Shown piece after piece: positions 1-64,000 of a DNA stretch of 64,000 bases. Numbering within the stretch: position 1 is the stretch's first letter; the number at the start of each line of letters is the position of its first letter. The notes under the pieces are model-generated. The model was not told the DNA's origin. It saw nothing but the letters and a program-made list of their open reading frames with translations, and did not search any database. The stretch comes from Candidatus Poribacteria bacterium (GTDB taxonomy: Bacteria > Poribacteria > WGA-4E > PCPOR2b), in assembly GCA_028819845.1 (NCBI GenBank), contig JAPPKS010000031.1, positions 186,001-250,000 on the forward strand. The letters run 5' to 3'. The translations under genes were made by a program, and so were the position numbers.

Positions 1-2282
1 TGCAAAGCAGCCACAATCTTCTCCGGCTTAATCGGCAGGTCATTAACCCGTACCCCGACCGCGTCGACAACCGCGTTGGACATCGTAGCTAATGTCGGCG
101 TGATTGGCGGTTCGCCGACGCCTTTTGCGCCAAATGGACCGTTTGGTGCTGGAACTTCAACGATTACTGATTCAACGGTAGGTAAATCTGCAGAGGTCGG
201 CACACGGTAGTCGACAAGTCCGGGATTTACATTGCCGTTCTGGTCGTATTGCATCTCCTCCATGATTGCCCACGCATAACCCTGCACGGTACCGCCCTCG
301 ATTTGTCCTTCAACCGCCATGGGATTGATGGCGAAGCCGACATCTTGAGAGGATACTAATTTGAGCACCTTAATTCGTCCAGTTTCAGCGTCCACCTCGA
401 CTTTAGCGATTTGCGCAGCAAGCGCAGGCGTGCTAGATTGCTGGGCGAAAGATCCCTTTCCAACGATCGGTCCGCCTCGTGTATTCAGGCTGAAGGCGGC
501 TAGCTCGCCGAGTGAAATTGACTTGGGTGAATCGGCGCCGTTGACGAATATCTTGCCATCTCTGAGTTCGAAGTTATCAATCTCGGTGTTCAGCCGCTCT
601 GCAGCGAGTTCAAGGATGCGTCTGCGCGTATCTTCAGCCGCGAGTTTCGCGGTATTGCCCATCGTGAATGTCACAACGCTGCCGCCGGAACCCGTTGCGT
701 ACGGTGCAGAATCCGTGTCACCGCGCGTGATTGTAACCCGCTCGTACGGTAAGGTTAAAATTTCTGCGACAATCTGGGTGATTGCCGTATCCGTACCGGT
801 GATGTCCATGGAGCCGTGAAATATTCTCGCACTGCCGTCTTCGTGAATGGAGACATATACGCCACCAGGACCGCACCCGTTTGTCCAGTCCCCCACAGCC
901 ACGCCCCAGCCTTGATTATGAGATTTATCCCGGTTCCACCAACCTGCAGCATCGGCAACTGCCTTGAGCGTTTCTTTGTAACCGATGACGGGTTCTTGGC
1001 TGCCGCCGGGGATCATATCTCCTTCCTCACGCATGTTTTTAAGCCGAAATTCGACAGGGTCCATACCGATTCGGCGTGCAATTTCGTCCAGTTGCGATTC
1101 CGCCGCGAAAATTGCTTGAGGAGCACCCGGTGCTCGATAGGCGGTGGTACCGGATTTGTTGGTGTACACGCCGTAGGCATCGACCTTTAAGTTCGGAATC
1201 TTGTAGACGCCGCGCACTCGGATAGTGCTGCCAATTGAGGCGCCCGAAACCGCGCCGGAATCCCAGAACGCCAGTGCTTGGCATGCAAGGATGCCGCCGG
1301 ATTTGGTCGCGCCCGTTTTCATCTTAATGACGCATCCAGGCGCAGGGCGTCCGTCAAGGAACTCCTCCTTGCGGGTTACCTGCACCCTTACGGGTCTACC
1401 CGTTTTCTGCGAGAGCAATACTGCAGGGACATGCGTCATCGTTACGCCGAAACGTCCGCCGAATCCGCCTCCCATAATTGTGGGGATAACATTAATTTTG
1501 CCGAGTGGGATTCCAAGCGTCCCGGCGATACCCGAACGAATTGCAAACGGTCCCTGTGTACTTGCCCACACCGTAACTTTTCCTGAAGAATCGGCACTCG
1601 CTACAGATACATGCGGTTCCATGTACGTCTGATGCACGCGCGGGATTGTGTATGTATTCTCGACGACAATATCCGATTCCGCAAACCCCTTTTCAACATC
1701 GCCAATTTCTGTGTGTGTTTCAGCGGAGATGTTGTAGTACACATCCTCCTCAAGCGTTTCCAACTCGGTTTCCAACGTACGAATTTCTTCGCTGCTGCCT
1801 TCCGACTCGTCAAGGGATAGTTGCTTCAACCTATTTCGGATGCCGCGGCGCGAGGGGCCGTCTTTGGTTTCATCGCTATGCAGGCGCGGCGCCGTAGGTT
1901 GAATTGCTTCCATTACGTTTTGCACAACCGGAAGGCGTTCATATTCGATTTTAATTAGCCCTGCCGCTTCGTCCGCGATGTCTGAATCAGTTGCTGCGAC
2001 TGCGGCGATCGGTTCTCCAGAATACAGGACTTTATCTGACGCAAATACTTTTCGTCCGCTCTCAACATCCGCCTGCGTAATAATAGCGCGCACTCCCGGC
2101 AACAATTCGGCTTCGGTGGTGTCAATGTGAAGAATCTTAGCGTGGGGGTATTCGCTGCGTACAATTTTGCCGTAGAGCATACCGGGCGGATGTACATCTG
2201 CGCCGTACTTCGCTGCACCGGTGACTTTTTCAAGTGCATCAACTCTTGGTAGCCTTCTACCCACGACCGAATATTCTGGCAT
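1..2282 (-). CDS. Xanthine dehydrogenase family, molybdopterin-binding large subunit (3' end cut by window)
   Basis: This is the catalytic subunit of a molybdenum hydroxylase, which oxidises an unidentified aromatic, purine or aldehyde substrate with water as oxygen source. I translated the minus strand by hand: it is open from an ATG at 2282 to the window edge (about 760 codons), so only the extreme C-terminus is missing. Family motifs are present in order: GGGFGG(R) of the cofactor site, AYRAPG in the substrate-channel region, GSGGS, and KGVGE with the catalytic base Glu near the end. The AYRCSFR loop of CO dehydrogenase is absent, so CoxL is unlikely. There is an unusual charged insertion at about residues 137-180. 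It is the last gene of a FAD, 2Fe-2S, molybdopterin operon, the usual coxMSL order. The substrate cannot be read from the sequence. Confidence 0.9.
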   Translation of the reverse strand, partial: MPEYSVVGRRLPRVDALEKVTGAAKYGADVHPPGMLYGKIVRSEYPHAKILHIDTTEAELLPGVRAIITQADVESGRKVFASDKVLYSGEPIAAVAATDSDIADEAAGLIKIEYERLPVVQNVMEAIQPTAPRLHSDETKDGPSRRGIRNRLKQLSLDESEGSSEEIRTLETELETLEEDVYYNISAETHTEIGDVEKGFAESDIVVENTYTIPRVHQTYMEPHVSVASADSSGKVTVWASTQGPFAIRSGIAGTLGIPLGKINVIPTIMGGGFGGRFGVTMTHVPAVLLSQKTGRPVRVQVTRKEEFLDGRPAPGCVIKMKTGATKSGGILACQALAFWDSGAVSGASIGSTIRVRGVYKIPNLKVDAYGVYTNKSGTTAYRAPGAPQAIFAAESQLDEIARRIGMDPVEFRLKNMREEGDMIPGGSQEPVIGYKETLKAVADAAGWWNRDKSHNQGWGVAVGDWTNGCGPGGVYVSIHEDGSARIFHGSMDITGTDTAITQIVAEILTLPYERVTITRGDTDSAPYATGSGGSVVTFTMGNTAKLAAEDTRRRILELAAERLNTEIDNFELRDGKIFVNGADSPKSISLGELAAFSLNTRGGPIVGKGSFAQQSSTPALAAQIAKVEVDAETGRIKVLKLVSSQDVGFAINPMAVEGQIEGGTVQGYAWAIMEEMQYDQNGNVNPGLVDYRVPTSADLPTVESVIVEVPAPNGPFGAKGVGEPPITPTLATMSNAVVDAVGVRVNDLPIKPEKIVAAL

Positions 2283-2357
2283 GAATATTACTCCTCATAC
2301 GTTTTCATGGCGATCGACCAATTGGAATTAGATTTCAGCTTGAAAAAACAGCGGTCT

Positions 2358-2849
2358 CTAGCGCGCCTGCCGCGCACTGCGCATCAACTCCGCCGCACTC
2401 ATGACTGCCTCAATAATTTTCGTGTATCCCGTACATCGACAGATATTGCCGCCGAGAGCGTGCCTGACCTCGGCTTCCGTTGCGTTAGGGTTTTCCTCAA
2501 GGAAGGCTTTCGACGCCATGATGAAGCCCGGCGTGCAGAAGCCGCACTGATAGCCGCCCTTGTCGATAAACGCATGCTGAAGGGGATGCAAAGAACTGCC
2601 GCTCGATAGTCCTTCAATCGTCTTGATTGCTTTTCCGTTGGCACTGGCGGCGAGCATCAAACACGATGTCACTGATTTACCATCAACCGTGACGGTACAC
2701 GCGCCGCAGTCGCCGGTGCTACATCCCTCTTTCGTTCCTGTCAAACCAATCGAATCCCGCAGAACCGCCAACAGCGTTTTTCGGGGCTCAACCAGCAAAT
2801 CATACTGATCGTTATTGACAGTAAAACTTACCAAATGTTTCTTCATCAA
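2358..2849 (-). CDS. (2Fe-2S)-binding small subunit of the molybdenum hydroxylase
   Basis: This 163-residue electron-transfer subunit carries two [2Fe-2S] clusters that pass electrons from the molybdopterin centre to FAD. The N-terminal plant-ferredoxin-like domain has EGCSTGDCGACTV plus a later Cys (SCLML). The C-terminal helical domain has QCGFCTPGF and CRCTGYTKI, giving the four cysteines of the second cluster. The length matches the CoxS/XdhC-type family. It lies 75 bases upstream of the large subunit and 133 bases downstream of the FAD subunit, so all three are probably co-transcribed. A second Met follows the first, so the start may be one codon later. Confidence 0.93.
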   Translation of the reverse strand: MMKKHLVSFTVNNDQYDLLVEPRKTLLAVLRDSIGLTGTKEGCSTGDCGACTVTVDGKSVTSCLMLAASANGKAIKTIEGLSSGSSLHPLQHAFIDKGGYQCGFCTPGFIMASKAFLEENPNATEAEVRHALGGNICRCTGYTKIIEAVMSAAELMRSARQAR

Positions 2850-2982
2850 CTTCTGCCATTCCTTTCGGTGTCACCTTAAAGTTCAGAGGATTTGGGTCAC
2901 GGCAATTCGCTCATAATGAGGCATTTTGGGATAAATTTGCACATGTAACAACTGTATACCTGCGTATAGTAGGAATAAGGGT

Positions 2983-3873
2983 TTAAATCCTTGCTGCTGA
3001 GGCCTGGATTGTGCGTTTAGTAAGCACCCTAACCATGTCTTCCCTATACTCCGCTGAACACCGGAGGTCTGAAATCGGGCTTGACTGTTCTGCAGCAGCC
3101 GACGCCGCTTGTTCCAGAATTGATTCTGAAAGCGAATTTCCTTTCAGAATATTCTCCGCATCAGTTGCCCGAATTGGCGTAGGAGCAACAGCCGCGAGTC
3201 CAATTTTGACATCTGCCACCACACCGTGCGCCAGCTCCACAGAAGCCGCGACACCAATGAAAGCGAGATCCATGACCTCGCGAATTTTTTGCTTTATGTA
3301 GTGTGAACCCGAATTGTCCGGCCGGGGTGGGCAAACCAACCTAGTCACAATCTCACCATGCTGTAAGGACGATTCTCCTGGGCCCACAAAAAAATCACGG
3401 ATAGGGATAGTACGTTCTCCATATGTACTCGCAATTTCGAGCTGCGCACCAAATACTAAAAGAGCTGCGACCGTGTCTGCAGCCGGGGAAGCGTTACAAA
3501 TGTTACCGCCAAGCGTCGCTAGGTTGCGAATTTGAATGGATCCAACTTCGCTTGCTCCCTCGGCTAAGGCGGTGTAGCGGTTCCGGATAGTTGAAGATTG
3601 TTCGATGGCGCGCATTTTCGTCATCCCGCCAATCGATAAGCCTGTATTCTCATCATACGCGATGCTGTCCAATCCCGATATCTGCGCTAAACTAACGACG
3701 GATTTTGGCGTTGCAATACCTTCTTTCCACCCGACGAGCAAATCTGTTCCACCCGCCAAAATCGTGGCTTTACCGCCGTTTTCGGCAAGCAGGGATGACG
3801 CTTCCTCAATTGTGGTTGGTTCAAACAAAGCGAAGTCTCTCAATATAGAAAACTCCTTGGATGTGCAAACCAT
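2983..3873 (-). CDS. FAD-binding middle subunit of the molybdenum hydroxylase
   Basis: This 296-residue subunit binds FAD and hands electrons to the final acceptor. Two flavin-binding signatures are seen: LAGGTDLL near residue 40 and TLGGNICNASPAADT near residue 118, both typical of the CoxM / CO-dehydrogenase flavoprotein family. The C-terminal third fits the CO_deh_flav_C domain in length and in its DVKIGLAAVAPTPIRA segment. It is the first gene of the three-gene operon on this strand, followed by the 2Fe-2S and molybdopterin subunits. The start at 3873 gives a ten-residue leader before the family homology (FALFEP). Confidence 0.92.
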   Translation of the reverse strand: MVCTSKEFSILRDFALFEPTTIEEASSLLAENGGKATILAGGTDLLVGWKEGIATPKSVVSLAQISGLDSIAYDENTGLSIGGMTKMRAIEQSSTIRNRYTALAEGASEVGSIQIRNLATLGGNICNASPAADTVAALLVFGAQLEIASTYGERTIPIRDFFVGPGESSLQHGEIVTRLVCPPRPDNSGSHYIKQKIREVMDLAFIGVAASVELAHGVVADVKIGLAAVAPTPIRATDAENILKGNSLSESILEQAASAAAEQSSPISDLRCSAEYREDMVRVLTKRTIQASAARI

Positions 3874-3976
3874 CTACCGGGCGGCGATTGATATGCATTA
3901 TCTTGTATCATTGAATGGCTAAACCCTATCAATTGTGATTAAGATTGTCACGATATGCATGACACGCTGTTTTCCT

Positions 3977-4771
3977 TCACGCCGACATGAAGACAGGCAA
4001 ATTATTCCGCTCGGTCAGGCGATATTCGCGCTCCATACCGCATAACCAATAGAACATCTCGGCGGCGTCGTTGATTGCGCGGTGGTACTCGCGGTGATAG
4101 GTCGGTCCGGGAGGCGGACCCTTGGCATGCCTAGGATGGAAGTTCGGTTCGTGAATCCAGTCGCGTTCCGGTGCTACGGTCCGCCTATACGCATACTTGA
4201 AAAGATGTCGAGTCCCCTTCGCTGTGGAGCCTGAACGGCGGTGCCAGATAGGATAGGCGGTCAAAAAGATAGAGCCTGCTGGGGCGGCTGTAGGGACTGC
4301 GCCCCGAATGCTCCCGTAATGCGCCATTGATGGAATACCATCGGCGATAAGAAAATGTGAGCCGGGCAACACTTCAGTCGGCCCCATTTCTAGCGGCGTA
4401 TCTTGTGGATAATAGAACACCTGCAGGCAGTCAAGTATGGGCGGGAATACGGCGCCGCCATCAACGTGCCATGGGCCTGGCGGCAAAGGGCACACGACGG
4501 GATGGCCGGTATGCAGGTGAGTGGGGTAAGTAAAATCCTTTCCCAAGAGCGATCGGATTGCACCAGTTACTTGCGGATTGAGGCTGATATTCTCAGTGAC
4601 GCCATCTATCATCCCAGTATCGCCGCCATCGGGGCGTTCCACAAAAAAATCAAACACCTGCCGGTTGATCTCATCAGGAACCACACCTTCGAAAATCAGG
4701 AAACCCTGTCTGCAAAACTCCAGCACCTGCGTATCTGTTAATGTTGGTTTACAGTCATAAGTATCACGCAT
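3977..4771 (-). CDS. Phytanoyl-CoA dioxygenase (PhyH) family protein
   Basis: This is a predicted Fe(II)/2-oxoglutarate-dependent oxygenase. The metal-binding HxD is seen in PWHVDGG, and the distal His in YPIWHRRSG followed by a 2-oxoglutarate-binding Arg region (RHLFKYAYRR). I place the start at 4771 (protein begins MRDTYDCK) because GGAGG lies nine bases upstream. The alternative ATG at 4801 would put that ribosome-binding site inside the gene. The product is then 264 residues, normal for the family. The substrate is unknown. The gene stands alone, with about 270 bases separating it from the membrane protein upstream. It is one of three PhyH paralogues in this window. Confidence 0.87.
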   Translation of the reverse strand: MRDTYDCKPTLTDTQVLEFCRQGFLIFEGVVPDEINRQVFDFFVERPDGGDTGMIDGVTENISLNPQVTGAIRSLLGKDFTYPTHLHTGHPVVCPLPPGPWHVDGGAVFPPILDCLQVFYYPQDTPLEMGPTEVLPGSHFLIADGIPSMAHYGSIRGAVPTAAPAGSIFLTAYPIWHRRSGSTAKGTRHLFKYAYRRTVAPERDWIHEPNFHPRHAKGPPPGPTYHREYHRAINDAAEMFYWLCGMEREYRLTERNNLPVFMSA

Positions 4772-5045
4772 TGTGTGTGACCTCCATTTTGGGATAGTCA
4801 ATTCTTCAGCGACTAAAGCGGCAGCCGTGTTTAGCGCTCACCGAGTTTGGGACACGGCAGCGAATTGAGCAAAAAGGTGATTCCTCCAACGTTATTAGAA
4901 ACTACTGCAATTTATTGACGAGCCACATTTTACAGGAAATCTCGGTTGATGTCAAGGTCTGTGTAGGTTAATCAACGCGCAGCATAGTTGTCTTGCTTTG
5001 GATAAATAAAATTCAGGATTAGAGAGCTAAAATCGCCTCCGTCCG

Positions 5046-6038
5046 TTAGTCAGTTTTACGAAAAAGGGCTGACTTGGAAATCGCCCCATACGCACCCAAA
5101 AGCAAGCTGAATAACAACGTCAGAATGTGCAGACTAAACGCAGAAATAATCGCATTGTCCCTTGAGATTCCGAGAACCGTAAACGCCAATATCCACGGCA
5201 CTTCCACGGTGCCAAAATTTCCCACAGTCTGGATAGGAAACATGTTGAAAAACGAAGTAAGGCTTAGTGCGAAGATAATCTCCAGAATTCCTAGATTCAT
5301 CTGCATGGATGTTACGAGATAGCACTGCATGATGAACCGCAGTCCTAGATTCGCAATCGAACAGCCAATAATGCCAAGTAACTGCCAATTAAAGGGCAGC
5401 GTGGTGACCTCGCGCAGCAACCCCGCGAACGACTCCACGAGACGAACCAATACCGCCATTCTAATCCTACTCGATAATGACTCTACCCATTTTACCCCCC
5501 CGCAGACCGCGTTTGGCAACAAGAGGAGGACTATTCCGGCAGACAAAATGACTGAAATTCCGATTAGCGGCAAAACAAAAAGAAGCCAATAAGATAAATT
5601 GCTCTGTTCCAACAATTCCAGTCTGAACCCCCACGCCGTGGCTGACATCGCCAACAATATCAGCAGGATGTCGATAATACTCGCACTCAATAAAGAGGCG
5701 ATTCCCTTGGCCGCGGGCACTTTTTCGTCTCGCCTCAGGAGATAAACATACGAGAATTCCCCCGTACGCATCGGCAAGATGTTCGTCCAGAAGGTTTGAA
5801 GTGAAACAATTGAAACCAGCCGATGCAGTTTTACATTGACACCCAGAATTAACCGAAACCGCATCGCTTTGAACGGCAATGACAGAAAATAAATCACGAA
5901 CGCGAAAAGCAGAATCTTTATGGGAATGCGTCGAACCGTGTCTACAATGTTAGACGGATCATTGAGCTTCGACAGTAGGAAAAAGACAACCATTACGGCG
6001 ATAGCCGATGTTAACAAGAATCTGTTGCGTGCCGACAA
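5046..6038 (-). CDS. Lysylphosphatidylglycerol synthase TM-region / UPF0104 (YbhN-like) membrane protein
   Basis: This 330-residue polytopic membrane protein has about eight hydrophobic segments, starting with a helix at residues 8-25 and including LILLAMSATAWGF, LFVLPLIGISVILSAGIVLLLL and a long C-terminal pair. A middle segment with NILPMRTGEFSYVYLLRR matches the conserved P-x-R-x-G-E motif of the LPG_synthase_TM (UPF0104) family. The catalytic aminoacyl-transferase domain of MprF is absent, so it is not a lysyl-PG synthase. Family members act in lipid or polyisoprenoid-linked envelope chemistry, but the specific role is not known. It follows a methyltransferase gene by 119 bases on the same strand. 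Confidence 0.8.
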   Translation of the reverse strand: MSARNRFLLTSAIAVMVVFFLLSKLNDPSNIVDTVRRIPIKILLFAFVIYFLSLPFKAMRFRLILGVNVKLHRLVSIVSLQTFWTNILPMRTGEFSYVYLLRRDEKVPAAKGIASLLSASIIDILLILLAMSATAWGFRLELLEQSNLSYWLLFVLPLIGISVILSAGIVLLLLPNAVCGGVKWVESLSSRIRMAVLVRLVESFAGLLREVTTLPFNWQLLGIIGCSIANLGLRFIMQCYLVTSMQMNLGILEIIFALSLTSFFNMFPIQTVGNFGTVEVPWILAFTVLGISRDNAIISAFSLHILTLLFSLLLGAYGAISKSALFRKTD

Positions 6039-6157
6039 TATAACCCCCTGTATTCAACCACCTGGCTGTTTCAGAAATCTATCCGAATGGTTTTGAGACT
6101 GCGTCGCAATTGTGTGAATGCCTTCAAACGGTTTGAAACGTAGGAAATTATTCGGCA

Positions 6158-6997
6158 TTACCCAAGTTTTCGGGCGACCAATATAATTGGATAATAAAAC
6201 TCCAGTTTTCTGCCGAGGTACTTCACGACTGGAATGAGTTTTAGCCGATGTACAATTTTTGTCAATTTCATCATAATGCCGGTCGATCCCCATGTCGAAA
6301 AGGCAGCAGTCTCTAAGCGTTTTTCCCACATGTCGATTCCTAAGTTTAAAATTTCTACTTTTTCACCCGCGAAAGCTTTTACGATGCGGGATGGCGTCGT
6401 GTATTGAATCTCGTCCAAAAAGTCCGCATCCCGACCTGTACACCTAAGGTAAATCTTCGCTAGAGACCGGGGGAATTGTGGTAACCAGATTATGCCGTAG
6501 TGCCCTTCCCAAAAAGAGTTGTAGTTTGGTACAACAAAATGGATGTATCCGCCCGGTTTCAGCACACGTACAGTTTCTCGCATGACTTTTTCAGGGATTT
6601 GCGTGTGCTCAAGTACCTGGAACGAAACAACCAAATCAAACGTTCGATCTCCGAAAGGCAAGTCTTCTCCGACGCTCCGCAGTATTTTCCTACGAACGCC
6701 AGCGTTATCAAGGCGATCAAGAGAAATGCCAACCTTAACTGAATCCGGTTCGATTCCGTAACAATCCCCGCCATTCTGCTGACACACGATGTTAAAGGTA
6801 CCTAGCCCGCTGCCAATCTCCAATATTCTCTTGCCTATTACCTGAATCCCAAACACATCCCGCATAATTGCAATCCGCTCTTCCTCGCGCTGGGTAGAGA
6901 GCGATTCTCTAATGCCTTTTTCTACATTGGGCAACGGCTTTTTACACCCCGACAAATAGTATTCCTTCAATTTTTCGATTAGCATGTCCTGATTCAT
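6158..6997 (-). CDS. Class I SAM-dependent methyltransferase
   Basis: This 279-residue protein is a predicted methyltransferase of the Methyltransf_11 type. Motif I is ILEIGSGLGTF near residue 60, the acidic end of beta 2 is YGIEPD, and the post-motif region contains LPFGDRTFDLVVSFQVLEH and VRVLKPGGYIHF. A C-terminal stretch of hydrophobic and basic residues (about 230-279) may contact membrane or a lipid-linked substrate. It precedes the UPF0104-type membrane protein on the same strand and could work on the same envelope glycolipid, which is inference. It diverges from mutS across a 240-base spacer. Confidence 0.82.
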   Translation of the reverse strand: MNQDMLIEKLKEYYLSGCKKPLPNVEKGIRESLSTQREEERIAIMRDVFGIQVIGKRILEIGSGLGTFNIVCQQNGGDCYGIEPDSVKVGISLDRLDNAGVRRKILRSVGEDLPFGDRTFDLVVSFQVLEHTQIPEKVMRETVRVLKPGGYIHFVVPNYNSFWEGHYGIIWLPQFPRSLAKIYLRCTGRDADFLDEIQYTTPSRIVKAFAGEKVEILNLGIDMWEKRLETAAFSTWGSTGIMMKLTKIVHRLKLIPVVKYLGRKLEFYYPIILVARKLG

Positions 6998-7124
6998 TTT
7001 AACATTCCGATGGTCATCGTGTGGAGAGGTGAGACCGCTTTACACACGTCTGTGCCTTATTATATCACATGAACCATTGACTTCAATCGAAGAAGTCTGT
7101 ACTTCCCATGAAAGGATATTTCGC

Positions 7125-7153
7125 TTGCACAATCCGGAAAACTTATGTATGAT
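7125..7153 (+). promoter_or_regulatory. Predicted sigma-70 promoter of mutS
   Basis: A -35 element TTGCAC (7125-7130) and a -10 element TATGAT (7148-7153) are separated by exactly 17 bases. They lie about 85 bases upstream of the mutS ATG, in the spacer between mutS and the divergent methyltransferase. Called by match to the consensus only. Confidence 0.5.
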
Positions 7154-7237
7154 AAATTGTTAAGAGAATCATAACATACCTGAAATGGCAATCTTAGTCA
7201 GTTGCGGGTGTCAGTGCGAAAATTTTGAAGGTTTACG

Positions 7238-10200
7238 ATGGCGAAAAAAACACAACTTTCCCCCTTGATGGATCAGTATAAACGGCTGAAAAACCAGTAT
7301 CGAGATTCGGTTCTGCTCTGCCGTGTAGGAGACTTCTATGAGGCGTTCTTTGAGGATGCGGAGCTAATCGCTCGCGAGTTGGAGATTGTCCTGACTTCCC
7401 GCGACAAAGACAAAGCAACGCCGATGGCAGGAATTCCGCATCACGCACTCGATTCATATCTTTACAAACTCGTCAAGGCGGGCCACAAAGTTGCAATATT
7501 AGAGCAAATTGAGGACGCGAAGAATGTACCCGCCGGAGAGCTAGTCAAGCGGGATATCGTACGTATTGTAACGCCCGGCACCTTAACGGATCCAAAGGTG
7601 CTCGATCAGCGGGTGAACAACTATTTGATTGCCGTCTGTATCCGTGATGAAATCTACGGATTTGCATCGGTCGATCTATCGACAGGTGAATTTGCGGTAA
7701 CCGAATTACAAGATGACGAGAAACTATGGACAGAACTACATCGGCTTGCTCCCAAGGAACTTCTGCTTTCTGAGGTGTTTGATGATGCAGAGATTTTGGA
7801 ACGGATAAGGGTCGATTTGAAAGCAGTGGTGAACACGCTGCCGGATTGGCGATTCGCGCTGGACACAACGAGATCGGAACTGCTGCAACATTTCAATACC
7901 CTCTCGCTAGACGGTTTTGGATGCGAACATCTCCCCGCGGCAATATGTGCCGCAGGCGCATTGATATATTATCTGCATGAGACCCAAAAACAAGAGGTAG
8001 AACACATCCTTTCCATTCATACCTACACGGTCTCTGACTTCATGATTTTGGACGTGGATACACAACGGAATCTGGAGTTGACGACATCTATCCGTGACGG
8101 CTCCGCTAAAGGCACACTCTTGGAAACAATAGACCAAACTGTGACTCCGATGGGAGCGCGCAAACTTCGCGGTTGCCTTTTACAACCGCTGCTTCAACCG
8201 GACCAAATTATCGCCCGTTTGAACGCAGTCGAAGAAATGAAAAATCAGATTGGCACACAGGAGGAAATTCGTGATTTACTAAATAAAATCTACGACATGG
8301 AGCGGTTGATTTCGAGAATCAGTTTAGGGACGGCAAACGCCCGTGATCTGCTTGCATTGAGGGACTCACTGTATTTGATTCCGGCGATTAAAGATCAGCT
8401 TGGGGATTGCGAGACCTCGTTATTGCAGACCTTGAACGACACACTTGACCCTTTAAATCAGTTAGCAACGCTGATTGAGACGGCGATTCACCCCGATCCT
8501 CCCGTAACATTGCGCGAAGGCGGATTAATCCGCGACGGTTATAGCGGTCAGTTAGACGAGTTGCGCGCCATCACAAGCAAAGGGAAGAGTTGGATCGCGG
8601 AACTTCAGCAATTGGAACGCGAGAAAACCGGCGTTACCTCGCTAAAAATCGGTTTTAATCAGGTCTTCGGTTACTACATCGAAGTCACAAAATCGAATCT
8701 CCACCTCGTTCCCGATGATTATATACGCAAGCAGACATTGACGAATGCAGAACGGTTCATTACTCCGGAGCTTAAAGAACGGGAAGCGCAAATCTTGAAC
8801 GCGCAGGATCAGATTCAAGCGCTTGAGCATAGTCTCTTTCTTGAAATCCGCGCGCAAATTGCCAAAGAGACGGAGCGAATCCAGAGAACCGCCGCGGTGA
8901 TTGGGATGATTGATGTGATTGCAAACCTCGCTTATATTGCGGCTAAACATGATTACGAGAAACCCATTATTGATGAGAGTGATGAAATAATCATTCGGAA
9001 TGGACGCCACCCCGTAGTTGAACGGCTGTTCACGCAAGAGGGGTTTGTTCCTAACGACACTTCATTAAATTGCCGCGACCATCAGATGCACATTATCACG
9101 GGCCCCAATATGAGCGGCAAATGCGTTCGCGGTGACACGCTAGTGTTCACCGATGCCGGTCTTGTCCCGATTGCTTCTCTTCAACCCGGCAGGGTTGAAA
9201 TAGACAGCTTCGCCCCAGTGAGTTACCGCGTAAAGGGGCTGAACGGAAACGCGCACGCAACCCATTTCTACGCCGGCGGGCGGCGCCGAACCGTGCGCAT
9301 CCGCACGAGATTGGGTTACGAATTGGAAGGTACGCCCGAACATCGAATTTGGGCGCGCCAGCAGTCCGGCGTGGAGGGTTGGAAACCGCTGGGGAAAATT
9401 GAGAGTAGCGATGCTGTCGCAATCGATTGCCAGATTGATTTGTGGGGCGCTAACGATACACTACAATCGCCGCGAGCAGCTTGTATGGAATCTCAAGTAA
9501 ACCGCATTGAAACGCCGCCAGACTCGTCACCGGGCTCGCTGCCCGCCCGCCTTACGCCGGATCTGGCTTATTTGGCGGGATTGCTGGTTGGCGGTAGTGT
9601 ATCGACCGATGGAGACGCTGTCTCACTCGAAACGAAAGACGCGTTTCTCGGGGGAGAATTTAGACGCATAATAGGTGCGGAGTTTAGAGACGGTGCGGAG
9701 GCAACCTCCAAAATAAGGAATTCCAACAATCGAGGAGGTGATTTTCAGATTCGGCGTTTCATTGAAGCCTTGGGACTGGCGCATACTTTTAATGAGCAGG
9801 TTCCGACGGCTATTTTGCGCGCACCGAAGGTTGTCGTTGCTGCTTTCCTGCAAGGGCTGTTTGACATAACTAGCAATGGTGATGCAAAAGAGAACATCAC
9901 CCTGTTTACTCCATCGGTTACTCTTGCTAAACAGGTGCATACGCTTCTGCTTAACTTCGGGATCGTGTCCGCGGTACAGGAGAAAAAAGCCAATCGCGCT
10001 GGCAACTGGATTTACCGAATTTCTGTTACCGGTGCAGACGCATTGACGTTTTGCCGGCAGATTGGCTTTCGACATCCGGAAAAACATCGCAGCGCCAACC
10101 ACGTTCGTTTCATACGGTATCCTGGAAACAGCCGAATGGAACACCGAGACGAACGATCATCAGGAGGCGGGGGTTACGTCTTCGATTCAATCGCGGACAT

Positions 10201-11062
10201 AACCCCCGGTACGGCAGAGGTTTTCGATCTCTCTGTGGAAAAGAGCCACTCATTTGTCGCCAACGGCTTCGTGAACCACAATTCGACGTATCTTCGTCAG
10301 ACAGCGCTCATTACGTTGTTTGCGCAGATGGGGAGTTTCGTGCCTGCATCGGCGGCAAAGATTGGGATTGTGGATCGGATTTTCACTCGCGTCGGGGCGT
10401 CAGATAACCTCGTGATGGGTCAAAGCACCTTCCTGGTCGAGATGAATGAAACCGCGAATATTCTGAACAATGCAACCTCGAAAAGTCTGATTATTCTCGA
10501 TGAAATCGGGCGCGGTACCAGTACCTTCGACGGGTTGAGCATCGCATGGGCGGTCGCGGAGTACATCCTGGACAAGAAGAAGATTGGCGGCAAAACACTT
10601 TTTGCCACGCATTATCACGAACTCATCGAGTTGGCAGGCAAATACAAAAACGCGAAAAATTTCAACGTTGCTGTCCATGAAGATGGAGAGAAGATAACGT
10701 TCCTGCGGAAAGTCGTGGAGGGAGGTACCGACCAGAGCTACGGCATTCATGTGGCGCGGCTCGCGGGGTTGCCGCTGGCTGTAATTGCGCGCGCGCAACA
10801 GATTTTGGAGATTCTCGAACAGCACAATCTGAGCATTGAGGGAGACGATCGAGCGCGCCTGCCGAAGGCAGCACCCAAGACGCCGCGTCCACGACGCCGA
10901 ATGTCGCAGTCCGCCTTTCAAGATGATTCGCTCCAACTCGCGCTGTTCACCCCCAAAACGCACCCCATCGTCGAGCAACTTCAAGACCTTGACCTTAATG
11001 AAATGACCCCTATGGGTGCATTAAACCTACTCTACCAATTGAAGGCGAAAGCGGACGAATAG
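7238..11062 (+). CDS. mutS: DNA mismatch repair protein MutS, interrupted by an intein
   Basis: MutS recognises mispaired bases and starts mismatch repair as an ATP-dependent sliding clamp. The reading frame is 1274 residues. Removing the intein at residues 629-1015 leaves 887, the normal MutS length. The mismatch-reading F-x-E motif is F33-Y34-E35 in VGDFYEAF. The lever and clamp region contains GFNQVFGYYIEVTKSN. The ATPase Walker A reads GPNMSGK before the intein and STYLRQ after it, so the loop is only complete after splicing. Walker B is IILDEIGRGTSTFDG. The C-terminal tail LNEMTPMGALNLLYQLK is the usual dimer/tetramer end. The start is supported by a promoter upstream and normal MutS spacing from the start to the F-x-E motif. 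Without splicing the protein could not bind ATP. Confidence 0.96.
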   Translation: MAKKTQLSPLMDQYKRLKNQYRDSVLLCRVGDFYEAFFEDAELIARELEIVLTSRDKDKATPMAGIPHHALDSYLYKLVKAGHKVAILEQIEDAKNVPAGELVKRDIVRIVTPGTLTDPKVLDQRVNNYLIAVCIRDEIYGFASVDLSTGEFAVTELQDDEKLWTELHRLAPKELLLSEVFDDAEILERIRVDLKAVVNTLPDWRFALDTTRSELLQHFNTLSLDGFGCEHLPAAICAAGALIYYLHETQKQEVEHILSIHTYTVSDFMILDVDTQRNLELTTSIRDGSAKGTLLETIDQTVTPMGARKLRGCLLQPLLQPDQIIARLNAVEEMKNQIGTQEEIRDLLNKIYDMERLISRISLGTANARDLLALRDSLYLIPAIKDQLGDCETSLLQTLNDTLDPLNQLATLIETAIHPDPPVTLREGGLIRDGYSGQLDELRAITSKGKSWIAELQQLEREKTGVTSLKIGFNQVFGYYIEVTKSNLHLVPDDYIRKQTLTNAERFITPELKEREAQILNAQDQIQALEHSLFLEIRAQIAKETERIQRTAAVIGMIDVIANLAYIAAKHDYEKPIIDESDEIIIRNGRHPVVERLFTQEGFVPNDTSLNCRDHQMHIITGPNMSGKCVRGDTLVFTDAGLVPIASLQPGRVEIDSFAPVSYRVKGLNGNAHATHFYAGGRRRTVRIRTRLGYELEGTPEHRIWARQQSGVEGWKPLGKIESSDAVAIDCQIDLWGANDTLQSPRAACMESQVNRIETPPDSSPGSLPARLTPDLAYLAGLLVGGSVSTDGDAVSLETKDAFLGGEFRRIIGAEFRDGAEATSKIRNSNNRGGDFQIRRFIEALGLAHTFNEQVPTAILRAPKVVVAAFLQGLFDITSNGDAKENITLFTPSVTLAKQVHTLLLNFGIVSAVQEKKANRAGNWIYRISVTGADALTFCRQIGFRHPEKHRSANHVRFIRYPGNSRMEHRDERSSGGGGYVFDSIADITPGTAEVFDLSVEKSHSFVANGFVNHNSTYLRQTALITLFAQMGSFVPASAAKIGIVDRIFTRVGASDNLVMGQSTFLVEMNETANILNNATSKSLIILDEIGRGTSTFDGLSIAWAVAEYILDKKKIGGKTLFATHYHELIELAGKYKNAKNFNVAVHEDGEKITFLRKVVEGGTDQSYGIHVARLAGLPLAVIARAQQILEILEQHNLSIEGDDRARLPKAAPKTPRPRRRMSQSAFQDDSLQLALFTPKTHPIVEQLQDLDLNEMTPMGALNLLYQLKAKADE
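9122..10282 (+). mobile_element. Intein (387 residues) inserted in the Walker A loop of MutS
   Basis: The insert begins with Cys629 (CVRGDTLVFTD, block A) directly after GPNMSGK and ends with His1014-Asn1015 (VANGFVNHN, block G) directly before Ser1016 of STYLRQ. Block B is seen as GTPEHRIW with its His. These are the residues of a standard class 1 splicing reaction: Cys1, block B His, penultimate His, final Asn, and Ser at +1. The middle resembles a two-motif LAGLIDADG endonuclease domain: LAYLAGLLVGG (about 9560-9600) and FLQGLFDITSNG (about 9845-9880). The acidic residue expected at position eight of each motif is Gly in the first and Thr in the second, so cutting activity is probably lost while splicing should remain. 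Confidence 0.93.
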
Positions 11063-11113
11063 AACCACAGCATATCAAACCGTGCGTCCCACAAATAAAC
11101 GGCGGCGTTAATC

Positions 11114-11487
11114 ATGGCACTTCATCCGGATTTTCCCGAATCGCCACATGCTGTTGGTGACATAACATTTGGCCTCCTTTGCCAAAAACCATTTCGCCGT
11201 CAGGTTCAAGCCTGATTACGCCAACTACTACCCCGATTTTATCGTGAAGCTGGCGGATGGACGAGTGATTTGGTCGAGACTAAAGGTCGAGAAGATGTGG
11301 ATGCAGCGCCCAAGTGCGCCGACTGTGGCAATGGTGCGAGGATGTCAACAGCGTTCAGGGAGAAACCGTTTATGGCTGTGTCTACGTAGACGAAGAAAGC
11401 TTTCGGACGTATCAACCGAAAACATTTCAGCAATTGTTGGATGGGTTCGCGCACGATAGGAGGGAACTCAATGAAACGGAGAACTAA
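11114..11487 (+). pseudogene. Remnant of a type III restriction endonuclease (Res) subunit
   Basis: This is a broken relic. In one frame it reads DYANYYPDFIVKLADG; after a frameshift near 11272 it continues ETKGREDVDAAPK; after a second shift near 11320 it reads RLWQWCEDVNSVQGET and runs to a stop at 11487 (SFRTYQPKTFQQLLDGF). PDF...ETKG is the PD-(D/E)xK nuclease signature at the C-terminal end of type III restriction or related DEAD-box proteins. An ATG at 11114 starts MALHPDFPESPHA, which resembles the N-terminus of such proteins, suggesting a large internal deletion; that part is less certain. The end overlaps the start of the next gene. Confidence 0.72.
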
Positions 11488-12067
11488 GATCTGCGGGCTA
11501 GCGGTTGGTATTGCTGCAATTGTATGTTTCGTGCTGGTCTATTTTCTAGGAATGCGTGAAGAAGACACGGCTCAGGCGTATAAGCCCTATATCGGTTACT
11601 TCACCACAACACCAACCATCCGCATTTCTGCTTTTGAATCGATTCTGTCAAGGCTACAACGGTCTGGAGGCGGTGAGGTAATTTTCCAAGGCGGAGAGGG
11701 ATTTGTCCGCTTTCGAGTTCGTGAAGATGGGAACATTGTGGCGTTGGTTCCCGTCTCAGCATCAGTACGGCGTCGGTTGCCCGCCACACTGGCTAGGTTC
11801 TTTATGGCGGACAAATACAAATTCCATAATATCCGGCTGCCCCGCCATGAAAGGCAGCGGCTTGAAGAGATGAAGCCGCTCCAGAACGCGGTAGAGCGGA
11901 AAGTCTCTTATTCAGGCACAGCGCCGCATATTTTCATTGAGGCGGAATTGAAATTGGATGTTTCACGTGCATCGGTGTTAGCGGAATCAATCTTGACGGA
12001 GGTATTTCAAATTGGGTCAGGCATGCTAGATATCTACGGGGGTGAATACCGTAAATTTCGTTGGTAG
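11471..12067 (+). CDS. Membrane-anchored protein of unknown function
   Basis: This protein has 198 residues from the ATG at 11471, chosen because AGGAGG lies just upstream (11459-11464). A longer frame to 11441 exists but is not supported by a ribosome-binding site. The N-terminus (residues 7-27) is one hydrophobic helix preceded by basic residues (MKRRTK), so the rest is probably periplasmic or extracytoplasmic. The remainder is soluble, basic, and mixed alpha/beta in appearance. I do not recognise a family. Its start lies within the remnant of the restriction gene, so it may have been placed here by the same rearrangement. Confidence 0.7.
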   Translation: MKRRTKICGLAVGIAAIVCFVLVYFLGMREEDTAQAYKPYIGYFTTTPTIRISAFESILSRLQRSGGGEVIFQGGEGFVRFRVREDGNIVALVPVSASVRRRLPATLARFFMADKYKFHNIRLPRHERQRLEEMKPLQNAVERKVSYSGTAPHIFIEAELKLDVSRASVLAESILTEVFQIGSGMLDIYGGEYRKFRW

Positions 12068-12119
12068 TAGGAAAATAGTTACTTGTGGCTTTACGCTTTG
12101 TTAGGCAAGAGATGCAGGT

Positions 12120-12950
12120 ATGCTGAACAATACATACGCCTACGTCCGTGCTAGGTGGGTAATCTTAGTTTCGATAATCGGGTTTGTTGCCCCGGCTTTT
12201 GTTTTCGATTTGAACCAACCGCTTGAGAACGCGGTCTATTATTTGGTATCATACAGTCTCATCGGCTTGCTATTATGGTGGATTTGGGGACGGAATCTCG
12301 AGTCGAAAGATGTCTTCGGTACAGTCCCAAATGGGGAAGAGGCATGGATTTGTCTGATGCTCGGAACACCCTCGGTATGCGCACATTATGCGGGAAAATA
12401 TCTGTTGTTTGTGCCGTTGTCCTTTGTAGTGCCGCAGTTTGTTTCTTGGTGGCTGTTCGAAACTTCGACTACGCTTTTTGACATGTCCTTCACCCGAGAG
12501 GCGATGTTGGTCAACGGATTGATGGCATTTAACCTCGTGATCTTAGTGCCAATCGTCGAGGAAATCGTGTTTCGGGGGTTCCTTCTGCATCGGTGGTGCG
12601 AAAAATTCGGCGAGAAACGAGGCGTTGTGTTGTCCTCAATGTTGTTCAGCATAATACACAAAGACATACTTGGAAACCTCGTTGTTTCGGTCATCGTAAG
12701 TGTTTTCTGCCTTCACAGAAAATCGCTAGTCGGTCCCATTCTTATTCATGCCGGCAACAACTTAATGGTGGTGATAGTGGTACTGTTTGTTTGGGTTGTT
12801 GGAGGAGAGGTCGTTGGACCACTAGCTGCCTCAACAGTCGAGGAGTTTCGATCCGGCTGGTGGTTCGGTGCATTCACCGCGGTCGTCAGCGTTCCGTGGT
12901 TGTATTGGTTTGTAAAGACCCGATTGTTGGAATCGAACGCTTCGTGCTAG
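12120..12950 (+). CDS. CPBP family intramembrane glutamic endopeptidase
   Basis: This 276-residue polytopic membrane protein carries the three catalytic motifs of the CPBP (Abi / Rce1-like, PF02517) family: EEIVFRG (EExxxR), FSIIH (FxxxH) and HAGNN (HxxxN), in that order between about residues 148 and 220. Five to eight hydrophobic helices surround them. Family members cleave prenylated or membrane proteins, and some confer bacteriocin or phage-related immunity; the role here is unknown. It follows the 198-residue membrane protein by 52 bases on the same strand. Confidence 0.9.
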   Translation: MLNNTYAYVRARWVILVSIIGFVAPAFVFDLNQPLENAVYYLVSYSLIGLLLWWIWGRNLESKDVFGTVPNGEEAWICLMLGTPSVCAHYAGKYLLFVPLSFVVPQFVSWWLFETSTTLFDMSFTREAMLVNGLMAFNLVILVPIVEEIVFRGFLLHRWCEKFGEKRGVVLSSMLFSIIHKDILGNLVVSVIVSVFCLHRKSLVGPILIHAGNNLMVVIVVLFVWVVGGEVVGPLAASTVEEFRSGWWFGAFTAVVSVPWLYWFVKTRLLESNASC

Positions 12951-13115
12951 TTTAGGACGGAAAAGTTGCGGAGTAAAACGTGGGATTGCACATGATTGGC
13001 TTTCCTAGATTTGGTAAACGGTAGAATTATGTTTAATCCGTCTTTCAATTGGGTTTGCGGAGCGTTGCGGGGCAAACTCGAATTTCCCAAAATGTTTTAA
13101 CCCAAGGAGACTTAC

Positions 13116-13583
13116 ATGAATGTAGAATCGTACATGACCGAAAGAGTTGACAATCAGGTTGAGAATTTTGACCAGCTCGCACGCTGCAACCAGAGAATAT
13201 ATAGCTTTCTGCGAATGGCCACGATTGCGTGCAACGTTCTCACCGCCTTTGCTATCGCGTTGACTCTCGCTGCGCCAGCACGATATAAGATATATGCGGG
13301 GCTGGGGGCGTTGGTCGTCTCAATGATAGTCCTTGCTGCGCACCAGATACAAGAGTTCTACAAGTTTGGGTCGAAATGGGAAAAGTTCCGAACGGTCGCA
13401 TAGCAGATAAAATCTGAAAAGTTCCTGTTTCTGAATGACGCAGGTACTTATCGCGCAGGTGATACCGATTCAAAGAAACGCGCCTTCATTGAGAGCATTG
13501 AAGGTATCATTCAGGGAACAGATAAATCCAATTTTGCACTGATGATAGAACCCGACGAAGAACATGAACCGCAGTTGCAATAG
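13116..13583 (+). pseudogene. DUF4231-type small membrane protein with an in-frame TAG
   Basis: The first 95 codons give a DUF4231/SLATT-like protein: YMTERVDNQVENFDQ, then two transmembrane helices and ending WEKFRTVA. A TAG at 13401-13403 interrupts it. The same frame continues open for 59 codons (QIKSEKFLFLNDAGTY...) to a second TAG at 13581-13583. The continuation matches the expected C-terminus of the family (a K-FLFL segment following the W-x-x-FR-T element) and restores the usual length of about 155 residues. A nonsense mutation, or a base error in the assembly, is the likely cause. SLATT-type proteins are often linked to conflict systems, which fits the surrounding remnants. The SD is AAGGAG before the ATG. 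Confidence 0.75.
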
Positions 13584-13599
13584 CGTTAGGAAGGGCAAC

Positions 13600-13833
13600 A
13601 TGACAGACAGAATTGTTGTTGATCCCACGATTCATCTCGGAAAACCTTGCGTGGTAGGCACACGCATAACAATCCAAATTGTTCTCGAACTCCTTGATGA
13701 AAACCTCTCTTTCGCTCAGATCATCCACGACTACTATCCGAATCTCAGCGTTGAAGATATCCGGGCATGCATTCAATATGCGATAGCGTTAGTAGCGGCT
13801 GAAGACATTCATCTGAGACCGATTTCCGCATGA
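13600..13833 (+). CDS. DUF433 domain protein, predicted antitoxin
   Basis: This 77-residue protein begins MTDRIVVDPTIHLGKPCV and contains GTRITIQIVLELL, the recognised core of DUF433, a winged-helix/HTH fold. It is commonly paired with a DUF5615 PIN-like toxin. The start at 13600 is favoured because GGAAGGG lies five bases upstream; a longer frame back to 13564 overlaps the preceding pseudogene. Its stop overlaps the ATG of the next gene by four bases (ATGA), the usual coupling in toxin-antitoxin operons. The partner is truncated, so this antitoxin may now be an orphan. Confidence 0.87.
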   Translation: MTDRIVVDPTIHLGKPCVVGTRITIQIVLELLDENLSFAQIIHDYYPNLSVEDIRACIQYAIALVAAEDIHLRPISA

Positions 13834-13964
13834 AGTTTCTACTCGATCAGGATGTGTTTACAAGCACCGCGCGGTATTTGAATGATTTACGGCATGATAT
13901 TGTGAGCGTCGCTCCACTGGGCTTGTCGCGAACCGGCAAAATGTCAAAACTCTGTATTACATAG
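13830..13964 (+). pseudogene. Truncated DUF5615 (PIN-like) toxin
   Basis: Starting at the ATG that overlaps the DUF433 stop, the frame reads MKFLLDQDVF and continues through DLRHDIVSVAPLGLS, the conserved N-terminal part of DUF5615 PIN-like proteins (LLDxDV, then HD-V..v...GL). It ends after 44 codons at TAG 13962-13964, whereas family members are about 110-120 residues. The later acidic residues expected for nuclease activity are absent, so a functional toxin is unlikely. No continuation of the domain was found in the other frames downstream. Confidence 0.75.
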
Positions 13965-14082
13965 TTGTCCATAGCCGCCTCCTATCATTGAATTCGATCA
14001 AAAAAATAGCTTAGTGATTGGCAAATCAAATTCCAACATATTATCAATAAATTTCTTTACGTAGTTGCCATGAGAAAAGCAC

Positions 14083-14241
14083 ATGCAGCGAATAACCGAA
14101 CAAGAACAACAAAAGTTTATGCGTCACCTTGGCGTGGACAAGCCCAAACCCGACAATTGCAACTTTATGCTGTGCGAGCATTTGCGCGCGATCGCCACGC
14201 ATCGCGATGAATGTGAAAATTCAACCACGGGTGTTAACTGA
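14083..14241 (+). CDS. Small ORF, hypothetical (52 residues)
   Basis: The frame runs from MQRITEQEQQ to a TGA at 14241. The composition is protein-like (HLGVDKPKPDNCNF, CEHLRAIATHRDE) with no signal or membrane segment. I do not recognise a family, and it has no clear ribosome-binding site. It may be a fragment, given the broken genes beside it. The rest of 13965-14277 shows nothing recognisable. Confidence 0.3.
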   Translation: MQRITEQEQQKFMRHLGVDKPKPDNCNFMLCEHLRAIATHRDECENSTTGVN

Positions 14242-14277
14242 TTGAAGAGTTAAACAATCCCGCTGAGAAGATGACAA

Positions 14278-16065
14278 ATGATCCCCATCTTCACCCACCC
14301 ACTCGGTTTCTTATCACTGTTGGCGATTCCGGGGCTTGTCGGTATCTACTTGCTGCGCACCCGATCGCGGCGCTACCCGGTGTCTAGCTTGATGCTCTGG
14401 GTGAACCAGCGGCAGGCGCGTGCAGGCGGTCTACGCTTAGAGCGGTTGCAGACTCCTCTTCTGTTCTTTCTTGAGTTGCTCACGATTATCCTACTCGCCC
14501 TGGCAGTGGCAGCCCCAATCATTCGGACCGCGCAGGGAGCGGTGCCGTTAATCGTCGTGCTCGACGATTCCTACTCAATGCTGGCAGGCGTTCATGATAA
14601 CACGAGAAGCCGGGCGATTGCAGCGCTTGAGAAAGAGCTCGACCCTGACGGGTTGAACCCGCTCACCAACCGCCGCTATGCGGTGCGCTTCGTGCTCGCG
14701 GGCGCAGCGCCGCAGGTGTTGAATGAAGCGGCGAAAACTGCGGACGACGCAATCGCGCAGCTTGAAGACTGGAGGTGCCTTTCGCCATTTGCGGACCTAG
14801 AGGGGGCAATCGCATTCGCTGCGGAGCTTGGAGGACCGAAAACACTCATCCTTGTTCTGACGGACGTACCCCCTTCGCGCACGCTTGAGGGGGAGCGCAT
14901 CCAGTGGTGGAGTTTCGGAACCCCGCAACCGAACGCTGCGATTGTCAATGCCGCCCGAACTTCCGCGGAATCGGGCGAACGGTGCCTGTTTGAAGTTACG
15001 AATCTCTCGCCGAATGTGATGGTAAGGGAGTTTATCGTAAGGGCAGATGAGCCTGCCGTGCAACGACCTTCGTCGCCGCTGCACCGTTCGACCCTCGAAC
15101 TTGAACCGATGGCGACGCACCGGATTGTCCTAAACCTTCGGCCTGAGACGCCGCGGTTGCGAGCGCAAATTGGCGATGATGCGCTTGCCATTGATAACGA
15201 AGTTTTACTCTTGCCGCAACGCCGAAGGCCGGTACGCGTTGATGTCCGTATTCGAAACCGGCAGATGCGTTCGTTGGTTGAAAATGCACTGGTGTCGACG
15301 GATAGAAGTATACCGGTAAAAGCCCGGCCAGAGTTGGTGTTTCTTGATGATTCAACGGAATCCGATATCTCGCCAGGGGCGTGGTATATGTATATCATCA
15401 GCGAACCGGACGCGTCTGCTTATCTCGGTCCTTTTGTCGTCGATCAGCGGCACCCATTGACTGAAGGGCTGTCGTTCAGCGGTGTCGTATGGGGCGCCGG
15501 TAGGACTGAAGCATTTATGGGGAACCCGATCATCACCGCCGGAAACGTCCCGCTATTGACCGACACTCAACGATTCACGGGCAGCCACGAACTCCGATTA
15601 CGCCTCCGCCCGGACCTGTCTACGCTTCAGCGTTCACCGAACTGGCCGGCATTGATATGGAATCTCCTCCAATGGCGCGCTTCCAAGACGCCCGGACTAA
15701 ACCGCGCCAACCTTCGGCTAGGTGAAACAGCAGCGCTGACCACGGCGTTAGGAACGGAATCTGTGCAGGTTGTTTCCCCAGACGGTGCCATAAGAGAGCA
15801 AGCCGTAGTAGACCGGACGATAAACGTCAAGACAGAGTCCGTCGGTATCTATGAGATGCATACTGATGCAGGCAGATATACGTTCGCGTCTAACGCGCTT
15901 TACCAAGAAGAGTCAGATCTTACAAATAAAGCGGGCGGGCGGTGGAGCGATTGGGGCGACGAAACCTTGCACTGGTGGGGTTACCACAGTTTTGCATTGT
16001 TCTTCCTATTGCTCGCGATGGGCATTTTAACGCTCCACCTGATTCTCGCCAAACGCGAAGCCTAA
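14278..16065 (+). CDS. BatA and von Willebrand factor type A domain protein
   Basis: This 595-residue protein opens with the BatA (aerotolerance regulator N-terminal) domain: FTHPLGFLSLLAIPGLVGIYL, then a second helix (LLFFLELLTIILLALAVAA). A VWA domain follows with the MIDAS motif DDSYS (near residue 100) and LVLTDV later. The middle is a soluble beta-rich region. A C-terminal helix (HSFALFFLLLAMGILTLHLIL) anchors the end, so the bulk is predicted periplasmic between membrane anchors. Such proteins often sit beside MoxR ATPases and DUF58 genes, but none is seen here. The role is probably envelope-related assembly or metal-dependent protein binding; the exact function is unknown. Confidence 0.88.
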   Translation: MIPIFTHPLGFLSLLAIPGLVGIYLLRTRSRRYPVSSLMLWVNQRQARAGGLRLERLQTPLLFFLELLTIILLALAVAAPIIRTAQGAVPLIVVLDDSYSMLAGVHDNTRSRAIAALEKELDPDGLNPLTNRRYAVRFVLAGAAPQVLNEAAKTADDAIAQLEDWRCLSPFADLEGAIAFAAELGGPKTLILVLTDVPPSRTLEGERIQWWSFGTPQPNAAIVNAARTSAESGERCLFEVTNLSPNVMVREFIVRADEPAVQRPSSPLHRSTLELEPMATHRIVLNLRPETPRLRAQIGDDALAIDNEVLLLPQRRRPVRVDVRIRNRQMRSLVENALVSTDRSIPVKARPELVFLDDSTESDISPGAWYMYIISEPDASAYLGPFVVDQRHPLTEGLSFSGVVWGAGRTEAFMGNPIITAGNVPLLTDTQRFTGSHELRLRLRPDLSTLQRSPNWPALIWNLLQWRASKTPGLNRANLRLGETAALTTALGTESVQVVSPDGAIREQAVVDRTINVKTESVGIYEMHTDAGRYTFASNALYQEESDLTNKAGGRWSDWGDETLHWWGYHSFALFFLLLAMGILTLHLILAKREA

Positions 16066-16530
16066 TACACCGCTTCCGTTGTAACCTCAATCACGCCAAG
16101 CCTCTAGTCCATCCAATTGATGTTTACACATGTTTCGGCTGCTGCAGTGTCCAACGGAATCTGCGGTCTGAATCAACACCGGTTCAGTTAGGAAATCGCA
16201 CCCGCCGCGGTGTACAAATAGTTTACGGTCTTGCCATAAAACCGTGTACATTGACATTCTGATTCATACAGCTCCTACTCACTCCCATTTCCCAACTTTC
16301 AGACTGAAGGCTAAATCGACACTCGTCTGAACATACTGCGTTGGACTACACCCTCCTGTTGAAGAATTTCCCGGCGATGCACCCCGCACAGCAGGTTAAT
16401 ATCCCGTCATTTTCCACCGGTTTTTGAAACCGCATACCTACCACTGCGTAGACGATTACCACAGGACACAAGCAGGGCTAAGGTTAGGTTTAACCGTAAA
16501 AAACCCAAGGATAAACTGTGCGAGGGGTGT
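16066..16530 (+). other. Gene-free spacer
   Basis: These 465 bases lie between the VWA gene and the EEP-family gene. No frame shows a convincing start, ribosome-binding site or family motif, and I see no strong hairpin or repeat. Confidence 0.5.
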
Positions 16531-17484
16531 ATGGAAATTCATCGCCATTTCAGTGTTCGCTGTTGCAAAGGCAAACTCTGGATAAGATCGCTTATTTTGT
16601 TAGGCTTAATCACCTTAGGTCTAAGTTGTTCAGAAACTGAAGATGTTAATCGGCCGTTTACGGAAGATGCCCTTGAGCCTATTGATGCTGAAAATGAAAA
16701 TGGCGGCATTGCGGCTACATTCCGCTTAGCGACTTGGAATATCCGAATCTTCAGTGACAACAGTCGAAGCGACGAAGAGTTGCAACTTATCGCCAATGTG
16801 TTGGTAGATTACGATTTTATTGCTATCGTTGAGTTGCGTGATGAAAACGTGTTAAAACGCACAGTGAGTATGCTGGAACTTATGGGTAAGGATTACGATT
16901 ACGTAATGAGCCGTAAGGTTGGCGGAAAAGTAAAGGAACGCTATGCCTTCTTGTTCGATCAACAGATTGTAGACGTTGTTGAGGACGGCATGGTATTTCC
17001 CGATCCGAATGACGCTTTTTTCCGCGAGCCGTATTTCGCTTCTTTTAAGGCGGGTGAATTTGACTTTACCGCAATTGCCGTACATGTAATCTGGGGTAAT
17101 TCCGTTGCCAAACGCAGGAGTGAAGTTCAAGAATTAGCCGACGTGTATCAGACGGTGCAGGACATAAATGGCGCAGAGCAGGATGTGATTCTGCTGGGCG
17201 ATTTCAACCGTAACCCAGATGACCGAATAGCTTATCAGCCGTTGTTGCAAATTACTGGGATGTTACATCTGTTCACCCTGCCTCAAAAATCCCACATCAA
17301 AGACTCAAGCTTATATGACAACATCTTTTTCCAATCGATACATGTTACCGAATACAACAACGAGAGCGGCGTTGACCGTTTTGATGAAACGGACTTTGGA
17401 AATAACGACCGAGCGGCATCTCTTGCAGTAAGCGACCATCGACCGTTATGGTGCGAGTTTCGGATTGACAGAGATGACGATTAA
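16531..17484 (+). CDS. Exported endonuclease/exonuclease/phosphatase (EEP) family protein
   Basis: This 317-residue protein begins with a basic N-terminus and a hydrophobic stretch ending LGLSCS, a lipobox, so it is a predicted lipoprotein. Residues about 65-317 form an EEP domain with ATWNIR, IAIVELRDE (the metal-binding Glu), ILLGDFNRNPDD and SDHRPLW, the last containing the catalytic Asp-His. The fold uses Mg2+ to cleave phosphodiesters, so it could be an extracellular DNase or a phosphoesterase; the substrate is unknown. It stands alone between two spacers. Confidence 0.9.
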   Translation: MEIHRHFSVRCCKGKLWIRSLILLGLITLGLSCSETEDVNRPFTEDALEPIDAENENGGIAATFRLATWNIRIFSDNSRSDEELQLIANVLVDYDFIAIVELRDENVLKRTVSMLELMGKDYDYVMSRKVGGKVKERYAFLFDQQIVDVVEDGMVFPDPNDAFFREPYFASFKAGEFDFTAIAVHVIWGNSVAKRRSEVQELADVYQTVQDINGAEQDVILLGDFNRNPDDRIAYQPLLQITGMLHLFTLPQKSHIKDSSLYDNIFFQSIHVTEYNNESGVDRFDETDFGNNDRAASLAVSDHRPLWCEFRIDRDDD

Positions 17485-17607
17485 TTCATCCAAAAACAGC
17501 TATGTGAAGACGGGAAACCAGCTTCCCAAATGGAGATAAAATATAAGCCTTGAGAACCTTTTGCCATTGTTAATCGCCTTTTACTATTGATAAAGGAGGT
17601 GGGCGCA

Positions 17608-18975
17608 GTGGAAAATTTTGATAATGCGACGCTGGCTCGCTTAAGTGCACTGGGCAGTGAATGCGCGTTCGGTGAGCTAATCCGACGGCATGAACGGCAG
17701 TTGGCGGCTCTAATCCAATATCAACTTGGAAATCGAGACGACGCTGAAGATGTGCTGCAGGAGACATTAATGCAGGCGTGGGTTGGGATTCGCCATCTAC
17801 GCGAACCGAAAACCGTCGGGAGGTGGTTGCTTCGGATTGCTCGGAATCGTTGTTACGACTTTCTTAAATCCGCCCAGCGGCGAGACCAGCCGATGGAAGA
17901 CGGGGAGTTAACCCAGTTTATAGACCGTTTCGGTCATAGGCAGTTTCGGCGGACGCATCTTTTCAATGACGCGGTCGCAGCTTTAGAGGAAATCCCGAAT
18001 ACCGAGCGAAAAGCCGCGCAACTCTTTTACTTGGAGGGATTTACCATTGCCGAAATCGCCGCACGCAGCCGCTGCGCCGAGGGGACGGTTAAGCGGCGCC
18101 TGTTTCAGGCACGGGCTCGCCTCCGTCAATCCTTTGGCGTTTCTAATAAAAGGAGGAAAATTCAGATGCAGACACATAAACCGAGAACCAAAAAGCAACC
18201 ATTTCCGGTTCGCCGACCGGAAGTTGTCATCACCCAGATTAACACCGAGCCGTTCTCGGTGGATTGTCCCGAACTCCGATGTTGGTTCATCGTGCCCAAA
18301 ATCGGCGAGCGTTCCTTGTATGCGAACTATGATCCGATGGATTGGAAACTCACGGAAGTGTATGAGTTACAAGTGGTCAGGCAGAGCCGTGTGCATGATA
18401 TGGATGGGGTTGAGATTGACGTCCACCTATGGATCTCTCAAACCGGCTGGATGCCGTCAACGTGGCAAATGTACGGTAGGCTGGCCGAAGAAAGAGTTGA
18501 GTATTTGGCGGTGTCGCAACTTTCCGATGGCACAAGGATTTTGTACACCTTTCTTGACAAAGATTTCGACTTCGACTGGGGCGGGATGCCTCGCCGGCTG
18601 GAAGACAAAGGCCGTTTCGAATCACAAGCGGACGGTTCGTTAAAACAGGTACATGGCGTAGACAACGTAGAAGCCAGCGGCGCTGGTTTATTTTCCGTCG
18701 CAGTCGGCGAACGACGCTTTTCCTGTCTCCGAATTATTGAACTGGACGTACCTGTCGAAAAGATAGGACGTGACTTTTCAATAACCGAAAGCTACATTAC
18801 GGAGGTAGGGCGCACCGTATTGGTCCGGCATTTCTGTCACCCTGAGAGGACAATGTATAATGACCAAGGGATTTGTGAAAGGGTTATCCTTGATAAAGAT
18901 GTGCAAATTGTAGTTGATGGCGTCACTTTTGTTCACTGGTATGACAGCATTTCAAATTTGGCGTTTGGATTTTAA
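17608..18975 (+). CDS. ECF-type RNA polymerase sigma factor with a C-terminal extra domain
   Basis: The start is taken as GTG 17608, because AAAGGAGG lies seven to eight bases upstream; the longer TTG start would place that site inside the gene. Residues 1-186 are an extracytoplasmic-function-like sigma factor: region 2 (FGELIRRHERQLAAL, QETLMQAW, WLLRIARNRCYD) and region 4 (LFYLEGFTIAEIAARS, GTVKRRLFQARARLRQ). The frame then continues without a stop into about 270 beta-rich residues of no family I recognise (VFELQ-like segments, many Trp). A perfect Shine-Dalgarno sits in frame before Met at 18166, so the C-terminal part may also be made as a separate 269-residue protein. No anti-sigma gene is adjacent. 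Confidence 0.85.
   Translation: MENFDNATLARLSALGSECAFGELIRRHERQLAALIQYQLGNRDDAEDVLQETLMQAWVGIRHLREPKTVGRWLLRIARNRCYDFLKSAQRRDQPMEDGELTQFIDRFGHRQFRRTHLFNDAVAALEEIPNTERKAAQLFYLEGFTIAEIAARSRCAEGTVKRRLFQARARLRQSFGVSNKRRKIQMQTHKPRTKKQPFPVRRPEVVITQINTEPFSVDCPELRCWFIVPKIGERSLYANYDPMDWKLTEVYELQVVRQSRVHDMDGVEIDVHLWISQTGWMPSTWQMYGRLAEERVEYLAVSQLSDGTRILYTFLDKDFDFDWGGMPRRLEDKGRFESQADGSLKQVHGVDNVEASGAGLFSVAVGERRFSCLRIIELDVPVEKIGRDFSITESYITEVGRTVLVRHFCHPERTMYNDQGICERVILDKDVQIVVDGVTFVHWYDSISNLAFGF
18148..18168 (+). promoter_or_regulatory. Internal ribosome-binding site and start inside the sigma-factor gene
   Basis: AAAAGGAGG at 18148-18156 is followed nine bases later by an in-frame ATG at 18166-18168. 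It falls exactly at the junction between sigma region 4 and the extra C-terminal domain. This is a textbook translation start and suggests a second product from the same gene. Confidence 0.55.
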
Positions 18976-19249
18976 AATATTCCGATCGCCAGACGATGCC
19001 GCTGATATACAATTTTCATAAAGGTTAGGCCTTAGGCAGTTCAGTTAGTAGCAGCGCAATTTATTGCGCGTCCGGCAGGGCGTTCACTTCCTTGACCTGA
19101 CATATTTTTTAGTGAAAACGGGAAGTAAAGAGCAATCTCTATCGCCTTCGCTATTCGCTCAGTTGCTCCCTACTACGTACCTTTGGACGTTTAACCGCGT
19201 AAGTCCTAATTGTTCTAATGGAATGCACACGCCTCGAAAAAATGTCTCT

Positions 19250-19272
19250 TTTTCACGGAAATCCCGTGAAAA
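19250..19272 (+). repeat. Perfect 9-bp inverted repeat in a gene-poor spacer
   Basis: TTTTCACGG (19250-19258) and CCGTGAAAA (19264-19272) pair across a five-base loop. There is no T-run after it, so it is not an obvious terminator; it could be an operator or an RNA hairpin. The surrounding 18976-19441 spacer shows no convincing gene. Confidence 0.5.
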
Positions 19273-19441
19273 GTGCATCCAAAACTGTGTATTAGTAATA
19301 GCTAACGAAATGTCTTTCCGACGCCTCGCCGAGTCGGTAACTGCCACAATCAACGTTCAGTTGCGATTCAGCGATTGTGAGCAACTCGGTGCAAACGGTT
19401 AATTTTAAACCACGTTGAAGAGCAGAAAGGAGGCGCCCGGT

Positions 19442-19769
19442 ATGAAAAAAGTTGTGTTTCCAATTCGCCAATTTGATTCAATCGACACGGTATTCAGCGG
19501 GGGAGCCTCTGATTTCCGTCCCTCTCTCCACGCGGACGTTGGATGGGTTGCGGCATAGTTCACCGCACGTTGTATGGAGCAGAAGCCTATCCGCCCAGCA
19601 CTTCTTCTCGGGATTTTTTGCCATTCCGTATTCATCAATATACGTTTGGCAGTTCAGCAACCAGGACCGTATCGGTGCAATCCCTCCCTTTGAAGTTCCC
19701 GGTTTACGCGGCGAATTCCTGCATGAAAAGGATAAAGTTTACCTTGTTGCTAATGCGATAAATGGCTAG
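19442..19769 (+). pseudogene. Probable degraded small gene
   Basis: AAAGGAGG precedes an ATG at 19442 whose frame reads MKKVVFPIRQFDSID and stops after 38 codons at 19556-19558. In the +1 frame, a protein-like segment runs to a stop at 19767-19769: SSIYVWQFSNQDRIGAIPPF and then VPGLRGEFLHEKDKVYLV. A good translation start followed by a coding-like tail in another frame suggests a frameshifted gene. I do not recognise the family, and a short leader peptide ahead of the propeller operon is an alternative. Confidence 0.35.
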
Positions 19770-19800
19770 CCGCGTCAGCATTTTGGTGTTGTTACTTGAC

Positions 19801-19829
19801 TTGAGGGCGTTTTGTGCGTGTGGTATAAT
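19801..19829 (+). promoter_or_regulatory. Predicted sigma-70 promoter of the propeller gene cluster
   Basis: The -35 element TTGAGG (19801-19806) and -10 element TATAAT (19824-19829) are separated by 17 bases. They lie about 98 bases upstream of the first propeller gene. No comparably clear promoter was noticed in the short gaps later in the cluster, which suggests one long transcript. Confidence 0.6.
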
Positions 19830-19926
19830 GTCGGATTTAGGAAACGTAAATGATTAGTAGCGGGGACCAGTTTTGGGCGTCGCTGCGTGATTCCAGTATG
19901 AATCAGAAGTCGGGAGGGGAACCCCC

Positions 19927-22900
19927 GTGAGTATTTCAGGAGCAAAGCTGACAATAGACTGCCGTTGGTTCATCGTTATCCTATCGCTATTCGGATGCGC
20001 CGGTACCTCGACTGACTATATACCGGAGGCAACGAACAAAGATCTGCCTTGGAATGCAACCGCGCTATTAAGCGATCGGGTTAACGCGGTCGCAGCAGAT
20101 GCCGAACATGTATGGGTCGCCACTGACAAAGGAGTCAACCGTTTCAATAAACGTGAGAACAGGTGGATGGGTTATACTGTGGAAGATGGGCTGGCGAATA
20201 ACAAAGTATCCAGCGCGGCGATTGACGGAGATGTCGTTTGGTTCGGAACAGAGTCCGGCATTTCAAAATTTCAGCCAAAAATCGACAAATGGACAACCTA
20301 CAACCGTGACGACGGTCTGCCGAGTAACCGCGTGTTGGCAATAGGTGTGGATGGAGTTTATATTTGGTTTGGCACGGCTAAGGGTTTGTGCCGGTATAAC
20401 AAAGCCATTGACGTGTGGGCGCTTCGCACCGTTGACGATGGCGGGTTGACCAGCAACCAAATTTCCGATATTGCAGTGGAGGACGAATATGTATGGTTTG
20501 CGACGGACGAGGGAGTTTCACGGTACGATAAAAAAATTGATTCGTGGACGCAATTGACCAAAAGTGAAGGTTTGGCGGACGAGAAAGTCACTACCATCGC
20601 AATTGAGGATGAATTTACTTGGTTCGGCACGAAAAATGCCGGTGTCAGCTTATACAGCAACGCTGAGCAGGCGTTTGTAAAGACATATACGCGAAACGAC
20701 TTGCTTGAAACCGACAAGATTAATTACATCTTGGTCGACGGATTGTATGTCTGGATCGGAACAGCAAATGAAGGTGTTCAAAGATTCATCAAACCCGCCA
20801 ATACGTGGATTCACTACAGCACAGAAGATGGGCTGCCGTCGTCAAACATAACGGCGATGGCTGTCGATGGCAAGTATATCTGGTTCGGTACGTATGAGGA
20901 CGGACTGGCGCGATTCGACAAGATTAGTGGGCTTTGGAGCGCTGTCAAGAGAGAAGAAGGCTTAGTGAGCGATGACGTGAAATCAATTGTTGAGCAGAAT
21001 GGCAAGCTTTGGATTGGCACTGCGATGGGGCTAAGTCAATTTGACTTGCAATCTAGGCAGTGGAAAACCTTCACCAAGGGGCAAGGACTTACAACGAATT
21101 ACATCACACGCGTTGTCGCCGACGATGACGTAATCTGGGTGGGCACATCCAAGGGGGTGGGGCGGCATCAGAACGGACGGTGGAAATTCTGGCAGCGGCA
21201 ACACGGACTCCCCAGTGATTTTGTCGTGGATGTAGCGGTAGATAATCAATTGGTTTGGGTCGGTACACGCAATGGTCTATGTCGATTTGACGCTAAGAAC
21301 GACAGGTGGCATACCTTCCATAGTCTAAAGAATACCTGGATAAATTCCGTCGTTGTTGATGGCGGTATGTTGTGGCTTGCGACGAACCGAGGATTAGCTC
21401 AATTATCAGACGCGAATAACAGCGATCCAACGGAGGTACAAATCGATTTTTATTCATCGCATTGTGCGGATTACGCCAACATAGTCTTGGTGGTGGACGG
21501 TGCCGTCTGGATCGGCACACGGAATGGACTTACGAGATATGGGAAACACAAGAATAGTTGGCGCCATTTTACTGTTGAAGATGGACTTCCGAATAATAAC
21601 GTCAGGACGCTGGCTGTAACGGAAAACGCGCTTTGGATCGGTACGCCGAGTGGGCTAGCCACATTACCTCGAAATGGGTGGAACGCTTATTCGGAGTTGG
21701 GCTCGAGTGGATGGCAGCATTTCAACCTGACGCAGCCCGGGGCGGAGATGGGGCACGAAAATGTCCGGGACATCTGTGTCGTGGATGGTCAGGTCTGGCT
21801 GGCTACAATCGGCGGCTTGGGTGTGTACTCTCTCCAAAACAGCACGTGGAAAGCAATTCGTGCAACGGAACGAACGACTGTTCTGCGTCATGGCGATGCC
21901 CACCACACTGCGCTTGATGGCTATTGGGTATGGTTTCTGTCATGGCCCAACACTTCCAACGGAGGAATAGTGCGGTATGACAAACGCACAAGAACTTGGG
22001 GTCATTTCATGAAAGAAGATGTGACGCCAATCGGACGAAACGGAGAGACGCGGTATATCAGCCAAATCAATTGGATGGAGGTAACCGCTGATAGTGTATG
22101 GTTTGCGACCGATGGCGGTGTACTGGCTTATCACAAAATTTCGGACACGTGGCGGCACTACACGACTGAAGACGGGTTAGCGGCGGATAAAACGACAACG
22201 CTGACGGTTGATGGAAATGACGTATGGGTCGTTTTGAGGGATAACCGCATCTGCCGCTATCATCGAAATACGAACGTATGGGATACGCATCAGGTGGTTC
22301 TTAAGGAAATTGCGCCGGGAATGGAATCGTTCCGTACGCGGATTTCGGCGGACAACCGGTATGTGTGGGCGCCGGCTCAGCGGGAAGGTGTGGCGCGTTT
22401 CGACAAGGTAAACCAATCGTGGCGCAGATACACATCGGCAGACGGCTTGTCGAGTGGAACAATCGCATTCACAGCAGTGGACAATAATGATGTTTGGGCT
22501 TACGGTGGAGCTAGCGGTTTAAGCAAGTACGACGAAAACACTGATAGCTGGCGTGTCATTGACGACAAAAAGGGTTTAGCTTCTAACCGGGTTCGTGAAG
22601 TCATTTCCGGCGAGGATTTTATGTGGGTGTTGTATGACCGCAGGTCGTGGGAAGAAGACGACTATGCGCCGGCAAGTGGACTGCACCGTGCCAATCAGAC
22701 GTGGCAGCGATTTCGAGGGCACACGGACAACGTCGGCAACAATTTTACAGATGTGCAGGAAATGCGTGAAGTGGTGTGGTTTGGCAGTAATAATCACGGT
22801 GTCAGCCGATACGACAAGGCATCATCCTCATGGACTGTGTTCACGGAAGAAGACGGGTTGCTTAACAACCGCGTGATCTATCCATCCCTGAAGATTGATG

Positions 22901-23931
22901 GCAATTTTCTCTGGATGGGCGGTGGCAGCGGTATCAGCCGCTACGAGCTGCGCGATGATAGCTGGACCGTCTTTACAGGGCGTGCATCCTTGCCGTCAGA
23001 TGTTGTTCGCGCCGTGGCTGTCGATTCTCGTTACGTTTATTGCGGGACCGATCGGGGCGCAACCCGGTACGATAAGCGGTACGACCGATGGCTAGAAGGA
23101 CAGATTATAGGAGACCCAGTAAACGCGCTCGCTGTCGATGAAAAATTCGTATGGATCGCGAGCGCAAAAGGGGTGATTCGGTTCGACAAGTCGGCGCATT
23201 TGACGGACTATCACGCTGAAGAAAACGGTCTAGCTGATACATTTGCTAAAGTGGCTGACGCCGCGGGCCGTACATTGTGGATCGGCACTGAGAAGGGGGT
23301 GAGCAAATACAACACGCTTTCGGATGACCCGAACGCCTGGGAGACTTTTTCTCAGGCCGATGATGTAGACATTTTGCAATTAACTCAGAAATACGCCAAC
23401 AGCCTTGTATACAACCGTGTTACCAGTATAGCTGTTGGCAATCGTTACGTCTGGGTAGGTACAGAAAGAGGCGCCAGCAGCTATGACATGAAGAAAGGTA
23501 CATGGGAAACGTATACGAAGCATGATGGATTGCATCATAACGAAGTGAGCAGTATTTGTATTGACGGCGATAAGGTGTGGTTTGGAGTATCCGGGGGAGT
23601 CAGCAAGTTGGATATTCGGACAGAAGAATGGAGCGCATTCTTACCATCTGACGGATTAGCAAGTGGTCACGTTACCTGTATCGCAGCGAGCGATGATTTC
23701 GTATGGTTCGGAACGTTTGAATCGGGCGTGTCTAGACACCACAAGGCAACTGCGACGTGGAGAAACTACACGCAGAGGGATGGGCTTAGCCACGATCGCG
23801 TTTTCGACATCGCTGCGGAAGAGGATTTCATCTGGGTGGGTACTGAGCGCGGATTAAGCCGGTATGACACGATGACGGACACCTGGACAATCTTTACGAA
23901 GCACTTTGACAGAGAAGATGATAGGAGATGA
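19927..23931 (+). CDS. Exported two-component-regulator-propeller (Reg_prop) repeat protein 1
   Basis: This 1334-residue protein starts at GTG, preceded by GGGAGGGG. Its N-terminus has a hydrophobic stretch ending LSLFGC, a lipobox, so it is a predicted lipoprotein. The rest consists of repeats of about 43 residues with the pattern W-[VIF]-G-T-x-x-G-[LVI]-S-[RK]-[YF]-D, then W, then DGL-x-x-[ND]. I count about 29 such blades, enough for about four seven-bladed propellers. In hybrid two-component systems this domain senses glycans, but there the propellers precede a kinase; no kinase, GGDEF or HTH domain is present here. Variant blades near the middle (WPNTSNGGIVRY) and near the C-terminus (SDDPNAWETF) recur in the two paralogues downstream. 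Ligand and function are unknown. Confidence 0.9.
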   Translation: MSISGAKLTIDCRWFIVILSLFGCAGTSTDYIPEATNKDLPWNATALLSDRVNAVAADAEHVWVATDKGVNRFNKRENRWMGYTVEDGLANNKVSSAAIDGDVVWFGTESGISKFQPKIDKWTTYNRDDGLPSNRVLAIGVDGVYIWFGTAKGLCRYNKAIDVWALRTVDDGGLTSNQISDIAVEDEYVWFATDEGVSRYDKKIDSWTQLTKSEGLADEKVTTIAIEDEFTWFGTKNAGVSLYSNAEQAFVKTYTRNDLLETDKINYILVDGLYVWIGTANEGVQRFIKPANTWIHYSTEDGLPSSNITAMAVDGKYIWFGTYEDGLARFDKISGLWSAVKREEGLVSDDVKSIVEQNGKLWIGTAMGLSQFDLQSRQWKTFTKGQGLTTNYITRVVADDDVIWVGTSKGVGRHQNGRWKFWQRQHGLPSDFVVDVAVDNQLVWVGTRNGLCRFDAKNDRWHTFHSLKNTWINSVVVDGGMLWLATNRGLAQLSDANNSDPTEVQIDFYSSHCADYANIVLVVDGAVWIGTRNGLTRYGKHKNSWRHFTVEDGLPNNNVRTLAVTENALWIGTPSGLATLPRNGWNAYSELGSSGWQHFNLTQPGAEMGHENVRDICVVDGQVWLATIGGLGVYSLQNSTWKAIRATERTTVLRHGDAHHTALDGYWVWFLSWPNTSNGGIVRYDKRTRTWGHFMKEDVTPIGRNGETRYISQINWMEVTADSVWFATDGGVLAYHKISDTWRHYTTEDGLAADKTTTLTVDGNDVWVVLRDNRICRYHRNTNVWDTHQVVLKEIAPGMESFRTRISADNRYVWAPAQREGVARFDKVNQSWRRYTSADGLSSGTIAFTAVDNNDVWAYGGASGLSKYDENTDSWRVIDDKKGLASNRVREVISGEDFMWVLYDRRSWEEDDYAPASGLHRANQTWQRFRGHTDNVGNNFTDVQEMREVVWFGSNNHGVSRYDKASSSWTVFTEEDGLLNNRVIYPSLKIDGNFLWMGGGSGISRYELRDDSWTVFTGRASLPSDVVRAVAVDSRYVYCGTDRGATRYDKRYDRWLEGQIIGDPVNALAVDEKFVWIASAKGVIRFDKSAHLTDYHAEENGLADTFAKVADAAGRTLWIGTEKGVSKYNTLSDDPNAWETFSQADDVDILQLTQKYANSLVYNRVTSIAVGNRYVWVGTERGASSYDMKKGTWETYTKHDGLHHNEVSSICIDGDKVWFGVSGGVSKLDIRTEEWSAFLPSDGLASGHVTCIAASDDFVWFGTFESGVSRHHKATATWRNYTQRDGLSHDRVFDIAAEEDFIWVGTERGLSRYDTMTDTWTIFTKHFDREDDRR

Positions 23932-24018
23932 ATCGAACAGAGGGTGTGCAATCCAGTTGCTATGCTTTTTTCCTCAATTATTCGGACGAATGGTTAAGAA
24001 GGCGAAGGGAATTTAGTT

Positions 24019-24954
24019 ATGACCGAAACAAGTAAGGGCGGTCTCGCAATCGCTAAACACATTGCATCGTCCTACGGTGATGACTCCGGTGTCAAGGTAA
24101 TTTTCGTCGGCGGTTCAGTCTCACGCGGCTGCGCAGACGAATACTCCGATCTCGAAATCGGTATCTTCTGGGTGGAGAGGCCATCCGTTCGCATGCGGAA
24201 GGCTGCTATCAAACGTGCCGGCGGAGAACTATGGTCGTTGAACGAGTCGCAGGGGAGTGAGAAGTGGGGACTCAACGAAATTACTGTCAATGGAAAATCC
24301 TACGCGGGTATGTTAATGGTTTCTACGATACATCTCAGTGTCACAGAAACGGAAACCCGCCTATCAGATGTTATTGATTGTTACGATACTGACATTGAGA
24401 AGCAGGGATTGCTTTCCGCCATCCAACACGGATTTCCGTTGCACGGCACGGCGATTCTTGGGCGATGGCGGGCTAGGGCATCCGCATACCCTGATGAGCT
24501 TGCACGGCGAATGGTTCGAGAGAACCTCTGGATGGCACCGTGGTTCTGCCCTGAACAGTATATTGGCAGAGACGACCTTATCGTCCTGTACGATCACTAT
24601 ATTCAGATTGCGCAGGGCATTCTCAAGGTGCTGTCAGGGCTGAACCGTGTCTATTATGCAACTCCTTATACCAAGTGGATGGATTGGCTAATTCAGCAGA
24701 TGCCGATTGCCCCGCCGGACCTGTCAGTTCGGTTGAAGTCAATTTTCCATGCGGGTGCCGCATCCGCGTGGATTGAACTTAAAGCGTTGGTTTTCGAAAC
24801 CTTATGCCTTGTTGAGGATCACATGGCTGATGTAGGTACGCCAGTTTCGGGCGAAAAGAATCCACCCCACGTCAACATTGCATGGGCGAAAAGGCGGTGG
24901 ATGCCTCACTCACCGTACAGCCTCATGCGGAATATCGCCGCCGCCGAATATTAG
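24019..24954 (+). CDS. Nucleotidyltransferase-domain protein
   Basis: This 311-residue protein has a polymerase-beta-type nucleotidyltransferase core near residues 27-52: VGGSVSRGCADEYSDLEIG, with the GGS/RG element and the S-D-L-E acidic pair that binds metal. The rest is helical, as in DUF4037-like or aminoglycoside-type nucleotidyltransferases. No antitoxin-like HEPN gene is adjacent, so a MNT/HEPN pair is unlikely. It may transfer a nucleotide to a small molecule or protein. It begins 87 bases after propeller 1 and is followed 10 bases later by a methyltransferase gene, inside a run of propeller genes. Confidence 0.83.
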   Translation: MTETSKGGLAIAKHIASSYGDDSGVKVIFVGGSVSRGCADEYSDLEIGIFWVERPSVRMRKAAIKRAGGELWSLNESQGSEKWGLNEITVNGKSYAGMLMVSTIHLSVTETETRLSDVIDCYDTDIEKQGLLSAIQHGFPLHGTAILGRWRARASAYPDELARRMVRENLWMAPWFCPEQYIGRDDLIVLYDHYIQIAQGILKVLSGLNRVYYATPYTKWMDWLIQQMPIAPPDLSVRLKSIFHAGAASAWIELKALVFETLCLVEDHMADVGTPVSGEKNPPHVNIAWAKRRWMPHSPYSLMRNIAAAEY

Positions 24955-24964
24955 GATTACTTAT

Positions 24965-25744
24965 ATGGCAAGCATTTACGACTTTCCCGACGTCTACGAT
25001 GCCGTGCTTCGATCGCCGCCTGATCAGATTGAAACAGAGGTTAACTCCATCCGGCAGTTACTGGGGGGGAGGCGAAGTGTAACCAAAGGCAGGATACTCG
25101 AACTTGCTTGTGGGACGTGTGCGCATGGAATACTTATCGCTAAAAGCGGTTTTTCTGTAACAAGCATGGACATCAATCCGAACATGCTTGCCAGTGCACA
25201 GAATCGAATGGAAACTGCAGGAGTAAATATCCGACTCATTCAAGGTGATGTGGTTGATTTTAACCTAAGCGATACAGGGTTTGACAGTGCGATTTTTATG
25301 GCAGAGACCTTCCCTCTCATTACCGCGTATGAAGATGTCAAGAGCCATTTTCAATCTGTGAGACGTCACCTCAAACCGGGCGGACTCTACGTTATTGATA
25401 TGGATAAACATTACTTCGCACCTCCAAAACGGGAAATAGGAGTGTGGAGTGAAAAAACAGTTCGCCTTGGCAACGGACAAGTGGAGGTCTGGCTTGAGGA
25501 TTATCCAGGTGATTGGGTTGAAGGAGTAAATCGCATGGCGATGCACTGCCGTATTCACCAAAATAATTCAGTCTATGAGACAACCGACAATTGGAATATC
25601 CGGTATTATAACCCTTGGATGCTATCCCTACTGGCGCAAACATTGGAAGGATGGCGGTTAAAGGGATTCTTCTCGCGTCACAATCTGAACCAGGATATTG
25701 CCGAAGAATCACACTATTTCACAGTTTTGGAAAAAGCGTTTTAA
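24965..25744 (+). CDS. Class I SAM-dependent methyltransferase
   Basis: This 259-residue protein starts at ATG 24965, ten bases after the nucleotidyltransferase stop; a longer frame would overlap that gene by 77 bases. Motif I is ILELACGTCAHG, followed by MDINPNML, QGDVVDFNL, FDSAIFMAETFPL and HLKPGGLYVIDMD. These are the expected positions for a small-molecule methyltransferase. Its position suggests translation coupled with the nucleotidyltransferase. The substrate is unknown. Confidence 0.87.
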   Translation: MASIYDFPDVYDAVLRSPPDQIETEVNSIRQLLGGRRSVTKGRILELACGTCAHGILIAKSGFSVTSMDINPNMLASAQNRMETAGVNIRLIQGDVVDFNLSDTGFDSAIFMAETFPLITAYEDVKSHFQSVRRHLKPGGLYVIDMDKHYFAPPKREIGVWSEKTVRLGNGQVEVWLEDYPGDWVEGVNRMAMHCRIHQNNSVYETTDNWNIRYYNPWMLSLLAQTLEGWRLKGFFSRHNLNQDIAEESHYFTVLEKAF

Positions 25745-25766
25745 ACCATACACCGAGAGGCGCGTG

Positions 25767-28700
25767 ATGTTTCGCCAAGTCCACAAGATTTTGGGGTTTA
25801 TGATACTCCTGTCCGTGGGGAATGGTCTAGCACAAGGCTCCGAGAACGTGCAACGCAAGTTTCATGTAGCGGAAAGGCCGGCAGCAGACAACCAACTTCT
25901 TAGCGACCGCGTTCTATCACTAGCCGCCGATTCACGCTATGTGTGGGTTGGAACAGATCGGGGTTTGAGTCGGTACGATAAACTGCGCGGCGAGTGGGAC
26001 AATTTTACCGTTAAAGACGGCTTGGCGCATAACACTGTGGTTTCCATCGCTCTAGACAGCGATTTGGCGTGGATTGGTACACGTGATGGTGTGAGTCGTT
26101 TTGACGTGCATACAAATACCTGGACACGCTACATGCCGCGTGATGGCTTGGCAGGGCGAATCATCTCCTGCGTCGCTGTGGATTCGAGATTCATCTGGTT
26201 TGGCACACCAAACGGACTGTCGCGCTACGACAAAGAGACGAATAGTTGGGCGCAGAAACGTGAAAAGGACGGACTTGCCGGGGACGCTGTGACGCGCATT
26301 ACCATTGATGAAGACTACATCTGGATTGGTACACGGAATGGGATCTCCAGATACGACAAACTCACCGATTCATGGAACAACTACGACAAAAACAGCGGTC
26401 TCGTTGACAACAGAGTGACGGCTATAGCCGCAGACGGAAATTTGGTTTGGTTCGGTACGGAAGAAAAAGGCCTCAGCCTCTATGACCGGCGGAATTCGGA
26501 TTTCGTCAGGACGTATACCAAAAAAGATCAGCTGGCGAGCGATCACATTAGGGCATTAGCAGCCGATGGGACATCACTGTGGTTAGGAACCGCCGATCGC
26601 GGTGTACAGCGTTATATCTTATCTGTGAACACATGGCAGCAATACACGGTTTTAAATCCTGAAAAAACGGAAAATACGGCGCCAACTGGGTTAATTTCCA
26701 ATCACATAACGGCGATTGCACCTGACGGTAACATGGTGTGGTTCGGCACACACGAACATGGACTGGCGCGGCATGACTTGCTCAGTGGAACGTGGAAATT
26801 TTACGGCGAAGTAAAAGCGCTGAGCGACAACGATGTTAAAGATGTGGCTGTAACGGACGAATCGGTTTGGGTAGCGACGCGATTTGGATTGAATCAAGCA
26901 TCGTATCCGGAAGTTGCGGAGTTTTCGACTGGATGTGATTGGCGAACATTTCGTAAAGCGGACGGTTTGGCGGATAACTATATCACTTGTGTTTTGCAAG
27001 TGGAAGAAGACGTTTGGGTCGGTACGCCGAGTGGTTTGGGGTTGCGGCATGGAGACGAGGGTGAGTGGGTGTTTTTTTCGACGAAAGATGGACTTCCGCA
27101 TGACTTCGTGACCTGCCTGGCGTGGCAACCGGCGGCCAGAGACACCGAGAAGCAGAATTCATGGGAAAGTCCGGGGAATGTGAAGGGGAAGACTGACGGC
27201 AGCACGCAATCAGGTTTTGATTCGCGTCTATGGATTGGGACAAAAGCCGGACTTTCGACATACGAACCGCAAAGCCGCCAATGGAATACGCATCCGTCGC
27301 CATTGCAAATTTCAGGTCGTGTTAGCGACATTGTATTCGGCGGTGATTTCGTCTGGATCGCCACGGAGTATGGACTTGTTTATTATGATGGGACCTCAGG
27401 TGAATCAGGAAAACTGACCGTCAAGGACGGTTTACCTGCAGACATGATTAACACGGCTGCTATAGGCAATCGGTCTATATGGGTTGGCACACTGTCGGGC
27501 TTATCACAGTTGAGCAAATCATCATTCAAAACTCGTTCGCACGCGTCCGCCACGCACTTACCGCGTTCAAACGTCAGGGCGGTTGCCGTTGATGGCAAAG
27601 ACGTCTGGGTTGGAACTCCGTCTGGTTTGTATTGCGTTGCTGGCGATGCATTTACACATTACACACGCGAGAGCACCGATGGCGGGCTTGTTAGCGATAA
27701 TGTTAAAGCTATTGAGATCAACGGCGGCAAAGTTTGGGTCGGTACCACTGCGGGCTTTAGTGTCTTGGATAAGCATGGAAAGAAATGGTCGAAACATGCA
27801 GCTGCGGCAACCACAGAAGTGCTGCGATCCAATTGGGTAAGCAAGCTCACCGAGGATGGAACTGACATTTGGTTCGGCAATTGGAATGACTCTGCAGATG
27901 GCGCCATTGTAAAGTACGATAGACGAACAGATACCTTTCAATTCTTCGACAAAGATGACCTACCATTGAAACCCGCCGGCCGACCGATTACGCACATCCA
28001 CGTACTAACCGTGGGGGAAAATGGGGTTTGGGCCGGCACTAACGGAGGGCTGTTACGCTACGACAAAACGAAGGATTCATGGCGTCATTACACCGTGTAC
28101 GACGGTCTTCCGAACAATGAAGTCTGGAGTATCATCTTCGATTCGCCCTACGTATGGACAGCACATATTGGCGGCGTGGTTAGTCGATATTCGATGGCAA
28201 TGGATGAATGGACATCTTTCGAAATTTCGCCAAGCGAAACATGGAGCGGAGTCGGGTCCATGGCAGTTGACCCGCAATATGTTTGGGTCACGACGATGTG
28301 GGATGGGCTCAAGCGATACGAAAAATCAACGGGTACATGGACAAATGTCACGGAAGTACACGGTTTGGGTGATAACGAAGCGAACGATCTACTTGTTGAC
28401 GGTGAGCATGTCTGGGTCACGGGTTGGGGGGATGCCAGCCGATACAATCGGCGAACCGCGGAATGGAATGTCTTCAGCCGGTGGCGCGTGCTCTCCGGTC
28501 CGAATATTTACCTCAGTAGAGGTCTGAACGGAGTTTGGCTTGCATACCCATGGTTAAGTTGGGGCGATGCAATCGCCTCAAAATTTCACAATAAATCCGG
28601 TTCATGGACAACATTGAAAGTGCCGGAAATTGAAGGGGGCTATTTTGGACGTACCATGCAGGTTGTGGAATCCATTGACAGTGTTTGGTTCGCGGTGGAA

Positions 28701-29906
28701 TGGCTGGGATTGGCTCGATATAATAAAGCCTCAAACGACTGGACATTCTTCGATGAAAAAAATGGTCTTGCAAGCGGCGAGCTGCATGAGCACTCGATAG
28801 TCGTCGATGAAAACTATGTCTGGGTGGGAACGGCTGGTGGATTGGGTCGGTATGACATTGAGAGTGAGGTCTGGACGACTTTCACGCAGTCGCCATTAAC
28901 GCCGATTGGACGTGCTCCAAAAGTGTACGCCATTGCGGCTGAAGCGCGTTTTGTGTGGTTGGGAACCGCAAACGGCCTGCATCGGTATGACAAAGATACA
29001 GGCCGATGGTACTCCCCGCGACCAATGGGAAGACACGGTGAAATGGTGAATAATCCAAGCATCGCAAGTATTGCAATTGACGAAAAATATGTTTGGCTAG
29101 GTACTAACGAAGGTGTCTTGCGGTATGATAAGGCCGGAGACTACTGGGAAGTGTACACAGATGAAAACGGTCTTCCATCCAACGCTATCCGAAATGTGGC
29201 AGTCAAAAGCTACGAAGTGTGGATTGCGACGAATCATGGTGCCGCGGTATTCAACCGACTCTCAGACGATCCAAACACTTGGGAGCCGCACACACAGGAG
29301 CTGGAAATCAAAGGGATGCAAGATGTCAAAAAGTACGCACAGACGCTGTTGAGCAATGATGTCCGGTGCATCGGCGTCGGCGCTAGGTCTATATGGTTCG
29401 GTACGGACAAAGGCGCCTGCCGCTACGATAGAGAGAAAAAAACATGGAAACCCTTAATTGCAAATATTGCATCTTCATCACAAATTGCCGGATTCTCAGA
29501 GTCTCCCGCCCATCACACACCGAATATTGCCGACATCAGCGCAATCGCCGTTGATGAAGATTTTGTCTGGTTCGGCACCGAGCACGGCGCGATGAAGTAT
29601 CACCTAGAATCCGGGAAATTCGACACGTTCACTCAATCGGACGGTTTAGCGGGAAATATCGTTACGTGTATCGCTCTCAACGACGAGGAAATCTGGTTCG
29701 GATCGGCGAACGCGGGGGTCGCACGTATGGATAAAGCCACAGGTAAATGGCGCGTCTTTGACACAAGCCATGGTCTGCTCCACAATCGAGTGGAAGCCAT
29801 CGCGTTTGACGGGGACCAGCGGTGGTTCGGCACAGAGCTTGGACTGTGTCGGTATGATCCAAAAACCGAAACATGGACAAGTTATGCGGAGGGTTTCAAT
29901 CCTTGA
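25767..29906 (+). CDS. Exported Reg_prop beta-propeller repeat protein 2
   Basis: This 1379-residue protein starts at ATG 25767 (MFRQVHKILGF), 22 bases after the methyltransferase stop. A longer frame would run back into that gene. It has a Sec signal peptide ending near LAQGSE. It is built from about thirty blades like those in paralogue 1 (for example WVGTDRGLSRYDK, WIGTRDGVSRFD, WFGTEHGAMKY). The mid-protein variant blade (FGNWNDSADGAIVKYD) and the C-terminal linker (SDDPNTWEPHTQ, then KKYAQTLL) align with the same positions in the other two paralogues, showing whole-gene duplication. An extra 40-residue low-complexity loop is inserted near residues 455-485 (EKQNSWESPGNVKGK). No catalytic domain is attached. 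Confidence 0.9.
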   Translation: MFRQVHKILGFMILLSVGNGLAQGSENVQRKFHVAERPAADNQLLSDRVLSLAADSRYVWVGTDRGLSRYDKLRGEWDNFTVKDGLAHNTVVSIALDSDLAWIGTRDGVSRFDVHTNTWTRYMPRDGLAGRIISCVAVDSRFIWFGTPNGLSRYDKETNSWAQKREKDGLAGDAVTRITIDEDYIWIGTRNGISRYDKLTDSWNNYDKNSGLVDNRVTAIAADGNLVWFGTEEKGLSLYDRRNSDFVRTYTKKDQLASDHIRALAADGTSLWLGTADRGVQRYILSVNTWQQYTVLNPEKTENTAPTGLISNHITAIAPDGNMVWFGTHEHGLARHDLLSGTWKFYGEVKALSDNDVKDVAVTDESVWVATRFGLNQASYPEVAEFSTGCDWRTFRKADGLADNYITCVLQVEEDVWVGTPSGLGLRHGDEGEWVFFSTKDGLPHDFVTCLAWQPAARDTEKQNSWESPGNVKGKTDGSTQSGFDSRLWIGTKAGLSTYEPQSRQWNTHPSPLQISGRVSDIVFGGDFVWIATEYGLVYYDGTSGESGKLTVKDGLPADMINTAAIGNRSIWVGTLSGLSQLSKSSFKTRSHASATHLPRSNVRAVAVDGKDVWVGTPSGLYCVAGDAFTHYTRESTDGGLVSDNVKAIEINGGKVWVGTTAGFSVLDKHGKKWSKHAAAATTEVLRSNWVSKLTEDGTDIWFGNWNDSADGAIVKYDRRTDTFQFFDKDDLPLKPAGRPITHIHVLTVGENGVWAGTNGGLLRYDKTKDSWRHYTVYDGLPNNEVWSIIFDSPYVWTAHIGGVVSRYSMAMDEWTSFEISPSETWSGVGSMAVDPQYVWVTTMWDGLKRYEKSTGTWTNVTEVHGLGDNEANDLLVDGEHVWVTGWGDASRYNRRTAEWNVFSRWRVLSGPNIYLSRGLNGVWLAYPWLSWGDAIASKFHNKSGSWTTLKVPEIEGGYFGRTMQVVESIDSVWFAVEWLGLARYNKASNDWTFFDEKNGLASGELHEHSIVVDENYVWVGTAGGLGRYDIESEVWTTFTQSPLTPIGRAPKVYAIAAEARFVWLGTANGLHRYDKDTGRWYSPRPMGRHGEMVNNPSIASIAIDEKYVWLGTNEGVLRYDKAGDYWEVYTDENGLPSNAIRNVAVKSYEVWIATNHGAAVFNRLSDDPNTWEPHTQELEIKGMQDVKKYAQTLLSNDVRCIGVGARSIWFGTDKGACRYDREKKTWKPLIANIASSSQIAGFSESPAHHTPNIADISAIAVDEDFVWFGTEHGAMKYHLESGKFDTFTQSDGLAGNIVTCIALNDEEIWFGSANAGVARMDKATGKWRVFDTSHGLLHNRVEAIAFDGDQRWFGTELGLCRYDPKTETWTSYAEGFNP

Positions 29907-29939
29907 CGGTCCAAGGATTTCCAGCAGAGAAATGACAAT

Positions 29940-32900
29940 ATGAAGAAACAGGTGAAATGCACCATACAGATTTTGCATTACTTATTGCTAATCTCCCTGA
30001 TCGGGAGCGGTTTGGCTCAGCTTAACTCACAGGACGAAAAATCGGCTGTTCTTGAGGAATCGGCCCTTGCCCAACTGGCATCAGAAAATACGTTGGTGAG
30101 CGATAACATCCGCTGCGTTTCAACTTCAGCCGACTACGTTTGGGTAGCAACAGACCGAGGCGTCAGCATCTACCATAAGGCGGATAGCCGCTGGACGAAG
30201 TTAGATTGGGAAGACGGTTTAGTCTCGGACGATGTCACAGCGTTGTCCGCCGATCGAGAGTTTCTCTGGGTAGGTACAACTCTGGGAATCAGCCTATACA
30301 ACATAGAGAATGGCAGTTTGACGAAGTTTCAACGGCGCGACGGTTTAGCAAGCAACAAAGTCACCGCAATCGCTGTGGACGGAAATTACACCTGGGTCGG
30401 TACGGAGTCCGGTATTTCGCGTTATGATAAGACAACGGGTACATGGGCATTACAACGTGAGAAAGACAAAGATCGGTTTAACTCCATTACCGCAATTGCT
30501 GTGGAATCGGAGTATGTTTGGTTTGGTACAGAAAATGGACTACGGCGATACGATAAGTTAAAAGACGCATGGAACGCATACACGAAAGAGGACGGGCTGG
30601 TGGAAAACCATGTCCGCTGTATTGCATTAAGCCCTGATTCTGTTTGGGTGGGAACAGAGAAATCGGGTGTGAGCAAATACAGTGTAGCCAACCAATCCTT
30701 CACCGAAAGCTATACGCGGACAGATCTATTGGAAAGCGATTTCATCAGGGCGATTGCCGTTGACGGCGACAATGTCTGGTTTGGTTCCGCGGACCGCGGT
30801 ATTCGTCGGTTTATTTCAACGGTGAATACTTGGTTTAAGTACACGACTGGCAAGGGTTTAGTTAGCGACCACATTTCTTGGCTGCATGTTGATGGCGGTC
30901 ACATTTGGATCGGCACCTACGAGTTCGGTTTGGGTCAATTCGATAAAACGAACGATGGCTGGACATGGTATTCAAAGCGAGATTCGCTGGTGTCCAATCA
31001 GATCAAATCCGTCGTATCAACTGAGAAGGCACTCTGGATTGGTACGAATAAAGGCTTAAGTCGCTATGCACCTCAAAAAAAGTCGTGGAAAACGTTCACG
31101 AAGGCAGATGGTTTAGTAACAAATTATATTACGCATCTGACGAAGGGTGTGGATAATAGCACGATATGGGTCGGGACGCCACTGGGGTTAGGGGCACTAG
31201 TCGGAAAACAGTGGAGATTCTATACGGAAAGGCATGGACTGGCAAATGATTACGTTACCGGTATCAGTGCGGTTCCCGGTAAGATTTGGGTTGCGACCAA
31301 GGGGGGAGTGAGTTCTTTTTCCGTAACCGCAAACCGGGAAACTGGGATTGAACAGACTAGCGCATCAACAATTGGGCAAGACTCACCGCACGTTTCATCC
31401 GGCGTCACCCTTTATGATTCACAAACGTATCTTACAAGCAAGTGGGTAACCGCCGTGCTGGTGATTGGGCAAAATGTGTGGGCGGGCACAACAGATGGGC
31501 TGTACCGGATAAACGATGAAACAGGTGAATTTGAGCCCGTTCTGGAAGTTAGGAATTATGTTAACGCACTTTCCTCTAGTGTTGATAGGCAATTGCTGGT
31601 TGGCACGCGAAACGGCTTGTGGATCATAGGTGGCGAAAAGTCATCACATATCACGGAGGGATTGCCGAACTTGAATGTCAGGAGCGTCGCGGAAGACAAC
31701 GGTACCATCTGGGTAGGAACTCCGGGCGGTGTTGCGCGTCTGAATGACGGAAGCGTTAATCAGGTTATTACGATGCAGGCTGCCGGTTTGCTTCACGATA
31801 ATGTACGGAGCATTGTGGTCTCGGATCAGCAGGTTTATTTCGGTACTGCCGCCGGTCTCGCTATCTATAACGTAGAGAAAAATCAGTGGGAACAATATAA
31901 ACCGTATTACGACACAGAAATCCTTAAAGAGGAGCAAATTCGTTGGATAGAGTTGGATGAGCACAATCTATGGGCTCTTAATTGGTCGTCTTCTCCGAAT
32001 GGCGCAATATTAAAATTCGATCGGCGTACTGAGACTTGGATCGAATACACGAAATACGCTCTGCCTCTCTCTTCAAATGTCCCGTTTATCACCGAAATTC
32101 ACCGCCTTGCGGTAGGTGAAGAGGATGTCTGGTTTGCCGCTGGAGACGGCGGCGTACTTCGGTACAATAAAGCATCGGATACATGGACCCACATCACTAT
32201 GCCCACTGGGATACCGGGGCACCAAGCTATGCTAATCGAGCTTGACGGACCGAATGGCGTTTGGGTTTCATTCCAAGGCGGCATAGCAGGGAAGTACGAT
32301 ACGCGAACGCAGCAATGGGAGACCGTGAAGGTGACAGATTCTGGTGCAGGAACGCGCATTGAGGACATTGCTTGCACAAACGACTACGTCTGGTTCGCTA
32401 CAAATAGCGCAGGGGTCAGAAGATATGAACAAGCCACGCAAACCTGGAAATCGTACACAGAAGCGCAAGGTATGGCGTCGCGGTTTACTCCGTGGATTGA
32501 CGCGGACGGCGAAGGCGTGTGGACTAGCGGCGGTACTTCTTGGTCATGGGTCAGTGACCGCGGGGTACAAGGAGTGAGTTTCTATCGCCCAAAAGAAAAC
32601 AGTTGGACATTTTTTGACCGGAGAAACGGTTTGCGTGCAGAGGCGACCGGATACGGACAGGTTGGCAAAGATTATGTTTGGTGCTTTGGAGGGGAAGGAA
32701 TCAACAGATACCATAAAACAAGGAAATCTTGGACTTCCTTCAATTCGAGCGATGGTTTGATAGTCCATAATGTCCGTGCAGTCGCAAGAGACAGTGACGG
32801 TTTCTGGGTAGGTTCGGATGAAAGTGGTATCTGGAAGTATGCGCAAGCCTCTGGTGCATGGACAGTGTTCACTGTTGAGGACGGTTTGATTGATGGCAGC

Positions 32901-34022
32901 GTCCAACCTTACGCGCTCAAAGTTGGTCCGGAACATGTGTGGGTTGGAACGTCACAAGGATTAAGCCGATACGATAAGAGGAGGAGGACATGGATTTCGT
33001 TAATGAAGCCGGCCACATTGGCGGACCGCCGAGCCGTCTCTGTTGCTGCTGATAGCCAATTTGTATGGGTCGGAACACACCGCGGCTTGAGTCGATACGA
33101 CAAAAGGTACGACAGATGGAGACGTTTTAGGACTGAAGAGCAAGAAAACGAGGATAATGGAGACGATGAGGACGATAAAACTAAGCAAGAAAAAAGGAAC
33201 CAACTGGTGGACAACAGTGTCGTAGATCTATCTGTCGGTGTACGGTACGTTTGGATCGCGACTGAAGGCGGGGTGGGCCGGTACGACAAAATCGCTAATC
33301 GTTTTGAATCGTATACCCACGAGAACCAACTGCCGAGCGTCGATATCCGAGCGGTTGCAGAGAATGAAAGCGATGTGTGGATTGGGACGAAAAACGGTAT
33401 TGGCAAGCACAGTATTCTTTCGGAAGATCGAAATGCCTGGGAAACATTTAACACTGCGATTGAAATCCTGCCAACAGTGAAAGGTAAGTACGCTAAGAGC
33501 TTGGAAAATGATGACGTGCGATGCCTTGCAGTCGATGATTTTCGAGTTTGGGTCGGAACCAAAACGGGCGTGTCACTCTATGAAATTGAAAAAGGGACGT
33601 GGAGTACCTTTACTCAAAAGGACGGGTTGGCAAGTGACGAGGTAAGTTGTATTACTTTTGACGGGGGGCGCGTATGGTTTGGAAGCGGGCGCGGTGTGAC
33701 AGTTTATGATACGGAAAATGATACTTGGAAGGTTCTTACGGAAGCGGATGGGTTGGGTTCAAATCTAATCACGTCAATTGCAAATCACCGGAGCCAAATC
33801 TGGTTTGGCACATTCGATAGTGGAGCCACTGTGTATGACAAAATCACCGGAAAATTCACGACCTTCACCAAAGCTGATGGCCTTCCTCATAATGGCATCC
33901 TGTCGATCGCGGCTGACGGTAACTGTCTCTGGTTCGGCACACACGGCGGGTTGACCCGATACGATTCTTTAGCTGGGACGTGGACAGTCTATACTGAGCG
34001 ATTTGACTATGATGGGCTGTAG
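29940..34022 (+). CDS. Exported Reg_prop beta-propeller repeat protein 3
   Basis: This 1360-residue protein has a signal peptide (MKKQVKCTIQILHYLLLISL, cleavage after GLAQ). It is made of the same 43-residue blades as paralogues 1 and 2 (WVGTTLGISLYN, WIGTNKGLSRY, WFGTHGGLTRYD). The shared variant blade reads LNWSSSPNGAILKFDRRT and the C-terminal linker SEDRNAWETF then GKYAKSLE. A strongly charged loop (about residues 1065-1085, with NEDNGDDEDDKTKQEK) is unique to this copy. It begins 33 bases after paralogue 2 and is followed 37 bases later by the barrel-like protein gene. Confidence 0.9.
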   Translation: MKKQVKCTIQILHYLLLISLIGSGLAQLNSQDEKSAVLEESALAQLASENTLVSDNIRCVSTSADYVWVATDRGVSIYHKADSRWTKLDWEDGLVSDDVTALSADREFLWVGTTLGISLYNIENGSLTKFQRRDGLASNKVTAIAVDGNYTWVGTESGISRYDKTTGTWALQREKDKDRFNSITAIAVESEYVWFGTENGLRRYDKLKDAWNAYTKEDGLVENHVRCIALSPDSVWVGTEKSGVSKYSVANQSFTESYTRTDLLESDFIRAIAVDGDNVWFGSADRGIRRFISTVNTWFKYTTGKGLVSDHISWLHVDGGHIWIGTYEFGLGQFDKTNDGWTWYSKRDSLVSNQIKSVVSTEKALWIGTNKGLSRYAPQKKSWKTFTKADGLVTNYITHLTKGVDNSTIWVGTPLGLGALVGKQWRFYTERHGLANDYVTGISAVPGKIWVATKGGVSSFSVTANRETGIEQTSASTIGQDSPHVSSGVTLYDSQTYLTSKWVTAVLVIGQNVWAGTTDGLYRINDETGEFEPVLEVRNYVNALSSSVDRQLLVGTRNGLWIIGGEKSSHITEGLPNLNVRSVAEDNGTIWVGTPGGVARLNDGSVNQVITMQAAGLLHDNVRSIVVSDQQVYFGTAAGLAIYNVEKNQWEQYKPYYDTEILKEEQIRWIELDEHNLWALNWSSSPNGAILKFDRRTETWIEYTKYALPLSSNVPFITEIHRLAVGEEDVWFAAGDGGVLRYNKASDTWTHITMPTGIPGHQAMLIELDGPNGVWVSFQGGIAGKYDTRTQQWETVKVTDSGAGTRIEDIACTNDYVWFATNSAGVRRYEQATQTWKSYTEAQGMASRFTPWIDADGEGVWTSGGTSWSWVSDRGVQGVSFYRPKENSWTFFDRRNGLRAEATGYGQVGKDYVWCFGGEGINRYHKTRKSWTSFNSSDGLIVHNVRAVARDSDGFWVGSDESGIWKYAQASGAWTVFTVEDGLIDGSVQPYALKVGPEHVWVGTSQGLSRYDKRRRTWISLMKPATLADRRAVSVAADSQFVWVGTHRGLSRYDKRYDRWRRFRTEEQENEDNGDDEDDKTKQEKRNQLVDNSVVDLSVGVRYVWIATEGGVGRYDKIANRFESYTHENQLPSVDIRAVAENESDVWIGTKNGIGKHSILSEDRNAWETFNTAIEILPTVKGKYAKSLENDDVRCLAVDDFRVWVGTKTGVSLYEIEKGTWSTFTQKDGLASDEVSCITFDGGRVWFGSGRGVTVYDTENDTWKVLTEADGLGSNLITSIANHRSQIWFGTFDSGATVYDKITGKFTTFTKADGLPHNGILSIAADGNCLWFGTHGGLTRYDSLAGTWTVYTERFDYDGL

Positions 34023-34059
34023 AGCTTAATACACAATACACATTGAGGAAGTTAAGCAG

Positions 34060-36027
34060 ATGAGAATATGGAATTCAAATGCGAAGATTTCAAAGTTTAT
34101 CTTCTACAGCATGATGTTGTTTCTACTGTTCGGGACTACTGTCAACCGGGCGGCGGCGGAAGATGTGTACAGTCTATTCGGGAAACTATTCCTTTCAGGA
34201 CGCGTAGAATATGATTTCACGAATAAACGAGACTTTCTCGCGGACACAGAAGAGGATGCCGTCCGGCAAAACGAGTTTGATTTTGACCGAGTGTTTCGGC
34301 GCGGCTTCCACAGTGTCATGATTATTGAGGAAACTGCTGGCAACGTCAAGAACATCTTGAGTTTGGGAGAAGTGCCAACCACCTTTACGAAATTCACCTT
34401 TGATCAGATTGACCTCTCGGGTGTACGATGGGATGTCCGATCAGAGCGCACCGATTGGACGATATTGATGGTACCCGGTTTACTCAACCCAGTAATTGGC
34501 CAAGAAAATGTGCATGGATCGGGAATTGGTATACGGGAAGTAACGAAGTTTGGGAAGTCTAAGTTTGGAGCTTCGTGGTACTTCCGCGATACGCCTGTAT
34601 GGGCATTGGATTTGGAGACTAACTTTGCAAATTATGGTTTGAAGGCGGAAATTGCGGCGACTCCGAAAAGTGCATTGAGGAAAAACTTCAGTTCTCGATT
34701 TGACGCGACGACGACGGTGTTTAAGGCGTTCCGAACTGTTGGTGACACGATTTTCCAGGGTGAGGCCTTTCGCGTCGGTCCGCGATTCGATGCCTCTCGC
34801 TCTGTTGGGGATAACGACGATCAGGACCGATATAGCGATAACACAACGTTAGATCCGCCCTCATTGATTATTCCGGGCGATTTGGACAAGAATAACAACG
34901 GAACGTTCGATTACGAGGATGATATTCTACTGTTTGACGTTGATGAAGATTTTCTTGACGAAAGGGATCGGAATAACAACGGAATACGAGATGCGGAAGA
35001 GAACGATAGAGACCCAAATTACGAATTTGACGCTGGCCTGCGGGGGATGCGTCTTTTTATGAAACGCAAAACAATGCGCGGAAACACGTCCACTGACCTC
35101 GAAATCGGAATGCAATTCGAAAAAGATCTAATGGAAAGGGAATTTCAGCGCCCTTCAACAGCAACAAAGGCGTTCACCAATCTCGTCTACAAAGACAATC
35201 TCTCTCAGAATTCTGCTCTGGTGCTTGAGAACGAACTGAAGTTGGTGAGAGACCACATCCCAGATGAGACCTGGTACTTTGCGGGATTCTTGAGCGAGAC
35301 AGAGTGGCAACTCTACCGGGCTAATCCCAACGTGCAGAAATCTGAGGCGGAAGGCGGGTTGGCGTTTTTTAATGTAGATGGCGGCGTTGAAGTAGAGAAG
35401 CGGCGAATAGATCCGCTCTTGATGCAGGACGACGTAATCAATACAGCCAAAGTCACTTGGGAATATTCGGGTATAAAGCACATGGTCACGACTGGACGCG
35501 TCAAACTGCGATATAATTTGGATTTCAACCTTGACAACGAGCATTACGAGGTCGGCATCATCAAAACAAACTACCGAATGCGGCCATCCAAATCGCTTGA
35601 GATTACACCGATGTTCAAATACACGGTTCGCAACGGCTTTCAGATGGCAGAAGACCGTTTGGAACTTCTCCCATTGGCCGGGACAATCGAGGGTGAAGAG
35701 ATTACACGCAATTTGCGGCTGAATGTAATTGAAGCTGCAGATGTTCGTGACATGGCGGCAGCCTTTATTTTGAAAACCGTTTATCAGTTCACGAAGACTA
35801 TCAAGATCACGGGAGGCGGGCAGGTGTTACTCTTTAACGATATGCTTGAAGATGGAAACGATTTTGTTCGCCAAGCCATTCTAGCTGAAATGGAAAAGAG
35901 CTTTGTAGCTTACGAAAAGGAAATGTTTTTGCACATAGGTGCCAAATACATCGACCAACGCGCAAACGCGGACTTGAACGACGACAATTACATGGAAACA
36001 TTCGTGCGTGTATTCGGGAAGTTCTAG
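34060..36027 (+). CDS. Predicted outer-membrane beta-barrel-like protein with acidic Ca-binding-type repeats
   Basis: This 655-residue protein has a signal peptide (basic N-terminus, hydrophobic FIFYSMMLFLLFGTT, cleavage near AAAED). The rest alternates polar and aromatic residues in short strands, such as FLSGRVEYDFTN, FGASWYFRDTPVWALDLE and HMVTTGRVKLRYNLDF, as in porin-type barrels. In the middle (about residues 270-320) are two acidic elements, DLDKNNNGTFDYEDD and DRNNNGIRDAEEND, which look like thrombospondin-3/EF-hand-type calcium loops. I do not recognise a named family. Its place 37 bases after propeller 3 suggests it is the membrane partner or export channel for the propellers, which is inference. 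Confidence 0.7.
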   Translation: MRIWNSNAKISKFIFYSMMLFLLFGTTVNRAAAEDVYSLFGKLFLSGRVEYDFTNKRDFLADTEEDAVRQNEFDFDRVFRRGFHSVMIIEETAGNVKNILSLGEVPTTFTKFTFDQIDLSGVRWDVRSERTDWTILMVPGLLNPVIGQENVHGSGIGIREVTKFGKSKFGASWYFRDTPVWALDLETNFANYGLKAEIAATPKSALRKNFSSRFDATTTVFKAFRTVGDTIFQGEAFRVGPRFDASRSVGDNDDQDRYSDNTTLDPPSLIIPGDLDKNNNGTFDYEDDILLFDVDEDFLDERDRNNNGIRDAEENDRDPNYEFDAGLRGMRLFMKRKTMRGNTSTDLEIGMQFEKDLMEREFQRPSTATKAFTNLVYKDNLSQNSALVLENELKLVRDHIPDETWYFAGFLSETEWQLYRANPNVQKSEAEGGLAFFNVDGGVEVEKRRIDPLLMQDDVINTAKVTWEYSGIKHMVTTGRVKLRYNLDFNLDNEHYEVGIIKTNYRMRPSKSLEITPMFKYTVRNGFQMAEDRLELLPLAGTIEGEEITRNLRLNVIEAADVRDMAAAFILKTVYQFTKTIKITGGGQVLLFNDMLEDGNDFVRQAILAEMEKSFVAYEKEMFLHIGAKYIDQRANADLNDDNYMETFVRVFGKF

Positions 36028-36147
36028 TTTGTGTTGGCGTTTCAGTTTCTATAGTCGACTCATTTTGCAATTACCCATTCTAGTTGCAATTTGGATTCGT
36101 CTGTGCCGCTGCAAAGGCATTTAATTTTTTTATATTTTAAATCTCAC

Positions 36148-36188
36148 AAAAAAAACGCAATGCAGAAGATGAACTTCTCCATTGCGTT
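36148..36188 (-). terminator. Rho-independent terminator of groEL
   Basis: Two perfect arms, AACGCAATG and CATTGCGTT, enclose a second stem AGAAG/CTTCT with a five-base loop. On the minus strand the stem is followed by a run of eight T (complement of the A-run at 36148-36155). It lies about 65 bases after the groEL stop. It may also slow transcription from the plus-strand barrel gene, but no T-run follows on that side. Confidence 0.8.
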
Positions 36189-36253
36189 AGCATTTTGCTT
36201 TAAAATTAGTGTCCTCATCGTGGGTAATGGAAGAGTTTCATTCCACGCACCTA

Positions 36254-37891
36254 TCAATGGAGATGTCCATGATGTTGATGTGTCCCACCGGGTTCCGGTT
36301 TAGGTTCTTCCTCTACCTCCGTGACTAATGATTCTGTTGTCAACAGGAGTCCCGCTACGCTCGCCGCATTTTGAAGTGCCGACCTGACTACTTTGGTGGG
36401 GTCGACGATGCCTGCCTGGAGCAAATCTTCGAATTCGCCGGTTTGTGCGTTGAATCCATGCCCCGCTTCACCATCTTTGACTTTGGCAACGACAACGGAA
36501 CTCTCCTCACCCGCGTTTTCAGTAATCCTCCGGATTGGTGCCTCCAAGGCTTTACGGACGATGTTTACGCCGACCGCCTGATCGCCCTCAAGTTGGCTAT
36601 TCGACAGCACGGAGCTTGCTCGCAACAGCGCAAGACCTCCTCCCGGAACAATTCCTTCCTCGACAGCCGCGCGCGATGCAGATAAAGCATCTTCAAATCG
36701 AGTTTTTTTCTCTTTCATCTCCGTTTCAGTCGCCGCACCGACCCGAATCACAGCAACACCTCCCGCGAGTTTCGCTAGACGTTCTTCCAGTTTTTCACGA
36801 TCGTAGTCGGAAGTAGTTTCCTCAATTTGCCGACGAATTTGGCCAATTCGATTCTCAATTTCCGATTTCATTCCTGCGCCTTCGACGACCGTGGTATCGT
36901 CTTTGGTAACGATTACCCGCTTTGCGCTGCCAAGCATACCGATCACCAGATTTTCCAATTTAATGCCTATGTCTTCCGAGATAACCTGTCCGTTGGTAAG
37001 AACACCTAAGTCCCCGAGCATCGCTTTACGCCTGTCACCGAAACCCGGTGCTTTTACAGCGACACATTGACAAATGCCGCGCAGTTTATTCACGACCAAC
37101 GCGGCTAAAGCCTCCCCTTCAACGTCTTCTGCGATGATGAGGAGAGAACGTCCAAGTTGGACAACTTTCTCCAAGATTGGGACAAGACTAGCCATCGAGC
37201 TAATCTTTCCATCATTAATCAAAATCAGTGGATCTTCTAATTCCGTAACGAGTTGTTCGTCATTGGTCACAAAGTGGGGGGAGAGATACCCGCGGTCAAA
37301 TTGCATCCCATCAACATAATCAACGTTTGTGTCAGAACTCTTTCCTTCTTCAACCGTGATAACGCCGTCCTCGCCCACTTTTTCCATTGCATCTGCGATA
37401 AGTCTTCCTATTCCGGAAGCATTCGCCCGGTCATTGGCTGCAATGGACGCGACTTGTGCAATTTCACCGTGTGTGCTTATGGCTGTACTCTGTTTTTTTA
37501 GCGCTTCGACAACAGCGGCCACAGTTTTCTCAATGCCAATCTTCAATTGCATCGAATCCATGCCAGCGGCAACGCTCTTTAGCCCCTCATGGATGATTTC
37601 TTGAGCCAACACCGTAGCGGTTGTTGTGCCGTCGCCTGCCACGTCGTTTGTTTTAGTGGCGACCGATTTTAACAATTGTGCGCCCATGTTTTCGTATTGA
37701 TCGGGAAGTTCAATTTCCTTAGCAACAGTAACGCCGTCACTCGTAATTACCGGTGATCCAAAGGACTTTTGAAGAATCACATTACGGCCGCGGGGACCAA
37801 GTGTTACTGTTACCGCCTGCGCGAGTGTGTCAGCACCCCGCTGGAGGGCTTCTCGGGCTTCTACATCAAAAATCAGCTGCTTTGCTGCCAT
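36254..37891 (-). CDS. groEL: Chaperonin GroEL (Hsp60) with histidine-rich C-terminal tail
   Basis: This 545-residue GroEL folds client proteins in an ATP-driven ring. The ATP site [11 protein letters not shown], the start [16 protein letters not shown] and the equatorial segment near the end ([21 protein letters not shown]) are all conserved. The last residues read [14 protein letters not shown] instead of the usual GGM repeats; such His-rich tails are known in mycobacterial GroEL1. No groES lies next to it: upstream is a CIRCE element and then a PhyH gene. Regulation is probably by HrcA through CIRCE. The organism may have another GroEL with a GGM tail elsewhere, so this copy could be a specialised paralogue. 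Confidence 0.96.
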
Positions 37892-37936
37892 ATTTTCTCT
37901 CCTGTAGCATCGGTATTTACCTGAAAGGTGGGGTTG

Positions 37937-37963
37937 TTAGCACTCTTACTTAGTGAGTGCTAG
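37937..37963 (-). promoter_or_regulatory. CIRCE operator (HrcA binding site) upstream of groEL
   Basis: TTAGCACTC, nine bases, then GAGTGCTAG. This is the CIRCE inverted repeat apart from the last base (consensus A). It lies about 46 bases upstream of the groEL start, just downstream of a strong promoter, the standard arrangement for repression of heat-shock genes by HrcA. Confidence 0.93.
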
Positions 37964-37974
37964 CCGAACACCGA

Positions 37975-38004
37975 ATTATACATCACGCCACCGCAAAAAG
38001 TCAA
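37975..38004 (-). promoter_or_regulatory. Sigma-70 promoter of groEL
   Basis: On the minus strand, TTGACT (38004-37999) and TATAAT (37980-37975) are separated by 18 bases. The -10 ends 11 bases before CIRCE, so HrcA bound there would block initiation. Confidence 0.8.
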
Positions 38005-38054
38005 CCTGAATCCTCATTTTGGGTTCGGCGATTGCAGATTTGCGACTTGCCGTA

Positions 38055-38792
38055 TTAGTTGATGCCGTCCCAGTATTTCCACATGTCTCGGGGCGTTTCG
38101 TACTTAATCTGCTCCAAATCTTTCCGGCTGACCCGGCCAATCAGTGCAATCCTAACATCGCGGCTGATGTTTGTGGAGGCTGTGTGTGATAGTTGATTAT
38201 GCCAGAAACAGACATCTCCCGGCCCGCCTGTGACCTCCATCCCTGCTCCGAGATCAAAGGGAGCCACACCACCCTCCAAGCTGTCAATATCGTGGTGTCT
38301 GAAATACTCGGCAAAAATTTTATGGCTCTCCGGCCAAACCATAAATCCGCCGCCTTTAGATTCCACTCTGCCGAGATAGATTGTGACGCCCAGTGTAAAC
38401 ACGCTAACACCACCTTTAGGGACTCCGTTCGACGGGGTATAATAGCCGTCAAGATGGCCAGTTGGCGGATGCCACTCACTGTTTGGGGATGGAAAACTTA
38501 TATGGGGTGTTACCCCGCCATCGGTATGTAACGTCCCTTTGCCCACCATCTCCTCTGCCATCGCGAACACGGGTTCGGCATAGATGGTGCGCTTGAGGGC
38601 GTCTGTTCCCCCGATGTCGAAGGCTTGATATCCTTTGTCTATCCAAGAAGCTGGATTGTTTCGGTCCGCTTCAACGTTGTTCCAAATCACCTCCAACGCC
38701 GCGTCTATTACTTGCGGATTGAGTGCATCTCGTATTACGACGTATCCATGTTCTTTAAAGTAATCTTTATCTACCTTCGTTAGATGAGCCAT
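38055..38792 (-). CDS. Phytanoyl-CoA dioxygenase (PhyH) family protein
   Basis: This 245-residue predicted Fe(II)/2-oxoglutarate oxygenase has the HxD metal motif in GHLDGYYTP and the distal His in FWHNQLSHTASTNISRDVR. The N-terminal DYFKEHGYVVIRDAL is the usual opening of the family. It starts 11 bases after the stop of the L-rhamnose isomerase gene on the same strand, so the two are almost certainly co-transcribed and may act on the same sugar-derived compound, which is inference. The substrate is not known. Confidence 0.9.
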   Translation of the reverse strand: MAHLTKVDKDYFKEHGYVVIRDALNPQVIDAALEVIWNNVEADRNNPASWIDKGYQAFDIGGTDALKRTIYAEPVFAMAEEMVGKGTLHTDGGVTPHISFPSPNSEWHPPTGHLDGYYTPSNGVPKGGVSVFTLGVTIYLGRVESKGGGFMVWPESHKIFAEYFRHHDIDSLEGGVAPFDLGAGMEVTGGPGDVCFWHNQLSHTASTNISRDVRIALIGRVSRKDLEQIKYETPRDMWKYWDGIN

Positions 38793-38803
38793 TGTGTGCG
38801 TTT

Positions 38804-40018
38804 TTATGCCCAGCCTTGGCTAACGCCTCCAACCCGCTGCTCGCTAATTTTTTCAAAGTAACCACTCTTACGATACGCTGTCAACGGGTCAGGGTCTCTA
38901 TCCATTTCCAATCGCACTTGCTCAAGCAGCGGTGATAGGTCCGTTTCGTATGCCCGTTGCAGAATTCTCTCGGCGTCGATAATTTCGCCCGTATCCTGCG
39001 CTTCGCCCAGCGCTATGCGGTCGACGATTAATGCTTTTGCGTACGCTGACTGTAGGTTGCAGACGGATTGAATGCTCGCTTCAACTTTGGGCTTTAGGTT
39101 GTGGCTTTGGTCAATCATGTATGCGATATTCGTCTGAGTGCCAGGATCCAACTCTGCCGCGGCGAGTTCCGTGTAAATGAGGAAAAGCTCCTGGGGGTTG
39201 ATTGTTCCAACGGTCAAATCATCATCGGCAAACTTTCGGCAGTTGAAGTGGAAACCGCCCAGTTTCCCTTCGTCGATGAGAAAGGCAACGATATATTCGA
39301 TGTTTGTACCTTGCGCATGGTGCCCGAGGTCAATCAGGACCTGTGCCTTATTTCCCAACTTGGCCGCCATCACGTAAGCGTTTCCCCAATCAGCGAGGTC
39401 GGTATGATAGAAAGCAGGTTCGAAGAATTTGTACTCAATAAGCATGCGCACACCATCATCGAGTGCGTCATAAACCTCGCGCAGGCATTCGTACATCCAC
39501 CGCTTGCGCTTCCTGAAATTTCCTTGGCCGGGAAAATTTGTCCCATCGGCGAACCAGAGGCTGAGCAGCGTGGACCCAGTAATCTGCATAATCCCCACAC
39601 ATTCTAGCATGTGATCGACAGCAAGGCGCCGGACAGATGGGTCATGGTTGCAGATGCTTCCAAATTTGTACTCCTGCCCTTGAAAGACGTTCGGATTAAT
39701 TGCCCCGATACCGATACCGATTTCTGCCGCATACTGCTTTAGCCCTAGCCAATCATCTGTCTTGTCCCAAGGGATATGTAGAGCGACGGTTGGGGCGGCG
39801 CCGGTGAATCTGTGGACGGCGGCCGCATCTTCAAGGCGTTCGCGAGCATTTCGTGCTGCCCCCAGTTGTGCAAATACGCCGAATCGCGTTCCTGAATTTC
39901 CGTAACCCCATGACGGAGTTTCAATGCGTTGGCTTTTGAGTCTAGATTTGACCGCCTCAATCTCAATCCCTTGTTTTTCCAAGTCTTCCGCTAGTAGATC
40001 GTATTTGGGATTGCTCAT
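38804..40018 (-). CDS. rhaI: L-rhamnose isomerase, Pseudomonas type (RhaI)
   Basis: This 404-residue TIM-barrel isomerase converts L-rhamnose to L-rhamnulose and may also act on other aldoses. The family pattern, recalled from Pseudomonas stutzeri L-RhI, is clear: PSWG(YG)..GTRF near residue 35, [32 protein letters not shown] with the metal-binding Glu, [12 protein letters not shown] with Asp and His ligands, GGFHFN, ADDDL with metal ligands, and MIDQSHN. One position in GGFHFN(C)RKF is Cys where P. stutzeri has Asp. The PhyH gene follows after 11 bases. Rhamnulokinase and aldolase genes are not seen in the window. Confidence 0.85.
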
Positions 40019-40218
40019 TCCGTATCGTCCTAGTATTTGCCTTGATTTCTCGACCTACGCGTCCGGTTTAAAATTCATGTCTGCCGCAATAAAAACCGAC
40101 TGGATTGATCGAATCGCCATGAAGGCTTAAGAGTTTTTCGGTATCCACACCGAAAGCATGCTCAGATGGTAGCACGACTGCCTTTTCTCGTCAACCAAAA
40201 TAATCCTTGAGAATTGCC

Positions 40219-40247
40219 TTGTTAGAGGTATATGTATAGGTTATAAT
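40219..40247 (+). promoter_or_regulatory. Predicted sigma-70 promoter of glyS
   Basis: The -35 element TTGTTA (40219-40224) and -10 element TATAAT (40242-40247) are 17 bases apart and lie about 52 bases upstream of the glycyl-tRNA synthetase ATG. Confidence 0.6.
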
Positions 40248-40298
40248 GATTAAAGAACCGGGGAAGTCGATTTAAGGAAATGGCGTGGAGGAAACGCA

Positions 40299-41597
40299 AT
40301 GGTATCAATGGAAACCATCACCTCGCTATGCAAAAGGCGAGGATTTATCTTTCAAAGCAGTGAAATTTACGAAGGACTCGCCGGCTGTTGGGATTTCGGT
40401 CCACTCGGGGTTGAATTAGTGCGTAACGTGAAGGAAGCCTGGTGGAAAAACGTAGTGCATCAGCGAGATGATATGGTAGGCCTAGATGCGTCAATACTCA
40501 TGCATCCACAAGCTTGGGTTGCATCGGGGCACGTTGAGAACTTCACCGATCCGATGGTTGATTGTATGCGTTGTAAACGGCGTTTTCGCGCGGACCACAT
40601 TGATGGGGAAAACTGTCCCAATTGCGGTGGTGAATTGACCGAAGCGCGGCAATTCAACCTAATGTTCAAAACATTCATAGGTCCCTTAGAGGACGAGGCT
40701 TCTCAAGTGTATCTTCGTCCGGAAACCGCCCAAGGAATCTTTGTTAATTTCAAGAATATTATAGATTCGATGCGCCTAAAAATCCCCTTTGGCATTGCTC
40801 AAATCGGAAAGGCGTTTCGGAACGAAATCACGGTTGGAAATTTTATTTTCCGTGTTCGAGAATTTGAGCAGATGGAAATTGAGTATTTTGTGAAACCGGG
40901 TACCGATGAAGAATGGCACGAAAAGTGGATTTCAAATCGTTCGGACTGGTATTTGCAACTGGGAATTCGGAAAGAGAATCTGAGGTGCCGTCCGCACGAG
41001 GAAGATGAACTAGCGCACTATAGCAAATCGTGTGTTGACATTGAATATCTTTTCCCAATGGGTTGGTCAGAATTGGAAGGGGTTGCCAGCCGCAGCGATC
41101 ACGATTTATCTGTTCATGCAGAACATAGCAAGAAGGATTTGAACTATTATGACCCAGTTGCAGAAACACATTACGTTCCCTACGTCATCGAACCTTCAGT
41201 CGGCGTTGGGCGCGCAGCGTTGGCTTTCCTGATTGATGCTTATAGCGAGGAAGAAGTCGCCGGCAGAAAGCGGACAATACTTCGAATTCACAAAGACCTC
41301 GCACCAATCAAGGCAGCAGTATTGCCGCTGTTGAGAAATCGGCCTGATATCGTTCAACTTGCTAGAGAGATTACACATGCGTTGCAGAAAGAATTTGTCG
41401 CGGTTTATGACGATACCGCAGGAATTGGACGTCTGTACCGGCGGCAAGATGAGATTGGCACACCTTATTGCATTACGGTTGATGTCGAGTCTTTGGACGA
41501 CCGCGCCGTCACTATCCGCGACCGTGATAGTATGCAACAGATTCGTGTTTCCGTTGACAGACTTGTAGAGACAGTTACTGAAAAGTTAAAGTCTTAA
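40299..41597 (+). CDS. glyQS: Glycyl-tRNA synthetase, dimeric (alpha2) type
   Basis: This 432-residue class II enzyme charges tRNA-Gly. Class II motif 1 region lies near the N-terminus (GCWDFGPLGVELVRN), motif 2 is FRNEI then FRVREFEQMEIEYF, and motif 3 is EPSVGVGRAALAFL. The anticodon-binding domain is the last 120 residues (LAPIKAAVLPL, IGRLYRRQDEIGTPYCI). A zinc-finger-like C-x-x-C pair occurs (CMRCKRR and CPNCGG). It is the alpha2 type and lacks the separate beta-chain gene. Start: GGAGG eleven bases upstream of ATG 40299. Confidence 0.96.
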   Translation: MVSMETITSLCKRRGFIFQSSEIYEGLAGCWDFGPLGVELVRNVKEAWWKNVVHQRDDMVGLDASILMHPQAWVASGHVENFTDPMVDCMRCKRRFRADHIDGENCPNCGGELTEARQFNLMFKTFIGPLEDEASQVYLRPETAQGIFVNFKNIIDSMRLKIPFGIAQIGKAFRNEITVGNFIFRVREFEQMEIEYFVKPGTDEEWHEKWISNRSDWYLQLGIRKENLRCRPHEEDELAHYSKSCVDIEYLFPMGWSELEGVASRSDHDLSVHAEHSKKDLNYYDPVAETHYVPYVIEPSVGVGRAALAFLIDAYSEEEVAGRKRTILRIHKDLAPIKAAVLPLLRNRPDIVQLAREITHALQKEFVAVYDDTAGIGRLYRRQDEIGTPYCITVDVESLDDRAVTIRDRDSMQQIRVSVDRLVETVTEKLKS

Positions 41598-41671
41598 GCC
41601 GAAACGCATACGTCAATATCCAGAAGCGGCGCTTAGACGTTTCACAGCGGAGGTTCGCGGGGAGTATTTTC

Positions 41672-42148
41672 ATGAAAGGGACAATTCGTAAAGCTCAATT
41701 GGCTGACGCTGCGCACATGGTCGAACTCTCGGAGCAAAAACGCACCGAGTATGAAAAACATAAGCCCAATTTTTGGCGTAAAGCTCATGATTCCGCCCAA
41801 AAGCAGACGCCGTATTTTGAGCAGCAAATTAGGAGCGACCAGGTAATCGCCCGCATACATGAACAAAATGGAATAATGGATGGCTTTGTTATCGGTATAC
41901 TTGTGTCAGCACCGGCGGTCTATGATCCGGGCGGGCTTAGTTGTTTCATTGACGACTTCGTGGTAAAAAACCCAAGTCTTTGGCAAAGCGTAGGCGTGTT
42001 GTTGCTTAACGAAGTCATCCATGAATCTAAGATCCGGGGTGCTGTGCAGAGCATAGTTGTGTGCGGCCATCACGATGCACCTAAACAGTTAATGCTTGCT
42101 TCCACGGGTTCTTCGATTGCCTCTGAATGGTGGGTAAAAACGTTATAG
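41672..42148 (+). CDS. GNAT-like N-acetyltransferase
   Basis: This 158-residue protein resembles small GNAT enzymes: an N-terminal IRKAQLADAAHMVELSEQKR, then a central strand (MDGFVIGILVSAPAVYDPGG) and an acetyl-CoA-binding-like stretch (SCFIDDFVVKNPSLWQSVGV, LLLNEVIHESK). The pyrophosphate loop Q/R-x-x-G-x-G/A is weak (WQSVGVLLL), so the family call is moderate. It lies between glyQS and trpD on the same strand, 74 bases after glyQS. The substrate is unknown. Confidence 0.6.
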   Translation: MKGTIRKAQLADAAHMVELSEQKRTEYEKHKPNFWRKAHDSAQKQTPYFEQQIRSDQVIARIHEQNGIMDGFVIGILVSAPAVYDPGGLSCFIDDFVVKNPSLWQSVGVLLLNEVIHESKIRGAVQSIVVCGHHDAPKQLMLASTGSSIASEWWVKTL

Positions 42149-42211
42149 AGATTCGCAAAAATACTACAATGAGACTTGGATCACTCATGAAACTAGGAAG
42201 GAAAACTCAAA

Positions 42212-43237
42212 GTGATACGCGATGCAATTCAGAAACTTGTTGATGGACGGGACCTTACCGAGAATGAAACAGTTAACACGATGAATGAAATCATGAATGG
42301 TGAGGCGACCGATGCCCAAATAGCAGGTTTCATCACTGCTCTACGATTGAAAAAGGAAACCATTGAAGAGATTATCGGTGCGGCGCGCGTGATGCGTGAA
42401 AAAGCTACACCCGTACATACCAGACATTCGTTAGTTGTGGATACATGTAGTACGGGTGGCACCCGTTTGGATTCCTTCAACATATCAACGACTTCCGCCT
42501 TCGTAGTTGCGGGCGCAGGGGTGCCGGTGGCAAAACATGGTAATCGAGGGGTGACCCGCGTAAGCGGCAGTGCGAATGTATTGATGGCGCTCGGTGTCAA
42601 TATTGAAATTTCGCCTGAACATGTCAGTCGGTGTATTGATAAGGTTGGCATCGGTTTCCTCTTTGCGCCAATGCTGCATGGGGCGATGAAATATGCAATT
42701 GGACCTCGTCGGGAAATTGGAATCCGCACAATTTTCAACACCGTTGCGCCCTTGACTAACCCGGCGCGTGTTAAGGCACAAGTGATCGGAGTTTACGCGC
42801 CTGAACTCACGGAGCAACACGCAAACGCGCTCAAAAATTTTGGGAGTCATCACGCTTTCGTCGTGCACGGCAACGACGGATTAGATGAAATCACAACAAC
42901 GACAACCACGCGGATTTCAGAGTTGGTCAATGGCGGCGTTACAACCTATACCCTTGATCCAACAGCGATGGAGATTCCTAAAGCGCATCCTAATGATATC
43001 CTAAGTGGTACCCCAGAACAAAATGCCGAAAGAATTCTGCGCATTCTCAACGGAGAGAAGGGGCCGAAGCGAAATATTGTTGCACTCAATGCGGCGGCGG
43101 CAATTGTCGCTGGCGGTAAAGCTGAGAATCTTAAGCAAGGATATATGCTTGCAGAAGCATCGATTGATTCGGGCAAGGCTTTGGAGAAATTAGAAGGGTT
43201 GAGGTCAATGTCGAATGAATTGGAAAATTCAAACTAG
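42212..43237 (+). CDS. trpD: Anthranilate phosphoribosyltransferase-like protein (TrpD family)
   Basis: This 341-residue protein, starting at GTG, matches TrpD in length and layout: AQIAGFITALRLK, FNISTTSAFVVAGAG, VAKHGNR, and the catalytic Asp-Glu region DGLDEI. TrpD transfers phosphoribosyl from PRPP to anthranilate in tryptophan synthesis. The PRPP loop, normally GTGGD, is STGGT here, so the first Gly and the last Asp are replaced. A run of six Thr follows DGLDEI. No other trp gene is adjacent: neighbours are a GNAT and, eight bases later, a sugar kinase. It may be a diverged TrpD, or an enzyme of the same fold with another acceptor. Confidence 0.78.
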   Translation: MIRDAIQKLVDGRDLTENETVNTMNEIMNGEATDAQIAGFITALRLKKETIEEIIGAARVMREKATPVHTRHSLVVDTCSTGGTRLDSFNISTTSAFVVAGAGVPVAKHGNRGVTRVSGSANVLMALGVNIEISPEHVSRCIDKVGIGFLFAPMLHGAMKYAIGPRREIGIRTIFNTVAPLTNPARVKAQVIGVYAPELTEQHANALKNFGSHHAFVVHGNDGLDEITTTTTTRISELVNGGVTTYTLDPTAMEIPKAHPNDILSGTPEQNAERILRILNGEKGPKRNIVALNAAAAIVAGGKAENLKQGYMLAEASIDSGKALEKLEGLRSMSNELENSN

Positions 43238-43245
43238 GTGAAACG

Positions 43246-44286
43246 ATGGATTTGGTCACGTTTGGCGAGGCGATGGTTCGGCTCACTTCACCGGATTTCA
43301 TGCGGCTCGAACAGTCGTCATCCTTAAACATGAGCGTAGGCGGCGCTGAACTCAATGTTGCTATTAATGGAGCTCAGTTAGGATTGCGCACGGCATGGGT
43401 TTCACGGCTCGTTGACAATTGGTCAGGCCGCTTTATCCGAAATACAGGGCGCAAATTAGGTGTTGATATGTCCCGAATCGTTTGGGCTCAATTTGATGGA
43501 ATTGGGCTTGAACGCAACGGCTTTTATCACGTTGAACTAGGAGCGGGGCCCCGTGCGAGCAACGTCACGTATGACCGAGGATTTACTGCTATTTCAAAGA
43601 TTAAACCCGGTGAAGTTGAATGGAAGTCCATTTTTGCAGACTGCCGGTGGTTTCATTTGAGCGGAATTACTCCTGCATTATCGGAATCTGCCGCGTTGGC
43701 AACGTGCGAGGCATTGCATACCGCACGTGCAATGGGGGTGACAACCAGCTACGATTTGAATTACCGCGCGAAACTTTGGAGCCCAGAACGCGCGCAAGCC
43801 GTCAATCACGAAATAATGGAGTATATATGTGTATTAATCGGGAACGAAGAAGATTTTGAGAAGGCGCTCGGCATAAGGGCGGAAGGAACGCAACACGGCT
43901 ATAGTAAAATCAATCCAGATAGTTACAAAACTGTAGCGAAGCACGTGGTTGATCGCTATGCCAATGTGGAAATGACTGCCACAACTTTGCGCGAGGCAAA
44001 ATCAGGTTGGTTAAACGACTGGCGCACGCTGCTTTTCAACGGGGAGGAATTTTTCCTGTCCAGCATTTACGAAAATCTCGAACTTGTTGATCGCGTGGGC
44101 GGCGGAGATAGCTTCGCGGCAGGGTTGATTTACAGTTTGCTCGCAGGCAAGACGCCTCAAGAGACGGTCGATTTTGCAGGGGCATACTCCGCACTCGCAC
44201 ACACTTTTCCAGGTGATTTTAACTGGGCAACGTCCGAAGAAGCTGAAAAGGCGATTGTGGCAGACAGTGTGCGAATCGTTCGTTAA
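43246..44286 (+). CDS. PfkB family carbohydrate kinase (2-keto-3-deoxygluconate kinase-like)
   Basis: This 346-residue ribokinase-fold protein opens LVTFGEAMVRLTSPDF and has the sugar-binding MSVGGAELNVAINGAQLG. The C-terminal catalytic signature is DRVGGGDSFAAGLIYSLL; the usual anion-hole reads DTTGAGD, so two positions vary but the catalytic Asp is kept. It is similar to 2-keto-3-deoxygluconate kinases in length and in its N-terminal motif. The gene starts eight bases after the TrpD-like gene, so the two are probably translated together. The substrate is not proven. Confidence 0.85.
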   Translation: MDLVTFGEAMVRLTSPDFMRLEQSSSLNMSVGGAELNVAINGAQLGLRTAWVSRLVDNWSGRFIRNTGRKLGVDMSRIVWAQFDGIGLERNGFYHVELGAGPRASNVTYDRGFTAISKIKPGEVEWKSIFADCRWFHLSGITPALSESAALATCEALHTARAMGVTTSYDLNYRAKLWSPERAQAVNHEIMEYICVLIGNEEDFEKALGIRAEGTQHGYSKINPDSYKTVAKHVVDRYANVEMTATTLREAKSGWLNDWRTLLFNGEEFFLSSIYENLELVDRVGGGDSFAAGLIYSLLAGKTPQETVDFAGAYSALAHTFPGDFNWATSEEAEKAIVADSVRIVR

Positions 44287-44316
44287 ACTACGCCTTCAGG
44301 TATGGTCTATTTTTAT

Positions 44317-45342
44317 TCACGTCGTTGACTGAATTTCCGTCAATTTGTGTCGGACAGTTGCCCACACTTCATCAACCGTAATGCGTTTCATACAGATGTT
44401 GTCTTTACACTTATCAGTAAACTGCTTGCACGGGCTGCACGGAACGTGATGGCGGATGGTTGAATGGATAAGGTCCAATGGTTGAAAACGCGTGTGATTT
44501 CCCGGTCCAAACAACGCGACCGTAGGAGTGCGCATCGCCGCGGAAATATGCATGGGGCCCGTGTCGTTCGTGATGAAAAGATCGCACAATTCGATTAGCG
44601 CCGAGAATTGGCGAATGGGCAAATGCACGGAAAATGTAGTTGCCCGCGCCTCCATGAGACTGGCGACGTGATTCACAAGTTCACCCTCATTTGGACCGCC
44701 AAAGATTAGCACTTGTGCGTCAAATTCATGGACTGTTCGATCGCCGACAGCGGCAAATCGGTCGGGCATCCACTCACGCAATTTCCACCCCGCTCCAGGG
44801 AATAGTCCCACCTTTGTCCGATTTGGATGAGTGCCTTTTGTAACGAGCAGATTACGAGCGCTTGCTCGATCCGCGTCCGACAAAAACAGTTCCAACGTGC
44901 GATCGGATGTCTCAATGCCCAATGGACGGAGTAAATCGAAATTCCTATTGATAGCGTGTATGTTCACGCGGTCTGGCGCACGCACCGCGCACATCAACCT
45001 GTTTTGCCGATGATCCCCCACACGGCATTTTGAACCGCTCAAGTACGCCAGCAAATTGGTGCGAAACTTGCTTTGAAAATCAATGGCAAGGTCGAAGTCT
45101 CGTCGTCTCAGAATACGGACGATTCGCATCATTTCACTGGTATCCCTGTTTTTTGCCCTTCGATCAAATCCGATAACCTCGTCGAGGTGAGGGTTCTCGG
45201 AGATTAAATCGACAAACTGTTTTGCAACCAGCATTGAAATCCGCGCCTTTGGGTAGTGGCATCGTACCGCACGGATAGCCGGCGAAGTGAGTATAATGTC
45301 GCCAAGCGAGCTGAGGCGGATGAGAAGGATGTTCTGATGCAT
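44317..45342 (-). CDS. Glycosyltransferase family 9, ADP-heptose:LPS heptosyltransferase type
   Basis: This 341-residue GT-B enzyme transfers heptose from ADP-heptose to the lipopolysaccharide core. It has ILLIRLSSLGDIILTSPAIRA at the N-terminus, FPGAGWKLREWMPDRFAAV in the middle and the nucleotide-binding region FITNDTGPMHISAA then ALFGPGNHTRFQP, both typical of WaaC/WaaF. A C-terminal cysteine cluster (CSPCKQFTDKCKDNICM) is also typical of WaaF-like proteins. It implies a heptose-containing outer-membrane glycolipid. It starts 27 bases from the end of a broken secreted-protein gene. Confidence 0.92.
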   Translation of the reverse strand: MHQNILLIRLSSLGDIILTSPAIRAVRCHYPKARISMLVAKQFVDLISENPHLDEVIGFDRRAKNRDTSEMMRIVRILRRRDFDLAIDFQSKFRTNLLAYLSGSKCRVGDHRQNRLMCAVRAPDRVNIHAINRNFDLLRPLGIETSDRTLELFLSDADRASARNLLVTKGTHPNRTKVGLFPGAGWKLREWMPDRFAAVGDRTVHEFDAQVLIFGGPNEGELVNHVASLMEARATTFSVHLPIRQFSALIELCDLFITNDTGPMHISAAMRTPTVALFGPGNHTRFQPLDLIHSTIRHHVPCSPCKQFTDKCKDNICMKRITVDEVWATVRHKLTEIQSTT

Positions 45343-45369
45343 TTTCTTGAATTCAATTCTGCATTTTTC

Positions 45370-46990
45370 TTATCGGACAACCGCAAATTCTCCGCTGCGG
45401 TTGACTAATTGCTCCCCGCTTGCCGCTTCCAAAATGTAGATACAAACACTGCTAGTCACACCTTCACCCGCCTGGTTTTCAAAATTCCAAATGAACTTTT
45501 CGTTACTGGAGCCGAACGGTTTACCGGTGACATTTTGTGATTCAACAGTGTGAACAATTTGACCTGCGGCGTCATTCATTTTCAGCGTCACATCCGCTGA
45601 TTTTGATAGGCCGAACCTGATGTTGACTTCGAACTTAGCGGGATTAGGATCGAGGAGCACCTCGGTGGCGAAATCAAATATATCGCTCGTGAAAAAGGTT
45701 TGGCGATGGTACACCGAATGTTTCGCTCGATCGGTAGCCGTAAGCTCCAGGGTATGCTAACCTGCATTTAGGTCGCTTGGCATGTTACATAAACTGTCAG
45801 TGTTTCGCTCATAATGAAATTGGACGGGTCGGCTATCGCCCCGCATTTCGATGTTATCAACACAGAGCTTAGTCTGTAATCACGCCCTCGACCAAAAACC
45901 GACTCTAGGGCACGTCATCGCAATCTCCAGTCTGGAAGGAATAGATAATGGGCGGGTCTTTTTCCGTTAAAAGCACGTAACTGCCAAACTGATGTCCGAC
46001 CGCCTCAAGTGAACCGAATTCATTGGTAGTAGTACCACGCGGAATCCAAGATTCGTCCTGCGGATCCCACCAAAAAGGCACCATACGGCCGAAATTCTCT
46101 GCCACCTCAAAGTCGTTGGTTTGTAAATCTTTCGTCATCGGACGAGTTTGAAAAACCTAAAACAGGACTAGGTCGTGGAAATGGCAAATAAATCCAGAGT
46201 AGCGTATGCCCTTCTTCATATTTGGCTTCGATCGTGTAAACAGGAGGCAGAACTAATAGGCATCGTTGCATCGCATATTGATTCTGTGCTGCGGCAAGAT
46301 TCTGTTCTGATCCACTTTGGCTGCGCAATGTCATCTTAAAATCCGGTTCAACGGTATGTCGAAACAAGACAACATGGGGACCGTCTTCAAAGTAAAGGCG
46401 ATAGAGCGACGGCAAGGGCATTTGTTCACGGATGTATTGTGAAAGTCGTGTAAGCGATAATCCCGAGGGTCTATTCTGGTCGGTGGAATACCCAAAGAGG
46501 GGTATTTCGAAATTGTTTGCTTGAAAATCCGCACCGAATTGCGAGGGCTGCACAACCGCCGAAAGCGAGAACCCGCTTTGCGGAGGCACAATGCGGAATT
46601 CACTGTGATATCGAAACAGGCGATAGTCATTTATTGCGACCGATGCGGTGCCATTTTCGATTCTGTTCGACGGATTGAGGTTGAGTGAGTATCCTAACGA
46701 CGAACCTAATGGTAAGATTTCGGCGGAAGGAACTACGGCAAAGCGTTTATTTGAATCTACGAAAACTTTCAGCACATCTTCCGTGAGATTCGCGGAAATA
46801 GCGGCATGAGGTGGTTGCGTATTGATAAAAAACTCAAAATCAACACTTTCCACCGAATTGCTTTAATTTCAATTCGGTTTTCACCTTCTCGCAACAGAAA
46901 CGGCGATTCAAACCTCCCTTTCTCATCAATGCTTTGTTGAAAGAATATTCCCCATCCACCAAGTCGGTTGTCGCTCAACGCATCAACGAT
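45370..46990 (-). pseudogene. Broken gene of a large secreted protein with FlgD-like C-terminal domain
   Basis: The minus strand here reads as one protein only when several frames are joined. Segments in order are: LGGWGIFFQQSIDEKG near 46940; a 240-residue piece (VDFEFFINTQPPHAAIS ... NSSDDERFTNQRL, 46853-46107); an overlapping frame (NDFEVAENFGRMVPFWWDP, ending at a TAG at 45907-45905); another frame (DNIEMRGDSRPVQFHYE) to an in-frame TAG near 45760 followed by HTLELTATD; and the final 114 residues (DPNPAKFEVNIRFGLSKSAD, ending at 45370). The last part matches the FlgD-like Ig fold at the C-termini of secreted proteins in this kind of genome. At least four disruptions show it is dead, or badly assembled. 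Confidence 0.8.
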
Positions 46991-47204
46991 TTACTTCCAT
47001 TGGAACAAATCGCCGGCTGTCTTGATAATCCGGAACCAAGCGATAGCCGCACACCGAAGCCCAGAATTTCGGGGTTGCGTAAGATGGATGAACACAATTT
47101 AATCCGGTGAGCCAACAAAATGAAACGTGTATTAAGAACCGTCCTGTCCCACTAATTGCGACGAGTGGCTCCTTCCGGTATTCTTGATTTCTGGCTTTCA
47201 CTTT

Positions 47205-47813
47205 TCACATCTGGCGGAAAAGCCCAATTACCTTGCCCAAGACTTGAACCTCAGACACAACAATCGCATCCATATCGGGATTCTCAGGTTTCAAGCTAAT
47301 TTTGTCGCCCTCATAGAAAAATCGTTTTACCGTCGCTTCATCATCAAGCAGAGCCACAACAATGTCCCCTGGGTCCGCAACACTTTGTGATTTCACAACG
47401 ACCAAATCTCCTTCCAAGATTCCTGCATCAATCATACTTGAGCCATTCACCCGGAGGGCGAAGCATGAGTCATCCTTAATCATTTCCTTGGGGACCGGCA
47501 GGCTTCCTTCTAGGTTTTCAGATGCCAAAAGGGGGACTCCAGCAGCTACACGTCCAACAATAGGGACTTCAGCCGCTTGCCGAAGTCCCTTTTTGGACAC
47601 ACCTTCTAAGATTTCGATTGCCCGCGGTTTTCCGCTGGCGCGCTTAATGTACCCTTTCTTCTCGATAGCATTCAGGTAATCGTGAGCAGCCTTTTCAGAA
47701 ATTCCGAATGCTCTCCCGGTCTCGCGAACAGTCGGTGGATACCCGAAATTCTGTAGGTGATACGAAATATATTCTAGGACTGTTTCCTGTTTTTTTGTCA
47801 ACGGTTTACGCAT
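47205..47813 (-). CDS. lexA: LexA repressor
   Basis: This 202-residue LexA represses SOS genes and cleaves itself when RecA-DNA filaments form. The N-terminal winged helix is LTKKQETVLEYISYHL and GYPPTVRETGRAFGISEKAAH. The autocleavage site is VGRVAAGVPLL (between Ala and Gly). The catalytic Ser is in NGSSMIDAGI and the Lys in DEATVKRFF. GDSM, the usual Ser motif, is GSSM here; the nucleophile is kept. AGGAGG lies seven bases upstream of the ATG. A palindrome 32 bases upstream may be its operator. Confidence 0.95.
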   Translation of the reverse strand: MRKPLTKKQETVLEYISYHLQNFGYPPTVRETGRAFGISEKAAHDYLNAIEKKGYIKRASGKPRAIEILEGVSKKGLRQAAEVPIVGRVAAGVPLLASENLEGSLPVPKEMIKDDSCFALRVNGSSMIDAGILEGDLVVVKSQSVADPGDIVVALLDDEATVKRFFYEGDKISLKPENPDMDAIVVSEVQVLGKVIGLFRQM

Positions 47814-47844
47814 GGTGCTTCCTCCTAAAGTTTAGAAAATAAGA

Positions 47845-47863
47845 AGTGTATGGAGCATACACT
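47845..47863 (-). promoter_or_regulatory. Candidate LexA operator upstream of lexA
   Basis: A perfect 8-bp inverted repeat, AGTGTATG-GAG-CATACACT, lies between a TTGACA box (47926-47921, minus strand) and the lexA start. LexA usually represses its own gene, so this is the best operator candidate. It does not match the E. coli or Bacillus SOS boxes, but operator sequences vary strongly between phyla. Confidence 0.5.
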
Positions 47864-48197
47864 CAACATGTTTGAAACGATATCTAGGCACCCTTTAATT
47901 CAACTATACACAGGTTAAGATGTCAAGGAAAAACCGCATAAATGGCAGTGCGTTATTTTTTAAACCCCTACAATGCGGGTAAATTAGCCATTGGATACGT
48001 TTCGCAATAGGGGTTTCACTGACGCCACAGACCTCTTCAGCTAAAAATTAACCGGCCAAGAAATCTTAAAACTGAGTCTCTTCATAGGTTATGAAACAAT
48101 CGCATTCTTATAAAACGACTGAATTTATCGGTGAGGAGACCGAATGTCAGCGTGCACAGTTTCGCCGTTTGTTTAATCCACCCAATTCAGTTTTCAC
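47864..48197 (-). other. Gene-free spacer between lexA and the P-type ATPase gene
   Basis: It holds a TTGACA -35-like box at 47921-47926 serving lexA, and otherwise nothing I can recognise. A plus-strand ORF here runs into the ATPase gene and looks like a shadow. Confidence 0.45.
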
Positions 48198-50936
48198 TTA
48201 CGGGTGTCGGTGCTGCACAAAACTCACGGGAATGAGTATCAGAAGAGCGGGGATTATCACCCATTTCCATTCTGTAAAGAGCGGTTCTATCCCCAGGATT
48301 GGATGTGCGTAAGGGAGATAGACAATAAACACGTGTAAACCCATGCACGCCAGAATAGTAATTAAAAGGGGCACATTCGCAATGACTCTTTTGAGAAGGG
48401 ATTGCCAAGGATGTCGATGGCATTGAAAGGTTGCGGCCAATTGTGTGAAGATTAAAATGGAACATGCGACTGTTTGCGCTTGAATCTGACCCGAAGATTG
48501 CAGCGTCGCCACAAACCCGACAATTGTCATGAGTGCAATCCAAAGGCCGCGAACTAGGATATCAAAGCGATAGTCTTTTGAAAGGAAGGGTGAAACATTA
48601 TGGCTTCGGTTGTGCTTCAGTTGACCTTGTATTCGATCTTGGCCGAGCGCAATTAGCGGAAATAAATTGACGAGTAAGTGGATCCAGATGATATGATGCA
48701 GAGTAAGCGGCATTGGGAATTCGCGCCACAACTGGAGGCCGGATCCGAGCTGAAGGATGAGTCCAATGAAAAGCGTGGTCATCTGCGCTAGCGTACACGT
48801 CAACAACCAACGCATAGAATTCTTAAGATTACTGTGAGCTTCACGCGCGTGAAGCAGCAGATCGGCAATGAAACGAAACCCGTCCTTAAGTATTAAACAA
48901 CCCGCGTTATGTTGGATTACGGGCGACGCACATGACGCAGATGCAATACTGACATCAGCCGCTTCCATTGCCCTTGTATCGGTAGGTGCTTGTCCGCAAA
49001 AACCGACCGAATGATTGTTGTGTTTGAGTTTTTCTACCAGCTTAAGTTTTTGTTCCGCAGATGGGCTGCAATATACAAGTAGCCGATTGGCAATCGAATC
49101 GTAATGCTCTTCGCTAAATTGGTCTAGATTTGAGCGGGATACAACAGCATTTCCATCCTGGATAATTCCAAATTCTCGCGCAACATCTGTCGAATTTTCC
49201 TTGTCTTTGTGGGTAATCAGCACTACTTTAACACCTGCACCTAAGCAGAACTCAACACTCTCTTTAGAACCTTCATATTCCTGCTGTGAAAAGGCGACTA
49301 ATCCCAAAAAAGTTAAGTTTCGACCTATTTCGTCTTGCGGCGGAAGGGAATTGCGACTTCGATAGGCGACGCCAAATACTTGGGCTCTGTTATCCGACAA
49401 ATATTGAGCAGCTAGTCGAATCATCTGTTTTTGGTCAAAACTTATGCGATCCATGGATTCGCCAATTTGCATTCGTTGAGCGCCCTGTATTATAGCGTCG
49501 GGGTGACCAAACATAATATTCAAAAACCTGTTTTCTTGCGTTTCCAAAACAACTGCGTCAAAGGGCGGGCCTGCTGTTTCCGTTATTTCAGCGACTTTCG
49601 TTAAAGCTGCATCATAATGCTCTAAATCCAATCCGATTTGGTCCGCCAGCTTAATCAGTGCTTCAGCGACAACATCTTCCGACGGGTTTTGATTGATTAA
49701 GTCGCGGCGTTTGCCATGAGTCTTGCAAAGTGTCGCTAACAATATCAACAGTTGAAAACCAGGCGAGATTGCGCCATTCGGTGGCAGAGACGCATCTAAT
49801 GTCTCGTCCGTCTCTTGTGGCACAGTCTCAGCATTCTTTAACCTATCTTCCCACGATTCTCTGTCGATGAGTTCTTCATCAATAAAAACACGAGACGTGG
49901 ACATTTGCTCTTTCGTGAAATTACCAATCTCATTGACGCATACGGCTGTTATGCTGCTTAGCCGCTCAAGATTTACCACATCGCGAATACCAATGCCCTT
50001 TTTGAACAGTTTGTGAGCATTTCCTGCCAGAGTTGCCCGACACGTTGAAACCACCCCGTCGGGAATGGAAGCGAGTACAAACCCTAATCCAAGAAAAAGC
50101 AATGATTGCCAATTTTCCTCAAAACTTTTGCGTTGAAAGTACCAAGTCGCCAAGACCGCAACCCCTCCTAATATCAGGCCGGTAATCTTAAATCGATTAT
50201 AAACCGAGTCCATCTGAATCTCTGCTTCCGACTCCAAATTAAGCTCGGTAGGGGCACTGCGGTACGGTTGGTTGATTTCTAATTCTTCGCCTGTTCCGAC
50301 GACTATGGCGCGTCCCTCGCCTTGTAACACATACGTGCCCGCAAAAACCATGTTAGCCTGTTTTTCAGGCGGTACGGTCCTATCGGGCATGTCATCGGTT
50401 GTTTTTTGCGTTGACATCGACATGCCGAATAGCGGAGTTTCATCAACAACCAGATCGTCCGCGTCAACTATTCGCGCGTCCGCGGAGATGAAACTCCCTT
50501 CAGCCAAGACAAGCAAATCTCCCGGCACAACCGATTCGGGTGTGACATTTTCAAGTCGTGCATCTCGAATGACCGAGACCGTAATTTTTAGACTGCGCTT
50601 AATTGATCGGCGATGCGAGCGGGATTTGCTATCTTGGAAAAACTGCCACAGCAAGTGCAAGAAGAGAACACCAAAAACTGCGATCGCCTTTAGAAGAGAG
50701 TGGTTGGGATAGGTATGGATGATTCCAACGATGACTAAAATAACAACTGTCACGCTAGTCAGTTGCCTTGCGAAGAAGGAAAGGATAGGCCTTTCATGGG
50801 ATGGTAGAATTTCGTTGTCGCCGTATTCACGTCGCCGTGCACTTGCTTCATCAGCGCTCAACCCACGCTCAAGATCGGTATTAAACTCGTGTAGAATATA
50901 TGGAATTTTCTGGGTGTACCAATTTGATGTGTTCAT
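48198..50936 (-). CDS. P-type cation ATPase homologue lacking the catalytic motifs (pseudoenzyme)
   Basis: The protein has 912 residues from ATG 50936 (MNTSNWYTQK); a GTG at 50981 in the same frame adds 15 codons, and neither has a clear SD. The architecture is that of a P2-type cation ATPase: N-terminal cation-ATPase segment (GLSADEASARRREYGDNEI), paired helices, actuator domain, M4 helix, P and N domains and a C-terminal helix bundle. The catalytic motifs are altered. DKTGTLT is NEIGNFT, so the phosphorylated Asp is Asn (codon 49932-49934). TGES is FGMS. KGAPE is FGHPD. TGD is THK. GDGVND is GQAPTD. PEGLP in M4 is PDGVV. The frame has no stop or shift. A transport cycle driven by ATP is not expected; a scaffold, sensor or regulator is possible. 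Confidence 0.88.
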   Translation of the reverse strand: MNTSNWYTQKIPYILHEFNTDLERGLSADEASARRREYGDNEILPSHERPILSFFARQLTSVTVVILVIVGIIHTYPNHSLLKAIAVFGVLFLHLLWQFFQDSKSRSHRRSIKRSLKITVSVIRDARLENVTPESVVPGDLLVLAEGSFISADARIVDADDLVVDETPLFGMSMSTQKTTDDMPDRTVPPEKQANMVFAGTYVLQGEGRAIVVGTGEELEINQPYRSAPTELNLESEAEIQMDSVYNRFKITGLILGGVAVLATWYFQRKSFEENWQSLLFLGLGFVLASIPDGVVSTCRATLAGNAHKLFKKGIGIRDVVNLERLSSITAVCVNEIGNFTKEQMSTSRVFIDEELIDRESWEDRLKNAETVPQETDETLDASLPPNGAISPGFQLLILLATLCKTHGKRRDLINQNPSEDVVAEALIKLADQIGLDLEHYDAALTKVAEITETAGPPFDAVVLETQENRFLNIMFGHPDAIIQGAQRMQIGESMDRISFDQKQMIRLAAQYLSDNRAQVFGVAYRSRNSLPPQDEIGRNLTFLGLVAFSQQEYEGSKESVEFCLGAGVKVVLITHKDKENSTDVAREFGIIQDGNAVVSRSNLDQFSEEHYDSIANRLLVYCSPSAEQKLKLVEKLKHNNHSVGFCGQAPTDTRAMEAADVSIASASCASPVIQHNAGCLILKDGFRFIADLLLHAREAHSNLKNSMRWLLTCTLAQMTTLFIGLILQLGSGLQLWREFPMPLTLHHIIWIHLLVNLFPLIALGQDRIQGQLKHNRSHNVSPFLSKDYRFDILVRGLWIALMTIVGFVATLQSSGQIQAQTVACSILIFTQLAATFQCHRHPWQSLLKRVIANVPLLITILACMGLHVFIVYLPYAHPILGIEPLFTEWKWVIIPALLILIPVSFVQHRHP

Positions 50937-51113
50937 TTTTTTTGAAGAGGTTTGCGCGGAGCGGCATAAAGAAAAGTACACGAATCCGCTGTTCGATGTC
51001 CGTAAGTTCTATTTCGACGTGATACGTGGAATAAATGCAAGTAAACGAATTACATCGTTAAGACACATTGGCTTATAGCTTCATCTCATTCCACTATTCA
51101 CGCACGAATTTGT

Positions 51114-52025
51114 TTATTCTCCTATATCCACGGTTGCGCCGGTAGAATCAATTGATAGAATCTTAACGTTGCAGGACACACCGTGCATTGCAAAAGCTTG
51201 ATTCATTTGATTGGCGATATTTTGCTCTTCCTTAATGCAATAAGCGGCAACACTTGGCCCCGCGCCGCTGAGCGCAATCCCTAATGCACCTGCTCTCATA
51301 GCGGCTTCAGCAACGTCGTCAAATCCTGGTATGAGCGATTTCCGATAAGGTTGATGCAACCGGTCACGCATCGCGAACGGCAACAATTCTAGGTTGCCAG
51401 TTGCGAATGCAGCGACGAGTAACGAGCTGCTACTTACGTTGTGGACGGCGTCGCAAAATTTTACAGTGTCCGGCAAGACACCGCGTGCCCGTTCTGTCGG
51501 CATCTGGAAATCTGGTATGGCTATGGCAACGGAAAGATTGGGATGACAATCCAATTTGACGGTGTGTACTCGCCCGTCAAGTGTGAGTGATACTACCAAC
51601 CCTCCTAGAAGAGAAGCGGCAACATTATCTGGATGCCCTTCAAGTGCTGTTGCGAAATTGAGTAGTTGGTCTCGCGAAAATGGATCGCCGCAAAGCGCGT
51701 TAGCTGTCAATAAACCGCCGAGAATAGCCGTGCCGCTCCCACCTAACCCTCGAATCGCTGGGATGCCATTCTCTATACGTAATCTGAGTCCTCTGGGTTG
51801 GTAGCAGGTTTTTTCGAAAACCACATTTGCGGCGCGATAGGCTACGTTATCAACATCTTTGGAAATAATTTGCGAATCAATCCCGCTAACGAGAATTTCA
51901 ATGCCAGAATTAATCTCCTCGAGTTCAACCGTACTATAAAGTCGGAGGGCCAACCCGAGCACATCAAAACCAGGCCCCAAATTGGTAGTGCTTGCAGGGA
52001 TCCGGGCGATTGATTTGCGCGGCAT
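51114..52025 (-). CDS. thrB: Homoserine kinase
   Basis: This 303-residue GHMP kinase phosphorylates L-homoserine in threonine synthesis. The N-terminal motif is ARIPASTTNLGPGFDVLGLAL, typical of ThrB. Motif 2, the ATP loop, is GIPAIRGLGGSGTAI where GLGSSAA/GLGSSG is usual. Motif 3 is LSGAGPSVAAYC. It lies nine bases after the aminotransferase gene on the same strand and may be co-transcribed with it for amino-acid synthesis. Thr synthase and homoserine dehydrogenase genes are not in view. Confidence 0.93.
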   Translation of the reverse strand: MPRKSIARIPASTTNLGPGFDVLGLALRLYSTVELEEINSGIEILVSGIDSQIISKDVDNVAYRAANVVFEKTCYQPRGLRLRIENGIPAIRGLGGSGTAILGGLLTANALCGDPFSRDQLLNFATALEGHPDNVAASLLGGLVVSLTLDGRVHTVKLDCHPNLSVAIAIPDFQMPTERARGVLPDTVKFCDAVHNVSSSSLLVAAFATGNLELLPFAMRDRLHQPYRKSLIPGFDDVAEAAMRAGALGIALSGAGPSVAAYCIKEEQNIANQMNQAFAMHGVSCNVKILSIDSTGATVDIGE

Positions 52026-52033
52026 AAATTTTC

Positions 52034-53203
52034 CTAGTTATTGATGCGTGAAATTGCCGCGTCCATGCGGACTAATGCTTCACTGATATTTTCTAAGGAA
52101 TTTGCATACGAAAGTCTGATGTATCCGTCGCCGAATTTGCCAAACCCGGTACCAGACAATACGGCAACGCCCGCTTCTTCAAGCAGATAATCCTCTAACG
52201 CTTCGCACGACATTGGAACTTGCGAGACATTAGCAAAAACGTAAAAGGCGCCAAGCGGTGTGATACAACTGATACCATCAATGGAATTTAAACCTTCGAC
52301 AATCAAATTACGCCGCTGCCTGAACTCGGTTACCATTTGAATAACGAAATCTTGCGGCCCCTTTAAGGCTTCAATTCCAGCTATCTGTGTGAACGAACAG
52401 GTACAAGAATTGGAGTTAATCATCAATTGCGTAATTTTATCCGCCATCGGTTTGGGTGAAATTCCGTATCCCAACCGCCATCCTGTCATCGCATAGGTTT
52501 TAGAATGACCTTCAATAAGAATTGTCCGCTCCTTCATCTCAGGAAGGCTGATTATACTTTCATGGACACCTTCATAAAGAATGCGCGAATAAACCTCATC
52601 TGTTAATACATAAAAATCGTACTTAATCGCTAATTCCGCGATGGCTTCGAGATCAGATTTTTCCAAAATACCACCCGTTGGATTTTGGGGCGAATTGATG
52701 ATGAGAAGCCGTGTCCGATCCGAGATTGCTGAGGCAAGATCTTCAATTCGGAAGCGGAAGCCAACGTCTTCACGCAGCGGCAGCGGAACCGGCGTGCCTC
52801 CGACAAAGTTTATGACCGATTCGTAAACTGGAAAGCCGGGGTCGGGATAGATGACTTCACTTCCTGGTTCGGCGAGTGCGAAAATAGTAAAAAAGATAAT
52901 GGGTTTGGCGCCGGGAGTAACTGCGACTTCTTCAGGATGGACTATGACCCCTCTGGTTTCTGAGATATGTTCCGCGGCGACTTCGCGAAACTCAACTAAT
53001 CCCGCGGAGGGACCGTATCCGGTGTATCCATCCTTCATCGCCTTATACCCCGCTTCGCAGATGTTCATCGGGGTATTGAAATCCGGTTGCCCAATTTCGA
53101 GATGTATGATATTCCGGCCTTTTGCCTCTAAGCCTTTTGCTTTTGCCAACACTTCGAAGGCGGATTCAGTTCCTAGCCGACGCATTCGCTGCGCAAATCT
53201 CAT
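52034..53203 (-). CDS. Class I/II pyridoxal-phosphate aminotransferase (aspartate aminotransferase-like)
   Basis: This 389-residue fold-type I aminotransferase has the opening LGTESAFEVLAKAKGLEAKG and IIHLEIGQPDFNTP, NSPQNPTGGILEKSDLEAI, YDFYVLTDEVYSR, and the PLP lysine in EGHSKTYAMTGWRLGYG. The C-terminal region has the substrate Arg in GDGYIRLSYANS. It most resembles aspartate or aromatic aminotransferases; the exact amino acid is not certain. The gene lies nine bases upstream of thrB. Confidence 0.92.
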   Translation of the reverse strand: MRFAQRMRRLGTESAFEVLAKAKGLEAKGRNIIHLEIGQPDFNTPMNICEAGYKAMKDGYTGYGPSAGLVEFREVAAEHISETRGVIVHPEEVAVTPGAKPIIFFTIFALAEPGSEVIYPDPGFPVYESVINFVGGTPVPLPLREDVGFRFRIEDLASAISDRTRLLIINSPQNPTGGILEKSDLEAIAELAIKYDFYVLTDEVYSRILYEGVHESIISLPEMKERTILIEGHSKTYAMTGWRLGYGISPKPMADKITQLMINSNSCTCSFTQIAGIEALKGPQDFVIQMVTEFRQRRNLIVEGLNSIDGISCITPLGAFYVFANVSQVPMSCEALEDYLLEEAGVAVLSGTGFGKFGDGYIRLSYANSLENISEALVRMDAAISRINN

Positions 53204-53245
53204 TCAGATTACCTTTCACCTAATCGATCCAATAAAACTACGGCG

Positions 53246-54283
53246 TTATTCAGAATATTTCATTACGAAACCGTTGTTACCGGTAATCCAAATGTGGTTC
53301 GCGTCCAGAATAAACAGGTCGTTGACTGGAATTTTACTAATCATCGTCCCTTCAATGCTCTGGTTTTCCCACGTTTTGCCGCCATCGATTGTATGAATTA
53401 CGATGTTGATTCCCATATCGCCCCCAACTGCCCAACCCATCTTTTTGTCGACAAACTGCACGCTAGAGAGCGTTTCCTGCGTATTACTCGATTGAATTTT
53501 CCATCTATCGCCGCCATTTGTAGTGTGCAGCACAACGCCGCCTTCACCTACCGCCCAGCCGGTTGAGGCATCTATAAAAAATATATCTTTAAGGGTATCT
53601 TCGACATTTGTGGGTTGATCTGCCCAGGTTTTTCCACCATCCGTGGTTTTTTTAACGATCCCGTTTTGAACGCCGGCTTGCGGATTCACAAAAACACCCG
53701 CTATCCACCCGGTAGATTCGTCAATAAATTGCACGCAGTTGAACAATCCCTCTGGCTCCTCTCCAATTCGTGTGGGAAGTACGCCCCCTTGTAGGATATT
53801 CCATATTTTGCCTCCGTTAGTTGTTTGTAAGATGGTTTCTCCCATGCCCACCGCGTAACCGAATTCTTCGCTTACAAAGTGAATATCATACAACCAGTTG
53901 TCGACTTTACTAGTTTGGATATCCCATTGTTTGCCGCCGTTTGATGTCCCGACAATCATCCCATTCGCCCCTACAGCCCAACCGTGCTTCTTGTCATAGA
54001 AAAAAACATTCGAGAGAATCTGATTGACGGCAATCTCCGCTTTTTCCCATGTCTTCCCGCCGTTCGTCGTACGACCGATATAACCCGGATTCTCCATTTC
54101 CAAAGCTGAAACCCCGGCGACCCATCCTTCCCTCGCACTCACAAATATAATCGCATTATAATCTCGAATATCCTCATTATCCTGTTCCTGTAGAGCAAAC
54201 CATTGTCCGTCGCCGTAAAGCGTGGTTGTCATGACCATTGATGCAAGCAAAAACGTTGTCAGAAACGCTGTCTTGATGTACAT
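53246..54283 (-). CDS. Exported Ycf48/BNR-repeat beta-propeller protein
   Basis: This 345-residue protein has a signal peptide (MYIKTAFLTTFLLASMVMTT, cleaved near LYGDGQW). It is made of repeats with GWAVGANGMIV, TTNGGKTW, GYAVGMGETIL and GWAVGEGGVVL, the pattern of Ycf48-like/BNR propellers, about six blades. In cyanobacteria Ycf48 helps photosystem II assembly, but relatives in other bacteria are of unknown role; nothing photosynthetic is seen here. It is the first gene before the aminotransferase, separated by 42 bases. Confidence 0.87.
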   Translation of the reverse strand: MYIKTAFLTTFLLASMVMTTTLYGDGQWFALQEQDNEDIRDYNAIIFVSAREGWVAGVSALEMENPGYIGRTTNGGKTWEKAEIAVNQILSNVFFYDKKHGWAVGANGMIVGTSNGGKQWDIQTSKVDNWLYDIHFVSEEFGYAVGMGETILQTTNGGKIWNILQGGVLPTRIGEEPEGLFNCVQFIDESTGWIAGVFVNPQAGVQNGIVKKTTDGGKTWADQPTNVEDTLKDIFFIDASTGWAVGEGGVVLHTTNGGDRWKIQSSNTQETLSSVQFVDKKMGWAVGGDMGINIVIHTIDGGKTWENQSIEGTMISKIPVNDLFILDANHIWITGNNGFVMKYSE

Positions 54284-54608
54284 TTTTTAGTTGACTCCTT
54301 TCAAAATTTAGCGTAGTATAGCACCCATCGCGGTTGCTGTCAAGCACAAACAAACCTTGATCTATGCGAAGCATATTTCCCAAGGGAGCGTTGCGTCATT
54401 TTAGGCAAATTCCAATTATTGTCAAGAAAATTATTCAAAGTTCCGTTTTTGTTTGCACCGGTGTATACAGCCCATGATTTCAGCTTCGGTTTGATGGCAG
54501 TCCAAGGCTATTCGCTGTATAGGTTATTGAGGTTTAATATCGGGAAACCAGCGGTGTGCACGCATTGTAATAGTGGGATTCAATGACATTCGTAAGGAGG
54601 TAGGATAC
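54284..54608. other. Divergent spacer between the Ycf48-like and PhyH genes
   Basis: These 325 bases sit between two divergent genes. Apart from the PhyH ribosome-binding site (AAGGAGGT at about 54594-54601) I see no RNA gene or clear promoter. Confidence 0.4.
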
Positions 54609-55493
54609 ATGTTGAATCAAGTAGAGATTGACTTCTACCACGCGAACGGCTACATTGCAGTTGAAAATGTCCTTTCGGTAGAAGAAGTTTCTGACCTCCA
54701 ACGTGTTACAGATGTATTTGTTGAAAAGTCGCGCGAACTTGCTGAACATAACGATGTGTTTGATTTGGAACCGGGGCATAGTTTCGATGCGCCGCGTGTT
54801 CGCCGAATCAAGAATGCAGCAATCCATCATTCGGTGTATGACCGGGCGTTGCGCAACGATAGGATTCTCGACATTGTCGAACAACTCATTGGTCCTGGTG
54901 TAAGTCACAACGGTCACAAACTCAACATGAAATACCCAAGGTTTGGGAGTCCTGTAGAGTGGCATCAGGATTGGGCGTTCTATCCACACACGAATGACCG
55001 CCTGCTTGCGGTCGGTGTTGCAATTGACGATATGTTGATTGAAAACGGCTGCCTGATGGTTCTCCCGAAGTCACATAAGGGCCGAATTTACAACCATCAT
55101 CAAAATGGTGCTTTCGTTGGCGCGGTCACAGATTCTAATTTCGAGCCGAATAACGCCGTTCCCATTGAGGTTAAATCCGGCGGCATATCAATTCACCATG
55201 TCCGTACACTACACGGCTCGGCGCAAAACGTCTCAAATAAACCTCGCCGCCTATTGCTCTTGCAGTATTGTGCGGTTGACGCTTGGCCGCTTATTAAACC
55301 GCCAGATTGGAACGATTTTGCAGCGCTTGTTTTGCGAGGCAAAACCACAAATCAGCCGCATATGACTGCTGTACCCGTTCGGATGCCGTTCCCGCAGGGC
55401 GCACGAACCGGTACAATCTACGAAGTTCAGAGCCTGCTAGAACAGCCAATATTCCGTATGAATAAGGCTAGCGAGGGAGAAGCGGCTGGTTGA
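54609..55493 (+). CDS. Phytanoyl-CoA dioxygenase (PhyH) family protein
   Basis: This 294-residue protein starts at ATG 54609 (MLNQVEIDFYHANG) because AAGGAGGT lies seven to eight bases upstream; the longer frame from 54573 is not supported. The Fe site HxD is WHQDWAFY, and the distal His is in SIHHVRTLHGSAQNVS. The 2-oxoglutarate-binding Arg is likely in PRRLLLLQY. The N-terminal half (HANGYIAVENVLSVEEVSDL) is a typical PhyH opening. It is the longest of the three PhyH copies in this window and stands alone. Substrate unknown. Confidence 0.92.
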   Translation: MLNQVEIDFYHANGYIAVENVLSVEEVSDLQRVTDVFVEKSRELAEHNDVFDLEPGHSFDAPRVRRIKNAAIHHSVYDRALRNDRILDIVEQLIGPGVSHNGHKLNMKYPRFGSPVEWHQDWAFYPHTNDRLLAVGVAIDDMLIENGCLMVLPKSHKGRIYNHHQNGAFVGAVTDSNFEPNNAVPIEVKSGGISIHHVRTLHGSAQNVSNKPRRLLLLQYCAVDAWPLIKPPDWNDFAALVLRGKTTNQPHMTAVPVRMPFPQGARTGTIYEVQSLLEQPIFRMNKASEGEAAG

Positions 55494-55964
55494 CCAGTAC
55501 ACAGCACAATTAGCATCTGCAACGCATTATGCTTTAGGATTGCGCCGCTCCATAACGGCAGCGAGCGTAATTTATCGCCGGTAAATGTCCTGGCTCTTGA
55601 TTGCGTGGAAGGGTCGAGATCTCAGAAATCCGACGAGTATCGTTGGAGTGTGGAACAATACTATACTTTCTCAAATGGATTTTGTCATAATGGCATACAC
55701 TGAGTGAGAAGCGTTGGCCGATTGTCAACTTGGCAGCCCAATGTCGCGGCGGCATCGGCGGAGGTATATTTCCGACATGTTGAATCCAAAGGAACACGAG
55801 GCGTCGGAGCGTGTGCCTGCTCGCATTTGAATAGAATTTCCTCCATTTATTTGATGGATTTTAAGTTTTGGCATGCAACTTGCGCAACCTCGGATCGTCT
55901 GATGGAAAGGGCATCAGAAATCAAAAAAAAGCAACGCTAAATTACAAATTTGGAGGAAAATAAA
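55494..55964. other. Gene-free spacer before hsp20
   Basis: These 471 bases hold no convincing gene. An open frame on the plus strand (55704-55940) has no ribosome-binding site or family motif. A GGAGG ribosome-binding site for hsp20 is at about 55950-55956. I could not identify a clear heat-shock promoter. Confidence 0.4.
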
Positions 55965-56408
55965 ATGTCTAACGTTTCGCGCAGAAACATTTCAAGCATG
56001 TACAATCGGATGGACAGAATCTTTGATGACTTCTTTGGTGGACGCCCCGCATTCCTGCGTTCGGAATCTGGCGATTGGGATTGGAGTCCACCGGTGGATA
56101 TTACTGAGTCAGGTGATTCCCTAGAAATCCGAGCTGAGGTTCCGGGTCTAACAAAGAACGATGTCAGTGTTGAAGTAAATGAAAACGTCCTGACAATTAA
56201 AGGTGAGAGGAAGCAGGAAAACGGTGACAAGAATGAAGCTGTACATCGTGTTGAACGTGCCTATGGCCGATTCCAACGAACTTTCACTTTGCCAAGGAGC
56301 GTTCGTTCTGAAGACGCGAAGGCATCGTTCAAGGGCGGAGTGTTGACGCTTTCCATTCCAAAGATAGAACAACTCAAACCGAAAGCGATTCCAATCAGTG
56401 TTGAATAA
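55965..56408 (+). CDS. Small heat-shock protein, Hsp20/alpha-crystallin family
   Basis: This 147-residue ATP-independent holdase starts at ATG 55965, preceded by TTGGAGGA. The alpha-crystallin domain occupies about residues 45-147: PPVDITESGDSLEIRAEVPG, NVLTIKGERK, YGRFQRTFTLP, then the conserved FKGGVLTLSIPK with the GVL core, and a C-terminal KAIPISVE tail carrying the I-x-I-type anchor. It binds unfolding proteins during stress and is followed by a terminator. Confidence 0.95.
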   Translation: MSNVSRRNISSMYNRMDRIFDDFFGGRPAFLRSESGDWDWSPPVDITESGDSLEIRAEVPGLTKNDVSVEVNENVLTIKGERKQENGDKNEAVHRVERAYGRFQRTFTLPRSVRSEDAKASFKGGVLTLSIPKIEQLKPKAIPISVE

Positions 56409-56433
56409 TGACACTGGGTTGGGTTATCATGAA

Positions 56434-56466
56434 GGCGTCCTGTACGAAAACACGGGGCGCTTTTTT
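56434..56466 (+). terminator. Predicted rho-independent terminator of hsp20
   Basis: GGCGTCCTGT and ACACGGGGCGC form a GC-rich imperfect hairpin with one G-T pair and a small bulge, followed directly by six T and further T-rich sequence. It starts about 26 bases after the hsp20 stop. Confidence 0.7.
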
Positions 56467-56589
56467 CATTTTTTTATTGGTACCCATGTTTATGATAATT
56501 GAAACTTTCGCTTAAGCGTTGGTGTGACTTGAAGAGACAAATCACAATCTAAAAAACATTTATCGAAATTAGGTTAGGAGGACAAAAAA

Positions 56590-58140
56590 ATGCTTAGAAT
56601 CTTTTCAAGCAAATGGGGAGTTGCACTGGCTTTGTTCTTGATTTTTGCAATTGCAATCTCAACCAAAGTAGAATTTTTCGCTACTAATACGGCAGTCGGT
56701 CAGGCTACAGATGACGATTTCGCCTACCTAGAACGGGCAAACCGTGCTTTTATTGAAGTGATTAACGCTGCTAAACCCGCGGTCGTGCAGATTACGACAA
56801 GAAGACTAGTTTCAGGGAGGAATTCACAGCGTCAATTTGATTTTTTTGACGAAGATTTATTCCGATACTGGTTCGGTGAACCCCGCAATCGCCGAAATCA
56901 GATAGATCCCGAAGCAGAGCGGGAAATTCAAGAAGGACTCGGATCCGGAGTCATAGTGTCTGAAGGCGGTTATGTCCTTACGAATAATCACGTCATTGAT
57001 GGAGCTGAAGAAATTACGGTCATGTTACAAAATGGGCGTGAATATGAGGCTGAGGTGGTCGGAAAAGATCCAGGGAATCAGGGAACAGACATCGCGGTAC
57101 TGAAGATAGCTGGTAAGGATTTACCTGCCTTGGAGTTTGGCAACTCGGACAGCCTAAAGGTTGGAGAATGGGTAGTTGCAATTGGGTCCCCTTTTGGTTA
57201 CGCTCAATCGGTGACACGTGGAATTGTCAGCGCAAAAGGACGTTCGTGGCGTACACCTAACCGAGCCAGTAAAATTGCGTATGCTGACTTCATCCAGACC
57301 GATGCCGCCATAAATCGGGGCAATAGCGGGGGCGCACTGATAAACATCCACGGTCAGTTGGTAGGTATTAACACCGCAATAGTTACTACTAGCGGTTTAT
57401 CTCCGGGCAATGTCGGCGTAGGGTTGGCAATTCCAATCAACCTCGCAAATCATGTTATGCGGTCGCTCATTGAGAAGGGAGAAGTTGAACGTGGATGGTT
57501 AGGTGTGGGGCTCCAGGAGATTAACCACGACATTGCAGAAGAACTCGGGATTGGAGAACCGCGAGGAGCACTCGTTGCCAATGTAGGTGTAGGAATGCCG
57601 GGAGACGACGCGGGGCTCCGGAAAGGCGATGTGATTGTGGAGTTTGACAATGTGCAAATCCGCAATGGTAAACATCTTCGCGATACGGTCGCCACAACGG
57701 AAGTTGGGAAAACAGTCGAAGTACAAGTTATCAGGCAGGGTAAAGAGAGGACATTGAGAGTCCAACTTGGGAAGCGAACTGAAGATGCTATCGCAGCTAT
57801 GGACGGTTCTTCACGTTATGTTCCAGGCGGACTAGACGAGGAAGCGTTTGCAGGGTTAAGGGTAAGCGAACTCACCGATGAACTCGCGGCGGCATACCGC
57901 CATAAAGGTGAAAAAGGGGTCATTGTCGTTAACGTTGAACGTAGGAGTCCTGCCGCGAAAGCCGGTATCCGAAAGGGAGATCTTATTCAGGAGATCGATT
58001 GGGAGGAGGTTGTTACAGTCGCGGACTATCGCACACATGTCAAGGCTGTTACAGATAAACCCAAAATCGTAATGCATGTCAGACACAGCAATGGAACACA
58101 CGAGTTTATTGTACTAAAGAACATTGCGTCACGGCAATAA
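56590..58140 (+). CDS. Do/HtrA-type periplasmic serine protease
   Basis: This 516-residue protease degrades misfolded periplasmic proteins. It has an N-terminal signal anchor (VALALFLIFAIAIS). The trypsin-like domain shows the triad: His in VLTNNHVIDGA, Asp in QGTDIAVLKI and Ser in NRGNSGGALIN. Two PDZ domains follow: GWLGVGLQEIN at about residue 305 and the second after about 415. The insert SGRNSQRQFDFFDEDLF resembles the DegP/DegQ LA loop. The ribosome-binding site TAGGAGG is just upstream. It follows hsp20, so the two may form an envelope-stress group. Gene symbol left open because DegP and DegQ cannot be told apart. Confidence 0.95.
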   Translation: MLRIFSSKWGVALALFLIFAIAISTKVEFFATNTAVGQATDDDFAYLERANRAFIEVINAAKPAVVQITTRRLVSGRNSQRQFDFFDEDLFRYWFGEPRNRRNQIDPEAEREIQEGLGSGVIVSEGGYVLTNNHVIDGAEEITVMLQNGREYEAEVVGKDPGNQGTDIAVLKIAGKDLPALEFGNSDSLKVGEWVVAIGSPFGYAQSVTRGIVSAKGRSWRTPNRASKIAYADFIQTDAAINRGNSGGALINIHGQLVGINTAIVTTSGLSPGNVGVGLAIPINLANHVMRSLIEKGEVERGWLGVGLQEINHDIAEELGIGEPRGALVANVGVGMPGDDAGLRKGDVIVEFDNVQIRNGKHLRDTVATTEVGKTVEVQVIRQGKERTLRVQLGKRTEDAIAAMDGSSRYVPGGLDEEAFAGLRVSELTDELAAAYRHKGEKGVIVVNVERRSPAAKAGIRKGDLIQEIDWEEVVTVADYRTHVKAVTDKPKIVMHVRHSNGTHEFIVLKNIASRQ

Positions 58141-58271
58141 GCGGCACTTGAAGGGCTTCGGGCATATAACCACGCAGGTCCTCCCTAATTTATACTTGCC
58201 GACGCCTTTCAATGAAAAACTAAAACCTCGTTGATGTGCGGAATTAAGTACTCACTATCACGCTAATGGCG

Positions 58272-61200
58272 TCACTTTAATAGCACCAAATTTTGCACGA
58301 ATGTATTCAGCTCACCGTTGCGGCTTGCAACGCGCAAGACATAGAAGTAGACTCCGCTGCCAACCAAATTTCCAGCCTGGTTACGGCCGTTCCAATGTGC
58401 TGCGTTGTCCCGCCGGTGGTACCTCCCTGCTGGTTGAAGCCCGAGATTTGAACGGCTAACTAGTTGTCCCAACGCCGTATAAATCTCAATCTCTACACTA
58501 GCTGGCGCCGCAAGTTCATAGGGTATCCACACCTCCGGATTAAATGGGTTTGGATATACCGGCAGTACGCCCGTTTTCGCAACTATGGGAAACGCACAAT
58601 TCGGGTTGGACAGCTGTTTCGCCGATTCCACCCAATATATTAACGCTTCTATCGCCTTCCGAGCATTGGATGCTAGCTGTGGTTGGCGGCGTAACACCGC
58701 TAGCGTTTTACCCATTTGGTTAAAATCCATCTCGGTGTAAGTAGGACCATTAGCGCTGGATTTCGCGGGCGGACCCGCGTCGAAATTACTGCGCGAAGCA
58801 TTGTGCATCATGCGCGTCAACGTTGGGGCTGCATTGGCGTCCACTTTAAAATGATTTGCCACTAGCACCAAGTCTTCAACGTCAACAACCGCATCTCCAT
58901 TGACATCCACGTACGGGTCAGTAATCTGGTCGCTGGCTTTCCCGAAGTGCTTTGCAACTAAGACTAAATCGAAAATGTCTATCGTGGCATCTCGGTTTAC
59001 ATCCCAAACGGAAGCGTTATTCAACATAACGCCAGGTGTGATACTACTCCAGTTGCGGCTTGGCAAATTTGCCTGGTTCTCCGCCTTGACTCTCGCGTAG
59101 TATGTTGTGTCAAACTCTCCCGTAAAGGTGTGGCGGGTTATCGCGCCATTTACCGTCTCATCGTATAGCATACCCGATTGAAAATCTCTAGAATCTACAT
59201 CAATCTGGACGTGATAGGCGCTAATACCGCTTGTGTCGTTGACGGCATCCCATTCAAGCGTGATTTCGCGTGCGTTTCCCGTCTCATTCAACAACAAGTT
59301 GAGATTCGACACCGTAGGCGGTGGCGTGCTATCAATTTTGAACCCATAATGACTAGCGTCGGTCCAATAACCTAACGAATCGCGCGCGCGAACATGCACC
59401 CACCAGACACCGTCGCTCAGCCCAGTGAATGCTAACGCATTACTTTTGGAAAGTGCCTCCGGGTGTGTGTCGGGAACAGTTGCGGGTTCTCGATTCAAGA
59501 TGAAGCTGTATTGTTGCCTGGCGTCCACCATAGGTGAATTCAGCAACTCCAATTTTGGCGAGTTGCTTGCATACCAGCGATTGAAGTCTGGATGGGTGTT
59601 CGAGGTAACGATTGGAGGCAACAGTGGCGTATGGTCAACAATTACGACACCGTCGCTGTATACGTCGGTAGGTGGATTCTGCGAATCCGAAACAATCGCA
59701 CGAAGGTAGTAACTGCCCTCCAACAGAGCATCCGTATTCCAAGTGAACACCGAGCGGTCTTGAGTCAAACCGGATTTAATCAATGTCGAACCACCCGGGA
59801 GGTTGTTACGGTCATAAAACAGCGCGACTGTGAAATCGTCGTTGTCGGAGTCCGATGCTTCCCAAGTAATTTGAAAGGTCTCATCAGAGACAGCACCGTC
59901 AGCATTTGGAGACGTGAACTGAAATGACGGGGCGGTGTTAAGGCGAAAAATAGCGTGGTGAGCAATGTAAATCTCCTCAAGCGGCTCCAACATAGGGAAT
60001 CCACGCTTTCGCCACGCGATAGCGATGTCCGTGATGCCTTGGGGTAAGTCGTTGACTAGAATCTCCCAGAGCAAATCGGTACCGTCGGAGATTCCGTCGT
60101 CATCAACCCTTGGCTGGTGGTCGATAGAATCAGGTGTATCAAAGATATCCCATAAAATACTTGCTACTGTTCCTTCGACATTTTCGCCCTTCGTGTTTGA
60201 TCCCAATCCTGCGGCGTGACCAGTCCACCACTGGTTGGATTCGATATTCGGTACGGATTGATTGAGGTAGCCGGTTACGTTCAAAGCGCGGTTATCGACG
60301 GCTGCCTCCATAAACGCCGCCCAACCTTCATTAAAGGCGAAACCGGCATCCGATACTGTTTCAAGGCGGTGAGAACCCCGATACCTGCCCTTCGGCACGG
60401 CGTTGTAGTTGTAACCGTACGCCGCGGTCATAACAGCGTGTGCATATTCATGGAACATAATTGTACGCGTCCACTGATCGCCGTGGGCGAGATTAATTGT
60501 TTCATTTGATACTTGTCCTTCAATTGCATCAGGAGCGTAGTAGGAGATGTTCTCAACGCTAGGCCAAATGACACGCACAGGACGGTCACGTTCCCAACCT
60601 AGGCGGTTGAGTAGAAAGCCGTGTGCAAGTTGAACGGTGTTAAAAATATACCCAACCGCGCGATTCGAGTTTTGAGAATTTAGGGATAGGTGAATCGTAG
60701 TGACACCATCGGGAACATTGCGAACCGTTTCTGATGTGAACGCATATACCTTTGCCTGAGGGGCTCCAATTGACAAGACGCTGTTGTCAAATTTTACGAC
60801 GACATAAAGATTGCGGGACGAACTCCTATTAATATCCGAGTGCGAAAGATTTTCAAAAATGAATTCTCCTCGATCGTCAGCGACGGTTTCGTCAATTTTG
60901 ATATCGTCATGGTCAGGCAAATCGAGGTAGAGCGCAACATGGGGGCGATGCACCGGAAGTTCCGCCTCCTCATTGTCGTTGAAATATACTACCGAACCCC
61001 GAATGGTTACATCACCCGCGGAGTTTGGGGCGGTTCGCACCTGCGCATGGGTTTCTAGAATTGGGTTGTCGAGCGGTTGGTTAAACGGAACAGCGCTAAC
61101 TTGAGCGTATCCTGACGCCACTCGGAGGTATACGTAGAAATGCTCAATTATGGTTTGACCGTTTGCAAGCCCCGCGTAGATTGACGCTTGCAAGGGATAC

Positions 61201-61586
61201 ACTCCCGGTTCCTTCACGTTGAACGCCACGCTGAATTTCTGATCCGGGGCATATGGAGAAAAGTAGACTCGGTCAAATTGAACAGGCGAACGGGATGAAA
61301 TCCCTTGAGGGAGGCGAAACTGAATGCGGGAGTGGATAGTCTCAAGCAGGTTCGATCTAATTGAAAAGATGAGAGTGGCATCTTTACCAACTCGCGGTGC
61401 ACGCGTAAGCTCAAGGGCGCCATTGAACGCCTGTGGACGGCGGGGTTGATGGGCTGATGCGGAGGAGAGTGTTTTAGCACAGAATATGGCAATCGAAAGC
61501 CATGAAAACAACAATACGAGCCGCACAAAACTGACAACGCGAGTTGCCAAATGTAGCATGTAAAACGAATACTTGCTTGCATTCAT
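58272..61586 (-). CDS. Secreted zinc-metalloprotease-like protein with dockerin and FlgD-like C-terminal domain
   Basis: This 1104-residue protein has an N-terminal hydrophobic segment (LVLLFSWLSIAIFC) consistent with export. A metalloprotease-like region carries HEYAH at residues 379-383 and FNEGWAAFMEAA at about 418-429; Glu in the latter may be the third zinc ligand, as in gluzincins. Further on are beta-sandwich and fibronectin-III-like segments (VSNLNLLLNETGNAREITLE), then a dockerin type I pair of calcium loops (DVNRDATIDIFDLV and DVNGDAVVDVEDLV). The C-terminus (PNPFNPEVWIPYELAAPASV then GSGVYFYVLRV) is a FlgD-like Ig fold used for surface attachment or secretion in related genomes. 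It stands alone, convergent to the HtrA gene. Confidence 0.85.
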   Translation of the reverse strand: MNASKYSFYMLHLATRVVSFVRLVLLFSWLSIAIFCAKTLSSASAHQPRRPQAFNGALELTRAPRVGKDATLIFSIRSNLLETIHSRIQFRLPQGISSRSPVQFDRVYFSPYAPDQKFSVAFNVKEPGVYPLQASIYAGLANGQTIIEHFYVYLRVASGYAQVSAVPFNQPLDNPILETHAQVRTAPNSAGDVTIRGSVVYFNDNEEAELPVHRPHVALYLDLPDHDDIKIDETVADDRGEFIFENLSHSDINRSSSRNLYVVVKFDNSVLSIGAPQAKVYAFTSETVRNVPDGVTTIHLSLNSQNSNRAVGYIFNTVQLAHGFLLNRLGWERDRPVRVIWPSVENISYYAPDAIEGQVSNETINLAHGDQWTRTIMFHEYAHAVMTAAYGYNYNAVPKGRYRGSHRLETVSDAGFAFNEGWAAFMEAAVDNRALNVTGYLNQSVPNIESNQWWTGHAAGLGSNTKGENVEGTVASILWDIFDTPDSIDHQPRVDDDGISDGTDLLWEILVNDLPQGITDIAIAWRKRGFPMLEPLEEIYIAHHAIFRLNTAPSFQFTSPNADGAVSDETFQITWEASDSDNDDFTVALFYDRNNLPGGSTLIKSGLTQDRSVFTWNTDALLEGSYYLRAIVSDSQNPPTDVYSDGVVIVDHTPLLPPIVTSNTHPDFNRWYASNSPKLELLNSPMVDARQQYSFILNREPATVPDTHPEALSKSNALAFTGLSDGVWWVHVRARDSLGYWTDASHYGFKIDSTPPPTVSNLNLLLNETGNAREITLEWDAVNDTSGISAYHVQIDVDSRDFQSGMLYDETVNGAITRHTFTGEFDTTYYARVKAENQANLPSRNWSSITPGVMLNNASVWDVNRDATIDIFDLVLVAKHFGKASDQITDPYVDVNGDAVVDVEDLVLVANHFKVDANAAPTLTRMMHNASRSNFDAGPPAKSSANGPTYTEMDFNQMGKTLAVLRRQPQLASNARKAIEALIYWVESAKQLSNPNCAFPIVAKTGVLPVYPNPFNPEVWIPYELAAPASVEIEIYTALGQLVSRSNLGLQPAGRYHRRDNAAHWNGRNQAGNLVGSGVYFYVLRVASRNGELNTFVQNLVLLK

Positions 61587-61697
61587 AGAACATGTACTGC
61601 TGAAATTCGCTTGCCCGCCTTCGTCAATCCGATGGTCTGAAGCCCATCCATGTGCGAAAAAATGAAGGTCGCAGTCTTCCTGTTTTCGCGGCTCGCA

Positions 61698-62348
61698 TCA
61701 TTGATTTGCAAACCATACACCTAACATCATTCCTATTGCAATTAATACGATTATTGTCCCGATAACGCCCAGCACTAGCTTCCATGTCATCATTGCCGAT
61801 TTACCTTCTTCCTTCAATTCGACCTTGGAATTTGGCTCTGCCTTTTCAACCTTTCGCTGCCGCTTTTGAGGGTGGGCGCGAATTGAGTCCTGTTCTTCCC
61901 GCATTTCACGCCGCTGAATTCGAATCTTTTCCACCAATCGCACTGTTTCGGGCGCTAGTTCGTGGTCTCCAGTTGCATTCTGTTCAACCGTATTTGACTC
62001 GATTGAGCCTGCCTCACCGGTCTTCGACTTTTGGGAGATTGGTCGACTTTCAGATTCGTAGGGACGCATTGTGTCATCGGCAATTTCCACGTCCGCACTT
62101 GATTGTGCAGTTGAACTCGAGTCGCGTTGAGGTTCAGAAGGAATCGTAGGTTTCACAGTCGGGGCTTTATTATCTTGAAGTCCAATTGCATTACCATTTG
62201 GATTGTCGGATTTAACATCGGACTGCTTTTCTTCGTCCACTGCCGATTTATCCGATGTGTCCGAAGGACGTTTCCCCGCCCACATAGCGCGCCGCTGTTG
62301 TTTATATTTCTCTTTCAGTACTTGCTTTTCTTCTTCACTCAACTGCAT
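61698..62348 (-). CDS. Tail-anchored membrane protein of unknown function
   Basis: This 216-residue protein has a long charged, low-complexity N-terminal part with Ser, Glu and Gln enrichment and two similar basic segments (KYKQQRRAMWAGKR near the N-terminus, RIQRREMREEQ near residue 145). Only the last 25 residues are hydrophobic (TWKLVLGVIGTIIVLIAIGM), so it looks tail-anchored with the N-terminus in the cytoplasm. I recognise no family. It lies 86 bases after the cyclophilin-like gene on the same strand. A disordered adaptor or stress protein is one possibility. Confidence 0.62.
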   Translation of the reverse strand: MQLSEEEKQVLKEKYKQQRRAMWAGKRPSDTSDKSAVDEEKQSDVKSDNPNGNAIGLQDNKAPTVKPTIPSEPQRDSSSTAQSSADVEIADDTMRPYESESRPISQKSKTGEAGSIESNTVEQNATGDHELAPETVRLVEKIRIQRREMREEQDSIRAHPQKRQRKVEKAEPNSKVELKEEGKSAMMTWKLVLGVIGTIIVLIAIGMMLGVWFANQ

Positions 62349-62433
62349 GGGTTTTATCTCCTGACGCTTAAATTGAACGGTGAACGAGGTTTATTGCGTG
62401 AAACTTCTACATTTTATTTAATTATGATGTTCT

Positions 62434-62814
62434 CTATTCAAAATATTTCTCGATTCTGACCGTGGTTCCACTCTTGACCTGTTTAAACGCTTTCGCGTCT
62501 CCTGAGAGTCTACCGATTACATTGATCGCACTCGCCGGACGAATCTCATCTGCAATGCTCATCGGTGTTGGGCCAAAAAAGATGCAAAACGCGGCACCGG
62601 GCGGCCAATAGCCAAGATCGCCTAGTTCGACAACTTCTTGAGGGTTTTCAACGTCCGCATTTAATGGGATTGAAAAGTAGATTTCATCACCCCATATATT
62701 CGCTTGTGCCTCAACAGGAAGCACGTCCCGGAGCATCTGCGCCGTTCTGGAGTCATTTAGTTCAGCTTCCATAACGACAGGATTAGCATAAATCTTTATC
62801 TTATTTGAGCACAT
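62434..62814 (-). CDS. Cyclophilin-like fold protein (PF04126 type)
   Basis: This 126-residue protein matches the Cyclophil_like family (structure known for TM1367): IWGDEIYFSIPLNADVE, then VVELGDLGYWPPGAAFCIFFG and SGTTVRIEKY. The family has a cyclophilin-like barrel but is not known to be an active prolyl isomerase. It precedes the tail-anchored protein gene on the same strand. Function unknown. Confidence 0.85.
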   Translation of the reverse strand: MCSNKIKIYANPVVMEAELNDSRTAQMLRDVLPVEAQANIWGDEIYFSIPLNADVENPQEVVELGDLGYWPPGAAFCIFFGPTPMSIADEIRPASAINVIGRLSGDAKAFKQVKSGTTVRIEKYFE

Positions 62815-63056
62815 GACAATTCTTCATTGAATTTCGTGAAATTGTGATTTGGAGTTGACCTGAAGCGTACTTTTTACGATAATGGTAGCGGAATATTTGT
62901 TATTCTAACATAACCCACTCAATATCCTCAACACAAAAGCGTGTCAATCCAGAATCGGTGGTGAAGGCGCAAGTGCAAATTGACGTATACGTTTCACGGT
63001 GAAAACACGCCTGCCTTCATCAATGACCAGAATTACGTCAGAGTAGGGAGGTTAAC

Positions 63057-63788
63057 ATGCGGCTAAAGAATTGCACAGTAATTGTGACGGGCGGCGGACA
63101 AGGGATTGGGCGGGCGATTTGCCTCAAGTTTGCCAGTGAGGGTGCAAATATTGTAATCGCCGAACAAAATCTGGATACAGCTGAAGCTGTTGCAAAGCAG
63201 GCTCGCGTACTTGGCATACGTGCGCTCCCAATCTGCACCGATGTTACCGACAGCGATGCTGTACGTGCAATGGTTTCCGAAACGCTCCATTCCCTTCAAC
63301 GAATTGATATTCTCGTCAATAACGCCGGGATTTTTAGCCACACGCCAATCGAGGAATGCACTGAAGAAGAATGGGATCGTATCATGGACGTAAATCTCAA
63401 GGGACCTTTTCTCTGTTCGCAGGCGGTCATTGAGGTTATGAAAAAGCAGGGGAACGGCAGGATTATTAATCTGGGTTCTGTTGCGGGTAGAGTAGGAGGT
63501 TTGTTTGCCTCCGCGCCTTACGCATCGTCTAAAGCCGGAGTGATGTGCTTGACGAAATCATTTGCGCGCCGGCTGGGCAAACACGGAATCACTGTCAACG
63601 CTATTGCTCCAGGCGTGGCTGAAACCGAGATGACGAAGGATCACCCTGAAATGACACCGCAAATTCCGCTGGGGCGTGTCGCTGATCCGATTGAGGTAGC
63701 GAACGCGGCACTATTTCTTGCGTCAGATGAAGGGTCATACCTGACAGGCGTCATTTTAGACGTAAACGGCGGGTTACTGATGCCATGA
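63057..63788 (+). CDS. Short-chain dehydrogenase/reductase (3-oxoacyl-ACP reductase-like)
   Basis: This 243-residue SDR oxidises or reduces a carbonyl with NAD(P). The Rossmann motif TGGGQGIG is near residue 10, NNAGI near 88, the catalytic Ser in NLGSVAGRVG near 141, and the YxxxK motif in YASSKAGV near 154. The C-terminal GVILDVNGG is typical of FabG-like enzymes. The start is preceded by GGGAGG. It could be a FabG, or a sugar or alcohol dehydrogenase; the substrate is not known. It is followed by a convergent gene after 29 bases. Confidence 0.92.
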   Translation: MRLKNCTVIVTGGGQGIGRAICLKFASEGANIVIAEQNLDTAEAVAKQARVLGIRALPICTDVTDSDAVRAMVSETLHSLQRIDILVNNAGIFSHTPIEECTEEEWDRIMDVNLKGPFLCSQAVIEVMKKQGNGRIINLGSVAGRVGGLFASAPYASSKAGVMCLTKSFARRLGKHGITVNAIAPGVAETEMTKDHPEMTPQIPLGRVADPIEVANAALFLASDEGSYLTGVILDVNGGLLMP

Positions 63789-63817
63789 CCGAAAAAACGG
63801 TCGAATCGACTCGGCGG

Positions 63818-64000
63818 TTAACCGAGAATCTCCAATTCACTCTCTGCTCCATGTTCGCGCAGTTCCGCTTCAAGCAGATTCGATGCATTGCGAAAGGCTT
63901 CGGATTGTGACGATTCCGGGTGCGATGCGACAATGGGCACACCAAGGTCACCACCAGTACAGATTTCCGGGTCGATCGGAATCGCACCTAAAAATGGAAC
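63818..64000 (-). CDS. Mrp/NBP35-family (ApbC) iron-sulfur carrier ATPase, C-terminal fragment cut by window
   Basis: I translated the minus strand from the window edge to a TAA at 63820-63818: about 60 residues remain. They contain VPFLGAIPIDPEICTGGDLG and then PIVASHPESSQSEAFRNASN, typical of the C-terminal end of Mrp/ApbC proteins, which carry Fe-S clusters for assembly of Fe-S enzymes. The N-terminus, Walker A and Cys pair lie beyond the window. The upstream neighbours are not visible. Confidence 0.82.
   Translation of the reverse strand, partial: VPFLGAIPIDPEICTGGDLGVPIVASHPESSQSEAFRNASNLLEAELREHGAESELEILG

Follow-up and report, generated by a model that had tools for sequence, protein, structure and literature searches.

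The locus

The window, a 64,000-nucleotide stretch of a contig from the sponge-associated phylum Poribacteria, carries a gene for a degenerate P2-type ATPase, referred to below as the pseudo-pump, which lies on the minus strand at the end of a gene cluster running in the order YCF48-like protein, aminotransferase, thrB and pseudo-pump. The features of the locus are:

47205-47813, minus strand: lexA, directly downstream of the pseudo-pump
48198-50936, minus strand: pseudo-P2-type ATPase gene, 912 aa (open frame, Pfam and NCBIfam matches)
51114-52025, minus strand: thrB, homoserine kinase (TIGR00191, 268 bits against a cut-off of 168), adjoining the pseudo-pump and co-directional with it
52034-53203, minus strand: aspartate-type PLP aminotransferase, next upstream of thrB (synteny, family matches)
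53246-54283, minus strand: YCF48-like beta-propeller protein (PF14870, 106 bits), first gene of the conserved cluster
54315-54343, minus strand: candidate cluster promoter, TTGACA-17-TATACT, 11/12 sigma-70-like (consensus match only)
54398-54425: second sigma-70-like match, 11/12, preceding the cluster (consensus match only)

Sigma-70-like matches were in total no more numerous than in shuffled sequences, and the two listed may serve as a weak indication of a promoter for the cluster.

Gene model and family assignment

The frame of the pseudo-pump starts with ATG at 50936 and extends over 912 codons with zero internal stops, as the sequence-only reading of this DNA had claimed. The upstream GTG at 50981 appears to be a less likely start, because the relatives begin at a M-S-N-W/F-Y stretch.

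In Pfam searches the protein matched E1-E2_ATPase (PF00122) with 93.7 bits against a cut-off of 28.1, and Cation_ATPase_C (76 bits) and Cation_ATPase_N (59 bits) well above their cut-offs, with the HAD hydrolase domain slightly below its own (25.9 versus 26.4 bits). The superfamily model TIGR01494 was passed (91.4 bits, cut-off 62.3) and the cut-offs of the curated P2A Ca2+ ATPase equivalogs were missed (TIGR01522, 231 versus 798; TIGR01116, 187 versus 703). The closest solved chains by sequence were SPCA1 and LMCA1, aligned over almost the full length. By descent, as judged from homology of the A, N, P and membrane domains and from the fold match, the window protein is a member of the P-type ATPase superfamily.

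The phosphoenzyme cycle is what defines P-type ATPases, and P2-type pumps need for it the acceptor Asp, the Glu of TGES and the Asp residues of GDGVND. Among the features marking a P-type ATPase as an enzyme, DKTGT, the TGES Glu and the intact TGDGxND hinge with its Mg2+-binding Asp are all absent from the window protein, the hinge having lost the first Asp and kept the second.

Loss of catalytic and ion-binding residues

Sites were compared across 53 aligned members of the window's order, with SERCA numbering for the reference sites. The altered segments, with residue numbers of the window protein in brackets, are:

50418-50429, minus strand: FGMS (170-173) for TGES, A domain; Phe at the Thr position in 53/53, Glu lost in 53/53
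50049-50063, minus strand: PDGVV (292-296) for PEGLP, TM4; Pro292 invariant, Glu replaced by many residues
49914-49934, minus strand: NEIGNFT (335-341) for DKTGTLT, P domain; Glu336 in 51/53
49497-49511, minus strand: FGHPD (476-480) for KGAPE, N domain; Phe in 50/53, Lys (K515) lost in 53/53
49206-49214, minus strand: THK (575-577) for TGD, P domain (site table)
48978-48995, minus strand: GQAPTD (648-653) for GDGVND, P domain hinge; first Asp (D703) lost in 53/53
48783-48809, minus strand: WLLTCTLAQ, TM5; N768 and E771 lost in 53/53, W710 newly invariant
48657-48683, minus strand: IHLLVNLFP, TM6; N796 lost in 52/53, D800 lost in 53/53

All six motif replacements previously read from the window protein are thus present at the positions claimed, and only the loss of GDGVND needs qualification: its first Asp is gone, while the second (SERCA D707, D653 in the window) is kept in all 53 proteins. 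The changes cannot be ascribed to chance, because the rest of the order is altered at the same positions.

The losses extend to further N-domain residues that are invariant in canonical pumps, which we take to be SERCA E442, F487 and K492. At the ion site, N768, E771, N796 and D800 are replaced in the window protein by T, Q, H and N, respectively. Among the acidic ligands of P2A pumps, E771 and D800 have disappeared throughout the order and the position of E309 is variable; the TM5/TM6 site of the order is acid-free and often polar (Thr, Gln, Gln, Thr). In family f5 the same site reads H, L, E and F/V/L, and it is therefore not conserved across the class.

Among 61 degenerate rows, the acceptor is Asp in 30 rows, Asn in 26 rows and neither of these in 5, and none carries DKTGT. 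The 31 acceptors other than Asp are Asn, Glu, Gln, Ser or His, the window protein having N335. It should be added that G354, G516 and D707 (SERCA numbers) are retained in all 53 members of the order, that the window protein has Lys at the HAD lysine K684, where 52/53 have Lys/Arg, and that the T625 position is mostly Thr/Ser in degenerate members. Structural glycines, the A-domain GD/AD/R and P292 have been retained, and catalytic, nucleotide-binding and ion-binding residues have been lost jointly.

New residues have become fixed, namely F170, E336, F476, R709, W710, R796, R841 and W844, and the clade-specific set also takes in D792, Q838 and R850. By the structural model, the clade-specific residues R709, W710, D792, R796, Q838, R841, W844 and R850 would map to, or next to, the base of TM5 and the loops L6-7 and L8-9, regions that homology places on the cytosolic side. 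A positive band like that of TMEM94 was sought in the net charge of these loops, and little difference from canonical pumps was seen (L6-7, +1.4 versus -0.2; L8-9, +2.25 versus +1.94). Residue loss together with new fixation fits repurposing and does not fit decay.

Predicted structure

An AlphaFold2 model computed with 34 sequences had a pLDDT of 83.7 and a pTM of 0.77. Foldseek aligned it to the E1 form of SERCA (4h1w, 4kyt) with a TM-score of 0.80 and to SPCA1 and LMCA1 in E1-Ca with a TM-score of 0.76. As modelled, the pseudo-pump keeps the P-type fold.

Distribution and origin

An alignment-based search of genome contigs matched MAGs of Candidatus Poribacteria, and a single-sequence search of the same contigs gave no matches. 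Of the Poribacteria genomes searched, 85/85 gave a match to the family, a count that takes in a few contig fragments, one weak match of the P1B-pump kind (G051) and one genome (G083) with a canonical P2 copy and no degenerate one. The degenerate gene is near-universal in the Poribacteria examined, and in the window's class all full-length homologues that were inspected proved degenerate. Frames were intact in the large majority of the genomes, with identities of 23-50%. One homologue (L155, in genome G081, contig C15) was split over two open frames of 403 and 629 aa, owing to a frameshift or an assembly error.

No second P2 match of canonical-pump strength was seen in the 73 genomes of the window's order, and G083 and G084, both outlying, were the only genomes in which canonical P2 copies were seen. 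Two PF00122 genes are present in the genome that the window comes from, the pseudo-pump and a canonical CopA-like P1B pump, and no other P2 ATPase was found in it.

In trees calculated with motif columns masked, all degenerate proteins fell on one side of a single branch, with an SH-aLRT of 100 in a quick tree of 58 rows and 100/100 in a mixture-model tree of 28 rows; some branches are long and the order inside the clade is uncertain. DKTGT-bearing close homologues, whose presence in the clade would have spoken for recent decay, were looked for, and none was found in this monophyletic group. The deepest degenerate member belongs to genome G084, which represents another family group of the phylum and carries the degenerate copy alongside canonical P2A pieces that group with canonical pumps of other bacteria. 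This co-occurrence suggests duplication before repurposing, and the simplest reading is that, after duplication or acquisition, one copy was repurposed and the canonical copy was lost from, or is absent in, the class. The acceptor changed state about five times on the tree, repeatedly from Asp to Asn.

Selection

For 14 close pairs of the pseudo-pump, NG86 dN/dS was 0.074-0.144, and for thrB of the same genomes, where its sequence was present, 0.047-0.193. The protein is under purifying selection, in the range of the neighbouring thrB and far from the values near 1 that decay would leave. Pairs with an Asn acceptor (L080/L084, 0.13; L011/L012, 0.097) were about as constrained as Asp pairs. Given some five acceptor changes and similar constraint in Asn pairs, selection is not visibly on phosphorylation. 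The low dN/dS together with the single clade bears out the view of a retained pseudoenzyme, and the same dN/dS values, together with the clade's age, lead to the rejection of recent decay.

Conservation of the neighbourhood

The full cluster order, or the part of it nearest thrB, is found again in families f1-f5, f7 and f8, and the succession of aminotransferase, thrB and pseudo-pump is preserved in most genomes. At 39 of the 47 degenerate loci with enough upstream sequence, the gene immediately upstream is thrB in the same orientation. The linkage is not obligate: in five genomes of genus g2 (family f1) the pseudo-pump is elsewhere and not beside thrB, and thrB is also missing beside it in G073, G074 and G084. 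At the loci L051-L053 and L055-L057 of g2, where upstream sequence was present, the pseudo-pump follows rng and a short ribosomal-protein-like gene, whose start we read as that of ribosomal protein L27. The adjacent lexA of the window was not seen in the clustered neighbourhoods of relatives. The association with thrB and the aminotransferase points to threonine/aspartate metabolism, with a putative functional link.

Possible roles of the pseudo-pump

We consider it probable that a P2-type pump has been turned into a non-pumping pseudoenzyme, which now serves as a putative membrane receptor or scaffold tied to aspartate-family/threonine metabolism. The source would have been one copy of a duplicated P2A pump, in which the residues that bind ATP and cations, and those that serve aspartyl phosphorylation and dephosphorylation, were lost and whose A, N and P domains would still fold. 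With catalytic and binding residues lost, pumping by the Post-Albers cycle is not expected. The present role would be that of a non-catalytic membrane receptor or scaffold, in which the cytosolic head and the membrane-proximal parts (L6-7, L8-9 and the base of TM5) may provide a conserved surface, newly acquired, that meets a ligand or partner from this metabolism; a membrane sensor or scaffold connected with threonine and aspartate is probably the function. What counts against a pseudo-pump is the partial HAD active site that is left, consisting of D653, Lys/Arg at K684, Thr/Ser at T625 and an acceptor Asp in roughly half the members, and what counts against the metabolic link is the non-obligate association with thrB.

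The next most likely explanation after the receptor or scaffold, albeit an unlikely one, is a putative passive or gated transporter or channel that would move a neutral solute, such as a threonine-pathway amino acid, independently of ATP, the cytosolic head acting as the gate. Preservation of the membrane domain and of the TM4 proline, the acid-free and often polar TM5/TM6 site of the order and the linkage to the aminotransferase and thrB are in keeping with such transport, which is opposed by the divergence of the former ion site in family f5; the tree and dN/dS are equally compatible with a receptor, a scaffold or a passive transporter. Of similarly low probability is the conversion, by this bacterial phylum, of a P2A pump into an ATP-independent receptor or facilitator that acts on an aspartate-family amino acid and is co-transcribed with homoserine kinase; if true, this would give the P-type fold a new role and establish a family of pseudo-pumps in prokaryotes.

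Residual catalysis comes after these: a pump still active through a non-canonical site made of D653, the conserved Lys/Arg and the acceptor Asp where present seems rather doubtful. D653 in 53/53, Lys/Arg at K684 in 52/53 and an acceptor Asp in 30/61 degenerate rows speak for it, as does the precedent of ERMA, where D427 was reported to be essential (PMC13322241). Against it stand the non-Asp acceptor in 31/61 rows, the window included, with dN/dS no nearer to neutrality; the loss of the TGES Glu, D703, K515, E771 and D800 from all 53 members of the order; and a structural study in which TMEM94 showed no ATPase activity and whose authors contest how it has been classified (PMC12134183).

A regulatory subunit, pairing with an active P-type ATPase such as the CopA-like P1B pump or with another membrane enzyme, is improbable. 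The window's genome does have a canonical P1B pump, but its gene is unlinked (contig C16 versus C31) and no P1B pump is known to pair with a P2 pump. The suggestion, made from the sequence, of a regulatory subunit for a P2 pump is disfavoured, as neither this genome nor the order offers a canonical P2 partner. Finally, a decaying gene headed for loss and kept by chance is very hard to credit, since the lost motifs and the split homologue in G081 are outweighed by the intact frames that the large majority of genomes have across 23-50% identity, by dN/dS of 0.074-0.144 and by the new residues fixed at the old catalytic positions.

Comparison with known systems

The P2A Ca2+ ATPases SPCA/PMR1, LMCA1 and SERCA, which were the best matches by sequence and fold, share the fold, domain order and membrane helices with the pseudo-pump, which differs from them in lacking the residues for phosphorylation, dephosphorylation, nucleotide binding and ion binding. 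Human TMEM94/ERMA, in which DKTGT has become DKQGI and GDGVND has become GSSANL and TGES is missing (PMC13322241), is the nearest published analogue. It resembles the pseudo-pump in its degenerate P-type ATPase architecture, but is located in the eukaryotic ER, is about 1356 residues long, retains the acceptor Asp and has other substitutions. TMEM94/ERMA was absent from the best 60 of 131 PDB matches to the Poribacteria family profile, and the resemblance is likely convergent. In the apicomplexan guanylyl cyclase PfGC-alpha a P4-ATPase-like domain puts the P-type ATPase fold to use in a signalling protein (PMC7858053); unlike the pseudo-pump it is fused to a cyclase, is of P4 type and has an acceptor Asp that is apparently required.

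Whether the P-type fold can serve without the phosphoenzyme cycle is openly argued for TMEM94/ERMA, two groups disagreeing on its being an ATPase (PMC13322241, PMC12134183). With a clear canonical ancestor, dozens of Asp/Asn intermediates and a fixed neighbourhood, the Poribacteria family makes this question testable in bacteria. No report of a bacterial or Poribacteria P-type pseudoenzyme family was found in the literature searched, which covered only a minority of subscription papers, and the search for FUPA literature gave nothing useful. Since the window protein passes TIGR01494, automatic annotation would be expected to call these genes P-type ATPases, even though their motifs make pumping unlikely.

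P2A ATPases on contigs of Clostridia/Oscillospiraceae (L112, L115, L137, L142 and L143) have TGDD, TGAE, TGVE or TGEA for TGES, DKTGV/L, and TGDSxxD (e.g. TGDSVQD) for TGDGVND. Unlike the pseudo-pump, they keep the acceptor Asp, TGD, D703/D707 and the ion ligands, a much milder change, and are possibly a second, independent variant family.

Other features of the window

On the plus strand, a MutS protein of 1274 aa (7238-11062) appears to bear an intein between MutS domains III and V, with an Intein_splicing match barely over the cut-off (37 bits) and a LAGLIDADG_3 match. Further along the same strand, three large neighbouring proteins of 1334, 1402 and 1360 aa (19927-34022) contain many Reg_prop beta-propeller repeats. 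A 1104-aa protein on the minus strand (58272-61586) combines dockerin type I and FlgD Ig-like domains.
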